Below, piece after piece: positions 1 through 64,000 of a stretch of 64,000 bases of DNA. Location of the stretch: assembly GCA_004764695.1 (NCBI GenBank), contig SMSO01000033.1:2557001-2621000 (forward strand), read 5' to 3'. This DNA is from Schizochytrium sp. TIO01. Taxonomy: Eukaryota; Sar; Bigyra; Thraustochytrida; Thraustochytriidae. The stretch's first letter is position 1. The number at the start of each line of letters is the position of its first letter. The notes beneath the pieces were generated by a model. That model was not told where the DNA came from, did no database searches, and was given only the letters and a program-made list of their open reading frames with translations. A program made the position numbers and the translations under genes.

Positions 1-3000
1 ATGCGGCCTCAGATCTTGGACCCAAGTGAAAAGGCAATGGTCCGTGATAACATCATCGAAGCGCTCGCGCTCTCGCAGCAGAAGAATCTTCGCAAACTTC
101 TCGGAGCCTGCGTCAAAAAGATCGCGATGGAAGATTTTCCTGAACAATGGAGCAACCCCGTCGAGCAGTCTGTCAAACTACTCATGACGCAAGACCCGAG
201 CCGCATGCATGCAGGTTTGCTTGTACTCAGCAAAATCTGTAGCAAGTACGCCTACCACACAGACAATGAGAAGCGCGAACCGCTTAACCAGCTTGCCAAC
301 TCCACCTTTGATATTCTGAGACAGTTATTTGAGGCCTTGCTGGCCCAGAACGTGAATGAGGTCTACGCCGCAGAACTCTTCAAGATGGTCTGCAAGATTT
401 TTGTCAAGACAATCAATATGAAGGTGCCCCCGTACTTTCAGAATTCTGAGCAGCTGCATGCGTGGTGCAAGATGTTCATGACCCTCTTGCAAAAGCCCGT
501 GCCGCCAGGCCAGCCCGCAGACATTGAAGCTCGCAACGAATGGCCATGGTGGAAGGCAAAGGCAAGAGCCGCGGAGTGTCTTCACAGGCTCTTCTCCAGA
601 TACGGATTTCCCAAAAAGGAGGAAACTGACCTCTGCATGATGGTGTCATCCCGTACAGGAGTAGCAACGCAGATCATCGTGCCGGGCACCTTGCAGCAGC
701 TGAAGGCTGTCTTTAACGAAGGTCAGTTCTGCACAATGCTAGTTGTGAGCTATTTGATCATGATTGTTGAGGAGGCTGTTGAATTTGCGACCATGTTTCA
801 GCTTCTCAAGCCTGACATTAATTTCTTGGTCAGCACTGTCCTGCTCCCGTCACTGCGATGGACTCAGGGAGAGCTTGAGCTCTGGGAAACTGACCCGCAA
901 ACTCTGGTTGCAGACCTCAACCGCTTTGACCGCACCATGAACATGCGCGGAATTAGCCTTAACGACGACGCTATGACCACTCTTGAGGCCATGTGCCGCA
1001 TGCGCAAAAGATACGTGCTTCCATTCACGATGGAGGTCATCAACAACATCGTCCAACGCCACCGTGCAGACCCGAATAACTTCGAGCTTGCCATGGAGAA
1101 GGCAGCTGCCTTGCGAGCTGTCGAGTGCCTCACGCACGTACTTAAGAAGGACGAGTCCTTCCCTCTCGAGAAGTTCATTGGAGAGGCTATCATGCCGGAC
1201 CTCAAGAGTCCGTTCCCATTTGTGCGTTTTGCAGCTGTGCGGTGCGTCTCCAAGATGATCAAGGTGAGATTCCCGTGGTCTAACGAGGATGTCGAGCGGG
1301 CTGTTGCTGAAGGTATGTTGCAGCTCCTTGCTGACCCTTCGCTGCCGGTTCGTGTGGAGGCCAGCTGTAACATGGCCAGCTTGTTCCGTAGAGGTACCCG
1401 CACCATGCACAGGGTCATCGGAAATGTTCTTCCGGATGTTGTCCGCAGCTTTCTTAGCATCATGCACGATGTTGGTGTCGACAACGTATTTTCATCCCTT
1501 CAGCAGCTCATTAACATTTACCCGAAGCAGGTCATGCCTTTCGGAATTGAAATTTGCCAGAAACTCGTTGACTCCTTCTCTCGATTCGCCTCTGAAGATA
1601 GCGATAAGGGCAATGAAGAGGCATTCGAGGTGGAGAGCGCTGCTCTGGATTGCCTCGAGTCGCTTCACACGATTCTCTCTGCGTTTGCCAACGAGGAGAA
1701 CCACGAACAAACTGAAAAGAACGCCTCCGGTCTCACTCCCGGTGAGGAGATCCTCAGGGCTATCATGCCCATCGTCATGCCAATGCTTAACTACATCCTA
1801 GCCGCTGGAGTGACTGTTTCAATCGAGGATGATAACCAGCTCGACCAGTTGGCACTTGCCTGTGGCCGTGAGCTATGCGGAGGATCCATCGCTGAGACTC
1901 AGCTTGATATGTCAGACTTCCTGGAGCAGGCCCTTGGCATGATTCACCGCATCATTTACTCCACCAAGATCGTCCAGCCCGTCATGTGGAACTACATTCC
2001 CTTGTTTTCCCGCCTTCTTTCCGGTTGGGGCAGTGAGTATGTCAATGAGGTCTTGAGCATTACTAACACAATGATCCACTTCGATCCTCAAGGTTTTATC
2101 AACACGAAGCCGCAGGGATGCACGAACCTTGCTGTTGTCTTTGACTATGCCAAGGCTCAGATCGACCTGGCCATCCAGAATGCAGAAGACGAGAACGGAG
2201 GCAGCAGTGGACACGGTGGCGATGACGATGACGACGATGATGATGACGACGATGACTTTGAGGTTGAGGGTGATGACTTTCAACAGCTTCTTGACGACCA
2301 CATGCGCCACTACAGCGATGACCAGGTCGATCGCTGCGCCGTTGAAGCTGCTGCTGTGATGTCAACTATTCTGCAAATCTGCCCAGGCCAGGTCGACAAC
2401 TATGTAAAGCCCATGGTAGATAGTATGATGGCTGCTCTGACTACCCTTAGTGAGACTGCGGAGCCCTGGATTGTGACTGCGATGCTCACCACAATTGAGA
2501 GTGCTATTTACTACAACCCCATCCTTGCTCTGGAGTCCATTGGCGGTGACAAGCTTGAGGCTTTTTTCATGGCTTGCTTTGAAAACATCGAGTCTCACGT
2601 GATTATTGGTGAGAAGATGATTGGAATCCTCGCATTTGCGCGCATCTTGGCCCTTCCCTCAGCCAACACCCCACCTCAGATCAACGCACAGCGCGGAGAT
2701 CTTGTCAAGGCCATCAGTGTCCACACGAAGACTTTGCACCAGCTTCGCACGGCTATCGAAGAGCGCAAACGTGAGATCATGGAGCAGGCGAAGAACTCCT
2801 CGCAGGACGATGACAATGACATCGCGTCGCGTGGTGGCGATAGTCTCGACGAAGATGACAATGGCGATGGAATTGCCGGCATCTTCCGCGAGGGAGCCAC
2901 AGATGTTGAGGAAACTCTTAATGTGTTTGAGCAAACTATCCAAACACCGACATTTGATCCCTTCCTTCAGGATGACGATGACGTGTCTGGAGAAGAGGAG

Positions 3001-3237
3001 AGCGGCGACAATGATGACGTTGAGGAGTTCCCCGTTGAGACTCTTGATGAATTTGTGTTTTTCTACCAGACTTTTGAAAACGCCGGTGCTGCTGCCAAAT
3101 CTGAACTCGAGCAGGTTGTCAGCCAGCTTGACTCCGAAACGGCGAATGTGATTAGTTCCCTTCTTCAGGAGGGTGCCCGCCGTGTCTCGCAGGGTGCCAA
3201 GCCTGCTCTTTGGCCGTCTCCGCCTACCCAGCAGTAG
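1..3237 (+). CDS. IPO7: Importin-7/8-like nuclear transport receptor (5' partial)
   Basis: Karyopherin-beta family protein that carries cargo through nuclear pores under RanGTP control. The visible 1078 residues are helical HEAT repeats. The first residues match the part of importin-7/8 that follows roughly the first 75 residues (motif DNIIEALALS, then KKIAMEDFPEQW). The N-terminal part of the Ran-binding domain therefore lies upstream of the window, and the ATG at base 1 is probably internal. An acidic run of Asp at about residues 741–753 (bases 2221–2259) and a second acidic cluster near residues 935–1010 correspond to the acidic loops seen in importin-7/8. No stop interrupts the frame before TAG at 3235–3237. 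The yeast counterparts are Sxm1 and Nmd5; IPO7 versus IPO8 cannot be separated here. Family assignment is strong and the start is unknown. Confidence 0.88.
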   Translation: MRPQILDPSEKAMVRDNIIEALALSQQKNLRKLLGACVKKIAMEDFPEQWSNPVEQSVKLLMTQDPSRMHAGLLVLSKICSKYAYHTDNEKREPLNQLANSTFDILRQLFEALLAQNVNEVYAAELFKMVCKIFVKTINMKVPPYFQNSEQLHAWCKMFMTLLQKPVPPGQPADIEARNEWPWWKAKARAAECLHRLFSRYGFPKKEETDLCMMVSSRTGVATQIIVPGTLQQLKAVFNEGQFCTMLVVSYLIMIVEEAVEFATMFQLLKPDINFLVSTVLLPSLRWTQGELELWETDPQTLVADLNRFDRTMNMRGISLNDDAMTTLEAMCRMRKRYVLPFTMEVINNIVQRHRADPNNFELAMEKAAALRAVECLTHVLKKDESFPLEKFIGEAIMPDLKSPFPFVRFAAVRCVSKMIKVRFPWSNEDVERAVAEGMLQLLADPSLPVRVEASCNMASLFRRGTRTMHRVIGNVLPDVVRSFLSIMHDVGVDNVFSSLQQLINIYPKQVMPFGIEICQKLVDSFSRFASEDSDKGNEEAFEVESAALDCLESLHTILSAFANEENHEQTEKNASGLTPGEEILRAIMPIVMPMLNYILAAGVTVSIEDDNQLDQLALACGRELCGGSIAETQLDMSDFLEQALGMIHRIIYSTKIVQPVMWNYIPLFSRLLSGWGSEYVNEVLSITNTMIHFDPQGFINTKPQGCTNLAVVFDYAKAQIDLAIQNAEDENGGSSGHGGDDDDDDDDDDDDFEVEGDDFQQLLDDHMRHYSDDQVDRCAVEAAAVMSTILQICPGQVDNYVKPMVDSMMAALTTLSETAEPWIVTAMLTTIESAIYYNPILALESIGGDKLEAFFMACFENIESHVIIGEKMIGILAFARILALPSANTPPQINAQRGDLVKAISVHTKTLHQLRTAIEERKREIMEQAKNSSQDDDNDIASRGGDSLDEDDNGDGIAGIFREGATDVEETLNVFEQTIQTPTFDPFLQDDDDVSGEEESGDNDDVEEFPVETLDEFVFFYQTFENAGAAAKSELEQVVSQLDSETANVISSLLQEGARRVSQGAKPALWPSPPTQQ

Positions 3238-4093
3238 ACGAACAAACCCTGATTTTAGGTGGAGTGGGTCATATAGAGCCTTTCCTGTAGAAATCGGCGA
3301 AATCTCAGTGGATGACAAACCAGGCGACACGCTGCTAAATACCTGCCTTGAGCTTATGGTAAGTCTCTCGCAAAGGTAGAATTGCAGTGGTCGCCTTTCA
3401 CACAGATCCACACAATATTCCTAAAAACTCCTTTCGTTAATTGTTCTGACCGCGTGAATAAAGTATTTCATGATTTTAAAACACATTCATTTTGCTTTGC
3501 AAAGACTCCAATGAACGCGACAATGCGTCGTCTACTAATTGTACATGTTCTAAAGCTTGCAGCCTGCCCTTAGTGTTATATCTTACTCTATGCGAGTTCT
3601 AATTTGCGCAGTTTTCTCAAATGCAGGAATAGAAATGTGTTTCGTGTCAGTTTTATAGCCATGGAAGATGGGATTTAAGACAACAATTTCATATCTCGAG
3701 TTTGTCGTATTGATGGCGATAGTGCGGTCCCCAAAAATTCATTTGCGTGACCATTTCCCTAAAATCTCAGGTCTCTTTCTTGGCGTGGCAATGTTCTCTA
3801 CTCCTCTCATGAGTACCTAGTATCTACGATCCATAGATAGTAGTAATTTAATTAATTAAAATTAAATTGAGACGCTTTTCAATTTTGTTGTTTCCATAAT
3901 TAATTAACCAAACTCGCATTAGCATCGACGCTATCGCGCTCTCTTCGAAGCGCTGTGACAGTGAAGAGAGAGAGATTGCGATTGTCTGCTCCTGGTGCTA
4001 ACTCCTGCATCCAGAAGCTGGTTGAAGAGTCGGGGAAAGAACGTTAGTTAGGGAAGCCACTTCAGTCGAGCCAAGGGGTCACAGGGAGCATCC
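3238..4093. other. Intergenic: importin 3' region and BLOC1S1 upstream region
   Basis: No coding signal is seen. The stretch becomes AT-rich around 3840–3910 with several TTAATTAA-like words, then shows a purine-rich patch at 3960–3980 just before the BLOC1S1 start. Part is presumably the importin 3' UTR and part the BLOC1S1 promoter. Confidence 0.5.
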
Positions 4094-4877
4094 ATGCAGG
4101 AGCTTTTGCGCGAACAGCGTCAACGGCGTGCTGCCAACCGCCGTGAGATTGGTAAGTGGTTATATGAGGAGGTAAAACGGATATGGCGGATGCAGAAAAG
4201 GTGTTAAAGTTTTCTTTTCAATGTACAATTGTCCTGTAGAGCTGAGTTCTAGATGCAAAGGAATGGCACTCACTTATGGTCGACCACTCGGTCAGATGTT
4301 GCGTTTTGCTGATGCTCGCTCTTCCTTCGATATAGGTTGCTAAGGCTTGTATGGTATTGTGTAAGGAGATCTGGTTGTAATAGCTTGATCGCACATGTAT
4401 GAATTTTGAATACAAGTATCACTGACGCAATGATGCATTACAATTCTACGCGCAGAGGTTGCCAAGGCAGCAGCAGTCCAAGCAGGGCGTAGGGCCAATG
4501 CAACTGCGTTAATGGCAGTCAATAGAGACACTGTAGTTGTCTTCAAGACGCAACAGGATTTGGAAAAGCAATCTCAGCAACTTGCAACGGAGACTGCTGA
4601 GTTTGCGAAGCAAGCAAATCGATGGCTCGACGCTTTTCAAGGCCTTAATCTTGCGGTGGAAAGGCTAGACGGTCTTGAATCTTGGGCCCAGGGAATCGAA
4701 GACGACCTTTCAGCTATTACAGACTCTTTAGAGGAAATTAGCTCAGGGCCGCAAGCAACAGCTACTTTAGGCGACCATATGTCTGATTATTATGGTGAAG
4801 ATGACTTAGAGATGCCGACTCCCCCAAGTCTCTCTGCGAGTACTGAGGAAACCTCACAAACAAAATCACAGAGCTAA
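4094..4877 (+). CDS. BLOC1S1: BLOC-1 subunit 1 (GCN5L1-like), two exons
   Basis: Small coiled-coil subunit of BLOC-1/BORC, complexes acting in endosome and lysosome biogenesis and lysosome positioning. Exon 1 is 4094–4151 (ATG, then a basic start MQELLREQRQRR). The intron is 4152–4455 (GTAAGT…CAG), and exon 2 is 4456–4877. The joined frame gives 159 residues. The core matches human BLOC1S1: QLATETAEFAKQANRWL followed by LESWAQGIEDDL, the conserved AQFAKQTxQW and WAxxIExDM blocks. The protein is about 30 residues longer than the animal form because of an acidic, Ser/Thr-rich C-tail. A search using only the 4512 ATG would miss the first 38 residues. The splice sites are canonical and restore the conserved N-terminus, so the model is secure. 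Confidence 0.88.
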
Positions 4878-5618
4878 CCTTTTTTTGTAGTGTAAAATAC
4901 AATCGTTTATAGCAAGAGGCGCCGGAACAAACATAAATCTGGGCTTTGTATATGCTTTCAAAATTAGCATTAGCTGACTGTTCACTTGTATATATACAAA
5001 GAAAAAAGAGCTTAACAATTAGAAATGATTGCAGATGGTCCACCCAACCTCACCGTTTCAGTTTGAATGACGTTGTAGCTTGAGAGCTCTACTAGAGCAG
5101 CGAACAAGCAACATATTTATCAAACCACAGCTACACAGCAGGCCAACAACTTTAAAAAATGCAGCTACATCACTGAATTTACGCTGGAAATTTTTGTTAC
5201 TTAGTCCCGGAATATGGTGCGTGTGCTATAAATTTATTCTATGGACAAAGCGTTCCACATTCAGGTGACTATCGGAACAATACATCATACTTGTATTTTG
5301 AAGCCTCATGAAGAATTCAGAAATAATGTTTTATTTGATCCGAACTCAACATAGACTCGCGTTATAATACGTTCTACTTTAGAAACTTCATACAATTATC
5401 ACGTTTTTATAGAATTGAAGGACTTTTCAAAGATGCAACAGCTTAGAATATTCCCACTGCTATAATGCACTTATTTAGTTGCTGCGTTGATTGAAATTTG
5501 ATGAAGGATACTCTTTAAGCTGGTTAAGAAATATATATATATCCTTTTATAAAATAGCCGCTACAAGTGACTCTGCCATGGCAGGAGGTTTGTGTCATAT
5601 GCAAAGGTCTTTATAATT
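4878..5618. other. Intergenic, AT-rich, between convergent genes
   Basis: AT-rich 3' flanks of BLOC1S1 (+) and the methyltransferase (-). A short (TA)n run lies at 5531–5541. I see no conserved ORF or RNA gene. Confidence 0.5.
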
Positions 5619-6542
5619 TTAACCCCTCTTCACAAGAGAGGCTGCAAGGATCCCAAAGGCAACGGATACATTTAGTGAGTCAACAATACCTCCGCCTGCA
5701 ACTTCAGCGCCGTCGCGGCGTCCTGGAATACTCATGAAGTCCGTGCAGGCATCCATAACCTGCGGGCGGACACCAGAGCCTTCACTGCCCATCACAAGGA
5801 TAACGTTTTCATCACTACTGAGATCTTCAGCCCGTAATGTATGCTCGTCCTCAACACGTGTGGCAACTGTCCTCCATTTATTTTCCCGCAGAAAATCGAG
5901 GAACTCCGCTGAAGATCCCACAATCTCCCAAAGTGCGTTTTTGCCACAGAACATATCAAGCGCTCCTGCAGACACTCTAGCGACGGTCTCCGAAAGTGGA
6001 GCTGATTTTTTACTGCTGATAAGAACGTCGTCGACACCAAGAAACCACGCCGTTCTCAAAATTGCACCTAAGTTCTGGGTATCCTGGAGCTGATCTAACA
6101 GCACAGCAGTTCGTCCTGAGCCGCGTTGCCACTCCGGCCGAGTCCTCTCATTGAGACGTTTTCCATACAGAGGGCCAACCTCAAGTGCAACACCGCGGTG
6201 GTGCGGGTTTACGTTGTCAAGCGTCTGTTTGGGCACCAGTCTTGTTTCAATCTGAAGACCACGAGCTTTAGCTCTCGCCATGAGTTCGTCAGGGTTTCTC
6301 CCGGCACCAAAGTGATCTATGAGGTCATTTTGTAGGAGAAGCCTCCCGTACTGAGGCCTTGCTCCTGCCCAGAGCGCAGCAGACACCGCGTGTGGTCCGC
6401 CAAGAGTCTCGAGCTGGCCCGCATGGTTCCCTTTTGCAGCCGGCTTACCACCTTTCCTTGGCCCGCCAGCACCACGTGCCTTCTTGGGGCCGCCAGATGA
6501 CCCTGCGAACCGCCCGCCGCCCTTGGTGAAGCCTCCGCGCAT
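5619..6542 (-). CDS. MRM1: SpoU/TrmH-family rRNA 2'-O-ribose methyltransferase, MRM1-like
   Basis: SPOUT enzyme expected to methylate a ribose 2'-OH in large-subunit rRNA using S-adenosylmethionine. It is 307 residues, one exon, starting at ATG 6542–6540. All three SpoU signature motifs are present: motif 1 DTQNLGAILRTA (about 154–165, with the catalytic-type Asn and Arg), motif 2 VMGSEGSGVR (250–259) and motif 3 SLNVSVAFGILAASL (289–303). Upstream, residues 48–125 look like the RNA-binding SpoU substrate-binding domain (GGPHAVSAAL…). The first 40 residues are Gly/Arg/Lys-rich with no acidic residue, which could be a mitochondrial presequence or an RGG-like RNA tail. The gene is divergent from the glycosylase gene at 6822. 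Family is certain; mitochondrial MRM1 versus another RlmB/TrmH-type target is inference. Confidence 0.87.
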   Translation of the reverse strand: MRGGFTKGGGRFAGSSGGPKKARGAGGPRKGGKPAAKGNHAGQLETLGGPHAVSAALWAGARPQYGRLLLQNDLIDHFGAGRNPDELMARAKARGLQIETRLVPKQTLDNVNPHHRGVALEVGPLYGKRLNERTRPEWQRGSGRTAVLLDQLQDTQNLGAILRTAWFLGVDDVLISSKKSAPLSETVARVSAGALDMFCGKNALWEIVGSSAEFLDFLRENKWRTVATRVEDEHTLRAEDLSSDENVILVMGSEGSGVRPQVMDACTDFMSIPGRRDGAEVAGGGIVDSLNVSVAFGILAASLVKRG

Positions 6543-6821
6543 GGTCTCAAGAGCGGTTGCTTATTATACGAGTCTGCCTTCTCAGATCTTGAACCAAAGT
6601 TTCCACAGCCACGTTATTAGTCAATATGGCGGTTCAAAACCGAGTTCTCAAAGAACGTGGAGAGCAAAACCAAAACTGCAGCGAGACAAACGAAGAACGA
6701 TCGACCCTTGGAGGACAAGACGTCACGATCGCAGAAGGCGCCTAGACTTGAGCAAACATCTTCTTTATGAATACGTAGTCCAGTGTGAGTACGGAGGTGA
6801 GATTCTTTGGGAGTGTCGAAA
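6543..6821. promoter_or_regulatory. Shared intergenic promoter of divergent MRM1-like and TAG genes
   Basis: 279 bp separate the two divergent start codons, so both promoters must lie here. A short upstream reading frame starting at ATG 6626 (39 codons, stop TAG) precedes the glycosylase start; whether it is transcribed is unknown. No TATA box is obvious. Confidence 0.4.
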
Positions 6822-7877
6822 ATGATGCGCATGGGAAGAGAACTTCGGTCGAAACGGAGCACCGTGGCGGCGGGGACAAGGATGGTCGCGAGAGGAACGT
6901 CGACAAAGAGACAGAAATGCTCACCTGAAGAACTCCAAGACGACTCGAGCGAAGAAGCGAGAATGAAAGTTCAAAATGACCAAGACTCGGATTCCGGTTC
7001 CGTGGAGCAAAGCTTCGGACGGAACGATGCCAAAAATACCGACAGTGGAGGCGCAACCAAGGTAACAAAGGGGCGTAGAAAATCAGTGAAGAAGCCAAGT
7101 TCGATCGAGGTTGACGAAGAAACTCAGAAGCATGCTAAGAAGTTGAAAAGCGTATCCAAGAAGCCCCAAGAGGCCAGCACTGGAAACACGAAGCCAAAGG
7201 CTTCATCGAAAGAAAGCAAGATGAAGAACAAAGGCATGGCATCTCCAAACTCAGAGACACCAAAAGATGATGGTCGTGAACGATGCGGATGGTGCAACTC
7301 AACCCAACTGTACCAGGACTATCATGATTTGGAGTGGGGTATTCCTGTGCGCTTAAAACAAGGGCTGGAAAATGACTTAGCCCATAAAACAAGTATTGAC
7401 AATAAGCTCTTTGAAATGCTTTGCCTCGAAGGTGCCCAAGCTGGACTTTCCTGGTACACAGTATTGGTGAAACGCGAACGATATCGGGAGCTGTTTGAGA
7501 ATTTTGAGATAGATAAGGTTGCAGCCTTCGAGCCGTCTAAGATCGAGGCTATGTTGAATGACGCTGGTATTATTCGTCACCGCGGGAAACTTCAGAGTGT
7601 TGTAAGCAACGCCAAATTAACTCAAGAAGTCCAAAAAACTCATGGGTCTCTCAGCACTTATCTTTGGCAATTTGCCCCGGAAGATCCTTTCTCCAATCCC
7701 GACATTCGTCAGTCTTTCACCCCAGAGGCAAAGTCAATGAGCAACGCACTCAAGAAGAAAGGATTTAAGTTTGTGGGGCCTACAATCTGTCATGCTTTCA
7801 TGCAGGCTGTTGGCATGTTCAACGACCATGCCCCAACCTGCTTTAGATACAAAGTTGATCGTAATACTGAAAAATAA
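6822..7877 (+). CDS. DNA-3-methyladenine glycosylase I (TAG family)
   Basis: Base-excision repair enzyme that releases 3-methyladenine from alkylated DNA. It has 351 residues. The first in-frame ATG is 6822; the frame opens earlier only at TTG 6807. Residues 1–150 are a Lys/Ser-rich disordered tail with nuclear-localisation-like basic patches. The TAG domain follows from ERCGWC to the end. It contains YHDLEWG, the hallmark CLEGAQAGLSWYTVL (with the Glu that contacts the base), GIIRHRGK, and the closing KKKGFKFVGPTIC and NDHAPTCF. The zinc-binding Cys/His set of bacterial TAG (Cys near the start, His in YHD, His and Cys near the end) is visible. TAG is typical of bacteria but also occurs in some protists and plants, so ancient transfer is possible. 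Catalytic residues appear intact. Confidence 0.9.
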   Translation: MMRMGRELRSKRSTVAAGTRMVARGTSTKRQKCSPEELQDDSSEEARMKVQNDQDSDSGSVEQSFGRNDAKNTDSGGATKVTKGRRKSVKKPSSIEVDEETQKHAKKLKSVSKKPQEASTGNTKPKASSKESKMKNKGMASPNSETPKDDGRERCGWCNSTQLYQDYHDLEWGIPVRLKQGLENDLAHKTSIDNKLFEMLCLEGAQAGLSWYTVLVKRERYRELFENFEIDKVAAFEPSKIEAMLNDAGIIRHRGKLQSVVSNAKLTQEVQKTHGSLSTYLWQFAPEDPFSNPDIRQSFTPEAKSMSNALKKKGFKFVGPTICHAFMQAVGMFNDHAPTCFRYKVDRNTEK

Positions 7878-8420
7878 GTTACGATGTGGTTAAACTCTAC
7901 TGAATCGAAAACGTGGCGGCGAAGGTTGAGTTGTGGATTCGACAATGCCAAGGTAGCGCTTGCTTAGGACAATATTTACTCCCCATATATGGCGCAGAAG
8001 TATGGAGTGACTAAAATTTAAAATTGGATCCTGTGGTCAAATTGAACTGTTGCTTTTAATATTTGGGCAGTGTTTGTCTTTAACTGCACAATTCACAATT
8101 CAATTTGACCCTTTAAAATATTCGTAGTAAGTAAGGTCGATATAATGCGATTCTATCTTGTTTCTTTTTCTTTTTTTCCCTAACACTGCACTTTCGAGGC
8201 CTTCTTTGTTCATTTTAAGAAAATCGATTCAAGAGTCAACTTTTGCGAGGGTAGTCACTTCAAGCAAAGGTGAGCCTGCCCCGCCCCGTTCTAGAGCAAA
8301 GAGGAATTGTCGACTCAGTAGCCCATACAAAGAGTTTGAAGACCAGACAGCTGGGCAGATACTTCAAAACAGGAGAAATTAGAATGAGCAACGGCGACAA
8401 GAAGTAGTTGTAACTACAAT
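7878..8420. other. Intergenic between convergent genes
   Basis: 3' flanks of the glycosylase (+) and bestrophin (-). The sequence is AT-rich with a T-rich tract near 8155–8180. No supported gene. Confidence 0.5.
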
Positions 8421-11001
8421 TTACGTGAACACCTCAAATACTCCTCTGGTGCGGGCGCAAGTCAAGTTGCTCGTGGTCCAGCCGGGCCAATTGACGACGT
8501 CAGCGTACTTTTCCTTTCTTGAAGAACCTCTAATACGTCTCCGGAGAGTGTTATAACTTCGCAGGGTATCCTGTTCAGAATGTTCATAGTGGCTGTTACG
8601 ACGGCTGCTACTCTGCCGCGAGCGATGCATTTCATCCAGCGGGTTTTCTCCATCGTGATGACTATTAGTTGTAGACCGCCCAATGGAGTTTGTATTAGCA
8701 TCATTTATCTCCTTTATATTGTCGAGAGATTTCGTACCCATGATTGAAGAATCACTGAAGTCACCTGCGCTTACCGAAGGCACGTTGCGGAGATGGTGAC
8801 GCATGTCGTAGCGCTGCTGGTCTACACGAAGTTTCATAACAAGTGCACGATTGGCCACAGATCGACGCTGGATCTCTCGCTCAATTTGAAGCTCCCGGGC
8901 AAGTTTCTTGGCCTCTGTACCATGGATTGTGTGATAAAGTCCAGCACGGGAGTCCATATTCTCAATGCGATGAGCCTCGAGGGAGTCTACATGCTCGGTA
9001 CTTTTGCCAGCCATGCTTCGGTCATGCAAGCTACGAAGCCGTTGTGATATAACCGAATCATCAAGTGCTAGACCATGTTTTGGTAAAGATGCTCTACGTG
9101 AGACATCGATGGCGTCATTGTCCTCTTGAGGCTCCTTTATATTCAAACGCACCTCATCTATAATCGCCGTGGCACTATTAACAGAGCTGTTTTCCAGGTC
9201 ATCCTTTGACCCCGAGCTTGAGCTCTCGACCTCTTTTGTGTCAAAGATATTATTAGGAAATGCAACGTGATGGGATGTCTTTTTTCCTACACTACCATCA
9301 CTTTGGGTACTGCGAGCGCTTGCACCAGATGTTCCGAAAACTCCGTCTAAAGATCGAGACGGTTTTGACCGAGAAATTTGGCTGGTGAGTTCCTCGGATA
9401 CAGCATCCGTTGCTTCGTTGCGCTCCTCGGCATCTTCCTCGTCTTCATCACTACTAGTTGCGTCCAAGTTTAGTGGCTTGAGCTCTTCGGTATTTGAATA
9501 TGGTTCAGCCTGGTTAGTATTCGTTGGAGTGCCCGAACCCTTGATATCGTCCGGGTTGATGCTAAACAGGTCAAAGAGCTTTGACGTAGATGAAGTTTGT
9601 GGCGCATTGACGGAGTCGCTTTCCTCAGAAAGCCTGCGCAAAGTGTCAACAGCCTTGTCATTTCCGGGCTCTTTAATTTCGTCAAGCTTGTTGCGGAACC
9701 TAAAGTTCTTCATGAGCGCGCGGTGACGGTCCATGGCCGACTTTTCAAGTTTCGCATCGCCTGCATAAGCGTCCTTGTCAAGCTCTGGGCTATCGTATTC
9801 ACCGGGTTCTGAGTCGAGACCCTCTTGTTTATGAATCCGGGCTTTAGATTTCAGAGCAGTAAAGTCACGTTCACGACAGGCATAAAAGACCTCTGGCACT
9901 TCCATGTACTGGATGGAACTCATATCATCATCGAAGGCCACAGTATAGTACACAGTTGGCAGATTGTTTACGGAGGGTTCAAACGGGAGTTCGAGTTGTG
10001 CAGCTGTTTCGTTTACAGCAACCAGAATCCATGTACTTGCACCAGCAATGGCCCCAGCAAGCACATATGAGGTAGGGAAGAAGGAGGCCATGATAATGGG
10101 GGTCAGAATCGCCCAGGTGTGAATCATCATACTAGTAAGCTGGACGAAAGGAAAGGGGAACGGGGTCTCTGAGATCCGGCGGGCGTTGTTAAAATACATG
10201 TTTGCGTTCGTCTGCACCTGAAAGGCACGACTCAAAATAGCGTCTCCAGCACGAAATGCTTCACGGTTTTCCATGATCAAGCGATGCATCCACGATGCGA
10301 CTTGGATGGGACGCTTGCGGTCACGAGCTAAAAGTTCTACCTCTTCCTGGTTTAGGTTGACACGGTGGTGCAGAGCAAAATCTATTCCCTGAAACTCCTC
10401 CAAAGCTAGTTCATGGTAGGCACGGCACCAGCGGATAATCGTTTCCCGGAGGACCTGGACATGCTCTGTGTCATCTAAGAGAAAGGAGTTTAAGAAGGAC
10501 ACAAAGTCATGCATCTTTGATGCCATGTTAAAGTATGCAAGTTGGGCTTCTGCATAGCGCGAGTATGCGATCTGTGCGCGGTACACGACGGTAAAACCTA
10601 CAATAAAACTAATACTCTGTGGTAGTTGGCACAAGAAGGCAAGAATCCAAAGTGCCACAGCAAGAGCCAAGTAAGCAAGCAGTAAAGCATCATTTAGACA
10701 CTTCGTCAGTTGATAGCCCTTTTCAATCGTCTTTCAGAAATGCAGAAATACATCAAGGCATTTATTCGGTTCTGTGAAAAAAAAAAATCTTCGTAAAAGA
10801 CAAACTTACCCCAAAATACGACGTACTCTGAAGCACGTGGAGCCCGAGCCAATCTCTAAGTGGCGTAAGGTATGCAAAAATCGTCGCAATAATGGCAGAT
10901 GCGGCAGCTATGGGCATGGATCTCCACGAAAAGAGCGCACTGCCCGCTTGGTGCAGGAAGATGTCATATCCTCCAAGTTTGCGAGAATCATAGACAATCA
11001 T
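8421..11001 (-). CDS. Bestrophin-family (UPF0187) anion channel with long disordered C-tail, two exons
   Basis: Predicted pentameric chloride or bicarbonate channel of the bestrophin/UPF0187 family. Exon 1 is 11001–10810 (64 codons from ATG), the intron is 10809–10701 (GTAAGT…AAG, 109 bp), and exon 2 is 10700–8421. The joined frame is 823 residues. Membrane segments lie near residues 29–45, 70–104, 257–275 and 277–295. Family motifs are YRAQIAYSRYAEAQ (about 104–117, equivalent to the FRxNxxYxRWWE block), PFPFPF (244–249) and NETAAQLELPF…NNLP (294–312). Residues from about 330 to the end are acidic, Ser-rich and disordered, far longer than in plant or bacterial relatives, and likely regulatory. 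Starting at 10670 would use a TTG codon and lose the first membrane helix; an in-frame TGA precedes the 11001 ATG. Plastid or thylakoid versus plasma or vacuolar membrane location cannot be told. Confidence 0.84.
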
Positions 11002-13683
11002 TTTGTCCACCAAAGCTCAACCTGACATGCCCTTCCCGTACGATATTCTTCAAACTCAAATCCAAAGCCGATCTTTCCAATCACACCAATCTAGCACTGC
11101 ACAGCAACCAGAAGCCGAGCTCTGCAAACTTTGCGAGGTCCGCGAGCTGGGTAGACCTCCTTGGAATAGTAAGAAACTCGTCGGTACCCAGGTAGCGCAA
11201 TCAGGGTTTTCGCAGGCAAGCAAAAGACGCAGGGGTCAGTACCGGAACGAGTTCACCCCCGTTGACCTCACGGACTTCGACCTCCTCCGCAAACGCTGCG
11301 GCCTTTAGAAGGTCCGCAGACACTGCCTCGGAGCGGTGAAAGGGCTCTGCTAAAGCCTCGTGGGCCACGAAACCGAATGAATAAAAGAGTGAATGAATTA
11401 CATTACTTTCTAACAAACAAACAAACAAACAAACAGAGGAAACAAAGGAAACATTAAAAAAAAATAACAATGAAATAAATTTATTTCCCCCCCCTCACTA
11501 GTTATAGGTACCTATTTCCTATCACTTCTCCAATCACGTTTTCATAATTCCATTAAAATGGCTCCGATTTCACCATCATCATCATCGCCAATCAAACTGT
11601 GATCGATGTTTCTTTCCGTCGCTTTCGGTGTATGTGTGTCTCTCTGTGTGTGTATACATATACGCATACGTACATGAATCGTCCGTGCGTACTCAGCGCT
11701 TCATTGAGGGAAACCAACATCAGAACGTCGTCGCTTTTGATGAAATGTTCTGTACTACTTCATTATCATCATCGCAAAACGGAGGGACTTCCGAACCTCT
11801 AAGAAAGCGCAGCAGTGAAGTGAGTTGAGTGCTTCAGCCCACAAATGATTGGGATCGTTCCAGAGTTAGTTTCTTGAAGCATTCCTGCACAATCGAGGTT
11901 TGTCTGCACGCACGAGTTGAGTGGAGTGGAGTGGAGTGGAGTTGAGACTTTCCCTGCTGGTTCTTGGATGTTGGTTGCGAACATAATCGACTAACTTTGT
12001 TCGCTCAAGCGGTTCGCAGCTCGCTGGAGCTGAGGACTTTGCACAAATAAATATATATATACCTGCATGTGCAGGCACTCTCGAAGGTGGTCAAGACCGA
12101 GCGAATTGGGTACGTACATACATTTGGGAATCCTCGAGATCGCCATGCGAACAAGTGACATACATACATACGCACATATATACATGCATGCCAAGAAGGC
12201 ATTGGTCGCATACGTTGCCGTCGTTGCCGTCGTTGTCGAGTAGCAAGTAGCGAACAAAGGCTCAAGGTCGATGCTGATTGGCAGCGAAGGAAGCCGACGA
12301 CGAAACCGAGCTCAGGTTTTGGTTTGTGCTGGTGCCGTTCGACACAATTGGTTTTGATTGATGATTTGCTATTTATTTATTGCCTTTCGTATTGGTATCG
12401 ATCACAGGCACTGACCGCTATTCCTCATCGCTTACGGTGCCAAGAGCGAGCACGATGAAGAAGGTATGAAGCAAGTCCTAACTCCGGCAGTGCAGGCGAC
12501 GGTCTTGATGAGGATATCCGGGAACCGCGACGACGAGGTCAACGTCGAGCGCAGCGAGTTCGACGCTCACAGAACTGACCATCATTGCCTACCTTCGCTT
12601 AGGCAGGAACTAGCGAACTTTGCCATTCCTTCCAATCGTTGCGAGCGTGAGTTTCATTCGCTGCACAATCACCCAAAGGTGGACGCTGCCAGAGGGTTGA
12701 AATTCGCGTCGGGAGGTGCTTCTTGCCACCGACCTCGCCGTTCGCTGTCTGCTCAGGGTTTGTGATTGATCGAGCTCGAGTATTCATTTCTTCTTGGCTG
12801 GAGAATCAATCGCCTTTAGACCCGGAGTTGGCGAACTTGGCGTTCTCGTTCTTGGCGTTCTTTGGGGTGTTCTGATGACGGGCGTAGCGCCTAGCTAGCG
12901 ATTTGACTAGCACTAAGAAGGTCTACATGGTGAGAAGTTCTCTCGTTGAGGCTGTCTTTCATCCTCCTGAGAAGAGCTTCTGTGACAGCACGTATGACAT
13001 GAAGAGAGACCTCGCAAAGTGTAGTGGATGAAGCTTTTGGTGGCGAGGGAGAAGCCGAGTCGAAGTTGCGTATTTTTATGTGGGTGCTTGAGCTGGGTGA
13101 AAAGTCACCGAGAACGGAAACATCGGGTTCGTTGGCTGGTGCCTCTACCACAAATTTGCAGCGCCACTGAGGGTTCACCCTGGTGATTTAACTCTGGCGC
13201 CGATTATTGCGAGCGCAGGAATCGTATGGACGCCGATGGCCACCAGTTACAGCCCCGCGGGGGACGGGGGACTTTGATTTTCTGATGCATGCCTGGGCAC
13301 TCACTCTAATCAAAGTCATCAGTTACCACCGCGCTTCGATGCTCTTATTTTCGGCCGATGCATATTCGCTGCCGTTTGATACATGTCATTGTGCTTTAGT
13401 CCCAACTTCTCTAGCTAGATTGCAAAGCGGAAGAAGAGGAAGCACGGGACCTTATAATATACTAACAAACACAATTGAATTAAAGCAAAATTGTATCTTA
13501 ATGGCATTTAGAATAGTGTTGACTGTTTTGAAGGTCAATGGATAACCATGGTGCTGTCCACCCAATGGAACTGTAACACTGAAAAATCTGATCGATCTAG
13601 AAGACCATAGTTTGCCGACAACCAGAGAATTTTTTTATTAAAGGCTAAAAAACAAGCCTGGCTTACTTGCCCGAATGTATATT
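11002..13683. other. Long intergenic region with short repeats, no supported gene
   Basis: Contains an (AAAC)n run at 11415–11436, a perfect palindrome TAGGTACCTA at 11505–11514, (TGGAG)n at 11920–11943, CATA-type repeats near 12157–12190 and a (GTTGCC) pair near 12214–12232. A 93-codon ORF (11027–11308, +) begins 25 bp from the bestrophin start on the other strand. A 100-codon ORF is at 12466–12765. Neither resembles a known protein. Confidence 0.4.
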
Positions 13684-15243
13684 TTAAACGATGATGGAAG
13701 CCTCATTGAATAGCTTCGAACGTAATTTTGATAAGCTCCACGCGCGATGATTGGCAAGATGTTGTGGTCCTTGTGCTGCCAGGTCTCGAAGCATACGTGG
13801 GTTGCACAAGGTGCAGCAATTCGCTACACGTGTGGGATTCACTTTGCGGGATGGTGCCACTCGCTTGTATTCTTTGAAAATATTCATATAGTTCGCTTTT
13901 CCTGGTACAAAGCGAGAGACCATCTGGAGGTAATTTGTATCAAAGGCGTCTTCCGGTGGTAAAGTTCTCCATACATGATATTCGTCATACGCGGTTTGAT
14001 TGTTTGTCAGATACAGTAGGTAATCTGCCAGGTCTTTTGGTGAAGCGAAATCATGGACATTGATGAAAGAGCGCCGCGTGGTAATGTTGAAAACATCAGG
14101 AGCACCCATGTATATTGGAATCGGCCCAAAACTCAGCGTCTTCATCAACTTCTCTGTCACGTATCCATCCAGGATAGTATTCTCGAAGGCTAAGTAGAAC
14201 TTGTACTTGGCAGCTAAGTCCGCCATATTTTGCAATGGCTTTGGAGGCGTTTTTGCACCTTTTCCGCATGAACCATAGTGATCAATGGACCCTACTGACT
14301 TGGGTAAAATTTTCTCGAGTTCGCTGATGTATTCTCCGCGGCGGCTTGAAGTTGGTTCGCAGTTACTAATGACTGAGAGCGCAAACAAAGGGCGTCCAGA
14401 CTCGCTCACAAGCTTTGCAACCTGCTTATTTCGCTGTACATAGGTCACAGGCCTTACAAGGAAATTGGGATTCAGTAGTCTATTCCAAAAATGAATACCC
14501 ATCACAAAGTCCACGTTTGACTGAGCTTCCTGAGTCACGTGGCTGGCTTCACGTAAATAGATTACACGGTATCGACGCGTCGTCTGATCAGGCATGAAAC
14601 GAGGGATCTCATGATCCCAAAGCTTGAAGCGTGTTAGGCGTTCAGCGTCTGAGCGATCAACAACCACAATTCCTGCTTTACTAAGATCGCCACCCTCCTT
14701 GACCTGAAACATCTTGCACCCAGTGTCTTGCAAACATCCTGGACTCCCAGGTCCTGAGTTGACTGGACACCCGGAGAATCTTTGAAGAGCCGTAGCTGAC
14801 TCGCCGAGCATGCGCCCGTAAAAAGCAACCTGCATGTTAGCCCTTTCTGTTTTGGACCCATTATAATACTCCTCAAATTTAGTACCGCAGTTCGCTTCCT
14901 CGATGAGATTCTGTGGATTGCGGCAATCCTTTGCGCCGACAAATGAAGGCGAATTCTTATTCTTCGCTCCTGGCTCATCATAATCTTCTGGCTCCACCTC
15001 TTCAGATGGATCACCATGATCGTCTGCTTTAAAAGATGGGTTTAGACTTGCTCTCAAAGCTGCAGTCTCTACCCCGATGTTCTTGAGGCCGAAATCACAT
15101 TTTTGCTCCCAAAACAAATTTAATGAAATGAGGACTACTATTGTAATGCTCAGCAGTATGAAGGAATGCCTTTGTTGTGCCACACATCGGTACTGATCTC
15201 TTGGTTTATTTACGTCTGACCTTGGGCTTCCACACCCACGCAT
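13684..15243 (-). CDS. GT10-family fucosyltransferase (alpha-1,3/4 type), Golgi type II membrane protein
   Basis: Predicted Golgi enzyme that transfers fucose from GDP-fucose to glycans. It has 519 residues from ATG 15243; the open frame begins earlier only at TTG 15255. A short basic cytosolic tail is followed by one membrane anchor (about 27–44, SFILLSITIVVLISLNLF), then an acidic stem to about residue 105, then the catalytic domain. The C-terminal half has the GT10 signature: SNCEP…SRRGEYISELEKIL, IDHYGSCG, then FYLAFENTILDGYVTEKL (about 349–366), PIPIYMGAP (374–382) and RRSFINV. This is the nucleotide-sugar binding lobe. N-glycosylation sequons occur in the lumenal part. The acceptor sugar cannot be inferred. 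Single exon, with no near neighbour. Confidence 0.86.
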   Translation of the reverse strand: MRGCGSPRSDVNKPRDQYRCVAQQRHSFILLSITIVVLISLNLFWEQKCDFGLKNIGVETAALRASLNPSFKADDHGDPSEEVEPEDYDEPGAKNKNSPSFVGAKDCRNPQNLIEEANCGTKFEEYYNGSKTERANMQVAFYGRMLGESATALQRFSGCPVNSGPGSPGCLQDTGCKMFQVKEGGDLSKAGIVVVDRSDAERLTRFKLWDHEIPRFMPDQTTRRYRVIYLREASHVTQEAQSNVDFVMGIHFWNRLLNPNFLVRPVTYVQRNKQVAKLVSESGRPLFALSVISNCEPTSSRRGEYISELEKILPKSVGSIDHYGSCGKGAKTPPKPLQNMADLAAKYKFYLAFENTILDGYVTEKLMKTLSFGPIPIYMGAPDVFNITTRRSFINVHDFASPKDLADYLLYLTNNQTAYDEYHVWRTLPPEDAFDTNYLQMVSRFVPGKANYMNIFKEYKRVAPSRKVNPTRVANCCTLCNPRMLRDLAAQGPQHLANHRAWSLSKLRSKLFNEASIIV

Positions 15244-16750
15244 CTTCGTGCGCAAGTCTCTCTCTTCGCTGCTCGCTCAGAGTAGCAAAGTCCAGCTAAT
15301 TCGGGCTCGATCTTTTGATCGTTCGAAAAGGCAAGAACAGGTCTGCTCGTAGCTCCTTGTCCACAAACGACCCACTGCGTGTCCACTTGCGCTGCACCGA
15401 GGTTTCCTCGACTGCTTCGTCTTGCGTTGGCGCTCTGCAGACTCGCAGTTCAAGGTCAGCAGTGATAAACTTGTCTGACGTACTACGTGCCACTCTTGCC
15501 GGCACGTACTCTTTCTCTTTATCCCTCACACAATCGTTTTTACAACTTTACCAAAAACTTTTTAAACAATCAATCAAAGGCGAAGTAAAAGTTGGGGTCC
15601 TCGCTCCGTGAGGGGTGCACATAAGAAGACTTGCTTTTCAGCGCACGCTATGACAAAGGTGGGGTACTCGAAGGGCACCTGCAGTAGGACCCGCTACCGA
15701 GGTACTAGGCCTGGGGGGGCGTAATCGCGGAAGATGTGCACAGTGCCCCCCTCGAACGCACCCTGGCATTGGTTGGAGGTGTTGCTAAATTACTCAGAGC
15801 TGCAGTGACTCTCATTGTTCTGAGGTAATAATAATTCGCGAGAAAGAAGAAACCTTTTAGAAAGGATTGGTGAAGAGACAGCCTATCGATGTCCCTTTCT
15901 GCGCATCGCGTACTGCCCATGCACTTTGGGGAATGGCAACTCCAAGGTCTTGGTGTTTGCTGTGAGGGAGTCTGAGGTTGGTTGGGAAGGTCGACCCGGA
16001 TCTTCGTTTGGAGAGGGTTTCTGCACTCGCCGAAGGGCTTTGCATCGTCGCATAGGATATGGGGACATGACCCCTTGACACTGAACCCTTGACGCTGAAG
16101 CTGGGCAGTATATACTGCAGGGAGATTGATTCTTTTCTTGGTTTTAGAGCGTCTGTGAAAAGGTTTCCAGGACTAGGTAAGTGTGTACCTACCTCCCCGG
16201 AAAATGGAAATCATTTTTATAGAATAAAAAATATTTTCTAATTTGAGGGTCAGCATATGATAATAGTACTAATACAGAAAAGTACCGTTGAGTTTCTGCA
16301 ATTGAACCAACGATTGAACGAACAATTAAACAAAGATGTATAGGCCTGCGTACGTTTGTAAACAAGACAGAAAACTATGGATGTGGATGGATGGATAGGA
16401 GATGGTAAATGGTAGAATGCGATGAGAGACGGAGTTGAAAGAAGCCCGAAAAGTGACGACCTCGGGCAATATAAATAAGCTGTAGACCAAACTTTCTCTC
16501 AAGACAAAGAAAAAAAAATCGTCAACGATGAAGTAGCAAGTTAGAGTAAAAGAAAGAAGACCGGATGTTGCAGTAATAGCAAAGATTAGCAAAACCCTCA
16601 CTGATCGTGTGTGAAAACTAAGTCAAACGCACGACACTTAGAATACATTTCAACGCGTTGTGAGGCTTACCGAAGACTAGATTTCATCAACTGAAGCACA
16701 TCTTATAAGTTCAACTTCTTTACACAAGCTTCGAGACTATTGTCGAGGAC
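15244..16750. other. Intergenic, promoter of fucosyltransferase plus AT-rich spacer
   Basis: Nothing supported. A C/G-rich patch lies at about 15590–15760 (including GGGGGG at 15712). The 16200–16620 part is AT-rich with ATGGATGG-type repeats at 16377–16395. Confidence 0.4.
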
Positions 16751-17496
16751 CATGAGTTTAGCATTGTATACATTCCGCCTCGCCTCGTAAGGATGAGACA
16801 TCTTGCAATCCTGCAAGGCTCTCGTTAAAGCCCGGCTGCGGATGTCTGCTGTCATGTGCCTGCACAACGCTTTGCAAGTCGCTCTGAAATGGCAGATTTT
16901 GGCAGAGGAGACTTGCTGATATTGGAGTCACAGAAGTCCTCGCTCTGGGTGCGGATGGGACCGTCTTTAGCAGCAAGCCACAGACGTTTTAGAAACTCTG
17001 CTGCCTGAGCCCAAAGCTTATGGTGCACTTACCAACATCGGACTTGTCGCATACCCACAGATGCGCAAGCACTTGCTTGTCAATGATAACAGTTTTCTGG
17101 CGTCTATGGAACGCAAGGCTACAATTCTGCAGGAGGGCAAGCAGGACCCTGCAAAAGATACTTTTCAAGCTACGCAGCTTGGAATCAATGTAGAACTGGC
17201 TCGCATGGCGCCAGAGGTTACATACTCGTGTGCCATTTTCCCGCGACGTTGAAATCTGCACAGGTGTGTTTGGGCTAATTGAGGCCTCCATGACTCGTCG
17301 CATTGCTGCCCGGCTCGGTTTTGGCAAGTACCTGCTAGATGAGGTAGAAAAAATGCCATCAAATACTTTGATGAACTATTACTCTGCGGAGTTTTGCAAA
17401 GTTTGCGAGCCTGCTTCTTCCTCACTCTATGCATCAGCCTTTGACACAAAGGTCTTGGCAGCGCTCGAATATTACAAACATATGGAGCTTAAGTGA
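16751..17496 (+). pseudogene. Fragmentary coding locus in three frames, possible HEAT/ARM-like protein
   Basis: Three protein-like segments follow one another on the plus strand in different frames. They are about 16798–16915 (ending LQVALKWQILAEE), 16970–17250 (VLETLLPEPK, ALTNIGLVAYPQMRKHLL, ASMERKATILQEGKQ), and 17230–17496 (SMTRRIAARLGFGKYLL, EYYKHMELK, stop). They look like consecutive helices. An acceptor-like TTTAG precedes the second segment. An intron of about 95 bp (GTAGAA…TTGAG, 17192–17286) or about 66 bp could join the second to the third in phase 0. No satisfactory join connects the first two, so this is either a decayed gene or an unresolved multi-exon gene. The helix pattern weakly recalls proteasome chaperone PSMD5, but I would not name it. 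Confidence 0.35.
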
Positions 17497-18247
17497 ACTC
17501 TTCCGGGTTTATAAACCTCAGACGCAAAGCTACTAGTCTATACTTTTGTACATCATGCATTATGATCTTTATGTAGCCATGGTATCGCTGGAACTTCCAT
17601 AGACCCATACTTCCCTCGGCAATTATAACCATTAGACCAAATACCTAAACCATCTTTGTTGTATCTACTTTCTCAATTCACGTACTTTGAATGTTTAATC
17701 TACTACAATGGCATCGATATACCTTTTTACTTATTCGATGAATTACAGAACCTAGTACGTAGGTATCACTCTTAAGAGGTAGCCTCCTTGTTTAGTAGTT
17801 TGTTATCAATCTATTGTTTCCTGTTGTATTCCATTTTGAAGTGTTCGTGTTATTTCGTAAAGTCCCAAAATCAAAAAAGTGAAATCCGAGACAATGACAG
17901 ACACAATAAACTGATCGCCCGACACGTTTTTTGAACAAACCAGGAAACCAAGTTGACCTCAAATCGAAGTGGATTTTAAAACAAAATGAAACGTGTTAAT
18001 ACAAAGATTTCACTGTTGAAGGTTCTACAAAGCCTTACTCCAACTATGTAGAACAAACATTATGTTCAAACTTGCATCCAAACGAAAAGAACAAAATTGA
18101 ACTCATCCTCTGGACAAACTGTTCTTACAAGACTTATTCTCAAAAAAAAAATTAAGGCGGTTATGAAGGAAGAATATCTCCAAGATCTATTAAAATGCAA
18201 TCGAAGAATAATCAAAGCTTGGGCTTATAGGGTGAAGTTTTAGGAAG
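17497..18247. other. Intergenic, AT-rich
   Basis: AT-rich spacer between the fragmentary plus-strand locus and the 3' end of the LRR–kinase gene. No ORF of interest. Confidence 0.5.
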
Positions 18248-21200
18248 CTACTCTAGCTCAAATTCAGCCCCAACAATATCTGGAGTTAGCAACGGCTCGA
18301 GTTTAGCTCTCAGAACGCTTGGAAGACTTCTGCCTTGTATATTTTCGCTCCAGTACATACGCAGACGCTCCGCACGAACCACTCGCCACGCCTCATGCAC
18401 TTGCTCTGGAGAGTCAGGATAATATAAGTCGACACTACGTCTTCTGCTGCATTTTCTTATATGAGTGTAGCAAGCTTGCTTGTTCTTGGAGCTGTATTCA
18501 AGACACCAAGCACAAAACCGATGCCCGCAGCTACCATTGCCACAGATCACAGCAGAGCATCCCTCAAATTCGTCAAAGCGAGCCTTACAATTTGGACAGC
18601 TCGTAATCAAGAGTTTTTCTTTCATGTGCTGCAAATGCATCTTTGCTTCTAAGCTCAGCCCGCCTTCTTCAAGAATCACTGCCATGCGCTTTTCAATCTC
18701 CTCTTCGACCCGAACTAAAGCATCGCTTTCCGCTTTCATCTGCGCGATCCGCAAAAGGTGTCTCAGAGCCCTTGGCGCAAGGCGCGCAATATCTTGGCCC
18801 ATGATTCTTCCATCGCATTTATCCTCCACGCATTTCATCGTTCCATCGGCACCCACAGTCACAGAGGCTTCTGGGTCCGTAGCAGCTTCTACTGAGCTTG
18901 CGATACAGTCTCGGCAAAGGAAATGTTCTCTCTCGCAGCACGTGCCCTCGGAAAGCGGGATGTCATCCAAGCATACAGGACACCTTACTAAAGGGTCTGC
19001 GGCAACCCCGAATGCCTCAAGCGCTTCAACGGCACTTGGACGATGCTCAGGATTTATCGCTTTGAGAGAGTTTATGAGCGACTGTATTGCAGATGTTCGC
19101 TCACGGGGATATAGCTTCTCTAGGACTACACCCACAGAGTACATATCCATTGCAGTTTCGAACCTGTCTACGGGCCCAGTCTGCAATTCAGGAGCAAGGT
19201 ACTGTGCCGTCGCCTGAAGAGATGTGTATGTTGCTGTGGAATCCGCTACTTTCATACCATCGAAATCCCCAAGCAGTGGGGTCTCGATACTCGTGAGGAA
19301 GATGTTCTCTGGCTTGATGTCGCAGTGTACGATGTTCAGAGCATGCATGTCAGCCACCCCAATGAGTAAGCCTGAGGCAAGTCGATTCCGCGTAGCATTG
19401 TCTGCGTTGGGGTGTTTTTTAATCCATTCTGCCAAGTTGCCTTGCTCGTAGAAGGGCATCACGATGCATCCGCGTGGTACTCCATGTACTTTACTAACAA
19501 AGACACCGATAATGCGGATTATATGTCGCGAAGCGACCTTGCCTAGATTCGCAGCTTGCATGTAGAAAGCCCTAATTTGACTCGGATGCCCGAGTTGAAA
19601 CTGCTTTAGAACGAGAGTTTTGCCAGCGCTATCTAGCACCTTCTGTACCGTCTTGCCACTCCTCGTAACCAGAAGCTCTCCAACAGGCTGGAAATCCGAA
19701 ATTTCTATGTTTGCTAGCCAGAGATCAGAGCAAGCCACCTCAAGGACACCATCTGCACTTACATGTACCTTTTCGAGCCATGCTTGGTCTTTCAGTAGTT
19801 CTGGGTAATGCTCCTGCGCGTGTTGCAGAGTTTCGGCAAGTTTATGACGAAATGTTTTGCTCAGCTCGATAGGGGTACCTTCAGAGAGAATAAGCTCTTG
19901 TTTTTTTATTCGACGCTCGAAGTACGCTTTATCTTCTTCCTCCAGGTTCTTCCCCTCGAGGTCTCTTTTGGCTCTCTTGATAATTTCCGTCGCATCTCGC
20001 GACCTGGCAAGTTTCTCGTATAGCTCTATAACACAAGAGACATTGGTTTCTTTCGAACTCAAAAGCACATAGTCGTATAACTCCGCAATGTCCTCCGGTG
20101 AAAGAATGATAGGTTCATCTACCTTGAAGTCTTGGGTTGACTTCTCCAAACCATCAAATACTGAGCTGATAGCGCATAGTACCTCTGTCACTGTGCCACG
20201 AAACGTATCCCCTTTCAGGTCCTCAAGCTCTTCCTGCAGAGCATTTTGAAGTTCAGAAAGCTCAGGCTTCAGTTTTGTGGACTTTTCAGGCTCCCTCATA
20301 GCAACCCTGAATGCGTCACCAAGTCCCAACTCACTCACTCGCAAAATGACTTTTTCCACCGCTTCTTCGCTTCGTTGATTAACGTTACTCTGATAACTAC
20401 TTTGGCTCGCCTTGTACTCTTTGACGCACTTGTCAGCCCGACCAAGCAACTCCTGGCAGTCTTTGAAGTCAGCCGCGCATGCACGTCCATCCAATGCTGC
20501 GCCACTTATGCTCAGACCCTGCAACAAACTGGCAAGCCTTTCCTTAAAGCCACGAACTTGAACCTCATTGCTTTCGTAGAACCCAGTCCGAACCCAAGGG
20601 TGCACATTTTGCACGAGTGAACGCAAGCGCGCTCTTTCATCGTTTCGCTCCGCAATGAGCTGAGATAAACCAGCCGGAGAGCTTTCACGAATCCGGGCTT
20701 GGCAAGATTCTAAACGGTCTTTGGAGTTCGTGATGTCACTAGAAGTCTGTTTCAACTTCAATTGAACAAAGTGGCCTTGAATGACTGGGCCTGCGAACTC
20801 CTCAAACAGTGCAATCGCGGTCTGCAGGGAGTCTTCTCTAGCCACACCACGGCCTGCCCGCGTGTGCGAGACCTCCTTGGCGAGCTGCACCACGTCAGCA
20901 AAGCTCACCCCACCCATGTCCGGTGGTTCTCTGAGGTATGGTTGGCGAAACGCAGTAACAGCAGATGCTCAAGTCAGGATTCCATTCGATAGATGCTTCA
21001 ACACAGCTCGTGCACCAGACATTTATTTCAATCACGACGGAGAGACTCAATGCCCCTACCATCAAAGAATCAAACTTACATAGCATCTTCTGAGCCCCTG
21101 GCCTCTGCACAAGGTTCGTTCGCCTCATCAATGCAGACACAGGAATCAGGGTCCGGGGCTGCAATATCCTCTCCAGGAGTACACACCTTTGCAAACAATT

Positions 21201-24200
21201 CTTCGGGGGTTATGAAGTCTCCAAACTCACACCTGTGTCAAGTCAATCGAATGTTCAATACGAGGTCTCGTGAGAACAACAATTCGTGAATTTCAAGACA
21301 GCCTTGCAGCTCCAGGACCGACATTGATGACACAGCCTAGGCAAACCTGACAGCTAGCTGCGAGCGACGACGGAACTTACCAGGTTTTCACAGAAGGGCA
21401 TGTTTTGTGCAGAGATTTAGCAATTGCCTTGGCGCCGTCGATGCCGATGTGATTGTGTTGGAGACTGTGTGGTCACCAATAAGCGATTGTAATGTCGCGA
21501 CATGTCAGTTCAGTGCGTTTGATTCTCGACGATATTGAGCCACAGCCATATACTGCACCACTCTCCTTTCCTTGTGTTCGATCTTGGGATTTGGCAAAAG
21601 GCCGCTTCGGTTGTTGCTCTTTACCATCGGTTCACCCATTTATTCCCTGCATTCCTTATGTCCGTAATCATTCAGGGCTCTTTCATTGACTGTTTTCTTT
21701 CTCGCTCTCTATTTCCTTTTTTATTTTTTTCCTCTCTCTCTCTCCAGTTTCGAATCTCAGCGCGCAGCTCTCTTTTTGCCCTCTTTCTGCTCTACAAACG
21801 TACGACAATCGAGTGAGGTTTTTGCATCCCTTCAGTGCTTTGGCGACTGCCTTTGCGCCCTCATCGCCAATGTTGTTCTGTGAAAGACTGTGTACGAGTA
21901 TTTTTCATTCGTTGTGCAATACAATTATTACGCGTCAGTCACTTGAGTGTTTCCAATACTCCAAACAAGCGCTCCCCCGCCACCACAGGAACCCAAACAG
22001 CGTTCTCAACGTCATGTTCTTTCTGTCTGTGCTGTATTTCCGTAATTCTTCTCTCCTCATTCAATGAAACGTTGCGCATTCTATTCACATGATAACTCAT
22101 CACCGTTGCTATCTTTTGCTCTGTTCCCGAAAGCGCTTCTTCAAGTTCTATCGCCCAATCTTGAACTTCATGTCCTCAATTCTCTGTCTTTGCAAGGTGA
22201 CTTTCCCGTTTTATCACCTTCACAACTCAGCGCAGCGCAAGTTTTCGATTCTACGAACGTACTACAATTCTGTCAGCTTCTCGCACCCCTCAAGAGCGTT
22301 GGCGACTGCCTTTGCGCCCTCAGAGCCAATGTTGTTCTCTGAAAGACTGTGTACGAGTATTTTCCATTCGTTGTGCAATACAATTATTACGCGTCAGTCA
22401 ATCAGTTAATCAGTCAGTGAGATCGTGAACTGCTTTCATGTCTGCGTCTCAAGTTCTTCTGCGAAGCAATACTTCTGCAACTTCACAACACTGATTCTCT
22501 ACATTCGCATTCTCTGCTCTGTCTGTTTTTGCATCATTCGTCCTCAGCATTCAAAATCCTACTCATCGCTTTTGACAGTTCTTTTTGAGTTTGTTTTCAC
22601 ATCGTTTCTTCTGTTCTTTCTTTCTTTCCAAACAAAGGAACTCTTCTGCAACACATATGATTTTCTCTCTTTGGTCTCTCTTCTTTCGTTCCGAGTCGAC
22701 CATTTCTCTTCTTTTTCTATTTCTTTTTCCTTTTCGCATCTCAAAGGCTGAAATGAAATACGAAACAGCAGACTTTTCCAAACGTACCCCAATGTAGCGA
22801 GGTCTTTGCATCCCTTCAGTGCTTTGGCGACTGCCTTTGCGCCCTCAGAGCCAATGTTGTTCTGTGAAAGACTGTGTACGAGTATTTTCCATTCGTTGTG
22901 CAATACAATCAATCTTACTCAGTCAATCGCTGTCCATCTGAATGCCTTCTTTCTTCTCGTGTCTTCAGAGAACTAAGAATGTCTCTCTCAGCGCCATTCT
23001 TCGTTGTCTCTGCAATATTCATCCGCACTTTCAAATTCACCACTTTCGTGGGAGTGTGATTTCTCAATTTATTTCTTTCCCCAAATAATCGTATTTTGCT
23101 TATTCTTCCTTGCAACTTTAATCTTTGAAAGAGTGTTCTTGAAAGATCATACGTGTTTGCTCTTTCTTTTGTGCGTCTCTTTTCTTACGTTCTCCCATTC
23201 TCTCTTTCCGAACCAAAACGCATCGATAGTATGATGGTACCATAACTACTGCGCAGTGGAGATTCAACACGCTCATAAAACATACCTCAATGTGGTGAGA
23301 TTATCACGACCTTTCAGTGCGTTTGCGACGGCCTTTATGCCCTCTTCGCCAACGTTGTTCCCCCAAAGCCTGTCATTGGTTGTTAGAAGAGAGTATTTTC
23401 AAAGTTAGTAAAAAGCTGCATTACTTCTCAAGTGTTCTTTTAACATCACAACTCCAATTGCAGAACTCTCTCTCTTTCTCTCTTTTCGCTGTGAGGAATC
23501 GTCGTTCTGAAGAGCCTTCCTTCTCTCGATGAGTACCAACATGTAAGCAATAAGTATATTGCTTCTGTACACTTTATTGTTGTTCTGTAAACTTTTACTC
23601 CGATTACACCTTCCTTTTTTTTATATTATTATTATTTTTTCATGCTTTTCAATTTAAAAATAAAACAAACAATTGGTACTGTTCTTTTCCGCTTTGAAAC
23701 AAGGCCCCATCACTACTAACTGCCAAGGTGGGTGGGTAATCTTTCAAACAGCTATTGTATAAACTTATATATCAATCAAACGTACCTCAAGTCAGTGAGA
23801 CTCTTGCATCCCTCCAGAGAGATTGCGATGGCCTTTGCGCCCTCTGTGCCGATTTTGTTGTTAAAGAGGCTGGTTTGTGCAACACAACAAATACGAGTCA
23901 GTCAGTCAACTGCTTTCATGTCTGCTTTCATCAAGTTCTTCTGCGAAGCAATACTCCTACAACTTCACAACACTGATTCTCTACATTTGCGTTCTCTGCT
24001 CTGTCTGTTTTCCTTCAGCATTCAAGTTCTATTCAATGTTTTTTACTTCTTCTTGAGTTTGATTCGTATCATTTGTTCGGTTCATTCTTTCATTCTTTCC
24101 AAAGGAAGGAACTCTTCTGCAACAAATACTTTCTCTCTTTGTGGCCCCTCTTATTTCTTTCCGAGTCGATCATTTAAAAAAAATTTTAGCATTCCAAAGG

Positions 24201-24498
24201 CTGAAATGAAGCACCGAATAGAGACTTTTCAAAACTTACTTCAATCTAGTGAGGTTCTTGCATCCCTTGAGTGCATCTGCGAGGGCCTGAGCCTGCACAG
24301 CGCATATGCTCTCGCAAGCCAGCCTATGTTTGTTGGAGATCAAGGTATGCGATTCTCAGTTCATTAGTTCTAAATCTTAGCTTTAAAATAAATTGCTCAA
24401 AGGCCATGCCTCGATCTTCTACCCCTCTCTCCAGCATGCACTTACCAGACCTCCGTCGTACCATTGGTGATTTCCCCAATACTCCGTGCAGTCGTCAT
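18248..24498 (-). CDS. LRR–protein kinase–RING/RING2 fusion protein, ten exons
   Basis: Exons on the minus strand: 24498–24446, 24323–24240, 23869–23786, 23369–23286, 22871–22788, 22346–22263, 21887–21804, 21464–21381, 21232–21080, 20930–18248. All introns are GT…AG, and the total is 3477 nt, exactly 1158 codons plus TAG. Residues 18–214 are seven ribonuclease-inhibitor-type LRRs (consensus LSxNNIGxEGAKAVAKAL), one per exon. Residues 270–650 are mostly helical. The kinase domain is about 680–905: Lys in TLVLKQF (707), HCDIKPEN (800–807), GDFDG where DFG is expected (820), APE (844), and no clear Gly-rich loop. RING1 is 915–970. A cysteine-free helical linker follows, then a RING2-like zinc domain at 1043–1092. 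The likely role is a sensor or scaffold coupling ligand recognition to phosphorylation and ubiquitin transfer; this is inference. An in-frame TGA lies just upstream of the 24498 ATG. Confidence 0.8.
21381..24323 (-). repeat. Tandem array of seven 84-bp LRR exons with duplicated flanking introns
   Basis: Seven exons of exactly 84 bp sit at spacings of about 420–525 bp. Each starts with the third base of a codon and ends after the second base of a codon, so any unit can be gained or lost without a frameshift. Copies at 21804, 22263 and 22788 share about 100 nearly identical bases, including intron sequence beyond the acceptor (GTACGAGTATTTT, ATTCGTTGTGCAATACAA). The introns at 22347–22787 and 23870–24239 also match in several blocks. 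The 24240 copy is the most diverged, losing the NNIG motif. Confidence 0.85.
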
Positions 24499-25388
24499 TG
24501 TCTTTCAGTCTTAACCTTGAGCAGACGTATCACGCTTTCCGTCTTTTGCGTTCCTTTCTTTTGCACGATCAAGATCAGATGGCCTGCTCTCGCTAGAGAA
24601 CAGCAACTCGAACTTCAAAGCCTCAAGGAAGAACGGACTCCGCGTGAATAAGCGCGAGTGTCTTTGCAGAGCAGAGCGAGCCCGTCCGCCCAATCAACGC
24701 GACGTGTGGCTCGGGAGAAACCGCGGGTGTATCGAGCGCGCTCGCTTCCTTCTGTTCAGGCTTTGCCGGCTTCGGCGCGAACATATCTCCCTGCCTTATT
24801 CTTGGAGGTCCGTTGGATCAACTTTTTCCTGAGAGCGCAAATGCTAAAAATGGATTCTAGGAGTCGACCCATTGCGGCCCTACGCGTGTTCAAGGTCGTA
24901 GTAATTGGTTGCATAGAAGGCCTTGAATGGGGCAGCTGCAACTATTTAGTGAATACGTAGATGAGGAAAAGTCGCTTGTAATAGCCTTTTTGCTTTGAGC
25001 ATGGGCAAGTAGTATTGAAAGCCTGAAATATGTCCCATTGTGTAAACGTCACGTCAGTAAGCAAGGTACTTGTATTTGCTCTATATATATATACACACTA
25101 TTGAGTTGAGGCCGTCTTTACGAGCTCAGTGAACGATATATTCGTATAAGTATATAAATGTTGCCTTTCATGGATTGATCGTGCGAGGGGGTAGAGGAAG
25201 ATTTCATCATGATTACCGTGACTGGAGAGGCAACCAGAAGGACACTGAAGGCCATACTTTGGGAGGGGAAGGAGGGCTCATCTACGAATAAAGGCTTTTA
25301 TGAAACAGGGGACGCAATATATGCTCAGGAGACGCCGCAACAGTTCGGGTGACTAGACCCGGATACTATTTGACCATGATATGCAATC
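24499..25388. other. Upstream region of LRR–kinase gene
   Basis: Moderately GC-rich from 24500 to 24850, as expected of a promoter/5' UTR for the minus-strand gene. A (TA)n run follows at 25081–25094, then AT-rich DNA. A 100-codon ORF at 24658–24960 (+) shows no recognisable domain. Confidence 0.4.
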
Positions 25389-27577
25389 CTAAAACCTCAG
25401 CGAAAACAGCAAGGCCACAATGCTGGCAATGAGCCCTTCTTGAGATACTTCTATTCTTGGATAGTTTTCATAATCTCTTTCTCTGACCTGCAGGGTTCGT
25501 TGTTGAGCTTTTAGAAAGCCCCTTCCGTCGCTGGTCTTCTTCGCGACCTTTGAATCCCCCTTTTGAACGTGCAACATTTCTAAGCTCCCAGCGTACAGGA
25601 ACACCGTGGCATCACTTCTGACTCGTCCTGTAAAACCAGTAGTTTCAAGGGTTTTTCCAGTCTTTGCTATTTGAAAAGAAGATGCACAATCAGAGGAATA
25701 TTTGATGAGCCAAAGAGCTTGGTCAAAGTATTCTTGGTCATAGTGCTTGCAGATACTTTAAGACTCAGCGAAGCATGTATGTTGAAAGTCCAGCACCTGA
25801 ATACGGAAGTTTTCCTTGGCTATAAATATGAAGGGTTGGTGTAGAGTAGAACTCCGGCAGAGACGATAATTCAAAGGCTGAAACGTACGGTACTTTATAT
25901 TTCTACCCAGTGCGATCTAGTGAATTTTAAAAAGCATCTAGAACAAGCCTGTGTAGAGCCCCATTTGAATTTGTATGGAGGTCTCCAAAGAGTCCTTTCG
26001 AACCAAAACGTATATTTGGGACTGAGTGGATCGCTGGTACATCCATGAGTCCTGTAATCGAAGAGTCCGCTCAGAACCTGAAGAAAATGCGGTGTCAGAG
26101 CCATCACTTTCTACCACGAGAAAAAGATTTGACGGTTTCAAATTTGGCTCGCGTGTTGCCATCCTGGTTTGTTCCCAACCAAAGAACCTGACGCCTATTC
26201 TTTCCTTAGGGTCCTGCATTAATTTTGTCCAGAGGCTGCTTAGCATTGATTCGGGTCCATCCTGGCAAAAGACTTTAAAGATTTGAATCCTTTGCGACAT
26301 TAATTCTCCATCGGCTCGGGACCCGACGTCTTCAGTCAGATCAACTACAGTCCCGTGGGGGAATTCAAAAGTATCATTAACGGGGGTACACCTTGCACTG
26401 TAGCTTATTGTCTCCTGTATCAGCGGGCGCGTCCCATGCGTGATACTGCATTGTGAAGGAGATTTCTGACATCGAGAAAACCATCATAGCCGTTTGAATT
26501 GTTAAAGTGCTCAAAGTTTTATACCTTGGTAGATGAATCAATTGGAATATCACAAGCTGCTTGCGGGAAGACCCTTTCGCTCTGTGTCTCAAAGGCTTGT
26601 TGTTTCGCTTGTGCAATAACAACCTGCCGTTTTCTTGATTTCGACGAGACTAAGCAGCACATTTTATACCCTTTGCATGGATGGTATTGTGAAGAATGGC
26701 AGCCTTCCCATCTCACATATTCCATCTCAGAAATCAGACTATATGTGGAGGAACACAGAGCCTCTATCTGGAGAGTTGTGTTATAGGAAGTGTCATAGAC
26801 TTCATGGGTATGTACACGTATATGATCGTGTAGTTTGTGATTGTAAGCATCTGGTTACGAAGTATCATATATGGAATAAGAACTCATTTTCTATTAATTC
26901 TTTCATTTAAAAAGTGGTGAGTATTCATGACTTTCGGTGTTTTGTCAAGCCCATGCATGCATTTGGGAATGGAGTCCGCAACCGTGGCGAGATGATGATA
27001 GCCTACCTGTGAGGTTTCAATAGCAGGATGTATAAATCTCTTCAGATCAAACTTACGTTTGACTCCATCATGGTATAGTCAATTTGGGCTAGATGATGAG
27101 TTTCTTGCGAGAATCTACTATGCCTGACACGCAGAGCATCAAAGAGGATAAGAATTTGCAAATATAATTTCTCAATTTCAAATAAAACCTGTATCTGAAA
27201 AGAAACAGCAGAATTGCCTCTTTCATTTTTTAAAATCATGTAAGACCCTGTGCTTATGTTGTTTTGCAAGTCTAAGAACTCTTCTTAGCAACAAATCAAT
27301 GTACTTAAGATCTACCAGCATCAAAATTTCAAACGTTGACTGAATCACAAGCAAATGGACAAGGTCAAAACAGCTTTATAAAGCTTGAGAGAAGAGCAGT
27401 TAAAGTTCTTATTTAAGCAAGCGCAGAATGACGCCTCCTTCTGACTTTTTGTTTCCACTTCAATCGCATTGTTCATCCAACAATAGAATGCAGTCAAATC
27501 TGACTCGTTGAGTTCAAGTTATCGATATGGTTCGGATTACCTCCCTCCGCCAGCTCCTGCACCTCGTTTGTTTGCAT
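25389..27577 (-). pseudogene. Probable multi-exon gene, possibly decayed, membrane-anchored product
   Basis: Coding-like exons with proper splice sites occur on the minus strand. A start exon may be 27577–27541 (MQTNEVQELAEG, donor GTAATC). Exon 27194–27057 is 46 codons, in phase (FDALRVRHSRFSQETHHL), followed by a 50-bp intron (27056–27007) and an exon from 27006 (YHHLATVADSIPKCMHGLD). A long exon from about 26870 to 26525 is joined by a 59-bp intron (26524–26466) to a frame running from 26465 to 25389. That last frame is interrupted by three stops (near 25940, 25920 and 25765) yet stays protein-like on both sides. It ends in a hydrophobic stretch (VSQEGLIASIVALLFSL) that could be a C-terminal anchor. 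I do not recognise the family. Either extra introns remove the stops or the gene is a relic. Confidence 0.42.
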
Positions 27578-28564
27578 TTGCACGCGAACTATGCGAGATT
27601 AGGCCTAATTATTCATGATCTACGTAGTTTCTTTGCTTCTCTCTATTTCGGTTGGGAGTTCTGCTTTCTGATTTTCATGGTGCGAGAGATTGTTTTGGCT
27701 TGAGTTTTAACCCGAGCTAAACAATTTCAACTTATTACCTTTGACTAGTGAGAGTACGACCTTGGTATATTCTCAAAAACAGTCCTTTTTGATGATACAC
27801 TCGGTGCCTGTGATCTTAAATGAGTTGTTCAAACATAAATCATGCTCAGATGCCACTTTTATTATTATTTTAAAAATAAACCCCAAACTCTGGACTGTGA
27901 TTTTAAGAAAATGTGAGATATGACGTGGTGTTGTAAGCTATCAGAAGGTCTCGTTTATTTAGATCTCGTTGGTCTTCTAATGGAGCTGTCGAATGATGAA
28001 TTGAGCTCTTTGCAGGAAAGTTTTCAAGAAATACTAATTGAAATTACCCAAACATAATTGCAGGTGAGTTGTATGCGACAAATGAATGAAAACATAGTTT
28101 GTGGAGTTGCAATGCCGCCAACACAGGAAGTTGAAAGTATATATTACATTTTAGAAATGGCCATTGTATGTATGAAGGGTGCTGTGCAACAGTATTGGGT
28201 GAGGGGGGGGGGGTTAGTTTTTAATGACCAAGATCTTTGAAGATTTATCGGAGAAAGGGCCACAAGTAAATTAATCAAAGAAAAGTATTGCGAACCGGTT
28301 CCTTATATTACAGTCGATTCAGTTGTCATAATAATTACTGAGATTTGTGTTGATTTGAAGGATTCGTGCGAATTGTGTACTAATTGTGGGCGACCTACAA
28401 GTTATTTCCTATACTTCCTTCACAGTCGTACTAATCTCTACTAGTAGATAAGTACTATCTCTAGAGTAGCAAGCACAACACAAAACAAGAAAAAAGAACG
28501 AGACCTTTCTTTGTTGATTACAATCTTGCAATCAAGGTCTCGATGCAACAGCTGTGAGAACGCA
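27578..28564. other. Intergenic, upstream of RAB3GAP1-like gene
   Basis: AT-rich spacer between two divergent loci. It carries a G9 run at 28204–28212. No supported ORF or RNA gene. Confidence 0.5.
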
Positions 28565-31500
28565 ATGTCAGAAATGGAGGCACCCGAGTGGGCAGATTAT
28601 TCTAACGCAAGCGCGGCTGAGACCTTTGTGGCAGCCTTGGAGATGCTCTTGGCGCAGTGGGGTCTTTCGGATGCGCTCCAAGCTCGGCCGGCTTCTCCAG
28701 CAAACTCTAAACTGCGATTTCGAGCAGATTCTGAAGCAAACGGTGACCACTCGGAGCGAATAATACACCAAAACAAGAACTCCACGACTGAGGATCTCAA
28801 CTTCAGAAAAGATAACATCTCAGGTGAGCTAAATCGTCATGGGTATGCTGAAGTTGAGGGCGAAGACGAAGATGATGACGATCTTGTAGAATATAGATCA
28901 GAAGAATTACCCCTGGGAAAAGATAGATATTCAGTGCTCTATATTCCACATCCCGATGGAGCTTTTGCTCGTGTTCCTGTGAGCCCTGTAGAGGCTCGCC
29001 TCTCCCTCGCAGAAGTCATGCTCCTTACAACGTCGCCAGAATTTCGTCCTTTGGAGCAGCCTTCTACTCTAGAACAACTCTTTGGTGTCGCAGAGTACGT
29101 GGTCTTGAGTCCAACACAACGCCGTGCAAACCTGAATGATGTATCGTTGTTGCTATCCAGTGCATCATTGGCATTACCGACTTGCGCAAGACCCGTGCCG
29201 TGTTTTGTGCCAGTTCCGAGAGGATCAACGGGTGATATCTCTTCACCTGTCAGTTCTCACGAAGGAAGCCGAAATGCACTTAAACGTCGCCTTCAAGGAG
29301 TAGTATATAAGTTATTACCACAGTTGCAGAAATCCACTATATCTTACTACGGAACATGGACAGCAAGTTCTGAAAGCAATCCTGGCACTGTGATTCATTT
29401 CAACTCGGTTGAGCAACGCCTTGGTGATGTTCCCAAGACACTTAGATCACTATCTGGGATCTGTAGGCTTTTTCGCGGGAAATTGGGCCAGCACTCTCTC
29501 GGCAGTAGTCATCATGGCCAGAAACAAAACGCTGGATTTAATAATCGGTCAAATAATGAACATTCGGACAAGCGTCTCTCGTCAGGAGATGTACTAGTGA
29601 GCATTCGTTATACATACGAAGGGCGCCGCCATTGGAACCCTCATTTTCTCACTAATCCATCTGCTGATGCGCACACAAGAGCAACCAATTGGACAGAATG
29701 GCATGATAGTGATCTGAGTTGGCGGCTCCATCTTGATCATTTTGGCAAGCCTCCAGCAATAATTGCCCTGCGCGGTGGTTTTGGCCGCCCTCCATTGTGG
29801 GGACCACTTTCAGATCCTATTGCAAATGTTGGCTTGCAGATTCTTTGGCCTGCGTTTTCTGATGATCAAGTAGTAGATAATGAGACAATCTGTACACTTA
29901 TACCCGAAAGTGCGCCGACCTGGGTGGTTGAAGCCTGTATAGATGCTGAGCTACAAGACTCAGAAGTTGACTATGGAAATGAGTCATTAGCCCCTGAAGA
30001 TGTCTACTACGGCCACAATAGGGAAGCTGATCATGATTGTGAGGAGAACTCATCTGCTTCTTCCAGCAGCGAAGATAAGAGCGTTGTAGAAAATGAAGCT
30101 ACTTGTCCTCTTTCTAGCTCCGTAAGATACTTGCAAATAATGGTAGACGCATCAATGTCAGATCATTATCGGAACGCCTTGCTTTCACGACTGCCACAGG
30201 ATGAGGAAGATGTTGAAAGGGAGTATCATCAGCAACATAACAGGGGATACCAAACACGAATGAACAATCAAAGTTTTGACCAACAACCTGGAGGACCAAC
30301 GCAGGCACCGGCTCGAGCAGGACGCGGTGCGCGCAATACCTCGCTTGAGGAAGCACGCATTCAAGGCCTCATTAAGGACCTTTTTACTTCTTCTCCAGAC
30401 GCAGAGTTGCCTCGAACCGTATTAGTTCAACTTCAGCGATTAAAACAACTGTACATGGAAGGTTCACTAACAAACCATGAATTTAGAGATGCAAAGGAGC
30501 GCATCCTTATTGAAGCTGGACGTGCTGGCCCTGATCTAGATTATGGTATGTCTTCACAGTGGGCAGATGAATCATCCGCACAATTTAACGTTTTGCAACG
30601 CCCATGTCCAGAGTGCTGGTTGTGCTCACCAGAAAGTTGCTTAAAAACGCACCGTGTTCCAGCAACGCGCGCGGCGACCAGCGTAAAAGGTGCCCCAGAG
30701 GGATCCCTACTGTCTGTTCTTGCCTTGCGCATTATTCCTGAATTTGGTGCCAGCATGAGCGCTGCGTCCGCTTTATGGCGAGCGTTTGTGGCAGAGCTAA
30801 GATGGTATTGGGAAAATGCTGTTCTTATTCCTGTCAACGCCAGTAGTCGGAATCCGCTGGAGCCTGTGGACCATCAGGATTGTATTTTACACCAAAAATT
30901 AGCGCTCTTGAACCTCTGTATTGCTGCTCGCGCTCATGCTCAATTTAATCACGAGTCTAGGTTAGATGAAGTAGCAAGTTTAAGTAACACGGGTATAGCG
31001 AAAGCAAAAGGGGTCGAACTCAGCGGATCCGTGTCTGGTAATAGAAATGATGATTGCAAAGGCATAGCAGAGGACAAAAACGTTTACGAGGGCCTAGAGG
31101 AAGAGGGTTCAGACACCTTCTTTGACGCTGCCTCATCTAGTCCTATATCCCCATCACACACGGCACAAACGGTTGGAGGTTTGAGTGTTCCTTGGACAAT
31201 CGAAAACAGTCTCATGACCGAGGATATGGTTCGTGAGCGCACAGAACTTATGAGCTCACTTGCTTTGAAGCAAAATACTGCAGCTTTGCACAAAGAGATG
31301 CTTTCGACGTCTTTGCGTTCAGAAATTTCTGCGTTCAAGGCAGCTAATGTGGAAGCAACTTTTGAGGATTTTAAGCGTTTTAAAGGGCGCACACGCATGC
31401 TTGGGGACTTTTGGAGAAAGTTGTGGGATGAGACCGAGGCAATGACCTTGCGCGACCAAGTTCGGCAGAACCCCACTTTGTTTGTTCATGCGGCCGAAGC

Positions 31501-32155
31501 AGAGAAAATTCTTCACTTCTTTGAGACCATGTCGCCAAATGCTGCTTTAAGTGACTTATTTCTTGTCGGTCTGCAATCTGCCATTTATGTCTTGAAAAAT
31601 GCAATTGATTCATTCATGAATTATCCAGAGATTCACTCAATCTTATCCCGCAATCTGATGATGGCATCCTCGCAGCTTGGCCGCCTTGATGCAGTACAAA
31701 GTCCAAAACCTGGGTCGCCTTCTCGCCGAGGCCGAGCGCTTGAGCAAGAACTAAAGTTACAAAGGCTTGTTCGTCAGGCAGCTCTTGACGGTTTAGCACG
31801 TACTGAGTTGCTTTTGAGCCTTGCTGCGTCGCTTTTGCATAAGTTTCCTCCGTCTGTTGTGGAGAGTATGTTGACAGAAGAAGAAGCGACTGGTCGTCTT
31901 GTTGCAACTTTGGAGAAGTCTGCCATTGCAGAGCGTCAGCACATTCGATCGCTCTTATTTCCCGAGTCGGTCATGGACTCACTTTCTGTTCCAGAGCCTG
32001 ATCGCCGCGAGTATATTCTCCGAGCGCTAGCACGTCGTGGTGGTTTTCGCGGTGCATCTTCATGGGTACGCCCCGGGGCAAACCGTATGTATGTAGCTAT
32101 GACTCATAATTCTTTTGTGTTGGCAACTTCTCTCACTGAGACAGCCTTTGCGTAA
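28565..32155 (+). CDS. RAB3GAP1: Rab3 GTPase-activating protein catalytic subunit-like (RAB3GAP1)
   Basis: In animals RAB3GAP1 pairs with RAB3GAP2 as GAP for Rab3 and exchange factor for Rab18, acting in vesicle traffic and autophagy. This protein is 1196 residues from ATG 28565 (the upstream frame opens only at TTG 28511), close to but longer than the roughly 980-residue human protein. Recognisable blocks are FGRPPLWGPLSDPIANVGL near residue 420, RPCPECWLCSPESCLKTHRVP near 678, ILHQKLALLNLCI, then EISAFKAANVEATFEDFKRF near 917 and HAAEAEKILHFFETM near 975. The last two mirror the human EMESFKAANPGCSLEDF and EAEKVLHYL motifs in the catalytic C-terminal region. Acidic and Ser-rich inserts account for the extra length. 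Single exon, convergent with GCNA, 244 bp between the stops. No RAB3GAP2 is in this window. Confidence 0.82.
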   Translation: MSEMEAPEWADYSNASAAETFVAALEMLLAQWGLSDALQARPASPANSKLRFRADSEANGDHSERIIHQNKNSTTEDLNFRKDNISGELNRHGYAEVEGEDEDDDDLVEYRSEELPLGKDRYSVLYIPHPDGAFARVPVSPVEARLSLAEVMLLTTSPEFRPLEQPSTLEQLFGVAEYVVLSPTQRRANLNDVSLLLSSASLALPTCARPVPCFVPVPRGSTGDISSPVSSHEGSRNALKRRLQGVVYKLLPQLQKSTISYYGTWTASSESNPGTVIHFNSVEQRLGDVPKTLRSLSGICRLFRGKLGQHSLGSSHHGQKQNAGFNNRSNNEHSDKRLSSGDVLVSIRYTYEGRRHWNPHFLTNPSADAHTRATNWTEWHDSDLSWRLHLDHFGKPPAIIALRGGFGRPPLWGPLSDPIANVGLQILWPAFSDDQVVDNETICTLIPESAPTWVVEACIDAELQDSEVDYGNESLAPEDVYYGHNREADHDCEENSSASSSSEDKSVVENEATCPLSSSVRYLQIMVDASMSDHYRNALLSRLPQDEEDVEREYHQQHNRGYQTRMNNQSFDQQPGGPTQAPARAGRGARNTSLEEARIQGLIKDLFTSSPDAELPRTVLVQLQRLKQLYMEGSLTNHEFRDAKERILIEAGRAGPDLDYGMSSQWADESSAQFNVLQRPCPECWLCSPESCLKTHRVPATRAATSVKGAPEGSLLSVLALRIIPEFGASMSAASALWRAFVAELRWYWENAVLIPVNASSRNPLEPVDHQDCILHQKLALLNLCIAARAHAQFNHESRLDEVASLSNTGIAKAKGVELSGSVSGNRNDDCKGIAEDKNVYEGLEEEGSDTFFDAASSSPISPSHTAQTVGGLSVPWTIENSLMTEDMVRERTELMSSLALKQNTAALHKEMLSTSLRSEISAFKAANVEATFEDFKRFKGRTRMLGDFWRKLWDETEAMTLRDQVRQNPTLFVHAAEAEKILHFFETMSPNAALSDLFLVGLQSAIYVLKNAIDSFMNYPEIHSILSRNLMMASSQLGRLDAVQSPKPGSPSRRGRALEQELKLQRLVRQAALDGLARTELLLSLAASLLHKFPPSVVESMLTEEEATGRLVATLEKSAIAERQHIRSLLFPESVMDSLSVPEPDRREYILRALARRGGFRGASSWVRPGANRMYVAMTHNSFVLATSLTETAFA

Positions 32156-32399
32156 GGACACGTAGATGTGAACGGTGGTTAGCTTTGTAATAAAGAATCT
32201 TGGGAGTGCTGATTAACAGTTAGAAGTTTTCAGTTGGATTTGCTTGCTTTCTAATAAGATGCGGAGAAATTGCTCGTTTTACTTCTCTAGGAACCTGTTG
32301 GTTTGTTGGTATGTTGATTAATTGTTTAAGACTTTAGTATAAATTTAAGGATGACGAAAACCAACTATGGAGTTAGAGGCATTGAAGTTGATGAGTAAA

Positions 32400-35300
32400 T
32401 TACTGTGCAGCTTTGAATTCTTTCCAGCGCTCAGCAAGAATACCCATGACTTTGCTTTTATCATTAACCTCATCAAGGACGGTTTTATAGTTGTCTTTTA
32501 CAAACTGTTGGTACGCGTTAAGCTTCTTCTTTTCGATCTTGTTGCCATTCTCATCAAACTGACCAACAAAAACAAGGCTGCTCCTGCTCTTACACCGGCT
32601 GCAGCACATGCTGTTGACATCAATAGATTTGCTGTGTCGAGTCCATGTTGCTTTGCAGCCAGTGCATTCATAACGAAAGGGTGCGTGGACTTTGTAGTTA
32701 TGGCATGTCGTAACGGGGTAGCGTGGATACACTTGAGTTGCACGCTCGGCCCACTTTACAAACGCTGGGCCGTGTGGAGGTTTCTGTACACCATCAACCA
32801 ACCATGCAGCAGCATGACAAAGTTCGTGTAAAAGTGTCGTGTTGAGGCGCTCTCCATTCGTTATAACCTTGCTCGAAAGTTCGATACGCGCAGAGCGGGT
32901 ACGATCTGATGAGCATTTCATGAAACAAAACCCAGCAGACGATGTCATGCGTGCATTCCACGTGATTTTAAGGTCATATGGGATTTCGCCCCCAAATACT
33001 GTATCGTTGAACTCGGCTAAGAGATCACGAGCAAGCTTTTCCCTGTTCGATTTTGTCACTTTAATGGAGTCCTTGACAGAGGTCCCATTCTGACGCTCCT
33101 TTGAGGTCTTCGAGGCCTTGATTTTGGCAATAGATTTTTCAGCATCGCTCATGTCGCTGAAATCATCGTCGTGGTCGTTCTCACAAAACTCGACACCACT
33201 ACTGCTTTTTGATGATGATGCAACTGACAAAATTTCAACGTCGCTATCGGCATCGGCATCCTCGTCATCCTCATCTTCGTCATCCTCATCTTCGTCGCTG
33301 CTACCTTCGTCGACATAATCCTCATCCTCGTCCTCTTCCTCTGAAAGGTCCTCGTCAGAAGCAATGAAAGAGTCTTCAAGATCATACTCATTTTCACTTT
33401 CTTCGTCTTCATCATCCTCATCAGAGCTTTCAACACGACGAGAAGATCTGATATTTCGTTTTGGCGCCTTACCTTTAGGCATTAGGGGTGTTGATGTTTG
33501 AATACTAAAATTGGACTTTGAAAGTTCGTTCTCATCATTCTCATCATCATCGTCTTCTTCAAAATAGTCGTCATCTTCATCTTCATCAGAAGAAGATAAG
33601 AAGACAACCTTCTGAGGACCTTTACGGGTCGACTTACGAGGAGGAGGTAATGGACTATTTTCATCAAACTCCTCATCAAACTCCTTTGCTGCGGTCGCTT
33701 TATAGGATTTGGGTGGCGGAGTTGATTCGACACGGGGAAGAGGGGTTGATTCGCTCATTGCTAAAGGGGAAGACGATAGATCATAAACAAGCTCCTTTGC
33801 TGCTGTAGCTTTGTAGGATTTGGGTGGCGGGGTGTATTCGCAGGGGGGCAGAGGTGTTGATTCACCAATTGACAAAGGGCTAGTGGGTGGAGTCAAGCGG
33901 AGCGGTGTAGAGGCGGGGACCCTTGTGTGTTCTTTTCCTAGAAAGTCATTGCTTTCAAGTTGCTCGTCCTCATCTTCTTCGTTATTTGTGTGTAAAACAC
34001 GACTCGCGTTTTGGCTCATTTCACGGGATGCCCCGGCAGCGGCCACAGCAGTATTTCTCCTTGGTCGTCGACGAAGTTGTGTTGCGCTTCTTACAGGTGC
34101 AAAAAGAGGACTTTCTTCCTCTTCCTTTTTGTTGCCTGCTTGAATTCTTGTACTAGTAGCTTTCTTCTTTGGAGATGGCGTGTAAATACTATCCTCGTCA
34201 GATTCTCCATCATTCGCGTAGTCCCCATCATCTTGGTCACTTTGCTCATCTTCAAAATCACCATCCGCGTCATCTTGATCAAGATCTATACTACGCGCAC
34301 TACTTGTTGGGGGCAAGACTGCTGTACGTTCTGTGAAGGTTTCATCATTGTCAGAGCTGCTACTGTCGCTAATTGTCGTTGTACCTTTAAGCCCCGCTCC
34401 AGCGCTTTTACTATCCTGTAAATCATCTTCTACATCAGATTCATCGGTTTCACTCAAAGTGCACAAACCCTTTTGTGTTGGGGGCGGTGCCCTTTGTGGC
34501 GGTGTTTGGTTCTCTCCTTGACCTTTAAGGGGAAGGGCAGAGCCTCCTGCACTATTGGTTGCTTTGCTGAAAATGGGTTTCGCTGGACTTGGTGACAGTT
34601 CTCTGTCTTGGATGGAGCTTGCCGTAGACTTGGTTGGGCTCGGTGACATTCCTCTGTCTTGAATGAAGCTTGTAGTAGACTTGGCTGGGCTCGGTGACAA
34701 TTCTCTGCCTTGGATGGAGCTTGCCGTAGACTTGGCTGGGCTCGGTGACATTCCTCCGTCTTGAATGGGGCTTGCCGTAAACTTGGCTGGGCTTGGTGAC
34801 ATTCCCCTATCTTGAGCCAGACTTGGTGCGGCCTTAGGTATGGTTGAAGAGGAGATACGACGTGTTGGTGTTGAATTATCGTTCAAATTGACACAGTTAT
34901 TGAATTTATCGACGAGGTTTTGCTCAAGGAAGCCAGAATCCCGCTCGAAATCGCCTTGTAAGACATCAACGTCTTCCTCTGAAGACAAGGACTGCCGCGC
35001 TGAGACGAATGAGTCTGTATGAATTGGCGAAGAGTCTCCAGCATTGCGTTCATTGAATTGCTGGAAAGGACTTGCACCGAACTGTCTCAAGGCAGCTGGA
35101 GAATCTGCTGAGAAATCTAAGTTTAATCCGTTTCGCAGTGCTTCACACAGATTATCGGTCAAACTGTGATTTGTGTTCTCTTGTTCAATCTTAACTTTTT
35201 TGTCCGATGCTGGCATATCACTTGCCGGCAGGGTAGACGGGTTTCCAATTTTCGGCGACCTTTCTGCAGAATCATCATAGTCCCTAGCAAACGAGCCGTT

Positions 35301-35933
35301 TGTCAAGGAGTCACCATCTGGACTTGCCATTACTTCTGCTGCACGGCGCAAAATAACACTTGCAGGGGTACTTTCCTCGCTCGTTGGCGACTTAATCGTA
35401 TTGATTGGTGTCAAAGTAGAACCAAAGTAAGGGTCGTCGTCTTGCGATGTGCTTCCCCGTTGATCTTTGTGTTGGCCTAATAGCGATGGTGTAGAGCCTG
35501 ATGAGCTATTTGACAATGACGATGATGTTGATGAGGGTACCAAAGGACGCCTTATACGAGCTGGTGTTGTAGGATCATACTTGGTGGAGATATCCGAGAA
35601 CCCTGATTCATAGCCATCGCAATGTCTTGAGTCTAATGATTTCTTTGCCATTGTTCTGCTTTTCTGCCAGTAGGAGAATATTCCTTTTGAGACGCTGTCT
35701 TCGTAGCGTACCACAAAACTGCAGGTTTCTTCTTTTCTGGAGCTGTTTACGTTCTCGACTGGGCGGTGGTATCGAGGGCTGTTTCCACGGTCGAGTCTTT
35801 TGAGGGACGTCGGCAAAGGAATTGGCGTCTCCGGGAGGAACCGGGCCGCTGATTTCGTAGCGAGGTGTCTCCAAAGCTGACCTGCGACCACACAACGATG
35901 CGTCCTGGCACCGCGCTGCGCCCCCAGCAACAT
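32400..35933 (-). CDS. GCNA: GCNA/SprT-like metalloprotease with acidic disordered N-terminus
   Basis: Germ cell nuclear acidic protein family: a SprT-like zinc protease acting on DNA–protein crosslinks and genome stability. It has 1177 residues from ATG 35933; the frame opens at TTG 35963 and has an upstream in-frame TGA. Order: a Ser/Thr/Pro-rich disordered region, five 17-residue SPSP repeats (bases 34591–34845), long Asp/Glu tracts (near 33220–33420 and 33520–33600), the SprT domain with HELCH (residues about 1036–1040), a zinc ribbon (YECTGC…CCSRC), and a C-terminal HMG-like segment (LNAYQQFVKDNY…AERWKEFK). This order is diagnostic of GCNA rather than Spartan. A second candidate start is ATG 35651 (MAKKSLDSRH). 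The first 35 residues of the longer form are basic and lack acidic residues, like a mitochondrial presequence. Confidence 0.88.
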   Translation of the reverse strand: MLLGAQRGARTHRCVVAGQLWRHLATKSAARFLPETPIPLPTSLKRLDRGNSPRYHRPVENVNSSRKEETCSFVVRYEDSVSKGIFSYWQKSRTMAKKSLDSRHCDGYESGFSDISTKYDPTTPARIRRPLVPSSTSSSLSNSSSGSTPSLLGQHKDQRGSTSQDDDPYFGSTLTPINTIKSPTSEESTPASVILRRAAEVMASPDGDSLTNGSFARDYDDSAERSPKIGNPSTLPASDMPASDKKVKIEQENTNHSLTDNLCEALRNGLNLDFSADSPAALRQFGASPFQQFNERNAGDSSPIHTDSFVSARQSLSSEEDVDVLQGDFERDSGFLEQNLVDKFNNCVNLNDNSTPTRRISSSTIPKAAPSLAQDRGMSPSPAKFTASPIQDGGMSPSPAKSTASSIQGRELSPSPAKSTTSFIQDRGMSPSPTKSTASSIQDRELSPSPAKPIFSKATNSAGGSALPLKGQGENQTPPQRAPPPTQKGLCTLSETDESDVEDDLQDSKSAGAGLKGTTTISDSSSSDNDETFTERTAVLPPTSSARSIDLDQDDADGDFEDEQSDQDDGDYANDGESDEDSIYTPSPKKKATSTRIQAGNKKEEEESPLFAPVRSATQLRRRPRRNTAVAAAGASREMSQNASRVLHTNNEEDEDEQLESNDFLGKEHTRVPASTPLRLTPPTSPLSIGESTPLPPCEYTPPPKSYKATAAKELVYDLSSSPLAMSESTPLPRVESTPPPKSYKATAAKEFDEEFDENSPLPPPRKSTRKGPQKVVFLSSSDEDEDDDYFEEDDDDENDENELSKSNFSIQTSTPLMPKGKAPKRNIRSSRRVESSDEDDEDEESENEYDLEDSFIASDEDLSEEEDEDEDYVDEGSSDEDEDDEDEDDEDADADSDVEILSVASSSKSSSGVEFCENDHDDDFSDMSDAEKSIAKIKASKTSKERQNGTSVKDSIKVTKSNREKLARDLLAEFNDTVFGGEIPYDLKITWNARMTSSAGFCFMKCSSDRTRSARIELSSKVITNGERLNTTLLHELCHAAAWLVDGVQKPPHGPAFVKWAERATQVYPRYPVTTCHNYKVHAPFRYECTGCKATWTRHSKSIDVNSMCCSRCKSRSSLVFVGQFDENGNKIEKKKLNAYQQFVKDNYKTVLDEVNDKSKVMGILAERWKEFKAAQ
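34591..34845 (-). repeat. Five tandem 51-bp repeats inside GCNA
   Basis: Units begin at 34591, 34642, 34693, 34744 and 34795 with GGTGACA on the plus strand. Each encodes 17 residues containing SPSPAK or SPSPTK, a proline-directed kinase site. Confidence 0.85.
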
Positions 35934-36802
35934 GCACTGCGCCGCTTTCGTTCGCGCGGCCAAGGGTTTCGATCTGTTGCGTCTCTTCAGTCGAAGTCCA
36001 AAACATCAGAAAACGAACGAACGAATGAAAAGAAATCAAATCAAATCAAACTAATAACCATATAACACCATCCTAATAAAAATACTAATCACTTTTACTT
36101 TTTTATTTCATATAGAAGTCATAACAGTCATACAATTAATAATCAGAGAAACGAGAGCGCTTTCGCGGCAGTTGCGCATTTTGCAGTCCGGTAATAACCG
36201 CACTGTGGGTTTATATGTTACAAAATACTAATATGTCTTGTATAGATATTAAGAGAAAACGATCAAGAGCAGCACCATCTCGTGAAGGTTTCTTGTGGTG
36301 AATGAGAGCGTGAATATCAATACAACATCAGTAAGTGATTAATTGATGTATTTGTTCCTACCACGTCGTAATGGGCCAAGAAATGAGAGCGTCATAAGTC
36401 GCTTGAGAGCGGTATCAGGGTCTGTTTCATAGAAGTAGTAAATGCAAAGGTTAGAGTGTTTATGATCCAATTACCTGGCTTGGAATGGAATGACCGGAGG
36501 AAGATAATCGAAACGAAATACATTTTGCGTCGGCGAGGGCAGGTAACTAACTCCCTTTCAATGATCTGTGCTGATTCATAATTTTTATGGCTTGGCCCAC
36601 CGTGTGTTGAAGAGGACATAACTTCAGTTATCTATACTGAGCTGCCTGATTAAAGCAGGGTAACCCTGTGCTCTTGAGACACAGGGCAGTTGGAGGGTAG
36701 CAGCAGAACGTAAGCTGGAGTTTATGCTACTGCAAGGAAAGGAAACAAAGTGATGAAACAAGATTTCGATTAAAGGGAAAAGGTCACAGGGGGTTTAGTT
36801 GA
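35934..36802. other. Intergenic between GCNA start and zinc-cluster gene stop
   Basis: Likely GCNA promoter (an AATCAAATCAAATC run at 36035–36049) and the 3' flank of the zinc-cluster gene. No supported gene. Confidence 0.45.
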
Positions 36803-38722
36803 TTAGTTGCTGTCATTGTTGTTGTCATTGTTCGTTCCATTGAGATCCTTCGGCACGAAGAGCATGCTCTCGAGGAGCCGCTGGCGGACAATATCATGCA
36901 TGGTGGAGTGAGAAGGCGATAGCTGCTGTTGCTGGCGCTGGTGTTGGTGGTTGTTTTGTGAAGAACGGGGCTGAGAGCACATCAATGATGAAAAGAATGG
37001 AACATCAGAGACAGTCCTAGACTGGAGCGTTTCATGAGTAGGAAATGATGATACAGGGGTGTTGCTGTTGTTGCTGCTGCTGCTGCTGCCAGGAGGAAGC
37101 TGTGAGTTCAGTGATGCCAGGCTTCCAGACGAAAGATTTGAAGGTCGAGCAGACACCGCCGCAGCAACAGCGGCAGCAGCAGCGGCGGCGGCGGCTGCTG
37201 CTGCTGCTGCTGATGAATGGCGAGTCGCAGATCCTGCCGCGGATACGGAAGAAGGCGAAGAGATAGATGTAGAAACAAGAGGCGTCGCAGAGGCCATCTC
37301 TCCCAGAGATGATGAGCGACTGAGCATGCCTGCGGCCCCCACCAAAGGGGACCCCGCGGCATGGCTGTGGAATGGGTGTTGTGGTTGCAAAACATGTTGG
37401 TGCTTCGAAGCAGCAGATCCCGAGAGCCAGGGAGCATTCATTGATTGTGAGTGTAAGAAAGGTCCATGCTGAGGAGATGTTGTGCTACTGTTACAACTGC
37501 TATTACTCGCATCACTTGATGCCGAGTGCAAGAGAGGCGAGGATACAGACCTTGGAATAGAGGCGGAATCAGGGCCGGAGCGAACTCGGTTAACCTGAGT
37601 GCCATGTGCAATGCAATATAAGCTACGCCCTCGAGCACCTTTGGAGCAGTCTGGGTATTGGCATCGTCTCCCACCTCCATGCGCTGAACAGAATGGAGTG
37701 GCACCTTGAGCAGATTTTTCACAGGTATCCATTTGGCATCGTCTTCCTCCACCGTGTGATACACAATACCTAGATCCACTTCTGTAAAATTTAATGCACC
37801 CAGGAAACCTACAACGCTTGCCTCTAGGTTTCTTCGGAGACCCTTCACTTTCGTTGGTGACAGCTCCAGGGCTACTACCGCTGCCCGTGGCTCCATCGCT
37901 ATGTGCTATCGAAGAGGACCTGCTGCGCGGGGATACTGGCGGGTGCCCCAAGGTGTGTGCGCGCACCCCTGAAAATTTGGTAGCGTCCTTAGTGGATGAG
38001 GCGCTCTTGGAAGTACCAATGTCATTTGAAGGGTGACATTCGCCGAAGCTAGTGTTTTGGTTGTTGTTGTTGTTGCTGCTGCTGTTGAGGTTGTTTTGCC
38101 CACTGCTGCTACTGCTGCTGCCGCTGCTGTGAAATGTCTGCAGCGTCCTCAGTTTGTGAGTCTCCAGGTGTTGTTGCTGGTGCTGATAGTCGAGAGGGTT
38201 ATTCTCCTGCTTGAGGTAAAACTGTGCCGAGGCGGCGAAGTTCTGGCGAGAAGAGTTGGTGATACTGCTCTCCTGCTTGAAAGAAGAAGCTGCTGAGGCG
38301 CAGGGCTTTGATGAAGAGTTACTTTGTAGTGGTGAATGTGGGAACGAATTTGTGCTGTTTTCACATTGCGTGTTCTTATTGTTGGGGTTCATGGATGTGG
38401 CGGCGGCTGCGAGGTCCTCGAGCTTGAGACGTTTGAGCAGAGGCTGAGGGTTGGAGTCTACCACGATAGTCGTGGAGGCACTGCTATTGAGAACTTGGAA
38501 TGCAGGGAAGACCGCTGTGGGCTGAGTTGCAATGGAAGATCGCTTTTTTGATTTACTACCAGAGCGGTCTTTGAAGTCTGCACCGCGTCGTAGCTTGACA
38601 GCGTTTTCATTGTCCTCTTCTTCAGCGTCCATACTCTGGCAGGCTGTGAATGGTATGTATCGAGTGGAGAATGAGTCCCAGCAGCCACGACCAGCTTCAC
38701 GTGGCTTGCAGTCTAGCAACAT
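36803..38722 (-). CDS. WRKY19-type zinc-cluster protein rich in homopolymers
   Basis: Predicted nuclear regulator. The open frame continues to 38887 but opens there only at TTG, with a stop just upstream. The first ATG is 38722 (639 residues), a later one is 38632, and an upstream exon joined at about 38870 is possible. Residues about 304–374 hold three tandem units of the form C-x4-C-x10/11-C-x2-H followed by GGGRRC. This is the cluster that databases often label 'WRKY transcription factor 19-like' and that is abundant in oomycetes and thraustochytrids; there is no actual WRKY motif. The flanks are low complexity: Ser/Asn/Gln runs, a poly-Ala run of about 15 coded by GCN repeats (37166–37215), and PQHGPF-type segments. 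Two FKQE/LKQE motifs resemble SUMO-acceptor sites. DNA binding is likely but unproven. Confidence 0.72.
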   Translation of the reverse strand: MLLDCKPREAGRGCWDSFSTRYIPFTACQSMDAEEEDNENAVKLRRGADFKDRSGSKSKKRSSIATQPTAVFPAFQVLNSSASTTIVVDSNPQPLLKRLKLEDLAAAATSMNPNNKNTQCENSTNSFPHSPLQSNSSSKPCASAASSFKQESSITNSSRQNFAASAQFYLKQENNPLDYQHQQQHLETHKLRTLQTFHSSGSSSSSSGQNNLNSSSNNNNNQNTSFGECHPSNDIGTSKSASSTKDATKFSGVRAHTLGHPPVSPRSRSSSIAHSDGATGSGSSPGAVTNESEGSPKKPRGKRCRFPGCIKFYRSGSRYCVSHGGGRRCQMDTCEKSAQGATPFCSAHGGGRRCQYPDCSKGARGRSLYCIAHGTQVNRVRSGPDSASIPRSVSSPLLHSASSDASNSSCNSSTTSPQHGPFLHSQSMNAPWLSGSAASKHQHVLQPQHPFHSHAAGSPLVGAAGMLSRSSSLGEMASATPLVSTSISSPSSVSAAGSATRHSSAAAAAAAAAAAAAAVAAAVSARPSNLSSGSLASLNSQLPPGSSSSSNNSNTPVSSFPTHETLQSRTVSDVPFFSSLMCSQPRSSQNNHQHQRQQQQLSPSHSTMHDIVRQRLLESMLFVPKDLNGTNNDNNNDSN

Positions 38723-41700
38723 GCCGTCTTGCGACTGTGCAAGTGTCTGGTTCTGTTCGAGGCTGCTCAGCGAGCCGTGCGATGCCGCAGGCTCAAGCAG
38801 CGGACGCAGTCGTGCAATTTCTGTCGTGCTCGTCCTGTTTGGGGGGTTCTGGTCTTTTCGTTGGCTGCGTATTGTTGGGTGGTGCAAATCAATTGAGAAA
38901 AACGTATCAGCTTGAAGGCAAAATCAGACACCAGTTCAATGCGCAAGTGGATGATGTCAAAGCCAAGCTTTAGTTTTCTGCTTTCACTGAAAGCGAAGAG
39001 AAGTGCGTCTATCACAGGATGAACCACAAAGACGAATCTGTTTCCTCAATTCCTGGCGTTTACTAGTAAATACTCTGTATATACTACAGTCCGTCTATAC
39101 GCAACACTATCAGCACAAGAATGGACCTCGCCGCAGATCCCTGTACGTTCTACTGCTCCAACGAGAGAGAAAGAACTGCACCTCCACGCTCTGGCAGCTC
39201 TGTCTCGAGCGCCCAGTTCTTAACCTCTCAGTCCGGAGAGAGCGGCAATTCTCGAGTTTCTTCGTCAATAGCAGTAACCTATTACAATGAGCAGCTTGAG
39301 CAGACAAAGAGAGAGAGAGCCTCCTGAGCCTATTTGCAGAGCCTTGCGACTCTGACGGAGCTGTCCGTGTGACAAGAAAAGCCAGGGAGCCAACCGGAGC
39401 CAGACCCGAGCGAGTTGTCGAATCTCAAGAAGACGGCGAAGAAGAAGAAGAAGTCGAGGTCGAAGAAGGAGGAGAGAAAAGAGGCAAAGAACTAAGAATG
39501 AGACGATGAGTCAATATCGAGAAAACAAAACAAAAAACAGAAAAACAGAGAAAGAGAGAAAGGCAATGAATGTGCGGCCAAGCCCGCGACTCTGTCACCC
39601 TCGCAGCGTCGAGATCGCTTGCAGGCGTTCCCAGCCTGATCGGTCCGTCTGTCGTAGGCCAGCAGGTCGCTCCTCGAGGTCAGCAGTCTGGCCTGAGCCG
39701 GCCAGCCAGCTTCTGGGCGTGCTCGAAGAGGGTTTGACCTGGTTGATTCTAGTTTGTTGATTGATTGATCGATCGATCGATCGATCGATTTTCTTTTTAT
39801 CATTTTTTTTTCTTGGCCTCTTTTCTTTTCTTCCATATGTTAGTTTTCTCACAATTTACCATTCTCAGCCCATTTTCATAAGAATATTTATTTTAAAAAT
39901 TATTCAAAGTATGTACTAGGTACCCAGGAAAGAAAACTTTAGTATAATTACAATTCTATTTTTAAAATTATAAAAAAAGGCACTTTGTTACGATTTGTTC
40001 TTACTAAAACAAAAAGCCTAATTCACCCACTCTTTCACTCGCGCTCTTTCTTATTCAAAACAACTAAACAAGAAAGACTGTGCCATGCTGAAAAGTGCTG
40101 CTCCCTTCAGCAGTACGTACCTGCATGTCTACCGCCACATCCACGTTCGCCCTCACTTAATTGTTTGTTTCATTTAAGATATATCAAAAATATTGGATAA
40201 ATACGGAGTTTAACGTCAAAAACCAGAGAAACTATGATTTTTTCAAAACATTAGTTTTTATCTTATAACAAAACAATTTTTTCAATACATTATTAAAATT
40301 AAAAAAGTCAATATGTATTTTTAAGTTGTAAAAAACAAATAAAAAACTTATGTTTTCTTCGAGACGCAGACAATTTCATTCTTTATTTAACTAAAAAAGA
40401 AAGAAAATACTATTTAAAAAAAAAAAAAGAAGAAAAAGAAAAAGAGAAAAGAGAAAAGGTAGATTTAGTTAGCAACGCATTTGTACATTTGAAGTACGAA
40501 GGGCTTTTCTATTCTTTCAAGTTTTCGTCGGTAGTTTCTTCTTCCCTGAAAGGCCTTTCGGGTGTTTGTTTGCTCTTCTTGGTCTTTCTTTCTGGAAGTC
40601 CTCACGAGTTCCTCCTCTCCGACAAACCTTGCAAAGGACCTCCTCCTCTCCCCTCATAAGCACGTGTCCACACCTCTCTTCGAGCCCTTCTCCCTTTCTC
40701 AGGCCCAGCTTTCGCCCTCTTTCCGCGCCTTCTTCGCTCCTCTGCTCTGCTCTGCGCGTCTCTCCGTTCTCTTCTTTCTCTTTCTGCCGTGAGAAAAGAT
40801 CTCTTTCTCTCTCCTCCTCTCTTTCCGAATATTTCTTAGTTTTAAAAGAAAAATGAAAATAACATCATATTTTCGTATATATTGTGGTTTTTACGCGCCG
40901 TAGTGAGGTGGCTACTGCAATCGCTAAGCCTCCCTTGCTAGCATTAGTCGGTTAGCAGTACCTATCAGGGTGGTAGTGAGAGGGTAGATAAGGCTACTGC
41001 TGCTTCTACCAGTTAGGTCACATTGTTTGTTATACTACGCAACTCATCTGAGGTCCCTAATTCGTCCACGAGTCATCGAAACTGAGAAAAGATGCGCTCG
41101 AAGATGGAGAAGAAGGAAAGTACCGCAGAGTCCTTGTTGGGTTTTTAATGAAGGTACTCGACTCTCAAAAGAAGAACAAGAGAGCGCCATCTTTTCTTTG
41201 CCTCAGTTCTGCTCGAAACCAGGAGTGCCCATACATATAATAATATTAGTTCTAGCTAGTAATACCAGTAGTAGTGCCATAATGCTGAATGGAAATTGTG
41301 AAAATTGTAATACCTATACCTACCCAGGAAATAGCAGCCATCTATGAGTAAGCAAAGCAATAACGGAGACAGACTTTGCTCTAAATAAACGTTGCGGAAA
41401 GAGAAGCTTCGCGCAAAGACCTGAGAATGATACTTCCCTTTCGACCCTTACGAACGAAATCCAAATCAAACGCTCTTTTCCTGGTTTATTTATTTGATGA
41501 ATTAGTATGTTGACAAAATTATCATAGGTAGTATGTTATTCTAAGATGGTTCGTTCGCCGTTGTGGGTTGAGACACCACCGCGTTTTACATGGTATGAGA
41601 TATATGGGCTCTGTGGATGTATGTATTTGTTTACATACGTATGCATGTATGTATGTATGTATGTATGAATGTATGTATGTGTCTGCGTACGTATGTACTT

Positions 41701-43535
41701 CACGAGGTTTTGTTTGGGAGCGTGGCAACCTACGAATACGTGCATGCATGATCAAAAACCTACGCATACGCTCAAACCAGGTTGAACTCGGGAGGGAAAA
41801 CGAGAACTCAGCCAAAGATGGATTGACAACGAAGCAGCTAGAATGGAAGGGAACGCACGATTGATAGGAACGCGACGAAGAGAACGGTTTTATGAATGCT
41901 AAAGCCACACCCAATCACGAGGTCAATCTCAAGCTCAAGCTCAATTTCAAGGTCAATCTCAAGCTAATGTATGAGTATCCGCACATGGTTTAGAAGGCTG
42001 AATGGACGAGTCAACCGTTTGGTGCTGTGCGGTCAGTTTCGAGAGACGACCTTTACGTGTAAATGCAATTGTTGGGTTCCTTTCAATGTTCTATTCGAAA
42101 ACCTTTTACATTAAAGTGTTTTAATTGAAAACCTTTTCTTTCTTTCTTTTTTTCTCAAAGGGAGAAGATTAACAAAATCGAAGCTGTAACCAATTAGTTT
42201 AGAGCTTTTAAGTTAAAAAGAGATTAAAAGCCACATAAATATATTTGTTTTTAGAAAGAGAGAAAGAGAGAAAGAGAGAGCGCACTTCGCGGCAGAGAAC
42301 TCCGCGATTTTTGAGGATTTCTTAGTGATGTTCGAGGCTTCGCGACGAAGAAGAGTACGGACCCTCACGCGCCTCGCGATTCTCGAAGAGGCGCCGAGGC
42401 TCTCTCACTCTCGCTTGCGAGGGCTGAGCAGCGTCTCTCAGAGGCCTGGTCCCTGCCGGCCTCCTACAAACCGACGTCGGCGGCAGTAACTGCGTAGGTG
42501 TCATCTATCTGGAGAGGACGATCCCTTCGTTTTGGTCTCTTGCGCCGGGAACGATGCTGCGATACGCATCGTAAACCAAGAGCAGTCGCGAGGCGCAGCT
42601 CGACTCTGCCAGCGAGGCGTCGAGCATCCTCTGCCCGTCGCCTGGACGCCACCAAGGTCCCTCGCAGTGGCGGATCAAGCGAAGTGAATTGCAGGAACTG
42701 TCTGGGTCACATTCGCGAATCTGGCCCACGCACGCTCTGCTTGCTCTGCGTGCTCGCTTGCTCGCTTGCTCGCTTGCTCGCTTGCCCGGTGGCTAGCTCT
42801 CGCAGCTGCCTCGAGGCTTCGCCGCGCCGCTGCGCTTCCAGAGTCCTGGCAGGACCCAAGAACGGTGCAGACAGCGAGAGGGAGGAATCGCAGTTCGCGG
42901 CACCCGGATTCTCGATATCCGCCTTGTTATTCCTTGCTTTGCATTATATTGTGAATGCGGAGAGGTGTAAATTAAATAGGCGGTCCTTCATGGCGGTCGC
43001 GATGTAATTTCTTGCGGTCAAGGTGGCGAATGAAATCGACGTCGATGCGAGCACGATGGATACCTGCTCTCCGTCAGCCTCGTGGCGGTTTTGCAGGGCT
43101 TGGCCAGGCAGTCAGCGACTGTCAGGAGATTGACTGATTGATTGGTTGATTGATTCGTTTGATTTGCTCGTTGCACATTTGGAGGGTCTGTGCTGCGAGT
43201 TGAGGGAGCGAATTTGCAGCAGTTTCGCGCTCTCTCGTAGGCAAGCAGGCAGGCAGGGCAAGGATGCCGCCATCGCTCGTGCTGCTGCCGTCATCTCTGG
43301 AGTCCAAGACAGTCGGTCGCATCTTCCGGGCGAAGGCGGGCATCGATAACGCAATCTTCCACGGTCCCAAAAAGTGGAGGAACTGCGATCCTCGCACTGG
43401 ACATGATGGAATTTCAGAAGACCCAATTCTTCCACGATCTTCAAAACAACCTCAAGTTCCCTTGTGCATTCGATTCGTTCAGGCCGACCAGGCCTGGGTA
43501 TCTTCTATTTGGTCTCACTACGTGTAATACAAGTT
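38723..43535. other. Gene-poor region with simple repeats
   Basis: The first part is 5' flank of the zinc-cluster gene. Then come (GATT/GATC)n at 39763–39790, A-rich 40415–40455, a C/T-rich tract at about 40540–40830, (TATG)n near 41633–41680, a short tandem of CAATCTCAAGCT words at 41920–41966, and (GAGAAA)n at 42252–42279. A GC-rich island of about 600 bp (42290–42910) includes (GCTTGCTC)n at 42750–42784. A 169-codon frame in that island has no ATG start and is Arg/Ser/Ala biased, so I do not call it. Confidence 0.45.
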
Positions 43536-43919
43536 TTATTGATTGTAGGTCTTTAATATAAAATAGTTACCATCAGCATCAACGCCAACGAGAGCGCCAA
43601 GTCCACCTTCGTGGCATTCCTTGGTTTGCACAATGCTCTCGTGATCAAGCCTTTCCTTTTGGTGCTTCCACCTCTGCCCTGGAATGTGCCAATGCTTAGC
43701 GCAGTAGGTTTCTCGCGCTAAACGAGGCCAGGTGTCCCAGTCTCTGCTGTGCCTTCTTCGTCCAAAGCAGGCACAGTCTGTATATGTAGGACCTATATCG
43801 ATGCACCTATCGTAGTAGAAGGCCTTCGCGGCATGGTTTTCAAAGCCCATTCTCAATAAACATGCAAACCGAAATGCAAGAGCAAAAGTTTGATCTCCTG
43901 AAGCTTCACTGATGATCAT
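43536..43919 (-). CDS. Hypothetical small Cys/His-containing protein
   Basis: An ORF of 127 residues from ATG 43919 (the frame opens at TTG 43925). Composition is balanced and protein-like, unlike the surrounding low-complexity DNA. It has several Cys and His (RCIDIGP, DCACFG, YCAKHWH) that might bind metal, and ends LGALVGVDADGNYFILKTYNQ-like before TAG/TAA-type termination at 43536. No family is recognised. It could be a single-exon gene or one exon of a larger gene. No neighbour supports a role. Confidence 0.35.
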   Translation of the reverse strand: MIISEASGDQTFALAFRFACLLRMGFENHAAKAFYYDRCIDIGPTYTDCACFGRRRHSRDWDTWPRLARETYCAKHWHIPGQRWKHQKERLDHESIVQTKECHEGGLGALVGVDADGNYFILKTYNQ

Positions 43920-44183
43920 TCTCAAGTGCGTGTGTTATGAATTCGGGGCATGAGCCGAAGCCGCATCCTCCAAGAACAACCAGCAGCCTCCGCTTCCTCC
44001 CCTAAAAACAAATTGCTGCTACCTCTCCTCATGTGCTCCATGGATGTTGTCGTCCTCCAAATGCTTTCTCTCGAGGCCGGCGCAGTCGCTGCGAAAGCGC
44101 GCTGTCCCGATATTATTGCAGCAGTGAACCTATGGTTCTCCGCGTTCTCTCTACTTCATCATAATGAGTGTTTTCCAATCTCT

Positions 44184-44214
<31 letters not shown>

Positions 44215-47200
44215 CACATCGCTCGATTTAGTAATACGAAAGAAAAATCGCCCTGTTCCAAGTGGCTTCGGCACACGCACTCTTCATATCTTCTGTTATC
44301 TATCACAGAGACCAAATGTATCCTCGTCGAGAAGCTCAAACAGGGACCCAAGTTGGAGCTCGAGGCTGCCTAAAACCTCGGCAGTCTGTGCAGATAGCGA
44401 CAGACGCTCTCGAAGCAGCGCAGACCTCGACCTTTTGCAGCGACTGCGTCAGTTGTTGCGTTGTGCTTTGATCTTCGCAGCATTCTTCTTCACTTATTAC
44501 TTCAATTTTTCTTTCTTTCTTTCTTTCATTCATCTTAGCGTCACACTAAGCCTCCCTACTGCAGCCTACCAAGCGCGGTTATCATGACTATTGCATTAGA
44601 AAGAAAGTTGTTTTAAAAAAAGAATGCGAATGTTTCGCAGTTTTCTGAGCAATGATGAAAAGGTCAAAGTCAGTAAAGTGGAAGAATGAGAAGAGGAAAG
44701 AAAAGAAAAGAAAAGAAGAAAGGACTTTGAGAATGCCGGGTACAAATATTTTGGAGCGATACAGCACAGGAATAAACATGACCAAAGTTGGCAAATTCAG
44801 AGGAATTCAGCCCTCTGAAGCCCCCTCCTTCTATTTCTCTCTGTCTCTTTGAAGAACGAAACCTCCTCTCAGCACCACCGAAGTTGGTTATGAAACAAAC
44901 TTCGGCAGCGCAAGGAATGACAAGAAAGAGGAAACATACTACCTTGCGACATAGTACTAGCTAACACTAGCTAGCACTAAATCACTAACTAACATTAACT
45001 ATCCGAGTAGCTGCTCCTAATACACTCCTAGCAAATGTACGTGTTCGCGGTCTCCAGGAGATTACTTAATTAATTGGTATGTTTGTCTGTTTGTCAGTCT
45101 ATTTATTTATTTGTTTATTTATTTGTGAAAAAATAAGTTCGCAGATCGTTATGTTTTCCTCTTTCAACTTACTCCTTCAGAATGATTAATATGGGTTTAA
45201 TTCAGAAAGAAGGCTCTAAGAGGTTCTTTGTAAACAAAAACAAAGAAATAAAGAAGAGTTTACCTGTACTTCCTGCTACTGCTGCATAAGAGCAATCATG
45301 GGAGGGTAGGTATATCAATCTTCTCAAGAAAAGCGGATTAGTTCGATGGAAGAGCAGAACCACATCAATTTACTCGTTGCAATGTCGTTGGGAGAGAACT
45401 TCATTTATTAAAGTAATCGGTTCCTCTCTTGAGACGATCTCCGCCTCCTCCTCAACACTACTATCACGAGACGACTACTAATCAGTGGGACTCAAAGTGG
45501 CCCACCTCGCAATTCTTTGCATTATATGCGCTTCAAAGTAATTTTTTTTTTCTATTTTTATCTTAACTTTAACAACTATAAAAGAATTCTAAGAAATCAT
45601 AAATCATAGGATTAGTTTACATTTCTTCTTGGCATTAAAAAAAACAAAAAAAACATTGAGTAGGTTGAAATATATTCCTCTGATAAACCAACCCATGGAA
45701 GAGCAGTTGAGCAGAGGGTAGAGTAGATAGTTAGTAGGTCCCTAACCCAGAATAAAGCTATCTCTCTTCTCTACTATCGACCCAGGTATATTGTAGGTAT
45801 AGGTCACTTCAGCATTTAAAAAAGAAAGAAAGAAAGAAGAAGCAGTTATAGACATATTTTTCAATTTTTGAAGAAGTTTTTTATTTTTATTTTATTTTAT
45901 TTTTTTAATATGATATGATATGACAAGGTATGGATACTATCAGAGCGATTCAAGCTCATCCATACGAAGCGCAGTTTCCCTATTTCGCAGGTTCCAGTCG
46001 CATTAACTTGAGACTCCTCGAGTTTCGAAGGCGGTGCTCTCACCAATTTTGAACCGTGTCCGTTTGTGATTCTTCAAAGCCGGCTCAATAGAAGCTCACT
46101 ATTGCAACCACGTTCGAACCAATGAAGGCACAGAGAAGTATGAAATCACCTCTGCGCTGCTGAGAAACTTTGCAGAGACCGCCCTGGAGGAACGTCTGTT
46201 AACAGTTGCACCCATACTGTACACAGTTCCAAATCCGCTCTCGGGGCGGTGCCACTCGTACCCGACTCTTGCGAAAGAGACAGACGAGAGAACGGAAAGC
46301 CAACTTCGGGCTAATGGAAATTGAACTCGATGAATGATAAAGCCAAACTAGAGATAGAGAAGTCTCTAATATACAAACTGAATAAATAAACAACTAATCA
46401 ATCCATTTCGATTGAGCTTGAGGGAAGCAAGATACACCACGTATTTGTACGATCGTGAACGAGAGGCTCCGTATTGTTCCTCTCTCGAAACAACGAACGG
46501 AGCAAAAGCTGCAACAGAGAAATAAGAAAACGACGACAGCTTTTCAAACAAACAACAGGGAGACCAAAATCTCAAGAGAGAACTATTTGTAGTACATATA
46601 GCAAATTGAGTACTCTTCCTAATAATAATTGTAATAATAAGAACAATAGCGAGACAAATATAGAGGAAACAGAGTAAGAAGCATAGGATGTAACCAGAAC
46701 ACCTTTTTATCTCCTAGGAACTAACTTGATACCGCAAATCATAGAGTATCCTTTCGACCGTGCTAGTGGCACACTAGAGACTTTCTTATTTTTTAAAAAA
46801 GTGTTCTCATTTTTTGTTTTTACAGTAGGTACCTACATTATTGCAAAATGGTTACATAAATGCGAAGGAGGGATTCAGCTTTTTTAAATACACTTTTTTT
46901 TAATTAAAAAAAGAAAAGAAAATAAAATAAACAAAAGACTAAAGGGGGGAGAAAATACTAAGAATGAAATAAAGAATCGCTTGGCTCCCTGTGCGCAGCT
47001 TCCAAGATCTTCTTGTACATCTTTTCGTTGTGCCACGGTGCTACAAATTCATTCAATACTTTTTATTTTTATTTATTTTAAAAAGAAAAGAAAAAACTTA
47101 AATTAGGGCTGTTTCAAAAACACATGGTGAGGAAAACTCCGTTCTTGAAACGAGACAGTGAAGAGACCAAAGGCTCCGAGGGCATATAACCAATTGTTGT

Positions 47201-50200
47201 CTTGGCTTGGTATGGCTTTCCCTTTGATCGTTTTTGTATTTTCGATAATTTGAGCTTTGACCTCTCTTGCAAAAACAAATGCTTCATTGCTCTATAAGCC
47301 TTAATCATGTGTAGAAGAGGTACTTCGACAGTCTCGCGCTTTTTCATGGCTTAAGTTGACCCTTTTAGTTTAATAGTTCAATGTTAAAAAAGAAGATGGG
47401 AGATATCGGAAACCATGCGCAGAACTGCAAAGCTGTAGCTAGTACCCTTCTAAATTCAACATGCAGAGGGTGTTTATGTCTTTTTTATATATTCAATGCT
47501 AAAAAGAATGAAGCTCTCTTTAGTTACTGTCAATGCGGGAAATAATAGGGTACTGTGAGAGGGAGAGATGATAGAAAAGGCCGTGTTACTTCTTCCCAAA
47601 AGCTAACTGGCTTCCAAAAGCGCCTCATCAAGGCCGTATCCTCGCACTTCCCTGCTTCCAAAAGACCTCAAGCCTGAATGTTTAGTCTCTGAGGCCCCCC
47701 AGCTGTGCCCACAGGCGTTCGCTTTCTCTCTTCTTTTCTTTTTTTTTCATTCTTCTTAGATAAAAGTTTTTACTTACTTCATCATTGAGCAGCTAGCTCT
47801 ACCGACTATTATCAAAATGTATCTAGTTTAAATAAGTGTTTCTTTTCTTCATTAAAAGTAGTAGAATGAAAATACTCCTGTGAGACAGACATTTTATTAA
47901 AAAAAGGTTTTTGTCTCTGGTTGCAGAAAAAAGTGTTTAGCTAGCTAGCTAGCTAGCTCTGTACGTCCTAGACCCGTGGCTAAGTTTTTTAGTGAATTAA
48001 AAAATGAAAAGGGAAAAAACCTTTCTCAACGTCTGAGAAGTCAGCAGTCCTAGCAACTAGCTAGCCAGCTAGATAGCGTTCCCTTCAGGCTGAAAAAAGA
48101 AAATAACTTCCTACTCGTGATAGCCGTGGCATACGGCGGTGAAAAGCCTTCCTTCCGAACCAGAACCAGGAACGATGCCGGGACTAAAAGAGAAACAAAG
48201 AGAACACTCGCTCACTCCAGCAGACTATATGCACTTCTGCGTTATGATACCACGTTTCCTGATTTAGATCGAATTCGAGAAGAAGTAGAGTTAACTCTCA
48301 AAAGGCGAAGCGGACTCTGAAGACATTTCACGATTCATTTGCAACGGCATAAATACATACATACATACATACATACATACATACATGCATACAAACATAG
48401 GTACTTCCAAACACTCGGATTATCATCTTCGAAGTTCTAAGGCCTGAGCCTTGAGCGAAGCGGAACTGTAGGCAGACTTGGGAAGATCACAACTTGGAGA
48501 ACGAAGGTATAAACACTTGAACTTGTTCAATTGCCCGTACTTAGTGTGTGTTGAGCGATAGAAGCAAACTATGAATAGCTGGTTTCTTTCTCTTCAACAG
48601 TCCTCTGAAATCTGCAACCGTCGCAGTGATCCCTCCCTCTCTCTATCACAGTACTATAACCTACCTACTACACAGTAGATGGGATGAATTCACGTGTGCA
48701 CAGAATGAAGGATCATGAAGATCGATAGCACATGAGCAATAAGTGATACCGCTATGGTGAGGTACCTGCGAAGGTGAAGCGTGGTCCTGATCCAAGCATA
48801 TGTGAGTCAGGATTGAGAGTCTGCGAGAATAGCCCAATTCTTGCTCGAATATCCGCAGGTATCGCCTCTCAACGCTAAATGATAGAGCGCTCCGCTTCGC
48901 AAAAGACTAAATGACTAAAGGGCCCTTCAAAAAGTCTGAAACACATAACTGACTAACTAACTAAATAGTAAAATTATTTTTATTCATCTTCAAAAGTTTT
49001 TAATGAAAGAATTGTAGTACCTGATAGTGAAACCTTTTTACTTTAACTTTACAATTAATAAAATAACACTATCTACATGTTTTAACTCTTTCTTTTTTTT
49101 TTTAAAGTAAGAAATAGGTGGATTGGCAGCATTTCCAAGAAGAGGAAAAAGAAATGAGAAAGGGATGTCCTATTCTTGGGTTCATGAAATGTCCAAACCG
49201 AGGATTCTGATACAGCGCCGTTTTCAGATTTTTCATGCCCCAGCCCTTCAATTTCCTTAGTCGAGTAGTGCTAAATATCAGGCAACTAGTCAATCGTCAT
49301 ATTTTGAGGCAAACAAAAACTCAAAGTCAGGAGCGCGCAGACATTTTATTATGCTTAACCTTTCAGGAGATACCTTTCCAATATTATATTTATTTAACAA
49401 ATAAACAAAAACGTTTTAACCAGGTTGATTATTTTTAATTTCCTTAGAACTTAAAGAAAGAGAGTCTAAGAATAATCTAAGAGCTGAAGCCATTCCTTCC
49501 ACCTAGACGTCGAGATCTGCGTCTGACACGGCCCGCCAATTCTCAGCTAATCCTTATAGTAGTAGCTAGGTAGGTACTTAACCAGCCAACTATGCAACTA
49601 ACTAAGCAACTGACTACATGGGAGATTAATGATAATCATATTAACTCCAATGTCAACTCTGCTGTTCTGACTGAGTTCGTTCTTTCAACCCATCTCAGAG
49701 AGAACACAATCCCGAGGAAGTCCTCACGCGCAGCTCTGAGCCACGAAGGGAATCAGAGAATCGAAGCCTAACTTGCGAACATAATGTCATGAAGTTGATT
49801 TAATTTTGGTATGACGTATTCACTCGCTCACTCGACTCTAAGGAATATATCCACGAATCTAAATACACTACGGAATTGGTACTGCTTTTCTTGCCTTGGC
49901 ACTGTAATTAGCACACTCAATCATTCATTCACTCATTCGATTGCTATTTATAATGATAGTGAACCAGAACTGCTGGAAATTGGAATTGCTGCAACGAAGT
50001 AGCGATTGATTGATATTTTTTTCTATTCATGGGTAATGATTGAACCCGGAGCATCTCATTTCTCCAAAGACTGCATTTTGTGAACAGGATCTTGTGCTTC
50101 AGCTGCTTCTTCTTTAGGACATTTTCCACGAGCATTTGTATGCCGCTGGGCGGATGGATGCAATGCACTGGAGTATATAATAGATACTACCTGGTCCGTA

Positions 50201-50521
50201 GCCTGAGAACCGCTGGAGAGCCTAGTTGGGTGCTATTGTTTAACATAGGAGGCCCGATTTCACGGAGACTGCGAATTATGTTGGTACGAACCATGATTGT
50301 TAAAGGTGGTCCTCAAGATATCATACAAATTCTTGCACAGGCATCTACATAAGTACGCAAATAAGCTTCTGAGAGCCTAGCTAGCACAGATTGTGGACGG
50401 GTATCCTGTCAGATCTGGATCCCGCTGTCCAAAGCCGCAGTTGTTGATGACAAGTAAGCTAGAAACACGAAGAAGATTGCGCTGCAAAAACCCCTAGGCG
50501 GCACGAGCGAAGCCACTTTCA
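43920..50521. other. Gene-poor AT-rich region with scattered microsatellites
   Basis: No supported gene in about 6.6 kb. Contains (TTTC)n at 44191–44217, short CTTT runs near 44513–44528, (AAAAG)n at 44697–44718, CTAGCTAACACTAG-type words at 44958–45000, TTTA/TTTG runs near 45104–45126, (GATAT)n at 45910–45922, (CTAG)n at 47940–47958, (CATA)n at 48354–48386, and the perfect palindrome GTAGGTACCTAC at 46825–46836. Confidence 0.45.
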
Positions 50522-50524
50522 TAA

Positions 50525-50737
50525 ATACATACATACATACATACATACATACATACATACATACATACATACATACATACATACATACATACATACATAC
50601 ATACATACATACATACATACATACATACATACATACATACATACATACATACATACATACATACATACATACATACATACATACATACATACATACATAC
50701 ATACATACATACATACATACATACATACATACATACA

Positions 50738-50766
<29 letters not shown>
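50525..50766. repeat. (ATAC)n / (CATA)n microsatellite, about 60 copies
   Basis: 242 bp of uninterrupted tetranucleotide repeat. Overlapping frames of repeated Met-Tyr-Val-Cys on the minus strand are artefacts of the repeat. Confidence 0.97.
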
Positions 50767-50769
<3 letters not shown>

Positions 50770-53700
50770 AATAAACAAACAAAAGAGTATAAATATTATA
50801 TTTCGTATGATTACTCTAATGCGAGGACAGTGCCTCCTCCCGAGAAAAACGGCAGATCTCTCTCTCTGCAAAGCGAAAGTAGCAAGCACTAATGGCCAAC
50901 TAAGGTCGCCAGCTGAGGTCTAGTCCAGCTTTGTTCCCATTTATTATTTTTTTAACCTTTTCATTTTCAGTCTGTTAATTCTTTGATCCTGGCTAGTAGA
51001 AAAATATAATCATAACAAGAGTTCATAAATAGAAAGAGCAAAGAATGTTATCATGAATTCGTCAAGTTTGTCCTACCACGGCACTGTTTTCACGATGACC
51101 AGGGTTCGACAACTGGAGATAAAACGCGACGTCCGACGAGAAGATATATGTCTTTGCGAAAAGTGATTCTCGATCTGATGAAAGTCAGCAGAAAACGGGT
51201 TCTGTTCTTGGCCCCCTGTAAAAAAGTAAGGAAAATATAAAGAGTGCTTCACCTACCTACATTTTTTCTTTCTTTCTAAAATTAAAAATAGAGACGGCTA
51301 TTCCAAGACGTTCGATTTTATTTATCTTTTCGGAATTGACACTCGAGTCTTGATTCAGTAATTCATTCAACAGTCTACGCAAAGCAAAACATTGAAAGGA
51401 GTGTTTATACTAGCTTATGCATATACCATGTATGTTCGTGATTTGGCTCTTTGCTTATGTTGCATAGTATTTTACATGTTGGGCGCTTACGATGTAGATT
51501 TCGTTCAGACGTCTAAATGGCCAAGAACAGCTCTACACCAAAAAATTGAAACCTGCCTCGATCCAGAGACCCTCAGACCTACTTTCTAACAAGTGGGGGG
51601 GCGTTTCTAATGCACTTTCATGTCCACAAAGCAAAGCAAAACAGAAAAGTTTGTATTATGAAAATTCTCTCAAGTCAGCGAAGCAACTTAAATTCAAGAA
51701 GCGTAGAGTACGATTCATCATCGCTTAGTAATTTACGTATAAATGTATCATGATAGATTACACTAGGATGAAACGCTTCGCAATGAATTCCAAATATATT
51801 CATAAATCAAAAGGTAGATGCCTAGGTACCCAACGAGTAACATTGAAAGGCGGGAAAAAGAAAACCCGAAGCTTCTTTCTTCGTTCTTGATGAGCTAGTC
51901 TGCAAATCAAATCAGAATAAACAGTAAAATCGAAATGATATATTATTTTCACTCAATTAAAGATTTGATTGAAACTCTATACCTTGAATGAGTAGATACT
52001 CTACCGACAACATATCCAGTAGGAATAGGCACCTACTGCGATGATTTTTGTTTTGTCATTGCGTTGATTGAAATGAGTCAATGAATGAATAAATTAATCA
52101 ATGCATGATGGTGAGATAGTAAGATGATTGAAAGTTCCTTTCTGCAATTTCCTATATTTTCTCGCCGTGAGTCGGCCTGCATTGCTATGGTCCAGCTAAG
52201 CCACTCTAAGGCTCCAACGACTAAGAATTCACGGGTTGTTTGCAAACCTGACATTCTTAAATTCCTAGATACCTTAGGTACCTACCTACTTTCTAACTCT
52301 TCTTTTCATAAAATAAATATGTAAATAAAAGCAGGCTAAATAAAAACCAAGAAAGAATGAAAGAAAGAAACGGGAAAAAAGCCTGTTCCAATGAAGCGTT
52401 TACTGCTTTTTATCGGGGTAAGTAAAGAAAAATACATACGAAGGTCTTTGATGGAAAACAGAGCTATCTATATCTACCTATTTTATGATCTTAGAGAAAG
52501 AGAGGTGCCTCCCTGAGATTCTATTTGGCTAAAAAAGATAAACAAAATTAGATAGAAAAGTATGTACCCAAGCAAGAAGATCATCAGACGCTAAAGGGCT
52601 ACTACGTTTTAAAACTGGGAACGTACGCAACCAGCATAAGTAGGCTACTTCATAGTCTTGACAGTGGCATCATTTTGAAGTAATTCTTAGCAAAGCCAAC
52701 CTGAAAACAAAAGGAAACTAGACGAACAGATAAGTTGTTGCTCGAATCATGCTGCTTTCTAGCTAGCCATATTATCCACTGTCTGCGATTCCTGTTTCCA
52801 AATTCCACCAGTTTCTTCATGAAAGGAAATCAATTACCTTCGAATACTGCAAATCTGCGAACGAATGAATAGACTACCTAACCAATTAATAGAGGAGGAT
52901 ACATAATTAATCGCCATCTCGCGAACAACCCTTCTCCCTCAGCATCTAGTCCTACCATCGGCATACTAGTCCCAGTAGAAGTAGCACTTTGCGGGTCCCC
53001 CTTCCTACCACAGCCTATGAGGAGGTAGGCACCCACTATCAGTCCGGCCGATATACTGTGGGGCGTGTAATGCGGAGGCTTCGAAGAAGCGCACAGATGC
53101 CCCAAGTAATATAGGAGGAGCTTACTTACGGCTCTGCAGACTGCTATTTCAAGGGACCTAAGGGGCGCTACTGCGAAGGTAGCTGTTCTAGTTCGCTGCG
53201 AAGTGCAGGCAGTAGCTGGATAAGAACAGGAAGAGAACAGCTAAGTAGTTCATATGAAGGTCTGTGTCTATGATTTTATATGGCGCCCTTGAATTCGACT
53301 ATTTTCGAATTCGACGAATTGGTGGACAAATTGTTTTTCAATGCTTTGTTTGTTTGTTTATTTGTTTGTTTGTGCAATTTTCCTCTATTTTTTGGAAATG
53401 GTTTTTTACTACTTACCAGGGACAATGAGTGGCACTATCTGCATCTTGCTTTTGGAGTTCATGCGTTGGAGTTCGTGGAAACTAATTCAAAGCAACGCCA
53501 AAAGCTTAAGCGATGGGCACTGCTATTGCCCTTCTCCACCAGTTTACTGTTACCGTGGTATTCTCGCGCGTCTCCAAGATGCTCGCTCAAATGAGATAAC
53601 TAAGGACCTACTTTCTTACTTACCTTGGCACAGCAATCAATTTTCGATCTAATACATCACGATCACATCGCACAAAGCTAATGAACGAGAGAGTGATTAT

Positions 53701-56292
53701 GTTTCGTTTTCACGATTAGATTAGATTATTTTGGTTTAGTTTTAGAAAATTGCGTCACGAAAGGCGTCAAAAGGCGTGCTGACGGCAACCTCGAAGAGAA
53801 ACTTGCACGCTCAAAGCTTTGTTTGTTACTGCGAGCCTTTGATTGATTGAGTCATTGATTGATTCGTTTGTAGCGACTGCCGAAGACGGATCTTGGGTCG
53901 GGATGGGGCCTTTGACGGACAGTACAGCGCAGCCACATCCTTCCGGAGGTATCTTAGCTGCCAGCTAAACCAAACCGTAGCACTGGCCTCTTGGGAACTA
54001 ACTGGCTTCGCCTTTACAAAGTACTAGTAGTTTATTTATTTGATTGTTTATTTTTTTAATAATTAGTTTGTTGTTAGTTCCACTTATTAAAAGCTATTAC
54101 AATGAAGATCGCGGAGATCTCTCTCCCTCTCTCTCGGTCTTAAAAGTACTAGGTTTTAATTTTAATTTTAAGTAGACTGCAAAATGTTGAATTTGAGGAG
54201 AAAGAAGGAAGGAAAGCGGTAGGTGAAAGGGCCGAAGTATGCATTGCATCTATCCTTAGTGGAGACTTTGAAGCTAAGATAGCGGCATCTAAAAACCTGG
54301 ATAATTTAGTTGAGCGCTCTGTAGATACGCTGCTGTATGGATTTTTGGAAAAACAAATTACAGCATCTTTTTTCTTTCATTCGTGTTAAAACTAAAATAA
54401 AAGTAAATTGTAGAAAGGTAGAACTATTTTTTTTAATATATATATTTATTTAATCATCACTCTGCGTTAAAATATTATTTATTTATTTATCTGGTTATTC
54501 TTATTCTTATTTTAAATTTAAAATAAAAGTTAAAAACAATTTAAAAAGTTGAACGTGGTTCTCCTTTCCTCCTCTCTGAGTCAGAGCAAACCAAAAGGAT
54601 TGCTTTTAATTTTTTATTTTTTTGAGGCTTTAAAAAAGTGAATAGAGTCTAAAGGTTTATTCAAACAAAACATTTTAATTTTAAAAAAGAAAAGAAAAGA
54701 AAAGTGAGGTTTGTTCTCTGATGAGGAGGATGGTGGCGCCATGACCTTCATAGAAAACAAGCTCGACATGGGTACAATGGCGCCCAGCTTGAGCATCGCT
54801 ATAGTGAGTGAATGCGTGAGCGAGCGATGGTCTGACATTGATGAGATTTCATTCGATTCTACTGAATTGAAAGTGGTGCACGTTTTGGTTTTGGCGAAAC
54901 GAAACAAAAAAGCGGCAAGAGTTGAGCGCCAATCTTTTACACAGCCGTCAGCAAAGCTGCCGATGTGATCTACGGACCGAGTTGAAGAAGCGGAAGCCAT
55001 TACATTCGCTGATCTCTTGCAGGAATGCGTGAAGGAATGCATGAATGAATGAATGAATGAATGAATGTGTAAACGAAGGAGTCTGTCTGTGTATAAGTGG
55101 AGGGAGGATGTCAGTAGGCAGCCAGACCTCCTGGTGAAGGAGTGGAACAAGTGAAATGTGCTAGGAATGATGGTTGAAATGCGATCTTTTCTGAACGAAG
55201 GCGTACGGTGTTCTAAGCCGCAGTATGCGTGCTCTGCGCAATTCGGCGTGCTCGATCTACCGAGTCCGGGTATCGAAGTTTCCTATGAGTTGCTCAGGTG
55301 ATCGAACTGGAAGCACATTGAGAAGGAGCAATGACTACCACTGCCTACCGAGGGAGGCAACATACCGCTGCACGAGAGAGAAAGTATCAGCCACCGTCAG
55401 CTAAGTTGCAGGAAAGTGCTTTCCAATGGGCGGTACGAGCCCTTTAGAGTTCGATGACCTTCTTTCCCCACGTTTCTGACCTCGGCGCGGTGAAGCAAAT
55501 CCCAAATTGTACGGAAGACTCTCTATTGTTACTCCGCGTTCCCTGATTTAATTTACTCCATAAGTTGTTTTCTTCTTTTCAGTTTAGTTAAAACAAGGAG
55601 AAAATAGGAAAAGTATCATAGTCATGGCAGCGGAATGGGGCGGGGGATGAATGAATAGACGGATGAATGGATAGATGGATGGATCGATGAACAAAGCAAA
55701 CAGAGGGAAGCTAAAAACAAACAAAACAAAAATACATCGGTAAAGCATAAGAACCTACCGAGACTAGTGAAAGGCCTTAACGTTTAACTTAACTTTACAA
55801 TTTTAATTAATCAACCATAAAAGCAAAATCCATACAACCTTTTGAAATTATGATCAACAGTATAGAATCCTGAAACATTTAATCACGTATTGGGGTTCAA
55901 GCAAATGCAAGGTATTTCTACCCTTGAATTTTTTCTATTCTTTCTGTGGACCTGATCTGTGTGAATATGAATGTATGAATATAAATGTACCCTTCAACTT
56001 CTGCGTGCGATAGCACGTACGATCCGGAGAAAGTAAAATACTAGTCTTTGATTTATCATTCGGTGTACGTTAACTCTTAGCTCTGAAAATGTAAATACGA
56101 TCGCAAGCTCCCAAAACGCTACTACACGTATAATGCCATGCATTGCCAAGAACATAAATTTATTTATGCTTTCTTTAATCACAGAAAGTTGAATGCAAAT
56201 ATCGAAGCCATAGTAACAAATACCAGAGTAACTTATATCATTCTCTATCTGAATCTATCTACTAATAAATGATCTTACAGACTTGATTAATA
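50767..56292. other. Gene-poor AT-rich region
   Basis: No supported gene in about 5.5 kb. Includes TAGGTACCTA at 52275–52284, (TTTG)n at 53347–53372, (GAAT)n at 55042–55065 and (GATG)n-type repeats at 55660–55690. Weak ORFs at 53280–53594 (+), 54711–54968 (+) and 54614–55150 (-) lie over simple sequence. Confidence 0.4.
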
Positions 56293-57642
56293 ATGCTCAG
56301 ACACTTTCTCTTTAGTGTGTTACTTGCAGGTAAGCATTCACTAAACCTACTTTTTTTTTAAGCAGGGTCCGATGATGGCACGACCCTTAGTAAACTGTTG
56401 TTTTCCTTTCCTTAAATAGATGTTAACATCAGATGACTAAATCTTGATGTAAGCATCATGATCTACTTTCTTTATTGCCAGAGAGTTGTTTAGTGGAATG
56501 TTCAAGCTGCATTTAGAACAATCTGAATGCCTACAGCATAAAGAAAACTTAAATACATTCAATACTTATTGTGTTTGGAAAATCAAAATACTAGCCATTT
56601 AAGATTCGCCAAACCATCAAATATGCTGTTCGTTTCTGATTAATTCTAACTTATATCTCAGAATAGCCCATCAAATGATAACGCGTATTGTTGATGTTTG
56701 TGCCCATGTTTCTAGTCCTAATGCTTGGGAACAGATGGTAAAATTCCCTTGCTATTCTTTTACGTTTTAAGTTTGCTCAGCGAATCATGGAAAAGTTAAC
56801 ACATGATATGCTTTTCTCGTAAATATCGTACATCGCGAAATTTGACTTAATTGTTAAAAACACGGTAGCCTGGCTATAGAGAAGCAAACGGCACAACCAA
56901 CACGTGTTAGCATGCTATACATTTCTCATGCCTTACTAGAAGCCGGTTTGGTTTATCTCATTATATCGAGTAGATGATCATTAAAATCATCAAAAGGCGT
57001 CAACGAGTTTAGTTTGAAAGTTAAGATTTACAGAGAAGTAGCATAGCTGAATCCGTATATTTGATTCTTTCTATTCACAAATAAAAACATATCAAAACAT
57101 CATTGGAAAAAAATAGAATTCCAGTTAAAATATTTATAACGCCAATCGAGAGTTTGGATCATTTTCTTGACCCCCCCCTCCTGTGCGTTTCTTTAAAATC
57201 GCATGTCAGCATAGAAAACATGACGTGTGCATTACTTACTCTCTTGCAGATAAGGAAGGTTGCACTAAGAAGAAACATCATCTGCGATACAATATTTCTG
57301 CATCAATTCTCCTATTCACCTGGAATGCGATTCCAACGATTTCTGTTGCCAACCTGGTAAAGATCTACGATTACCCATCCCATTCGTGCAAACTCTAGCT
57401 AGGCTCCTCCAACAAAACTTGTTCAAACTCTGACTCAAGAGAAGCTTTCTACTGTTTCATACAAGCAAATGCAAGAAATGGTATGTATCGATATATTTGC
57501 AGCGTACAAGGTCAGATAAATTCACTCCATCCTAGCTATTTCTGTGTTTGATCGACTGCTTAAGCACTCTCTGACTAAGCTAAAGTACGTTGCCTCGGTT
57601 CGGTGGCTCTGTGAATTGCTTTTCCTGCTCGGAGAGTTATGA
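56293..57642 (+). CDS. Possible spliced gene for a secreted or membrane protein, exon structure incomplete
   Basis: A chain of protein-like segments with matching splice sites on the plus strand. Exon 56293–56329 reads MLRHFLFSVLLA, signal-peptide-like, donor GTAAGC. Exon 56366–56389 follows a T9 tract plus AAGCAG acceptor and continues in phase. A segment ending at 56737 reads ITRIVDVCAHVSSPNAWEQM (donor GTAAAA). Exon 56781–56818 follows a 43-bp intron in phase (RIMEKLTHDMLFS, donor GTAAAT). Exon 57250–57356 (NISASILLFTWNAIPTISV) joins in phase 0 to 57403–57480 (LVQTLTQEKLSTVSYKQM, donor GTATGT). A last segment, 57536–57642, reads VFDRLLKHSLTKLKYV and ends in TGA. Not all phases connect, so exons are missing or the gene is decayed. 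Family not recognised. Confidence 0.38.
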
Positions 57643-58804
57643 AAAAGCAGATTATATTTGGGTATTCTCCACGCGCACAACTAAAGCACCTCATTTGGCA
57701 AGAAGCAGAGGGGAACTTCAAGAGCGAACGTGAAGAAGGCTCTTCTTTGCTTCCCTTGAGACTGATTTTGTTGGCTGGCTGACCGATCTTTCCCTAACAA
57801 AAACGTTTGCCAAGTGCCTTCTGTGGCATTCGTCCCTTGATGATTTCAATTTATAGTTTTGGTTTTAAGATCTCACAACATCTCGGCTGCCCTGGTGGGA
57901 CGCGTGCACTGTAACGATAGGCCAACCTTCTGGATACGAGTTATCGCGTGTCCAAAGAGAGGCTTTTTCTCTTTTGTGGTCATGCACTTCGACGCGGGTG
58001 TAAGTTATTGGCTCGGAGCGATTCGAGATGATGGTTGATTTATCGAGAAGGTGCCGAAGAAATGAAGCAAAAGAGGAAACTGAGGAATGGGCGCAGACTC
58101 TCCGCGCTTTTGGCAATTTCTTGTAGTGAGCTCCCTTCACAAAGTAGGCTTTTGGCAGAATGAGCCAAGGAATGAAAAGGATCCCTTGAAAAGGTGCAGA
58201 AGAGGAAGCACCGAGAAAGAGTGAATGAAGAAGAATGAAAAGACAATTTGAGTCACCTTTTGTAACTAAACCAGTGCTACTGCTGCTTAGTGAGTGACTT
58301 TAGAATTCATCTATTAGAAGAAAAAATGCATATTCATTAATACATTTTACTTTAAATGTTGTTATTATTAGAAATACGCTTCTTTTTTTTTTTCTCTCTC
58401 TCTCTTTTAACATAAAATAAAAGGAAACAGAAAGTGGTACAAGTCAAAGAAAGCGCTCTTGTGGCGAAGAAAACGCAGTCCTCGGCAAGATTGGTAGTAG
58501 AGCTTAATTCCATTTCGCACAACTTTTGCGTTGATAACAGCTTAGCCTGAGAAAAGAATATTGAATGTGGTTGAGGTGCCTTATAGGATTTCTTAGCGCC
58601 GCATATATCACAAACAATTGAGAAAAAATATGCTCGTAGTGTCTTCACGATCACCAGAACACTCACGACGGAAGGCAATGTTTTTCTTATTGTCAGTCTC
58701 GAACGAAGCTGCTGCGCTTTCAATATACCTGAGGTACCTACCTCCACAAAACTTTTTTTCCTTTTCTTTTTTTCTAAATTAAGAACAAGACCTATAACAT
58801 CGGT
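57643..58804. other. Intergenic, no supported gene
   Basis: Contains a T-rich/CT tract at 58383–58405 (plus strand). GAGGTACCTACCTCC at 58731–58745 includes the recurrent GGTACC core. A 152-codon minus-strand frame (58352–58810) is Lys/Ser-rich and its tail is encoded by simple sequence. Confidence 0.35.
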
Positions 58805-59032
58805 TTGCATACAAAATTGAATTTAGTAAGCGACATTACTGATTGCACGAGAACACCCATTCTAAAAAAGCATGGCAATATTATACTGCAAGTTTTTTTG
58901 CGAGGGTTTCAGTCAATCAGCTTGGAGAACTTGAGGAATCCACTGGTCAATGTGGAAAAAAGTCTGCAATTAGTAGGACTTTTACTCTCTTTTCTTAAAC
59001 CAGATGAGGAAGCTGCAAGTGGCCCAAAGTAA
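58805..59032 (+). other. Possible single exon of an unknown gene
   Basis: A 75-codon frame without low complexity (segments ILQVFLRGFQSISLENL and LQLVGLLLSFLKPDEEAA). It ends where the sequence reads AAAGTAAGT, which is both a stop in frame and a good splice donor. It could be a terminal or internal exon. No family is recognised and no partner exon was found. Confidence 0.22.
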
Positions 59033-59693
<661 letters not shown>

Positions 59694-59703
59694 CCGTGCC
59701 CCG

Positions 59704-59704
<1 letters not shown>

Positions 59705-59734
<30 letters not shown>
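59705..59734. repeat. Poly(T) tract, 30 bases
   Basis: Follows the GAAA array after an 11-base GC-rich spacer. On the minus strand it is an A30 tail, such as a retroposed sequence might leave, but no element body is recognised beside it. Confidence 0.9.
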
Positions 59735-59738
<4 letters not shown>

Positions 59739-62700
59739 ACAAATGCCACTTTTTTAGTTAAAATAAAATAGGAATTGCCTGCTCTCTTTTCATGAGCTTT
59801 CTTCTTTCATTACTTTGCACATCGTTCTCTGCTAATAAATAATAAATAAACTTGGCTTTCGGAAAACTTTCGAGCAAAAGCACCACCGAAGCCAAAAACT
59901 ACAAATTAAAAGCGGCCACCTCAGCGTATATGCGCAAAGCTGGAATCCCAAGCGCTTAAACCAACCGTCTTCTTCGCTTCAAAGGTCCCGCGGGATCAGA
60001 CAGACCATCGTTTTGTTTCAAGTCCTTTGAAGCCTTTCTGTCCCTTGAATGACGTGGGACGAGACCCATTTGCGCCAGGTGGAACAGAACAGGCAGGGTG
60101 CACCAGAACAGAACAGAACGAAGTAGAACGGAAGGCGTGGTTTGGAACGGAGCCAAAGGGAAACCACGCGAATGCTTTGCAGGATGCTACGATCGATCCA
60201 TCGACACTGAGCGAGCAAGTTTGGGCAAAACCCGTAGCCCTTCGACAAAAGGTGAGCAAAACCTGCAAAAGACCCAGCCTGCGTGCGTGTCTGCTTGCCT
60301 GTGCATCGTTCGGCCAAGTAAAGGGAGCTCTAGAACCCAAGAATCGTGAAAAGGGCAAAACCAACCAAGAATAGGCGATTCGAAGATGGAAACAGCCAAA
60401 GATTCTTTCGTTTCTCCTGCGCCTCACACCTACTCATCTAACCTGTATGCAGGCCTTACAGGCGCGTTCCGTTCCAGACGCGTGTTCCGGACCTGCGCCT
60501 CTCAAGGTTGGCTCTCCTTCTTTCCATCAAAACTGATGACGTCGAGTTGCGGCACCATTACGCGCAGGTGCACGAGCCTTCCCAGTTTGGGTTAGGAGGT
60601 CCGTAGGAGGTCCTAATTAGGGTGGGCTAGCGGGCGGTAGGAGTCCGCTGCTAGCCCGTTCTTCGCGTTCCTTGTGTTCTTCTTTGGGTGCCTGGGTCGA
60701 ATTAAGAGATGACGGATTGGGATTGGAATGGATAGAGAGAGAGGAGGGTTGAATGGTGCTGGGAGACAGAGAGATGGCTCAGTTTGGATGGAGTGAGGAG
60801 ATAATGTGGCTGCTTTATGGGTGGATGAAGGAGAGAGAAAGGTTTTCTTGAAGGTAGTGGAGAAAGTTGGAAAGAGAAGTGGTGGAGGTACTAACCTTTG
60901 ATAGCCTCTGCTTCACAGTTATAGTCATAGTATTTCATTTTTACTTTTATTTTCATTTTCATTTTCATTTTTTATTTTTACTTTTATTTTGAAAGTAAAT
61001 GAATGAATAATAAATGAATAACTTGAAACAGGTACATGATTTTATAATTATAAAAGTTTATAGGCTTCTGACCTGAGCTTTTTCATAAATTAAAAATGTT
61101 TAGAAATTTATTTATTTATTTATTTATAAAAATGGTTTTGACGATCAAGAAAGAGCAAATCTGCGAATAAATAAATATGAAAGAAAGAAAGAAGGAAAGA
61201 ACGGCCAATCTGCTTTCGCTGAAGGCGCGAACTCGAGAGAGAAGCGCTTCAGCGCCTGCGCTTCTCACGATCACGAGGTCGCTGCCTCAGCTTAAGCAGC
61301 AGGCACGACCCGTGTCACCGTCTACGCTGAAGAAAGGCAATCAGAAGAAGCGGGCGGAAAGCCAATTTAATAAAATACACGAACTAAAATAAATACACAA
61401 AATACGCATCGGTGGGTGTCCAAAAAGGGACTGCCGCGAAATGAAGATTGGATTGAGAAATGATTCCGCGAAGCTTTTTTTTTAATGCTTTTGAGAGAAA
61501 CAAAGCAGAGCGTTGTCTTTGTTCTTCAAGATGGAACTCGTGTAACAATGCAATGTTACACAGCCGTCGACCAACCAGATCAGGGACCTCTCTGCATACC
61601 TGGGAGCGAAGACGTGCGGAAAAGCTCGCCTAGCACGAAACCGAAAGATTGACTTGGTGGCTGCCTGTCATTCAGTAGAGTGCAACGATTGATGATTGCA
61701 AAAATGAATGAATGCGAGGGTCTAGGGTACTGAGATTGCCACGATCTTGATCTGGAGGTGCCACGATTCGATGCAGTATATCTATCTCATGTACGCATGT
61801 TGTCATGGATGGCACATACAGCTCGGAGAAGACGCAGGAACAAGCAAGGTGGACATTACAGAGGCTGACGACATTGCAGAGACTGACGGAATGTAGGGAC
61901 CTACGTGGTTGAGGAAGGCTTCTGAAAGAAATGCCAGCTAGCGTTGACCCTGTTGGAAATTCTGTGGTGCTTGTTTATCTGCTTGTTTGTGTGATGATTG
62001 ATCGATTGATTGTTTACTTCGTTTTCTTCGTTTGCGTGAATACTTGGCGCGTCGAGCAGAAAGGGTGAAGACAGAAACATGATGTCATATCAGGATCTAA
62101 GTTATATCAGGATCTACTACTTCCTAAGCACCTATGCGGTGGTGGAGTTGGTAGGGGTACCTAGGTGCGACCAAGACAGATCTGCTCTAGTAGGGTTTGG
62201 TGAGTATATTGATGCACACCAAGTTGAAATAGAAAGCTACCGTGGAATGTGCAAGAGAGACAAAAAAACCAGGCATGCATAGGAAGAATCTCGCACATCA
62301 TTTGCAAAGAAGGCTCTATCCAAACAAAAAAACTAACAAGAGGAGAAATACAGCAAAGGAATTCACGAGGGAAACCAAGGACTTATCTATCCATCTCACT
62401 TCCCCGAACCTCCTTCAATCCAAGGCCTTAAGCAGAATAAAGTACTTATCAAGTAGATCTAGTTCTTTTCGAATTGCAAAACCCGCCACAGTCCGCTCCC
62501 AAAGAAGAAGGCCTAAGTAGTTTTTAAGGGAGGTGAACGGCGAATTGTAGACGGAAAAGGGCAAAATGATGCTTTCTATACAATCTGCATCATAATTTCA
62601 AACACTGTGATACAAAGCTTGTCCCTATGCTGTGCCTTTTACCATGCCGCTCTATGCGGAGATTTCCTGAATAAAATGCATAGAGCGCTTTCCGTTCTTT

Positions 62701-64000
62701 AACATAGAATAGGCATTCACTCCGATCAAGACATGTAATAGTCGGAAGATCATGGTTCGTATAAAATTTACCAATGTAAAGTTTACCTCTGGAGACATTC
62801 CTTGCAATACTTGAGATTGATGAGGAAAGGTTAAAATTTCTACAGCACAGAAAAGAAAAGGGTTCTGAGCTGACAGCCGTTCTTAAACAGCTGTTTTGAA
62901 ATTGGTCAGAGCATGCGTAGAAAATAAAATACAAAGCTTGTAAGTACAATTTTAGAGACTGCTTGAGATAGAAACTTCGAGTACTCTCTCGATATAGATG
63001 AGCTGTCACAATGAAGCAGCTTTGCTTTTGTTATATTTTTGTGAGGAATCGATGGGATGCACATTTTATTTCTTTTGAACCACTATAATCTTTTTCTATG
63101 AAACGATCCAATTAGGGATAATATATGTATCACTGCAACCATAATCTCATTAGAGATAGAAATTCATGAGCCTTCCATAGATTACCGTATTACCCATCTG
63201 CCAAGAGATAGATAAATAACTCATGTTAGGAACGAGGTCTAGGGTAGTGAGAACTTTTCTTCTTGAGAAGGGCGGGTTCTTTTTTTAGAGGCGTGAACTT
63301 GTAATAACCTAGATAGCAGTATCCTTACACACACTAAAGTTGCAAAAGTGTCTTTTCAAACCAATCATTGAGAGGCCGGAACGTATGCCACTCCGGTTCC
63401 TGCTCAGAGAGAATTTTAATTTTGCTCAGCAGAGCTTCGTTCGCTCGAAGTTGAATAGGATTACAAAAGTAAAACGACAAGGTGGTTCTTTAAAGGATAA
63501 TCATTATTCCAAATACGTATTATCCTTCACGAAATCAAATCGTTAGATTCAGATACTTTTTGAAAGACAGAAAACTATATTTCTTTCTTTTCTTTTTTTC
63601 TTTTTTAATAGACGTATGCCGCTCAACACTCTTTTTCTTTTCTATTTTTCAAAATGCTGCGATCCATGAAATCCGCTATTCTTACTACCATAAATATGCC
63701 CCATTTCTAAAAAAGGTGCTTTACATTCGCCAGCTGTCCCATTCTCTCTGCATGCAATGTAAAATGGACGAACAATTTTAACATTAAAAGTAAAATTAAA
63801 TACAAACGGGGGAAAATCTCAAGAGTTTTAAGCGTATATCGCTCAGAGTTTGCACTATGTAACAATCAAACTCAAAGCGAACAAAGCACGACAAAGAGTG
63901 GAAAGTATTCAAGAAAAGAAGAACTTCACATCCTAATGAGCTGTTAACAACTTTCCTAGACGTGGAGAACTGATGGTCGGGCCGGGCGGTGATTTTTCGG
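59735..64000. other. Gene-poor right flank
   Basis: About 4.3 kb with no supported gene. 60000–60600 is GC-richer with a CAGAACAGAACAGAACG repeat at 60102–60120. Beyond it lie an imperfect hairpin at 60624–60657, (TTTTCA)n near 60950–60970, (TTTA)n at 61108–61126 and short GATT-type repeats near 61994–62010. A 139-codon minus frame (62590–63009) lacks an ATG. Confidence 0.4.

What the first reader, a model, noticed from the sequence alone, without database searches (positions are those of the whole stretch)
18248..24498. LRR–kinase–RING/RING2 fusion: a one-polypeptide recognition, phosphorylation and ubiquitin-transfer protein
Seen: ten exons with canonical splice sites join into one frame of exactly 1158 codons, combining seven LRRs, a kinase domain and two zinc modules. 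Known: LRRs recognise ligands, kinases relay signals and RING/RING2 modules transfer ubiquitin. LRR-kinases and RING ligases are normally separate proteins. Inference: this may be an intracellular receptor-like or immune-type protein in which recognition is coupled directly to ubiquitination. I know of no characterised protein with this order.
Basis: partly seen in the sequence, partly recalled or inferred. Interest (0 to 1): 0.82.

Follow-up and report, generated by a model that had tools for sequence, protein, structure and literature searches.

The report
Hypervariable LRR-kinase-ubiquitin ligase receptor family
A single-celled marine eukaryote, probably a thraustochytrid, has a large family of predicted intracellular receptor-like proteins in which a cassette-built, fast-changing recognition surface is fused to a kinase and a ubiquitin-ligase-like end, in the style of the candidate immune receptors of brown algae but with a different output end.

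Summary
The ten exons (minus strand, 18248-24498) splice into exactly 1158 codons: a short first exon, seven 84-nt LRR exons, a linker exon and one large exon with an unknown region, a kinase domain, a RING-like module and a RING2/Rcat-like module, with no IBR between them. Paralogues keep the same phases and junctions. The gene is one of at least 51 matches in its own genome, 22 of them near full length without stops. The more interesting feature lies in the LRR exons: interchangeable phase-2 cassettes in tandem arrays. Codons facing the LRR concave surface are almost saturated with differences at all three codon positions, while most other exon codons and the introns are nearly identical, even between most unit pairs whose introns differ by 1-2%. 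The kinase-RING exon is under purifying selection. In the same genome, two examined arrays of the same cassette design lie upstream of ROCO GTPase frames, the arrangement reported from brown algae. Best reading: an intracellular recognition family of the brown-algal exon-shuffling kind with a new kinase-plus-E3-like output. Immunity, ligand, kinase activity and ligase activity are inferred. There is no transcript, structural or biochemical evidence.

The parts
24446..24498 (-). exon 1: 17 codons from ATG plus 2 nt, ends in phase 2 (MTTARSIGEITNGTTEV)
   Evidence: ATG, frame and donor seen in 7 aligned main-subfamily loci, in L011 and in the window
24240..24323 (-). LRR exon 1 (84 nt, degenerate N-terminal repeat)
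   Evidence: same acceptor context for the first repeat of L011
23786..23869 (-). LRR exon 2 (84 nt)
23286..23369 (-). LRR exon 3 (84 nt)
22788..22871 (-). LRR exon 4 (84 nt)
22263..22346 (-). LRR exon 5 (84 nt)
21804..21887 (-). LRR exon 6 (84 nt)
21381..21464 (-). LRR exon 7, terminal repeat (SLHKTCPSV type), donor GTAAGT
   Evidence: GTAAGT at 20 of 20 terminal LRR exons
21080..21232 (-). linker exon (153 nt, phase 2 at both ends, TPEELFAKVCTPGEDI motif)
   Evidence: in phase with GTAAGT donor in 18 of 20 loci, among them the 53%-identical paralogue L028
18248..20930 (-). large terminal exon: unknown region, kinase, RING-like and RING2/Rcat-like modules, stop TAG
19694..20930 (-). N-terminal part of the large exon, about 410 aa, no Pfam family above cut-off
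   Evidence: conserved among paralogues
19109..19657 (-). protein kinase domain (Pfam match): beta-3 Lys, HCD, DFD
18815..18982 (-). RING-like module, C-x2-C-x11-C-x3-[H/D]-x2-C-x2-C-x24-C-x4-C
18449..18598 (-). RING2/Rcat-like module, C-x2-C-x9-C-x4-C-x4-C-x4-C-x2-C; candidate catalytic Cys codon at 18557-18559
   Evidence: ungapped alignment to the Ariadne-1 homolog entry 1wd2

Best explanation
The gene encodes one 1158-residue, probably intracellular, receptor-like protein of an expanded family. Shown from sequence: each LRR is one 84-nt phase-2 exon; these cassettes form tandem arrays of variable length; array introns and framework codons are homogenised within and between loci; codons facing the concave LRR surface are hyperdiverse; the kinase-RING exon is conserved under purifying selection. 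Inferred: the solenoid binds variable ligands (microbial, viral or non-self); binding changes the state of the atypical kinase; the RING-like module recruits a charged E2 and the RING2-like module passes ubiquitin through its cysteine to a target or to the receptor. The diversity is most simply explained by unequal exchange and conversion of whole cassettes combined with selection for new contact residues.
For: Gene model and conservation of junctions. Family: at least 51 matches, 22 of 51 near full length without stops. Hypervariability: 48 non-identical units, per-base diversity at codon 2 .71/.65/.63, codon 3 .66/.59/.66, codon 28 .73/.53 (two bases), flanking introns .043 and .059. Pairs whose introns differ by 1-2% (n=59) already differ at 0.565 of codon 2-3 sites and 0.024 of framework sites. 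The five codons with the most residue or end-codon types (2, 3, 5, 26, 28) are all exposed x positions of the LxxLxLxxNx strand (position assignment recalled). Exchange between loci: median nearest-unit intron divergence 0.020-0.070 in 7 gene pairs whose large-exon dS is 0.115-0.247. Constraint on the output end: dN/dS 0.25-0.35 overall, kinase 0.12-0.24, in 9 pairs. Rcat-like spacing: ungapped match to the RING2 of the Ariadne-1 homolog (1wd2) with seven cysteines aligned, among them the one I recall as catalytic. Same cassette design upstream of ROCO GTPase frames in the same genome.
Against: No transcript, protein or ligand data. RING and RING2 are below Pfam cut-offs. PDB profile hits for the second module are weak: RNF4 0.0011-0.0074 for single-domain entries and 3.8e-7 for a two-copy construct, Ariadne-1 homolog 0.0062 (another ARIH1 entry 0.08), parkin 0.019-0.063, also unrelated zinc modules such as UBE3A 0.014. 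For the first module the top hit is a nitrile hydratase at 0.039 and the best RING (TRIM34) comes at 0.065. No IBR. The kinase lacks the Arg of HRD (HCD), has DFD for DFG and Gln at the apparent alpha-C Glu position, so it may be weak or a pseudokinase. Codon 8, not a strand position, is also diverse (.53/.51/.62, mostly Ser or Asp). Some copies are damaged (e.g. C7 and C30:8381813). Diversity is clearest in the main subfamily; in the window's own subfamily the framework is more variable. The two closest unit pairs (introns 0 and 1 difference) differ at 0 and 1 of six codon 2-3 bases. No structure could be predicted.
Confidence: 0.6

Rival explanations
1. Allorecognition rather than immunity: the family marks self and non-self between strains or cells, as fungal HET/NLR proteins with diversified, homogenised repeats do.
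For: Same evolutionary signature of conserved repeats, few hypervariable positions and exchange between family members reported for fungal NLRs (PMC4986451, passages). The sequence data here do not separate the two roles.
Against: I recall no fusion or incompatibility system described in thraustochytrids (not searched); the kinase-E3-like output differs from the HET effectors I know of.
Confidence: 0.2
2. Two separate genes: an LRR gene and a downstream kinase-RING gene that lie next to each other.
For: Large terminal exon and LRR exons differ in style; an in-frame ATG exists early in the large exon of the window gene.
Against: That ATG is present in 3 of 20 loci (window, L009, L011), with another at the exon start in L026; an in-phase acceptor at the same place in 20 of 20; a linker exon in phase with a GTAAGT donor in 18 of 20 (not found by that script in L018 and L020, where one search shows open motif-bearing segments).
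Confidence: 0.04
3. Combinatorial splicing (compatible with the best explanation): the interchangeable phase-2 cassettes are included or skipped, so one gene yields many LRR surfaces.
For: A phase-2 84-nt cassette can be skipped without changing frame. Internal LRR exons mostly carry the donor GTACGT (124 of 147), while the terminal LRR exon has GTAAGT in 20 of 20. Brown-algal ROCO cassettes are alternatively spliced (PMC11378527, abstract, passages and section 11).
Against: No RNA data. The donor difference may only reflect the ancestry of the cassette; the ROCO-type cassettes here have GTAAGT in 27 of 28.
Confidence: 0.3
4. Degenerating, functionless tandem repeats kept alike by recombination only.
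For: Several copies carry stops, and some units carry length changes that break the frame.
Against: 22 of 51 matches are near full length and open; purifying selection on the large exon; variation concentrated in surface codons.
Confidence: 0.04

Closest known systems
Brown-algal LRR-ROCO genes (Teng et al. 2024, PMC11378527: abstract, passages, section 11; Zambounis et al. 2012, not held, known from citations and recall)
   Same: One LRR per exon, phase-2 introns, cassette shuffling, diversifying selection on concave-face positions, candidate immune role; brown algae are stramenopiles, as this genome probably is (inferred). In this genome ROCO frames behind such cassettes also exist.
   Different: Exons are 72 nt (84 nt here) and the output end is a ROC-COR GTPase, not a kinase with RING and RING2-like modules. 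The whole words 'ring' and 'ubiquitin' do not occur in the main text of PMC11378527.
Tetrahymena 90-bp LRR exon genes (PMC6564038, passages)
   Same: Exact-length LRR exons, phase-2 bias, ectopic recombination; some fused with protein kinase domains.
   Different: 90-bp exons; no kinase plus ubiquitin-ligase end in the passages I saw.
Fungal NLRs with high internal repeat conservation (PMC4986451, passages)
   Same: Near-identical repeats with a few positions under positive selection, exchange among family members.
   Different: WD, ANK or TPR repeats and a NOD; the abstract says no LRR motifs were found.
RBR (RING-IBR-RING2) ubiquitin ligases such as ARIH1 and parkin
   Same: RING1-like and Rcat-like cysteine patterns, candidate catalytic cysteine.
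   Different: No IBR; about 70 residues without zinc-ligand pattern in between; fused to LRR and kinase.
Plant LRR receptor kinases with non-RD (HCD) kinases (recalled; the paper looked for is not held)
   Same: LRR plus kinase with HCD motif.
   Different: Plant proteins are membrane receptors with extracellular LRRs; here no secretion signal or membrane segment is evident (by eye) and a ligase-like end is attached.

Membership tests
Exon-shuffled hypervariable LRR receptors (brown-algal ROCO type, as a kind) | One LRR per exon of constant length, all introns phase 2 | tested here: met
   167 exons in 21 loci, 166 with donor exactly at 84 nt; phases
Exon-shuffled hypervariable LRR receptors (brown-algal ROCO type, as a kind) | Diversification concentrated at concave-face residues | tested here: met
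   codon 8 is a diverse position outside that face
Exon-shuffled hypervariable LRR receptors (brown-algal ROCO type, as a kind) | Exchange of cassettes between loci | tested here: met
   median intron divergence of nearest units below large-exon dS in 7 of 7 gene pairs examined
LRR-ROCO GTPase family | ROC-COR tandem after the LRRs | tested here: not met
   no Roc or COR hit in the window's large exon; present in L029 and L030
RBR ubiquitin ligases | RING1 | tested here: inconclusive
   Cys/His pattern present, Pfam and PDB hits sub-threshold; the His ligand is Asp in many copies
RBR ubiquitin ligases | IBR between RING1 and RING2 | tested here: not met
   no cysteine between the modules in 16 aligned copies, apart from an extra Cys directly beside a border Cys in some
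RBR ubiquitin ligases | RING2/Rcat pattern with a Cys at the catalytic place | tested here: met
   same spacing and ungapped alignment to the Ariadne-1 homolog RING2 (E=0.0062); Cys invariant in 13 copies; catalytic role of that Cys recalled
RBR ubiquitin ligases | thioester transfer of ubiquitin | not testable with these tools
   needs biochemistry
Active protein kinases | beta-3 Lys, catalytic Asp, Asn, metal Asp | tested here: met
   K441, D536, N541, D554 invariant in 10 aligned copies (numbering; roles recalled)
Active protein kinases | Gly-rich loop, alpha-C Glu, HRD Arg, DFG Gly | tested here: not met
   HCD and DFD invariant in 10 aligned copies, Gln nearly invariant at the apparent alpha-C Glu position, loop degenerate by eye (role assignment recalled)
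Immune receptors | alters resistance to a pathogen | not testable with these tools
   none

The most novel reading that the evidence does not exclude
A dedicated diversification process acts on the concave-face codons of the LRR cassettes (targeted mutation or very short-patch conversion confined to a few codons, possibly with combinatorial splicing on top), so that a unicellular stramenopile renews a receptor repertoire in a way comparable in effect to lamprey variable lymphocyte receptors. For: saturation at all three codon positions next to nearly invariant bases and at only 1-2% intron divergence; near independence of intron and hypervariable distance (r=0.075, 977 pairs); extra bases, often G/T-rich and several times in frame, inserted exactly at the hypervariable site in some units. 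Against: an identical pair of chromosome-end units (L016/L017) and a pair with 1 intron difference keep their codon 2-3 bases unchanged or nearly so, and L010 units with 5 of 300 intron differences share all hypervariable codons, so change is not clock-like.
Probability: 0.07. Interest if true: 0.95.

Novelty: new variant of a known kind. Interest (0 to 1): 0.7.

Why it matters
If right, cassette-built hypervariable LRR receptors are not peculiar to multicellular brown algae within the stramenopiles: a unicellular relative has them in hundreds of exon units, with at least two output ends (ROCO GTPase and kinase plus E3-like module). The kinase-plus-ligase end puts into one chain three steps that animals and plants usually split over several proteins (receptor, kinase, ligase), and it would make the question whether protists hold expandable recognition repertoires directly testable in organisms that can be grown in culture.

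Tried and rejected
DGR-like mutagenesis (A-to-N at AAC codons) was considered for the hypervariable codons and rejected by eye: third positions are T, C, G and A and many codons (GAG, GGG, TGG, CAG, TCT) do not fit an AAC template. The idea of a separate kinase gene was tested and largely rejected. A prokaryotic or viral origin: the scan of genome contigs returned the best 80 of 437 confirmed matches, the listed rows lying within query residues 427-688, that is kinase and the start of the RING part, at 26-47% identity; viral contigs gave 2 matches, residues 531-634 only. Neither shows the family outside this genome; neither collection holds eukaryotes as such.

Literature: thraustochytrid-specific searches listed 1, 1, 4 and 1 papers, with unrelated titles, not opened. 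One search (any two of three terms) showed 12 of 332 papers, none of the 12 with the word labyrinthulomycetes. Searches for RBR with kinase and LRR or other domain combinations listed 4 and 1 papers, not opened. One search (A. limacinum genome) listed 3 papers, not opened. The library holds only open-licence PMC papers, so this is weak evidence of absence. Zambounis et al. 2012 is not held; a paper on non-RD kinases is not held.

Limits of the counts: one search scores only the best 50 candidates, so family size is a lower bound. Loci are cut pieces of up to 10 kb, so array lengths are minima. Main-subfamily units were chosen by flank and repeat type (49 units from 12 loci, 48 non-identical; terminal, first and divergent LRRs left out). 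One search used 57 units of 11 loci; 510 of its 1596 pairs lie outside the printed bins (intron divergence 0.20 or more) and were not used; pairs are not independent. The contig-end test dropped 10 of 51 matches (9 further fragments near other matches, 1 on contig C24 whose length I did not have), and its 130-kb limit was set after seeing positions: 12 of 41 against 3.5 expected. dN/dS for the window/L009 RING part was undefined. Mutual-information tests (55 distinct exons): codon 2 with codon 3 p=0.0008, their third bases p=0.077, codon 3 with codon 5 p=0.029, codons 2-3 with codon 8 p=0.017, codon 2 with codon 26 p=0.37; so neighbouring codons are not fully independent. An earlier form of the Met scan gave a wrong value for the damaged copy L011; one search corrects it.
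Full report
The finding and its check. The window lies in an unnamed eukaryotic genome of 64.06 Mb in 37 contigs. The gene is on the minus strand. Its large exon is an open frame of 906 codons from 20968 to 18251, with a protein kinase domain (Pfam E=1.2e-25). The N-terminal part gives Pfam LRR_6 at E=8.6e-35.

Is the exon structure real? In the window gene and 20 fetched loci I found 167 LRR exons by protein pattern and the acceptor AG alone; 166 of 167 have GT exactly 84 nt later, against 873 of 15017 for any AG in the same DNA. The first exon with its ATG and phase-2 donor is visible in seven aligned loci, in L011 and in the window. An in-phase acceptor of the large exon lies exactly 22 nt before a conserved motif in 20 of 20 loci that hold the motif (L027 is truncated there; 16 of the 20 have a further in-phase AG nearby). 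A linker exon in phase at both ends, ending in GTAAGT, was found by script in 18 of 20; in L018 and L020 only an open segment with the motif is seen. It is also open in L028, 53% identical over the large exon. A Met just before the motif exists only in the window gene, L009 and L011, with another at the exon start in L026; in the other 16 loci the first Met is 27 to 211 residues inside. So the LRR exons and the kinase exon most likely form one mRNA. No transcript was available.

A family, not an oddity. The large exon has 51 matches in its own genome, a lower bound; 22 of the 51, the window gene included, cover at least 885 of 906 residues without a stop. Of these 22, 19 are 56-60% identical to the window copy, one is 53% and one 95%. 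Twelve of 41 placed matches lie within 130 kb of a contig end, where 3.5 are expected (limit chosen after the fact).

The recognition end. Each LRR is one 84-nt cassette with phase-2 borders, repeated in tandem: at least 18 in L027 and at least 14 in L009, the closest relative of the window gene, which itself has 7. In 48 non-identical units of the main subfamily, diversity per base is 0.71, 0.65 and 0.63 at the three positions of codon 2 and 0.66, 0.59 and 0.66 at codon 3, high also at codon 26 (0.49, 0.54, 0.37) and at the two bases of codon 28 (0.73, 0.53), but 0 to 0.08 at most other positions (exceptions at third bases of codons 4, 9 and 24, at codons 13 and 25, and at codon 27 up to 0.47) and 0.043 and 0.059 in the flanking introns. 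Codon 8 switches mainly between Ser and Asp and is not a strand position. The other hypervariable codons are the exposed positions of the LRR beta strand (assignment from general knowledge of LRRs). Among 59 pairs of units whose introns differ by 1-2%, codons 2-3 differ at 0.565 of sites and the framework at 0.024; in one pair with 2 differences in 299 intron bases, five of six codon 2-3 bases differ. Distance at hypervariable codons hardly follows intron distance (r=0.075, 977 pairs). Against clock-like hypermutation, the two closest pairs (0 and 1 intron difference) differ at 0 and 1 codon 2-3 bases, and two L010 units with 5 of 300 intron differences keep the same hypervariable codons. The window's own subfamily shows peaks at codons 2, 3, 8, 26 and 28 too, on a more variable framework.

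Cassettes move between loci. For seven gene pairs the median intron divergence of the nearest units is 0.020-0.070, while synonymous divergence of their large exons is 0.115-0.247. The arrays are therefore more alike than the genes that carry them, as expected from exchange or conversion of cassettes; some constraint on the introns is not excluded. The large exon evolves under constraint: dN/dS 0.25-0.35, kinase part 0.12-0.24, in nine pairs.

The output end. The kinase keeps the beta-3 Lys, the catalytic Asp, the Asn and the metal-binding Asp in all ten aligned copies, but has HCD for HRD, DFD for DFG and Gln at the apparent alpha-C Glu position. It may be an active non-RD kinase or a pseudokinase. 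The first zinc module has the cysteine pattern of a RING with C-x4-C at its end, and His or Asp at one place; library hits are weak, and the top PDB profile hit is not a RING. The second has C-x2-C-x9-C-x4-C-x4-C-x4-C-x2-C, which aligns without gaps to the RING2 of the Ariadne-1 homolog, with seven cysteines matched, at E=0.0062; RNF4 RINGs score somewhat better with a gapped alignment. Between them lie about 70 residues without cysteine (some copies have an extra Cys directly beside a border Cys), so there is no IBR. I file this as RBR-like in mechanism, not as a member of the RBR family.

A second receptor family in the same genome. A 35-base cassette pattern with up to 2 mismatches has 723 matches in the genome and none for the reversed control. 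A kinase-family cassette core has 115 and a second type 507 matches, controls none. In two of the six small regions with the second type that I fetched (L029 and L030), cassettes lie upstream of an open frame with Roc (E=1.8e-19 and 1.1e-17) and COR-A domains; L031, L114, L115 and L116 showed cassettes but no long downstream frame in the piece fetched. These cassettes are also 84 nt, phase 2, and most diverse at codons 2, 3, 5, 8 and 28 in 28 units.

Comparison with the known. Brown-algal ROCO genes have 72-bp phase-2 LRR exons, shuffling, positive selection on concave-face sites and alternative splicing (PMC11378527: abstract, passages, section 11). Tetrahymena has arrays of 90-bp phase-2 LRR exons (PMC6564038, passages). 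Fungal NLRs show conserved repeats with a few positively selected positions (PMC4986451, passages). The present family is the same kind of device with a different output end, so I call it a new variant of a known kind.

How it most likely works. Shown: architecture, cassette arrays, hypervariable surface, constrained output end. Inferred: ligand binding by the solenoid, a change of state in the kinase, and transfer of ubiquitin through the RING2-like cysteine. Immunity and allorecognition fit the sequence equally well; I prefer immunity because of the analogy with brown algae, without direct evidence. Internal LRR exons mostly have the donor GTACGT (124 of 147) while terminal ones have GTAAGT (20 of 20), which would suit optional exons but may be ancestry.

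Verdict. Interest 0.7.

Noticed in passing
L029:1-1311 (-) and L030:3-2171 (-): LRR cassette arrays of the same 84-nt design lie upstream of ROCO GTPase frames (Roc and COR-A); the cassette type has 507 pattern matches in the genome.
   Followed up: partly
L016 -2249 and -1361, L017 -1819 and -939, L015 -1338, L023 -2306, L013 -4326 (relative to the large-exon ORF start): Units with extra bases exactly at the hypervariable codon 2-3 site, often G/T homopolymers, several of them adding 12 or 15 nt in frame (lengths counted by hand); run lengths differ between L016 and L017 (may be assembly error).
   Followed up: partly
21 loci, window gene included: Donor sites of internal LRR exons (mostly GTACGT) differ systematically from those of terminal LRR exons (GTAAGT).
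   Followed up: partly
window 50458-50919: Long tandem microsatellite that keeps open frames on both strands (YIHT and YVCM repeats); the region from about 44 to 64 kb is mostly AT-rich and shows no open frame of 250 aa or more.
   Followed up: no
window 8424-10733 (-), 13687-15276 (-), 28448-32152 (+), 32403-36005 (-), 36806-38923 (-): Neighbouring frames: bestrophin-like, family 10 glycosyltransferase, Rab3GAP catalytic subunit-like, SprT-like, and a protein with WRKY19-type zinc fingers.
   Followed up: no
window 19694-20930 (-): About 410 conserved residues between linker and kinase with no Pfam family above cut-off; possibly a new domain.
   Followed up: no
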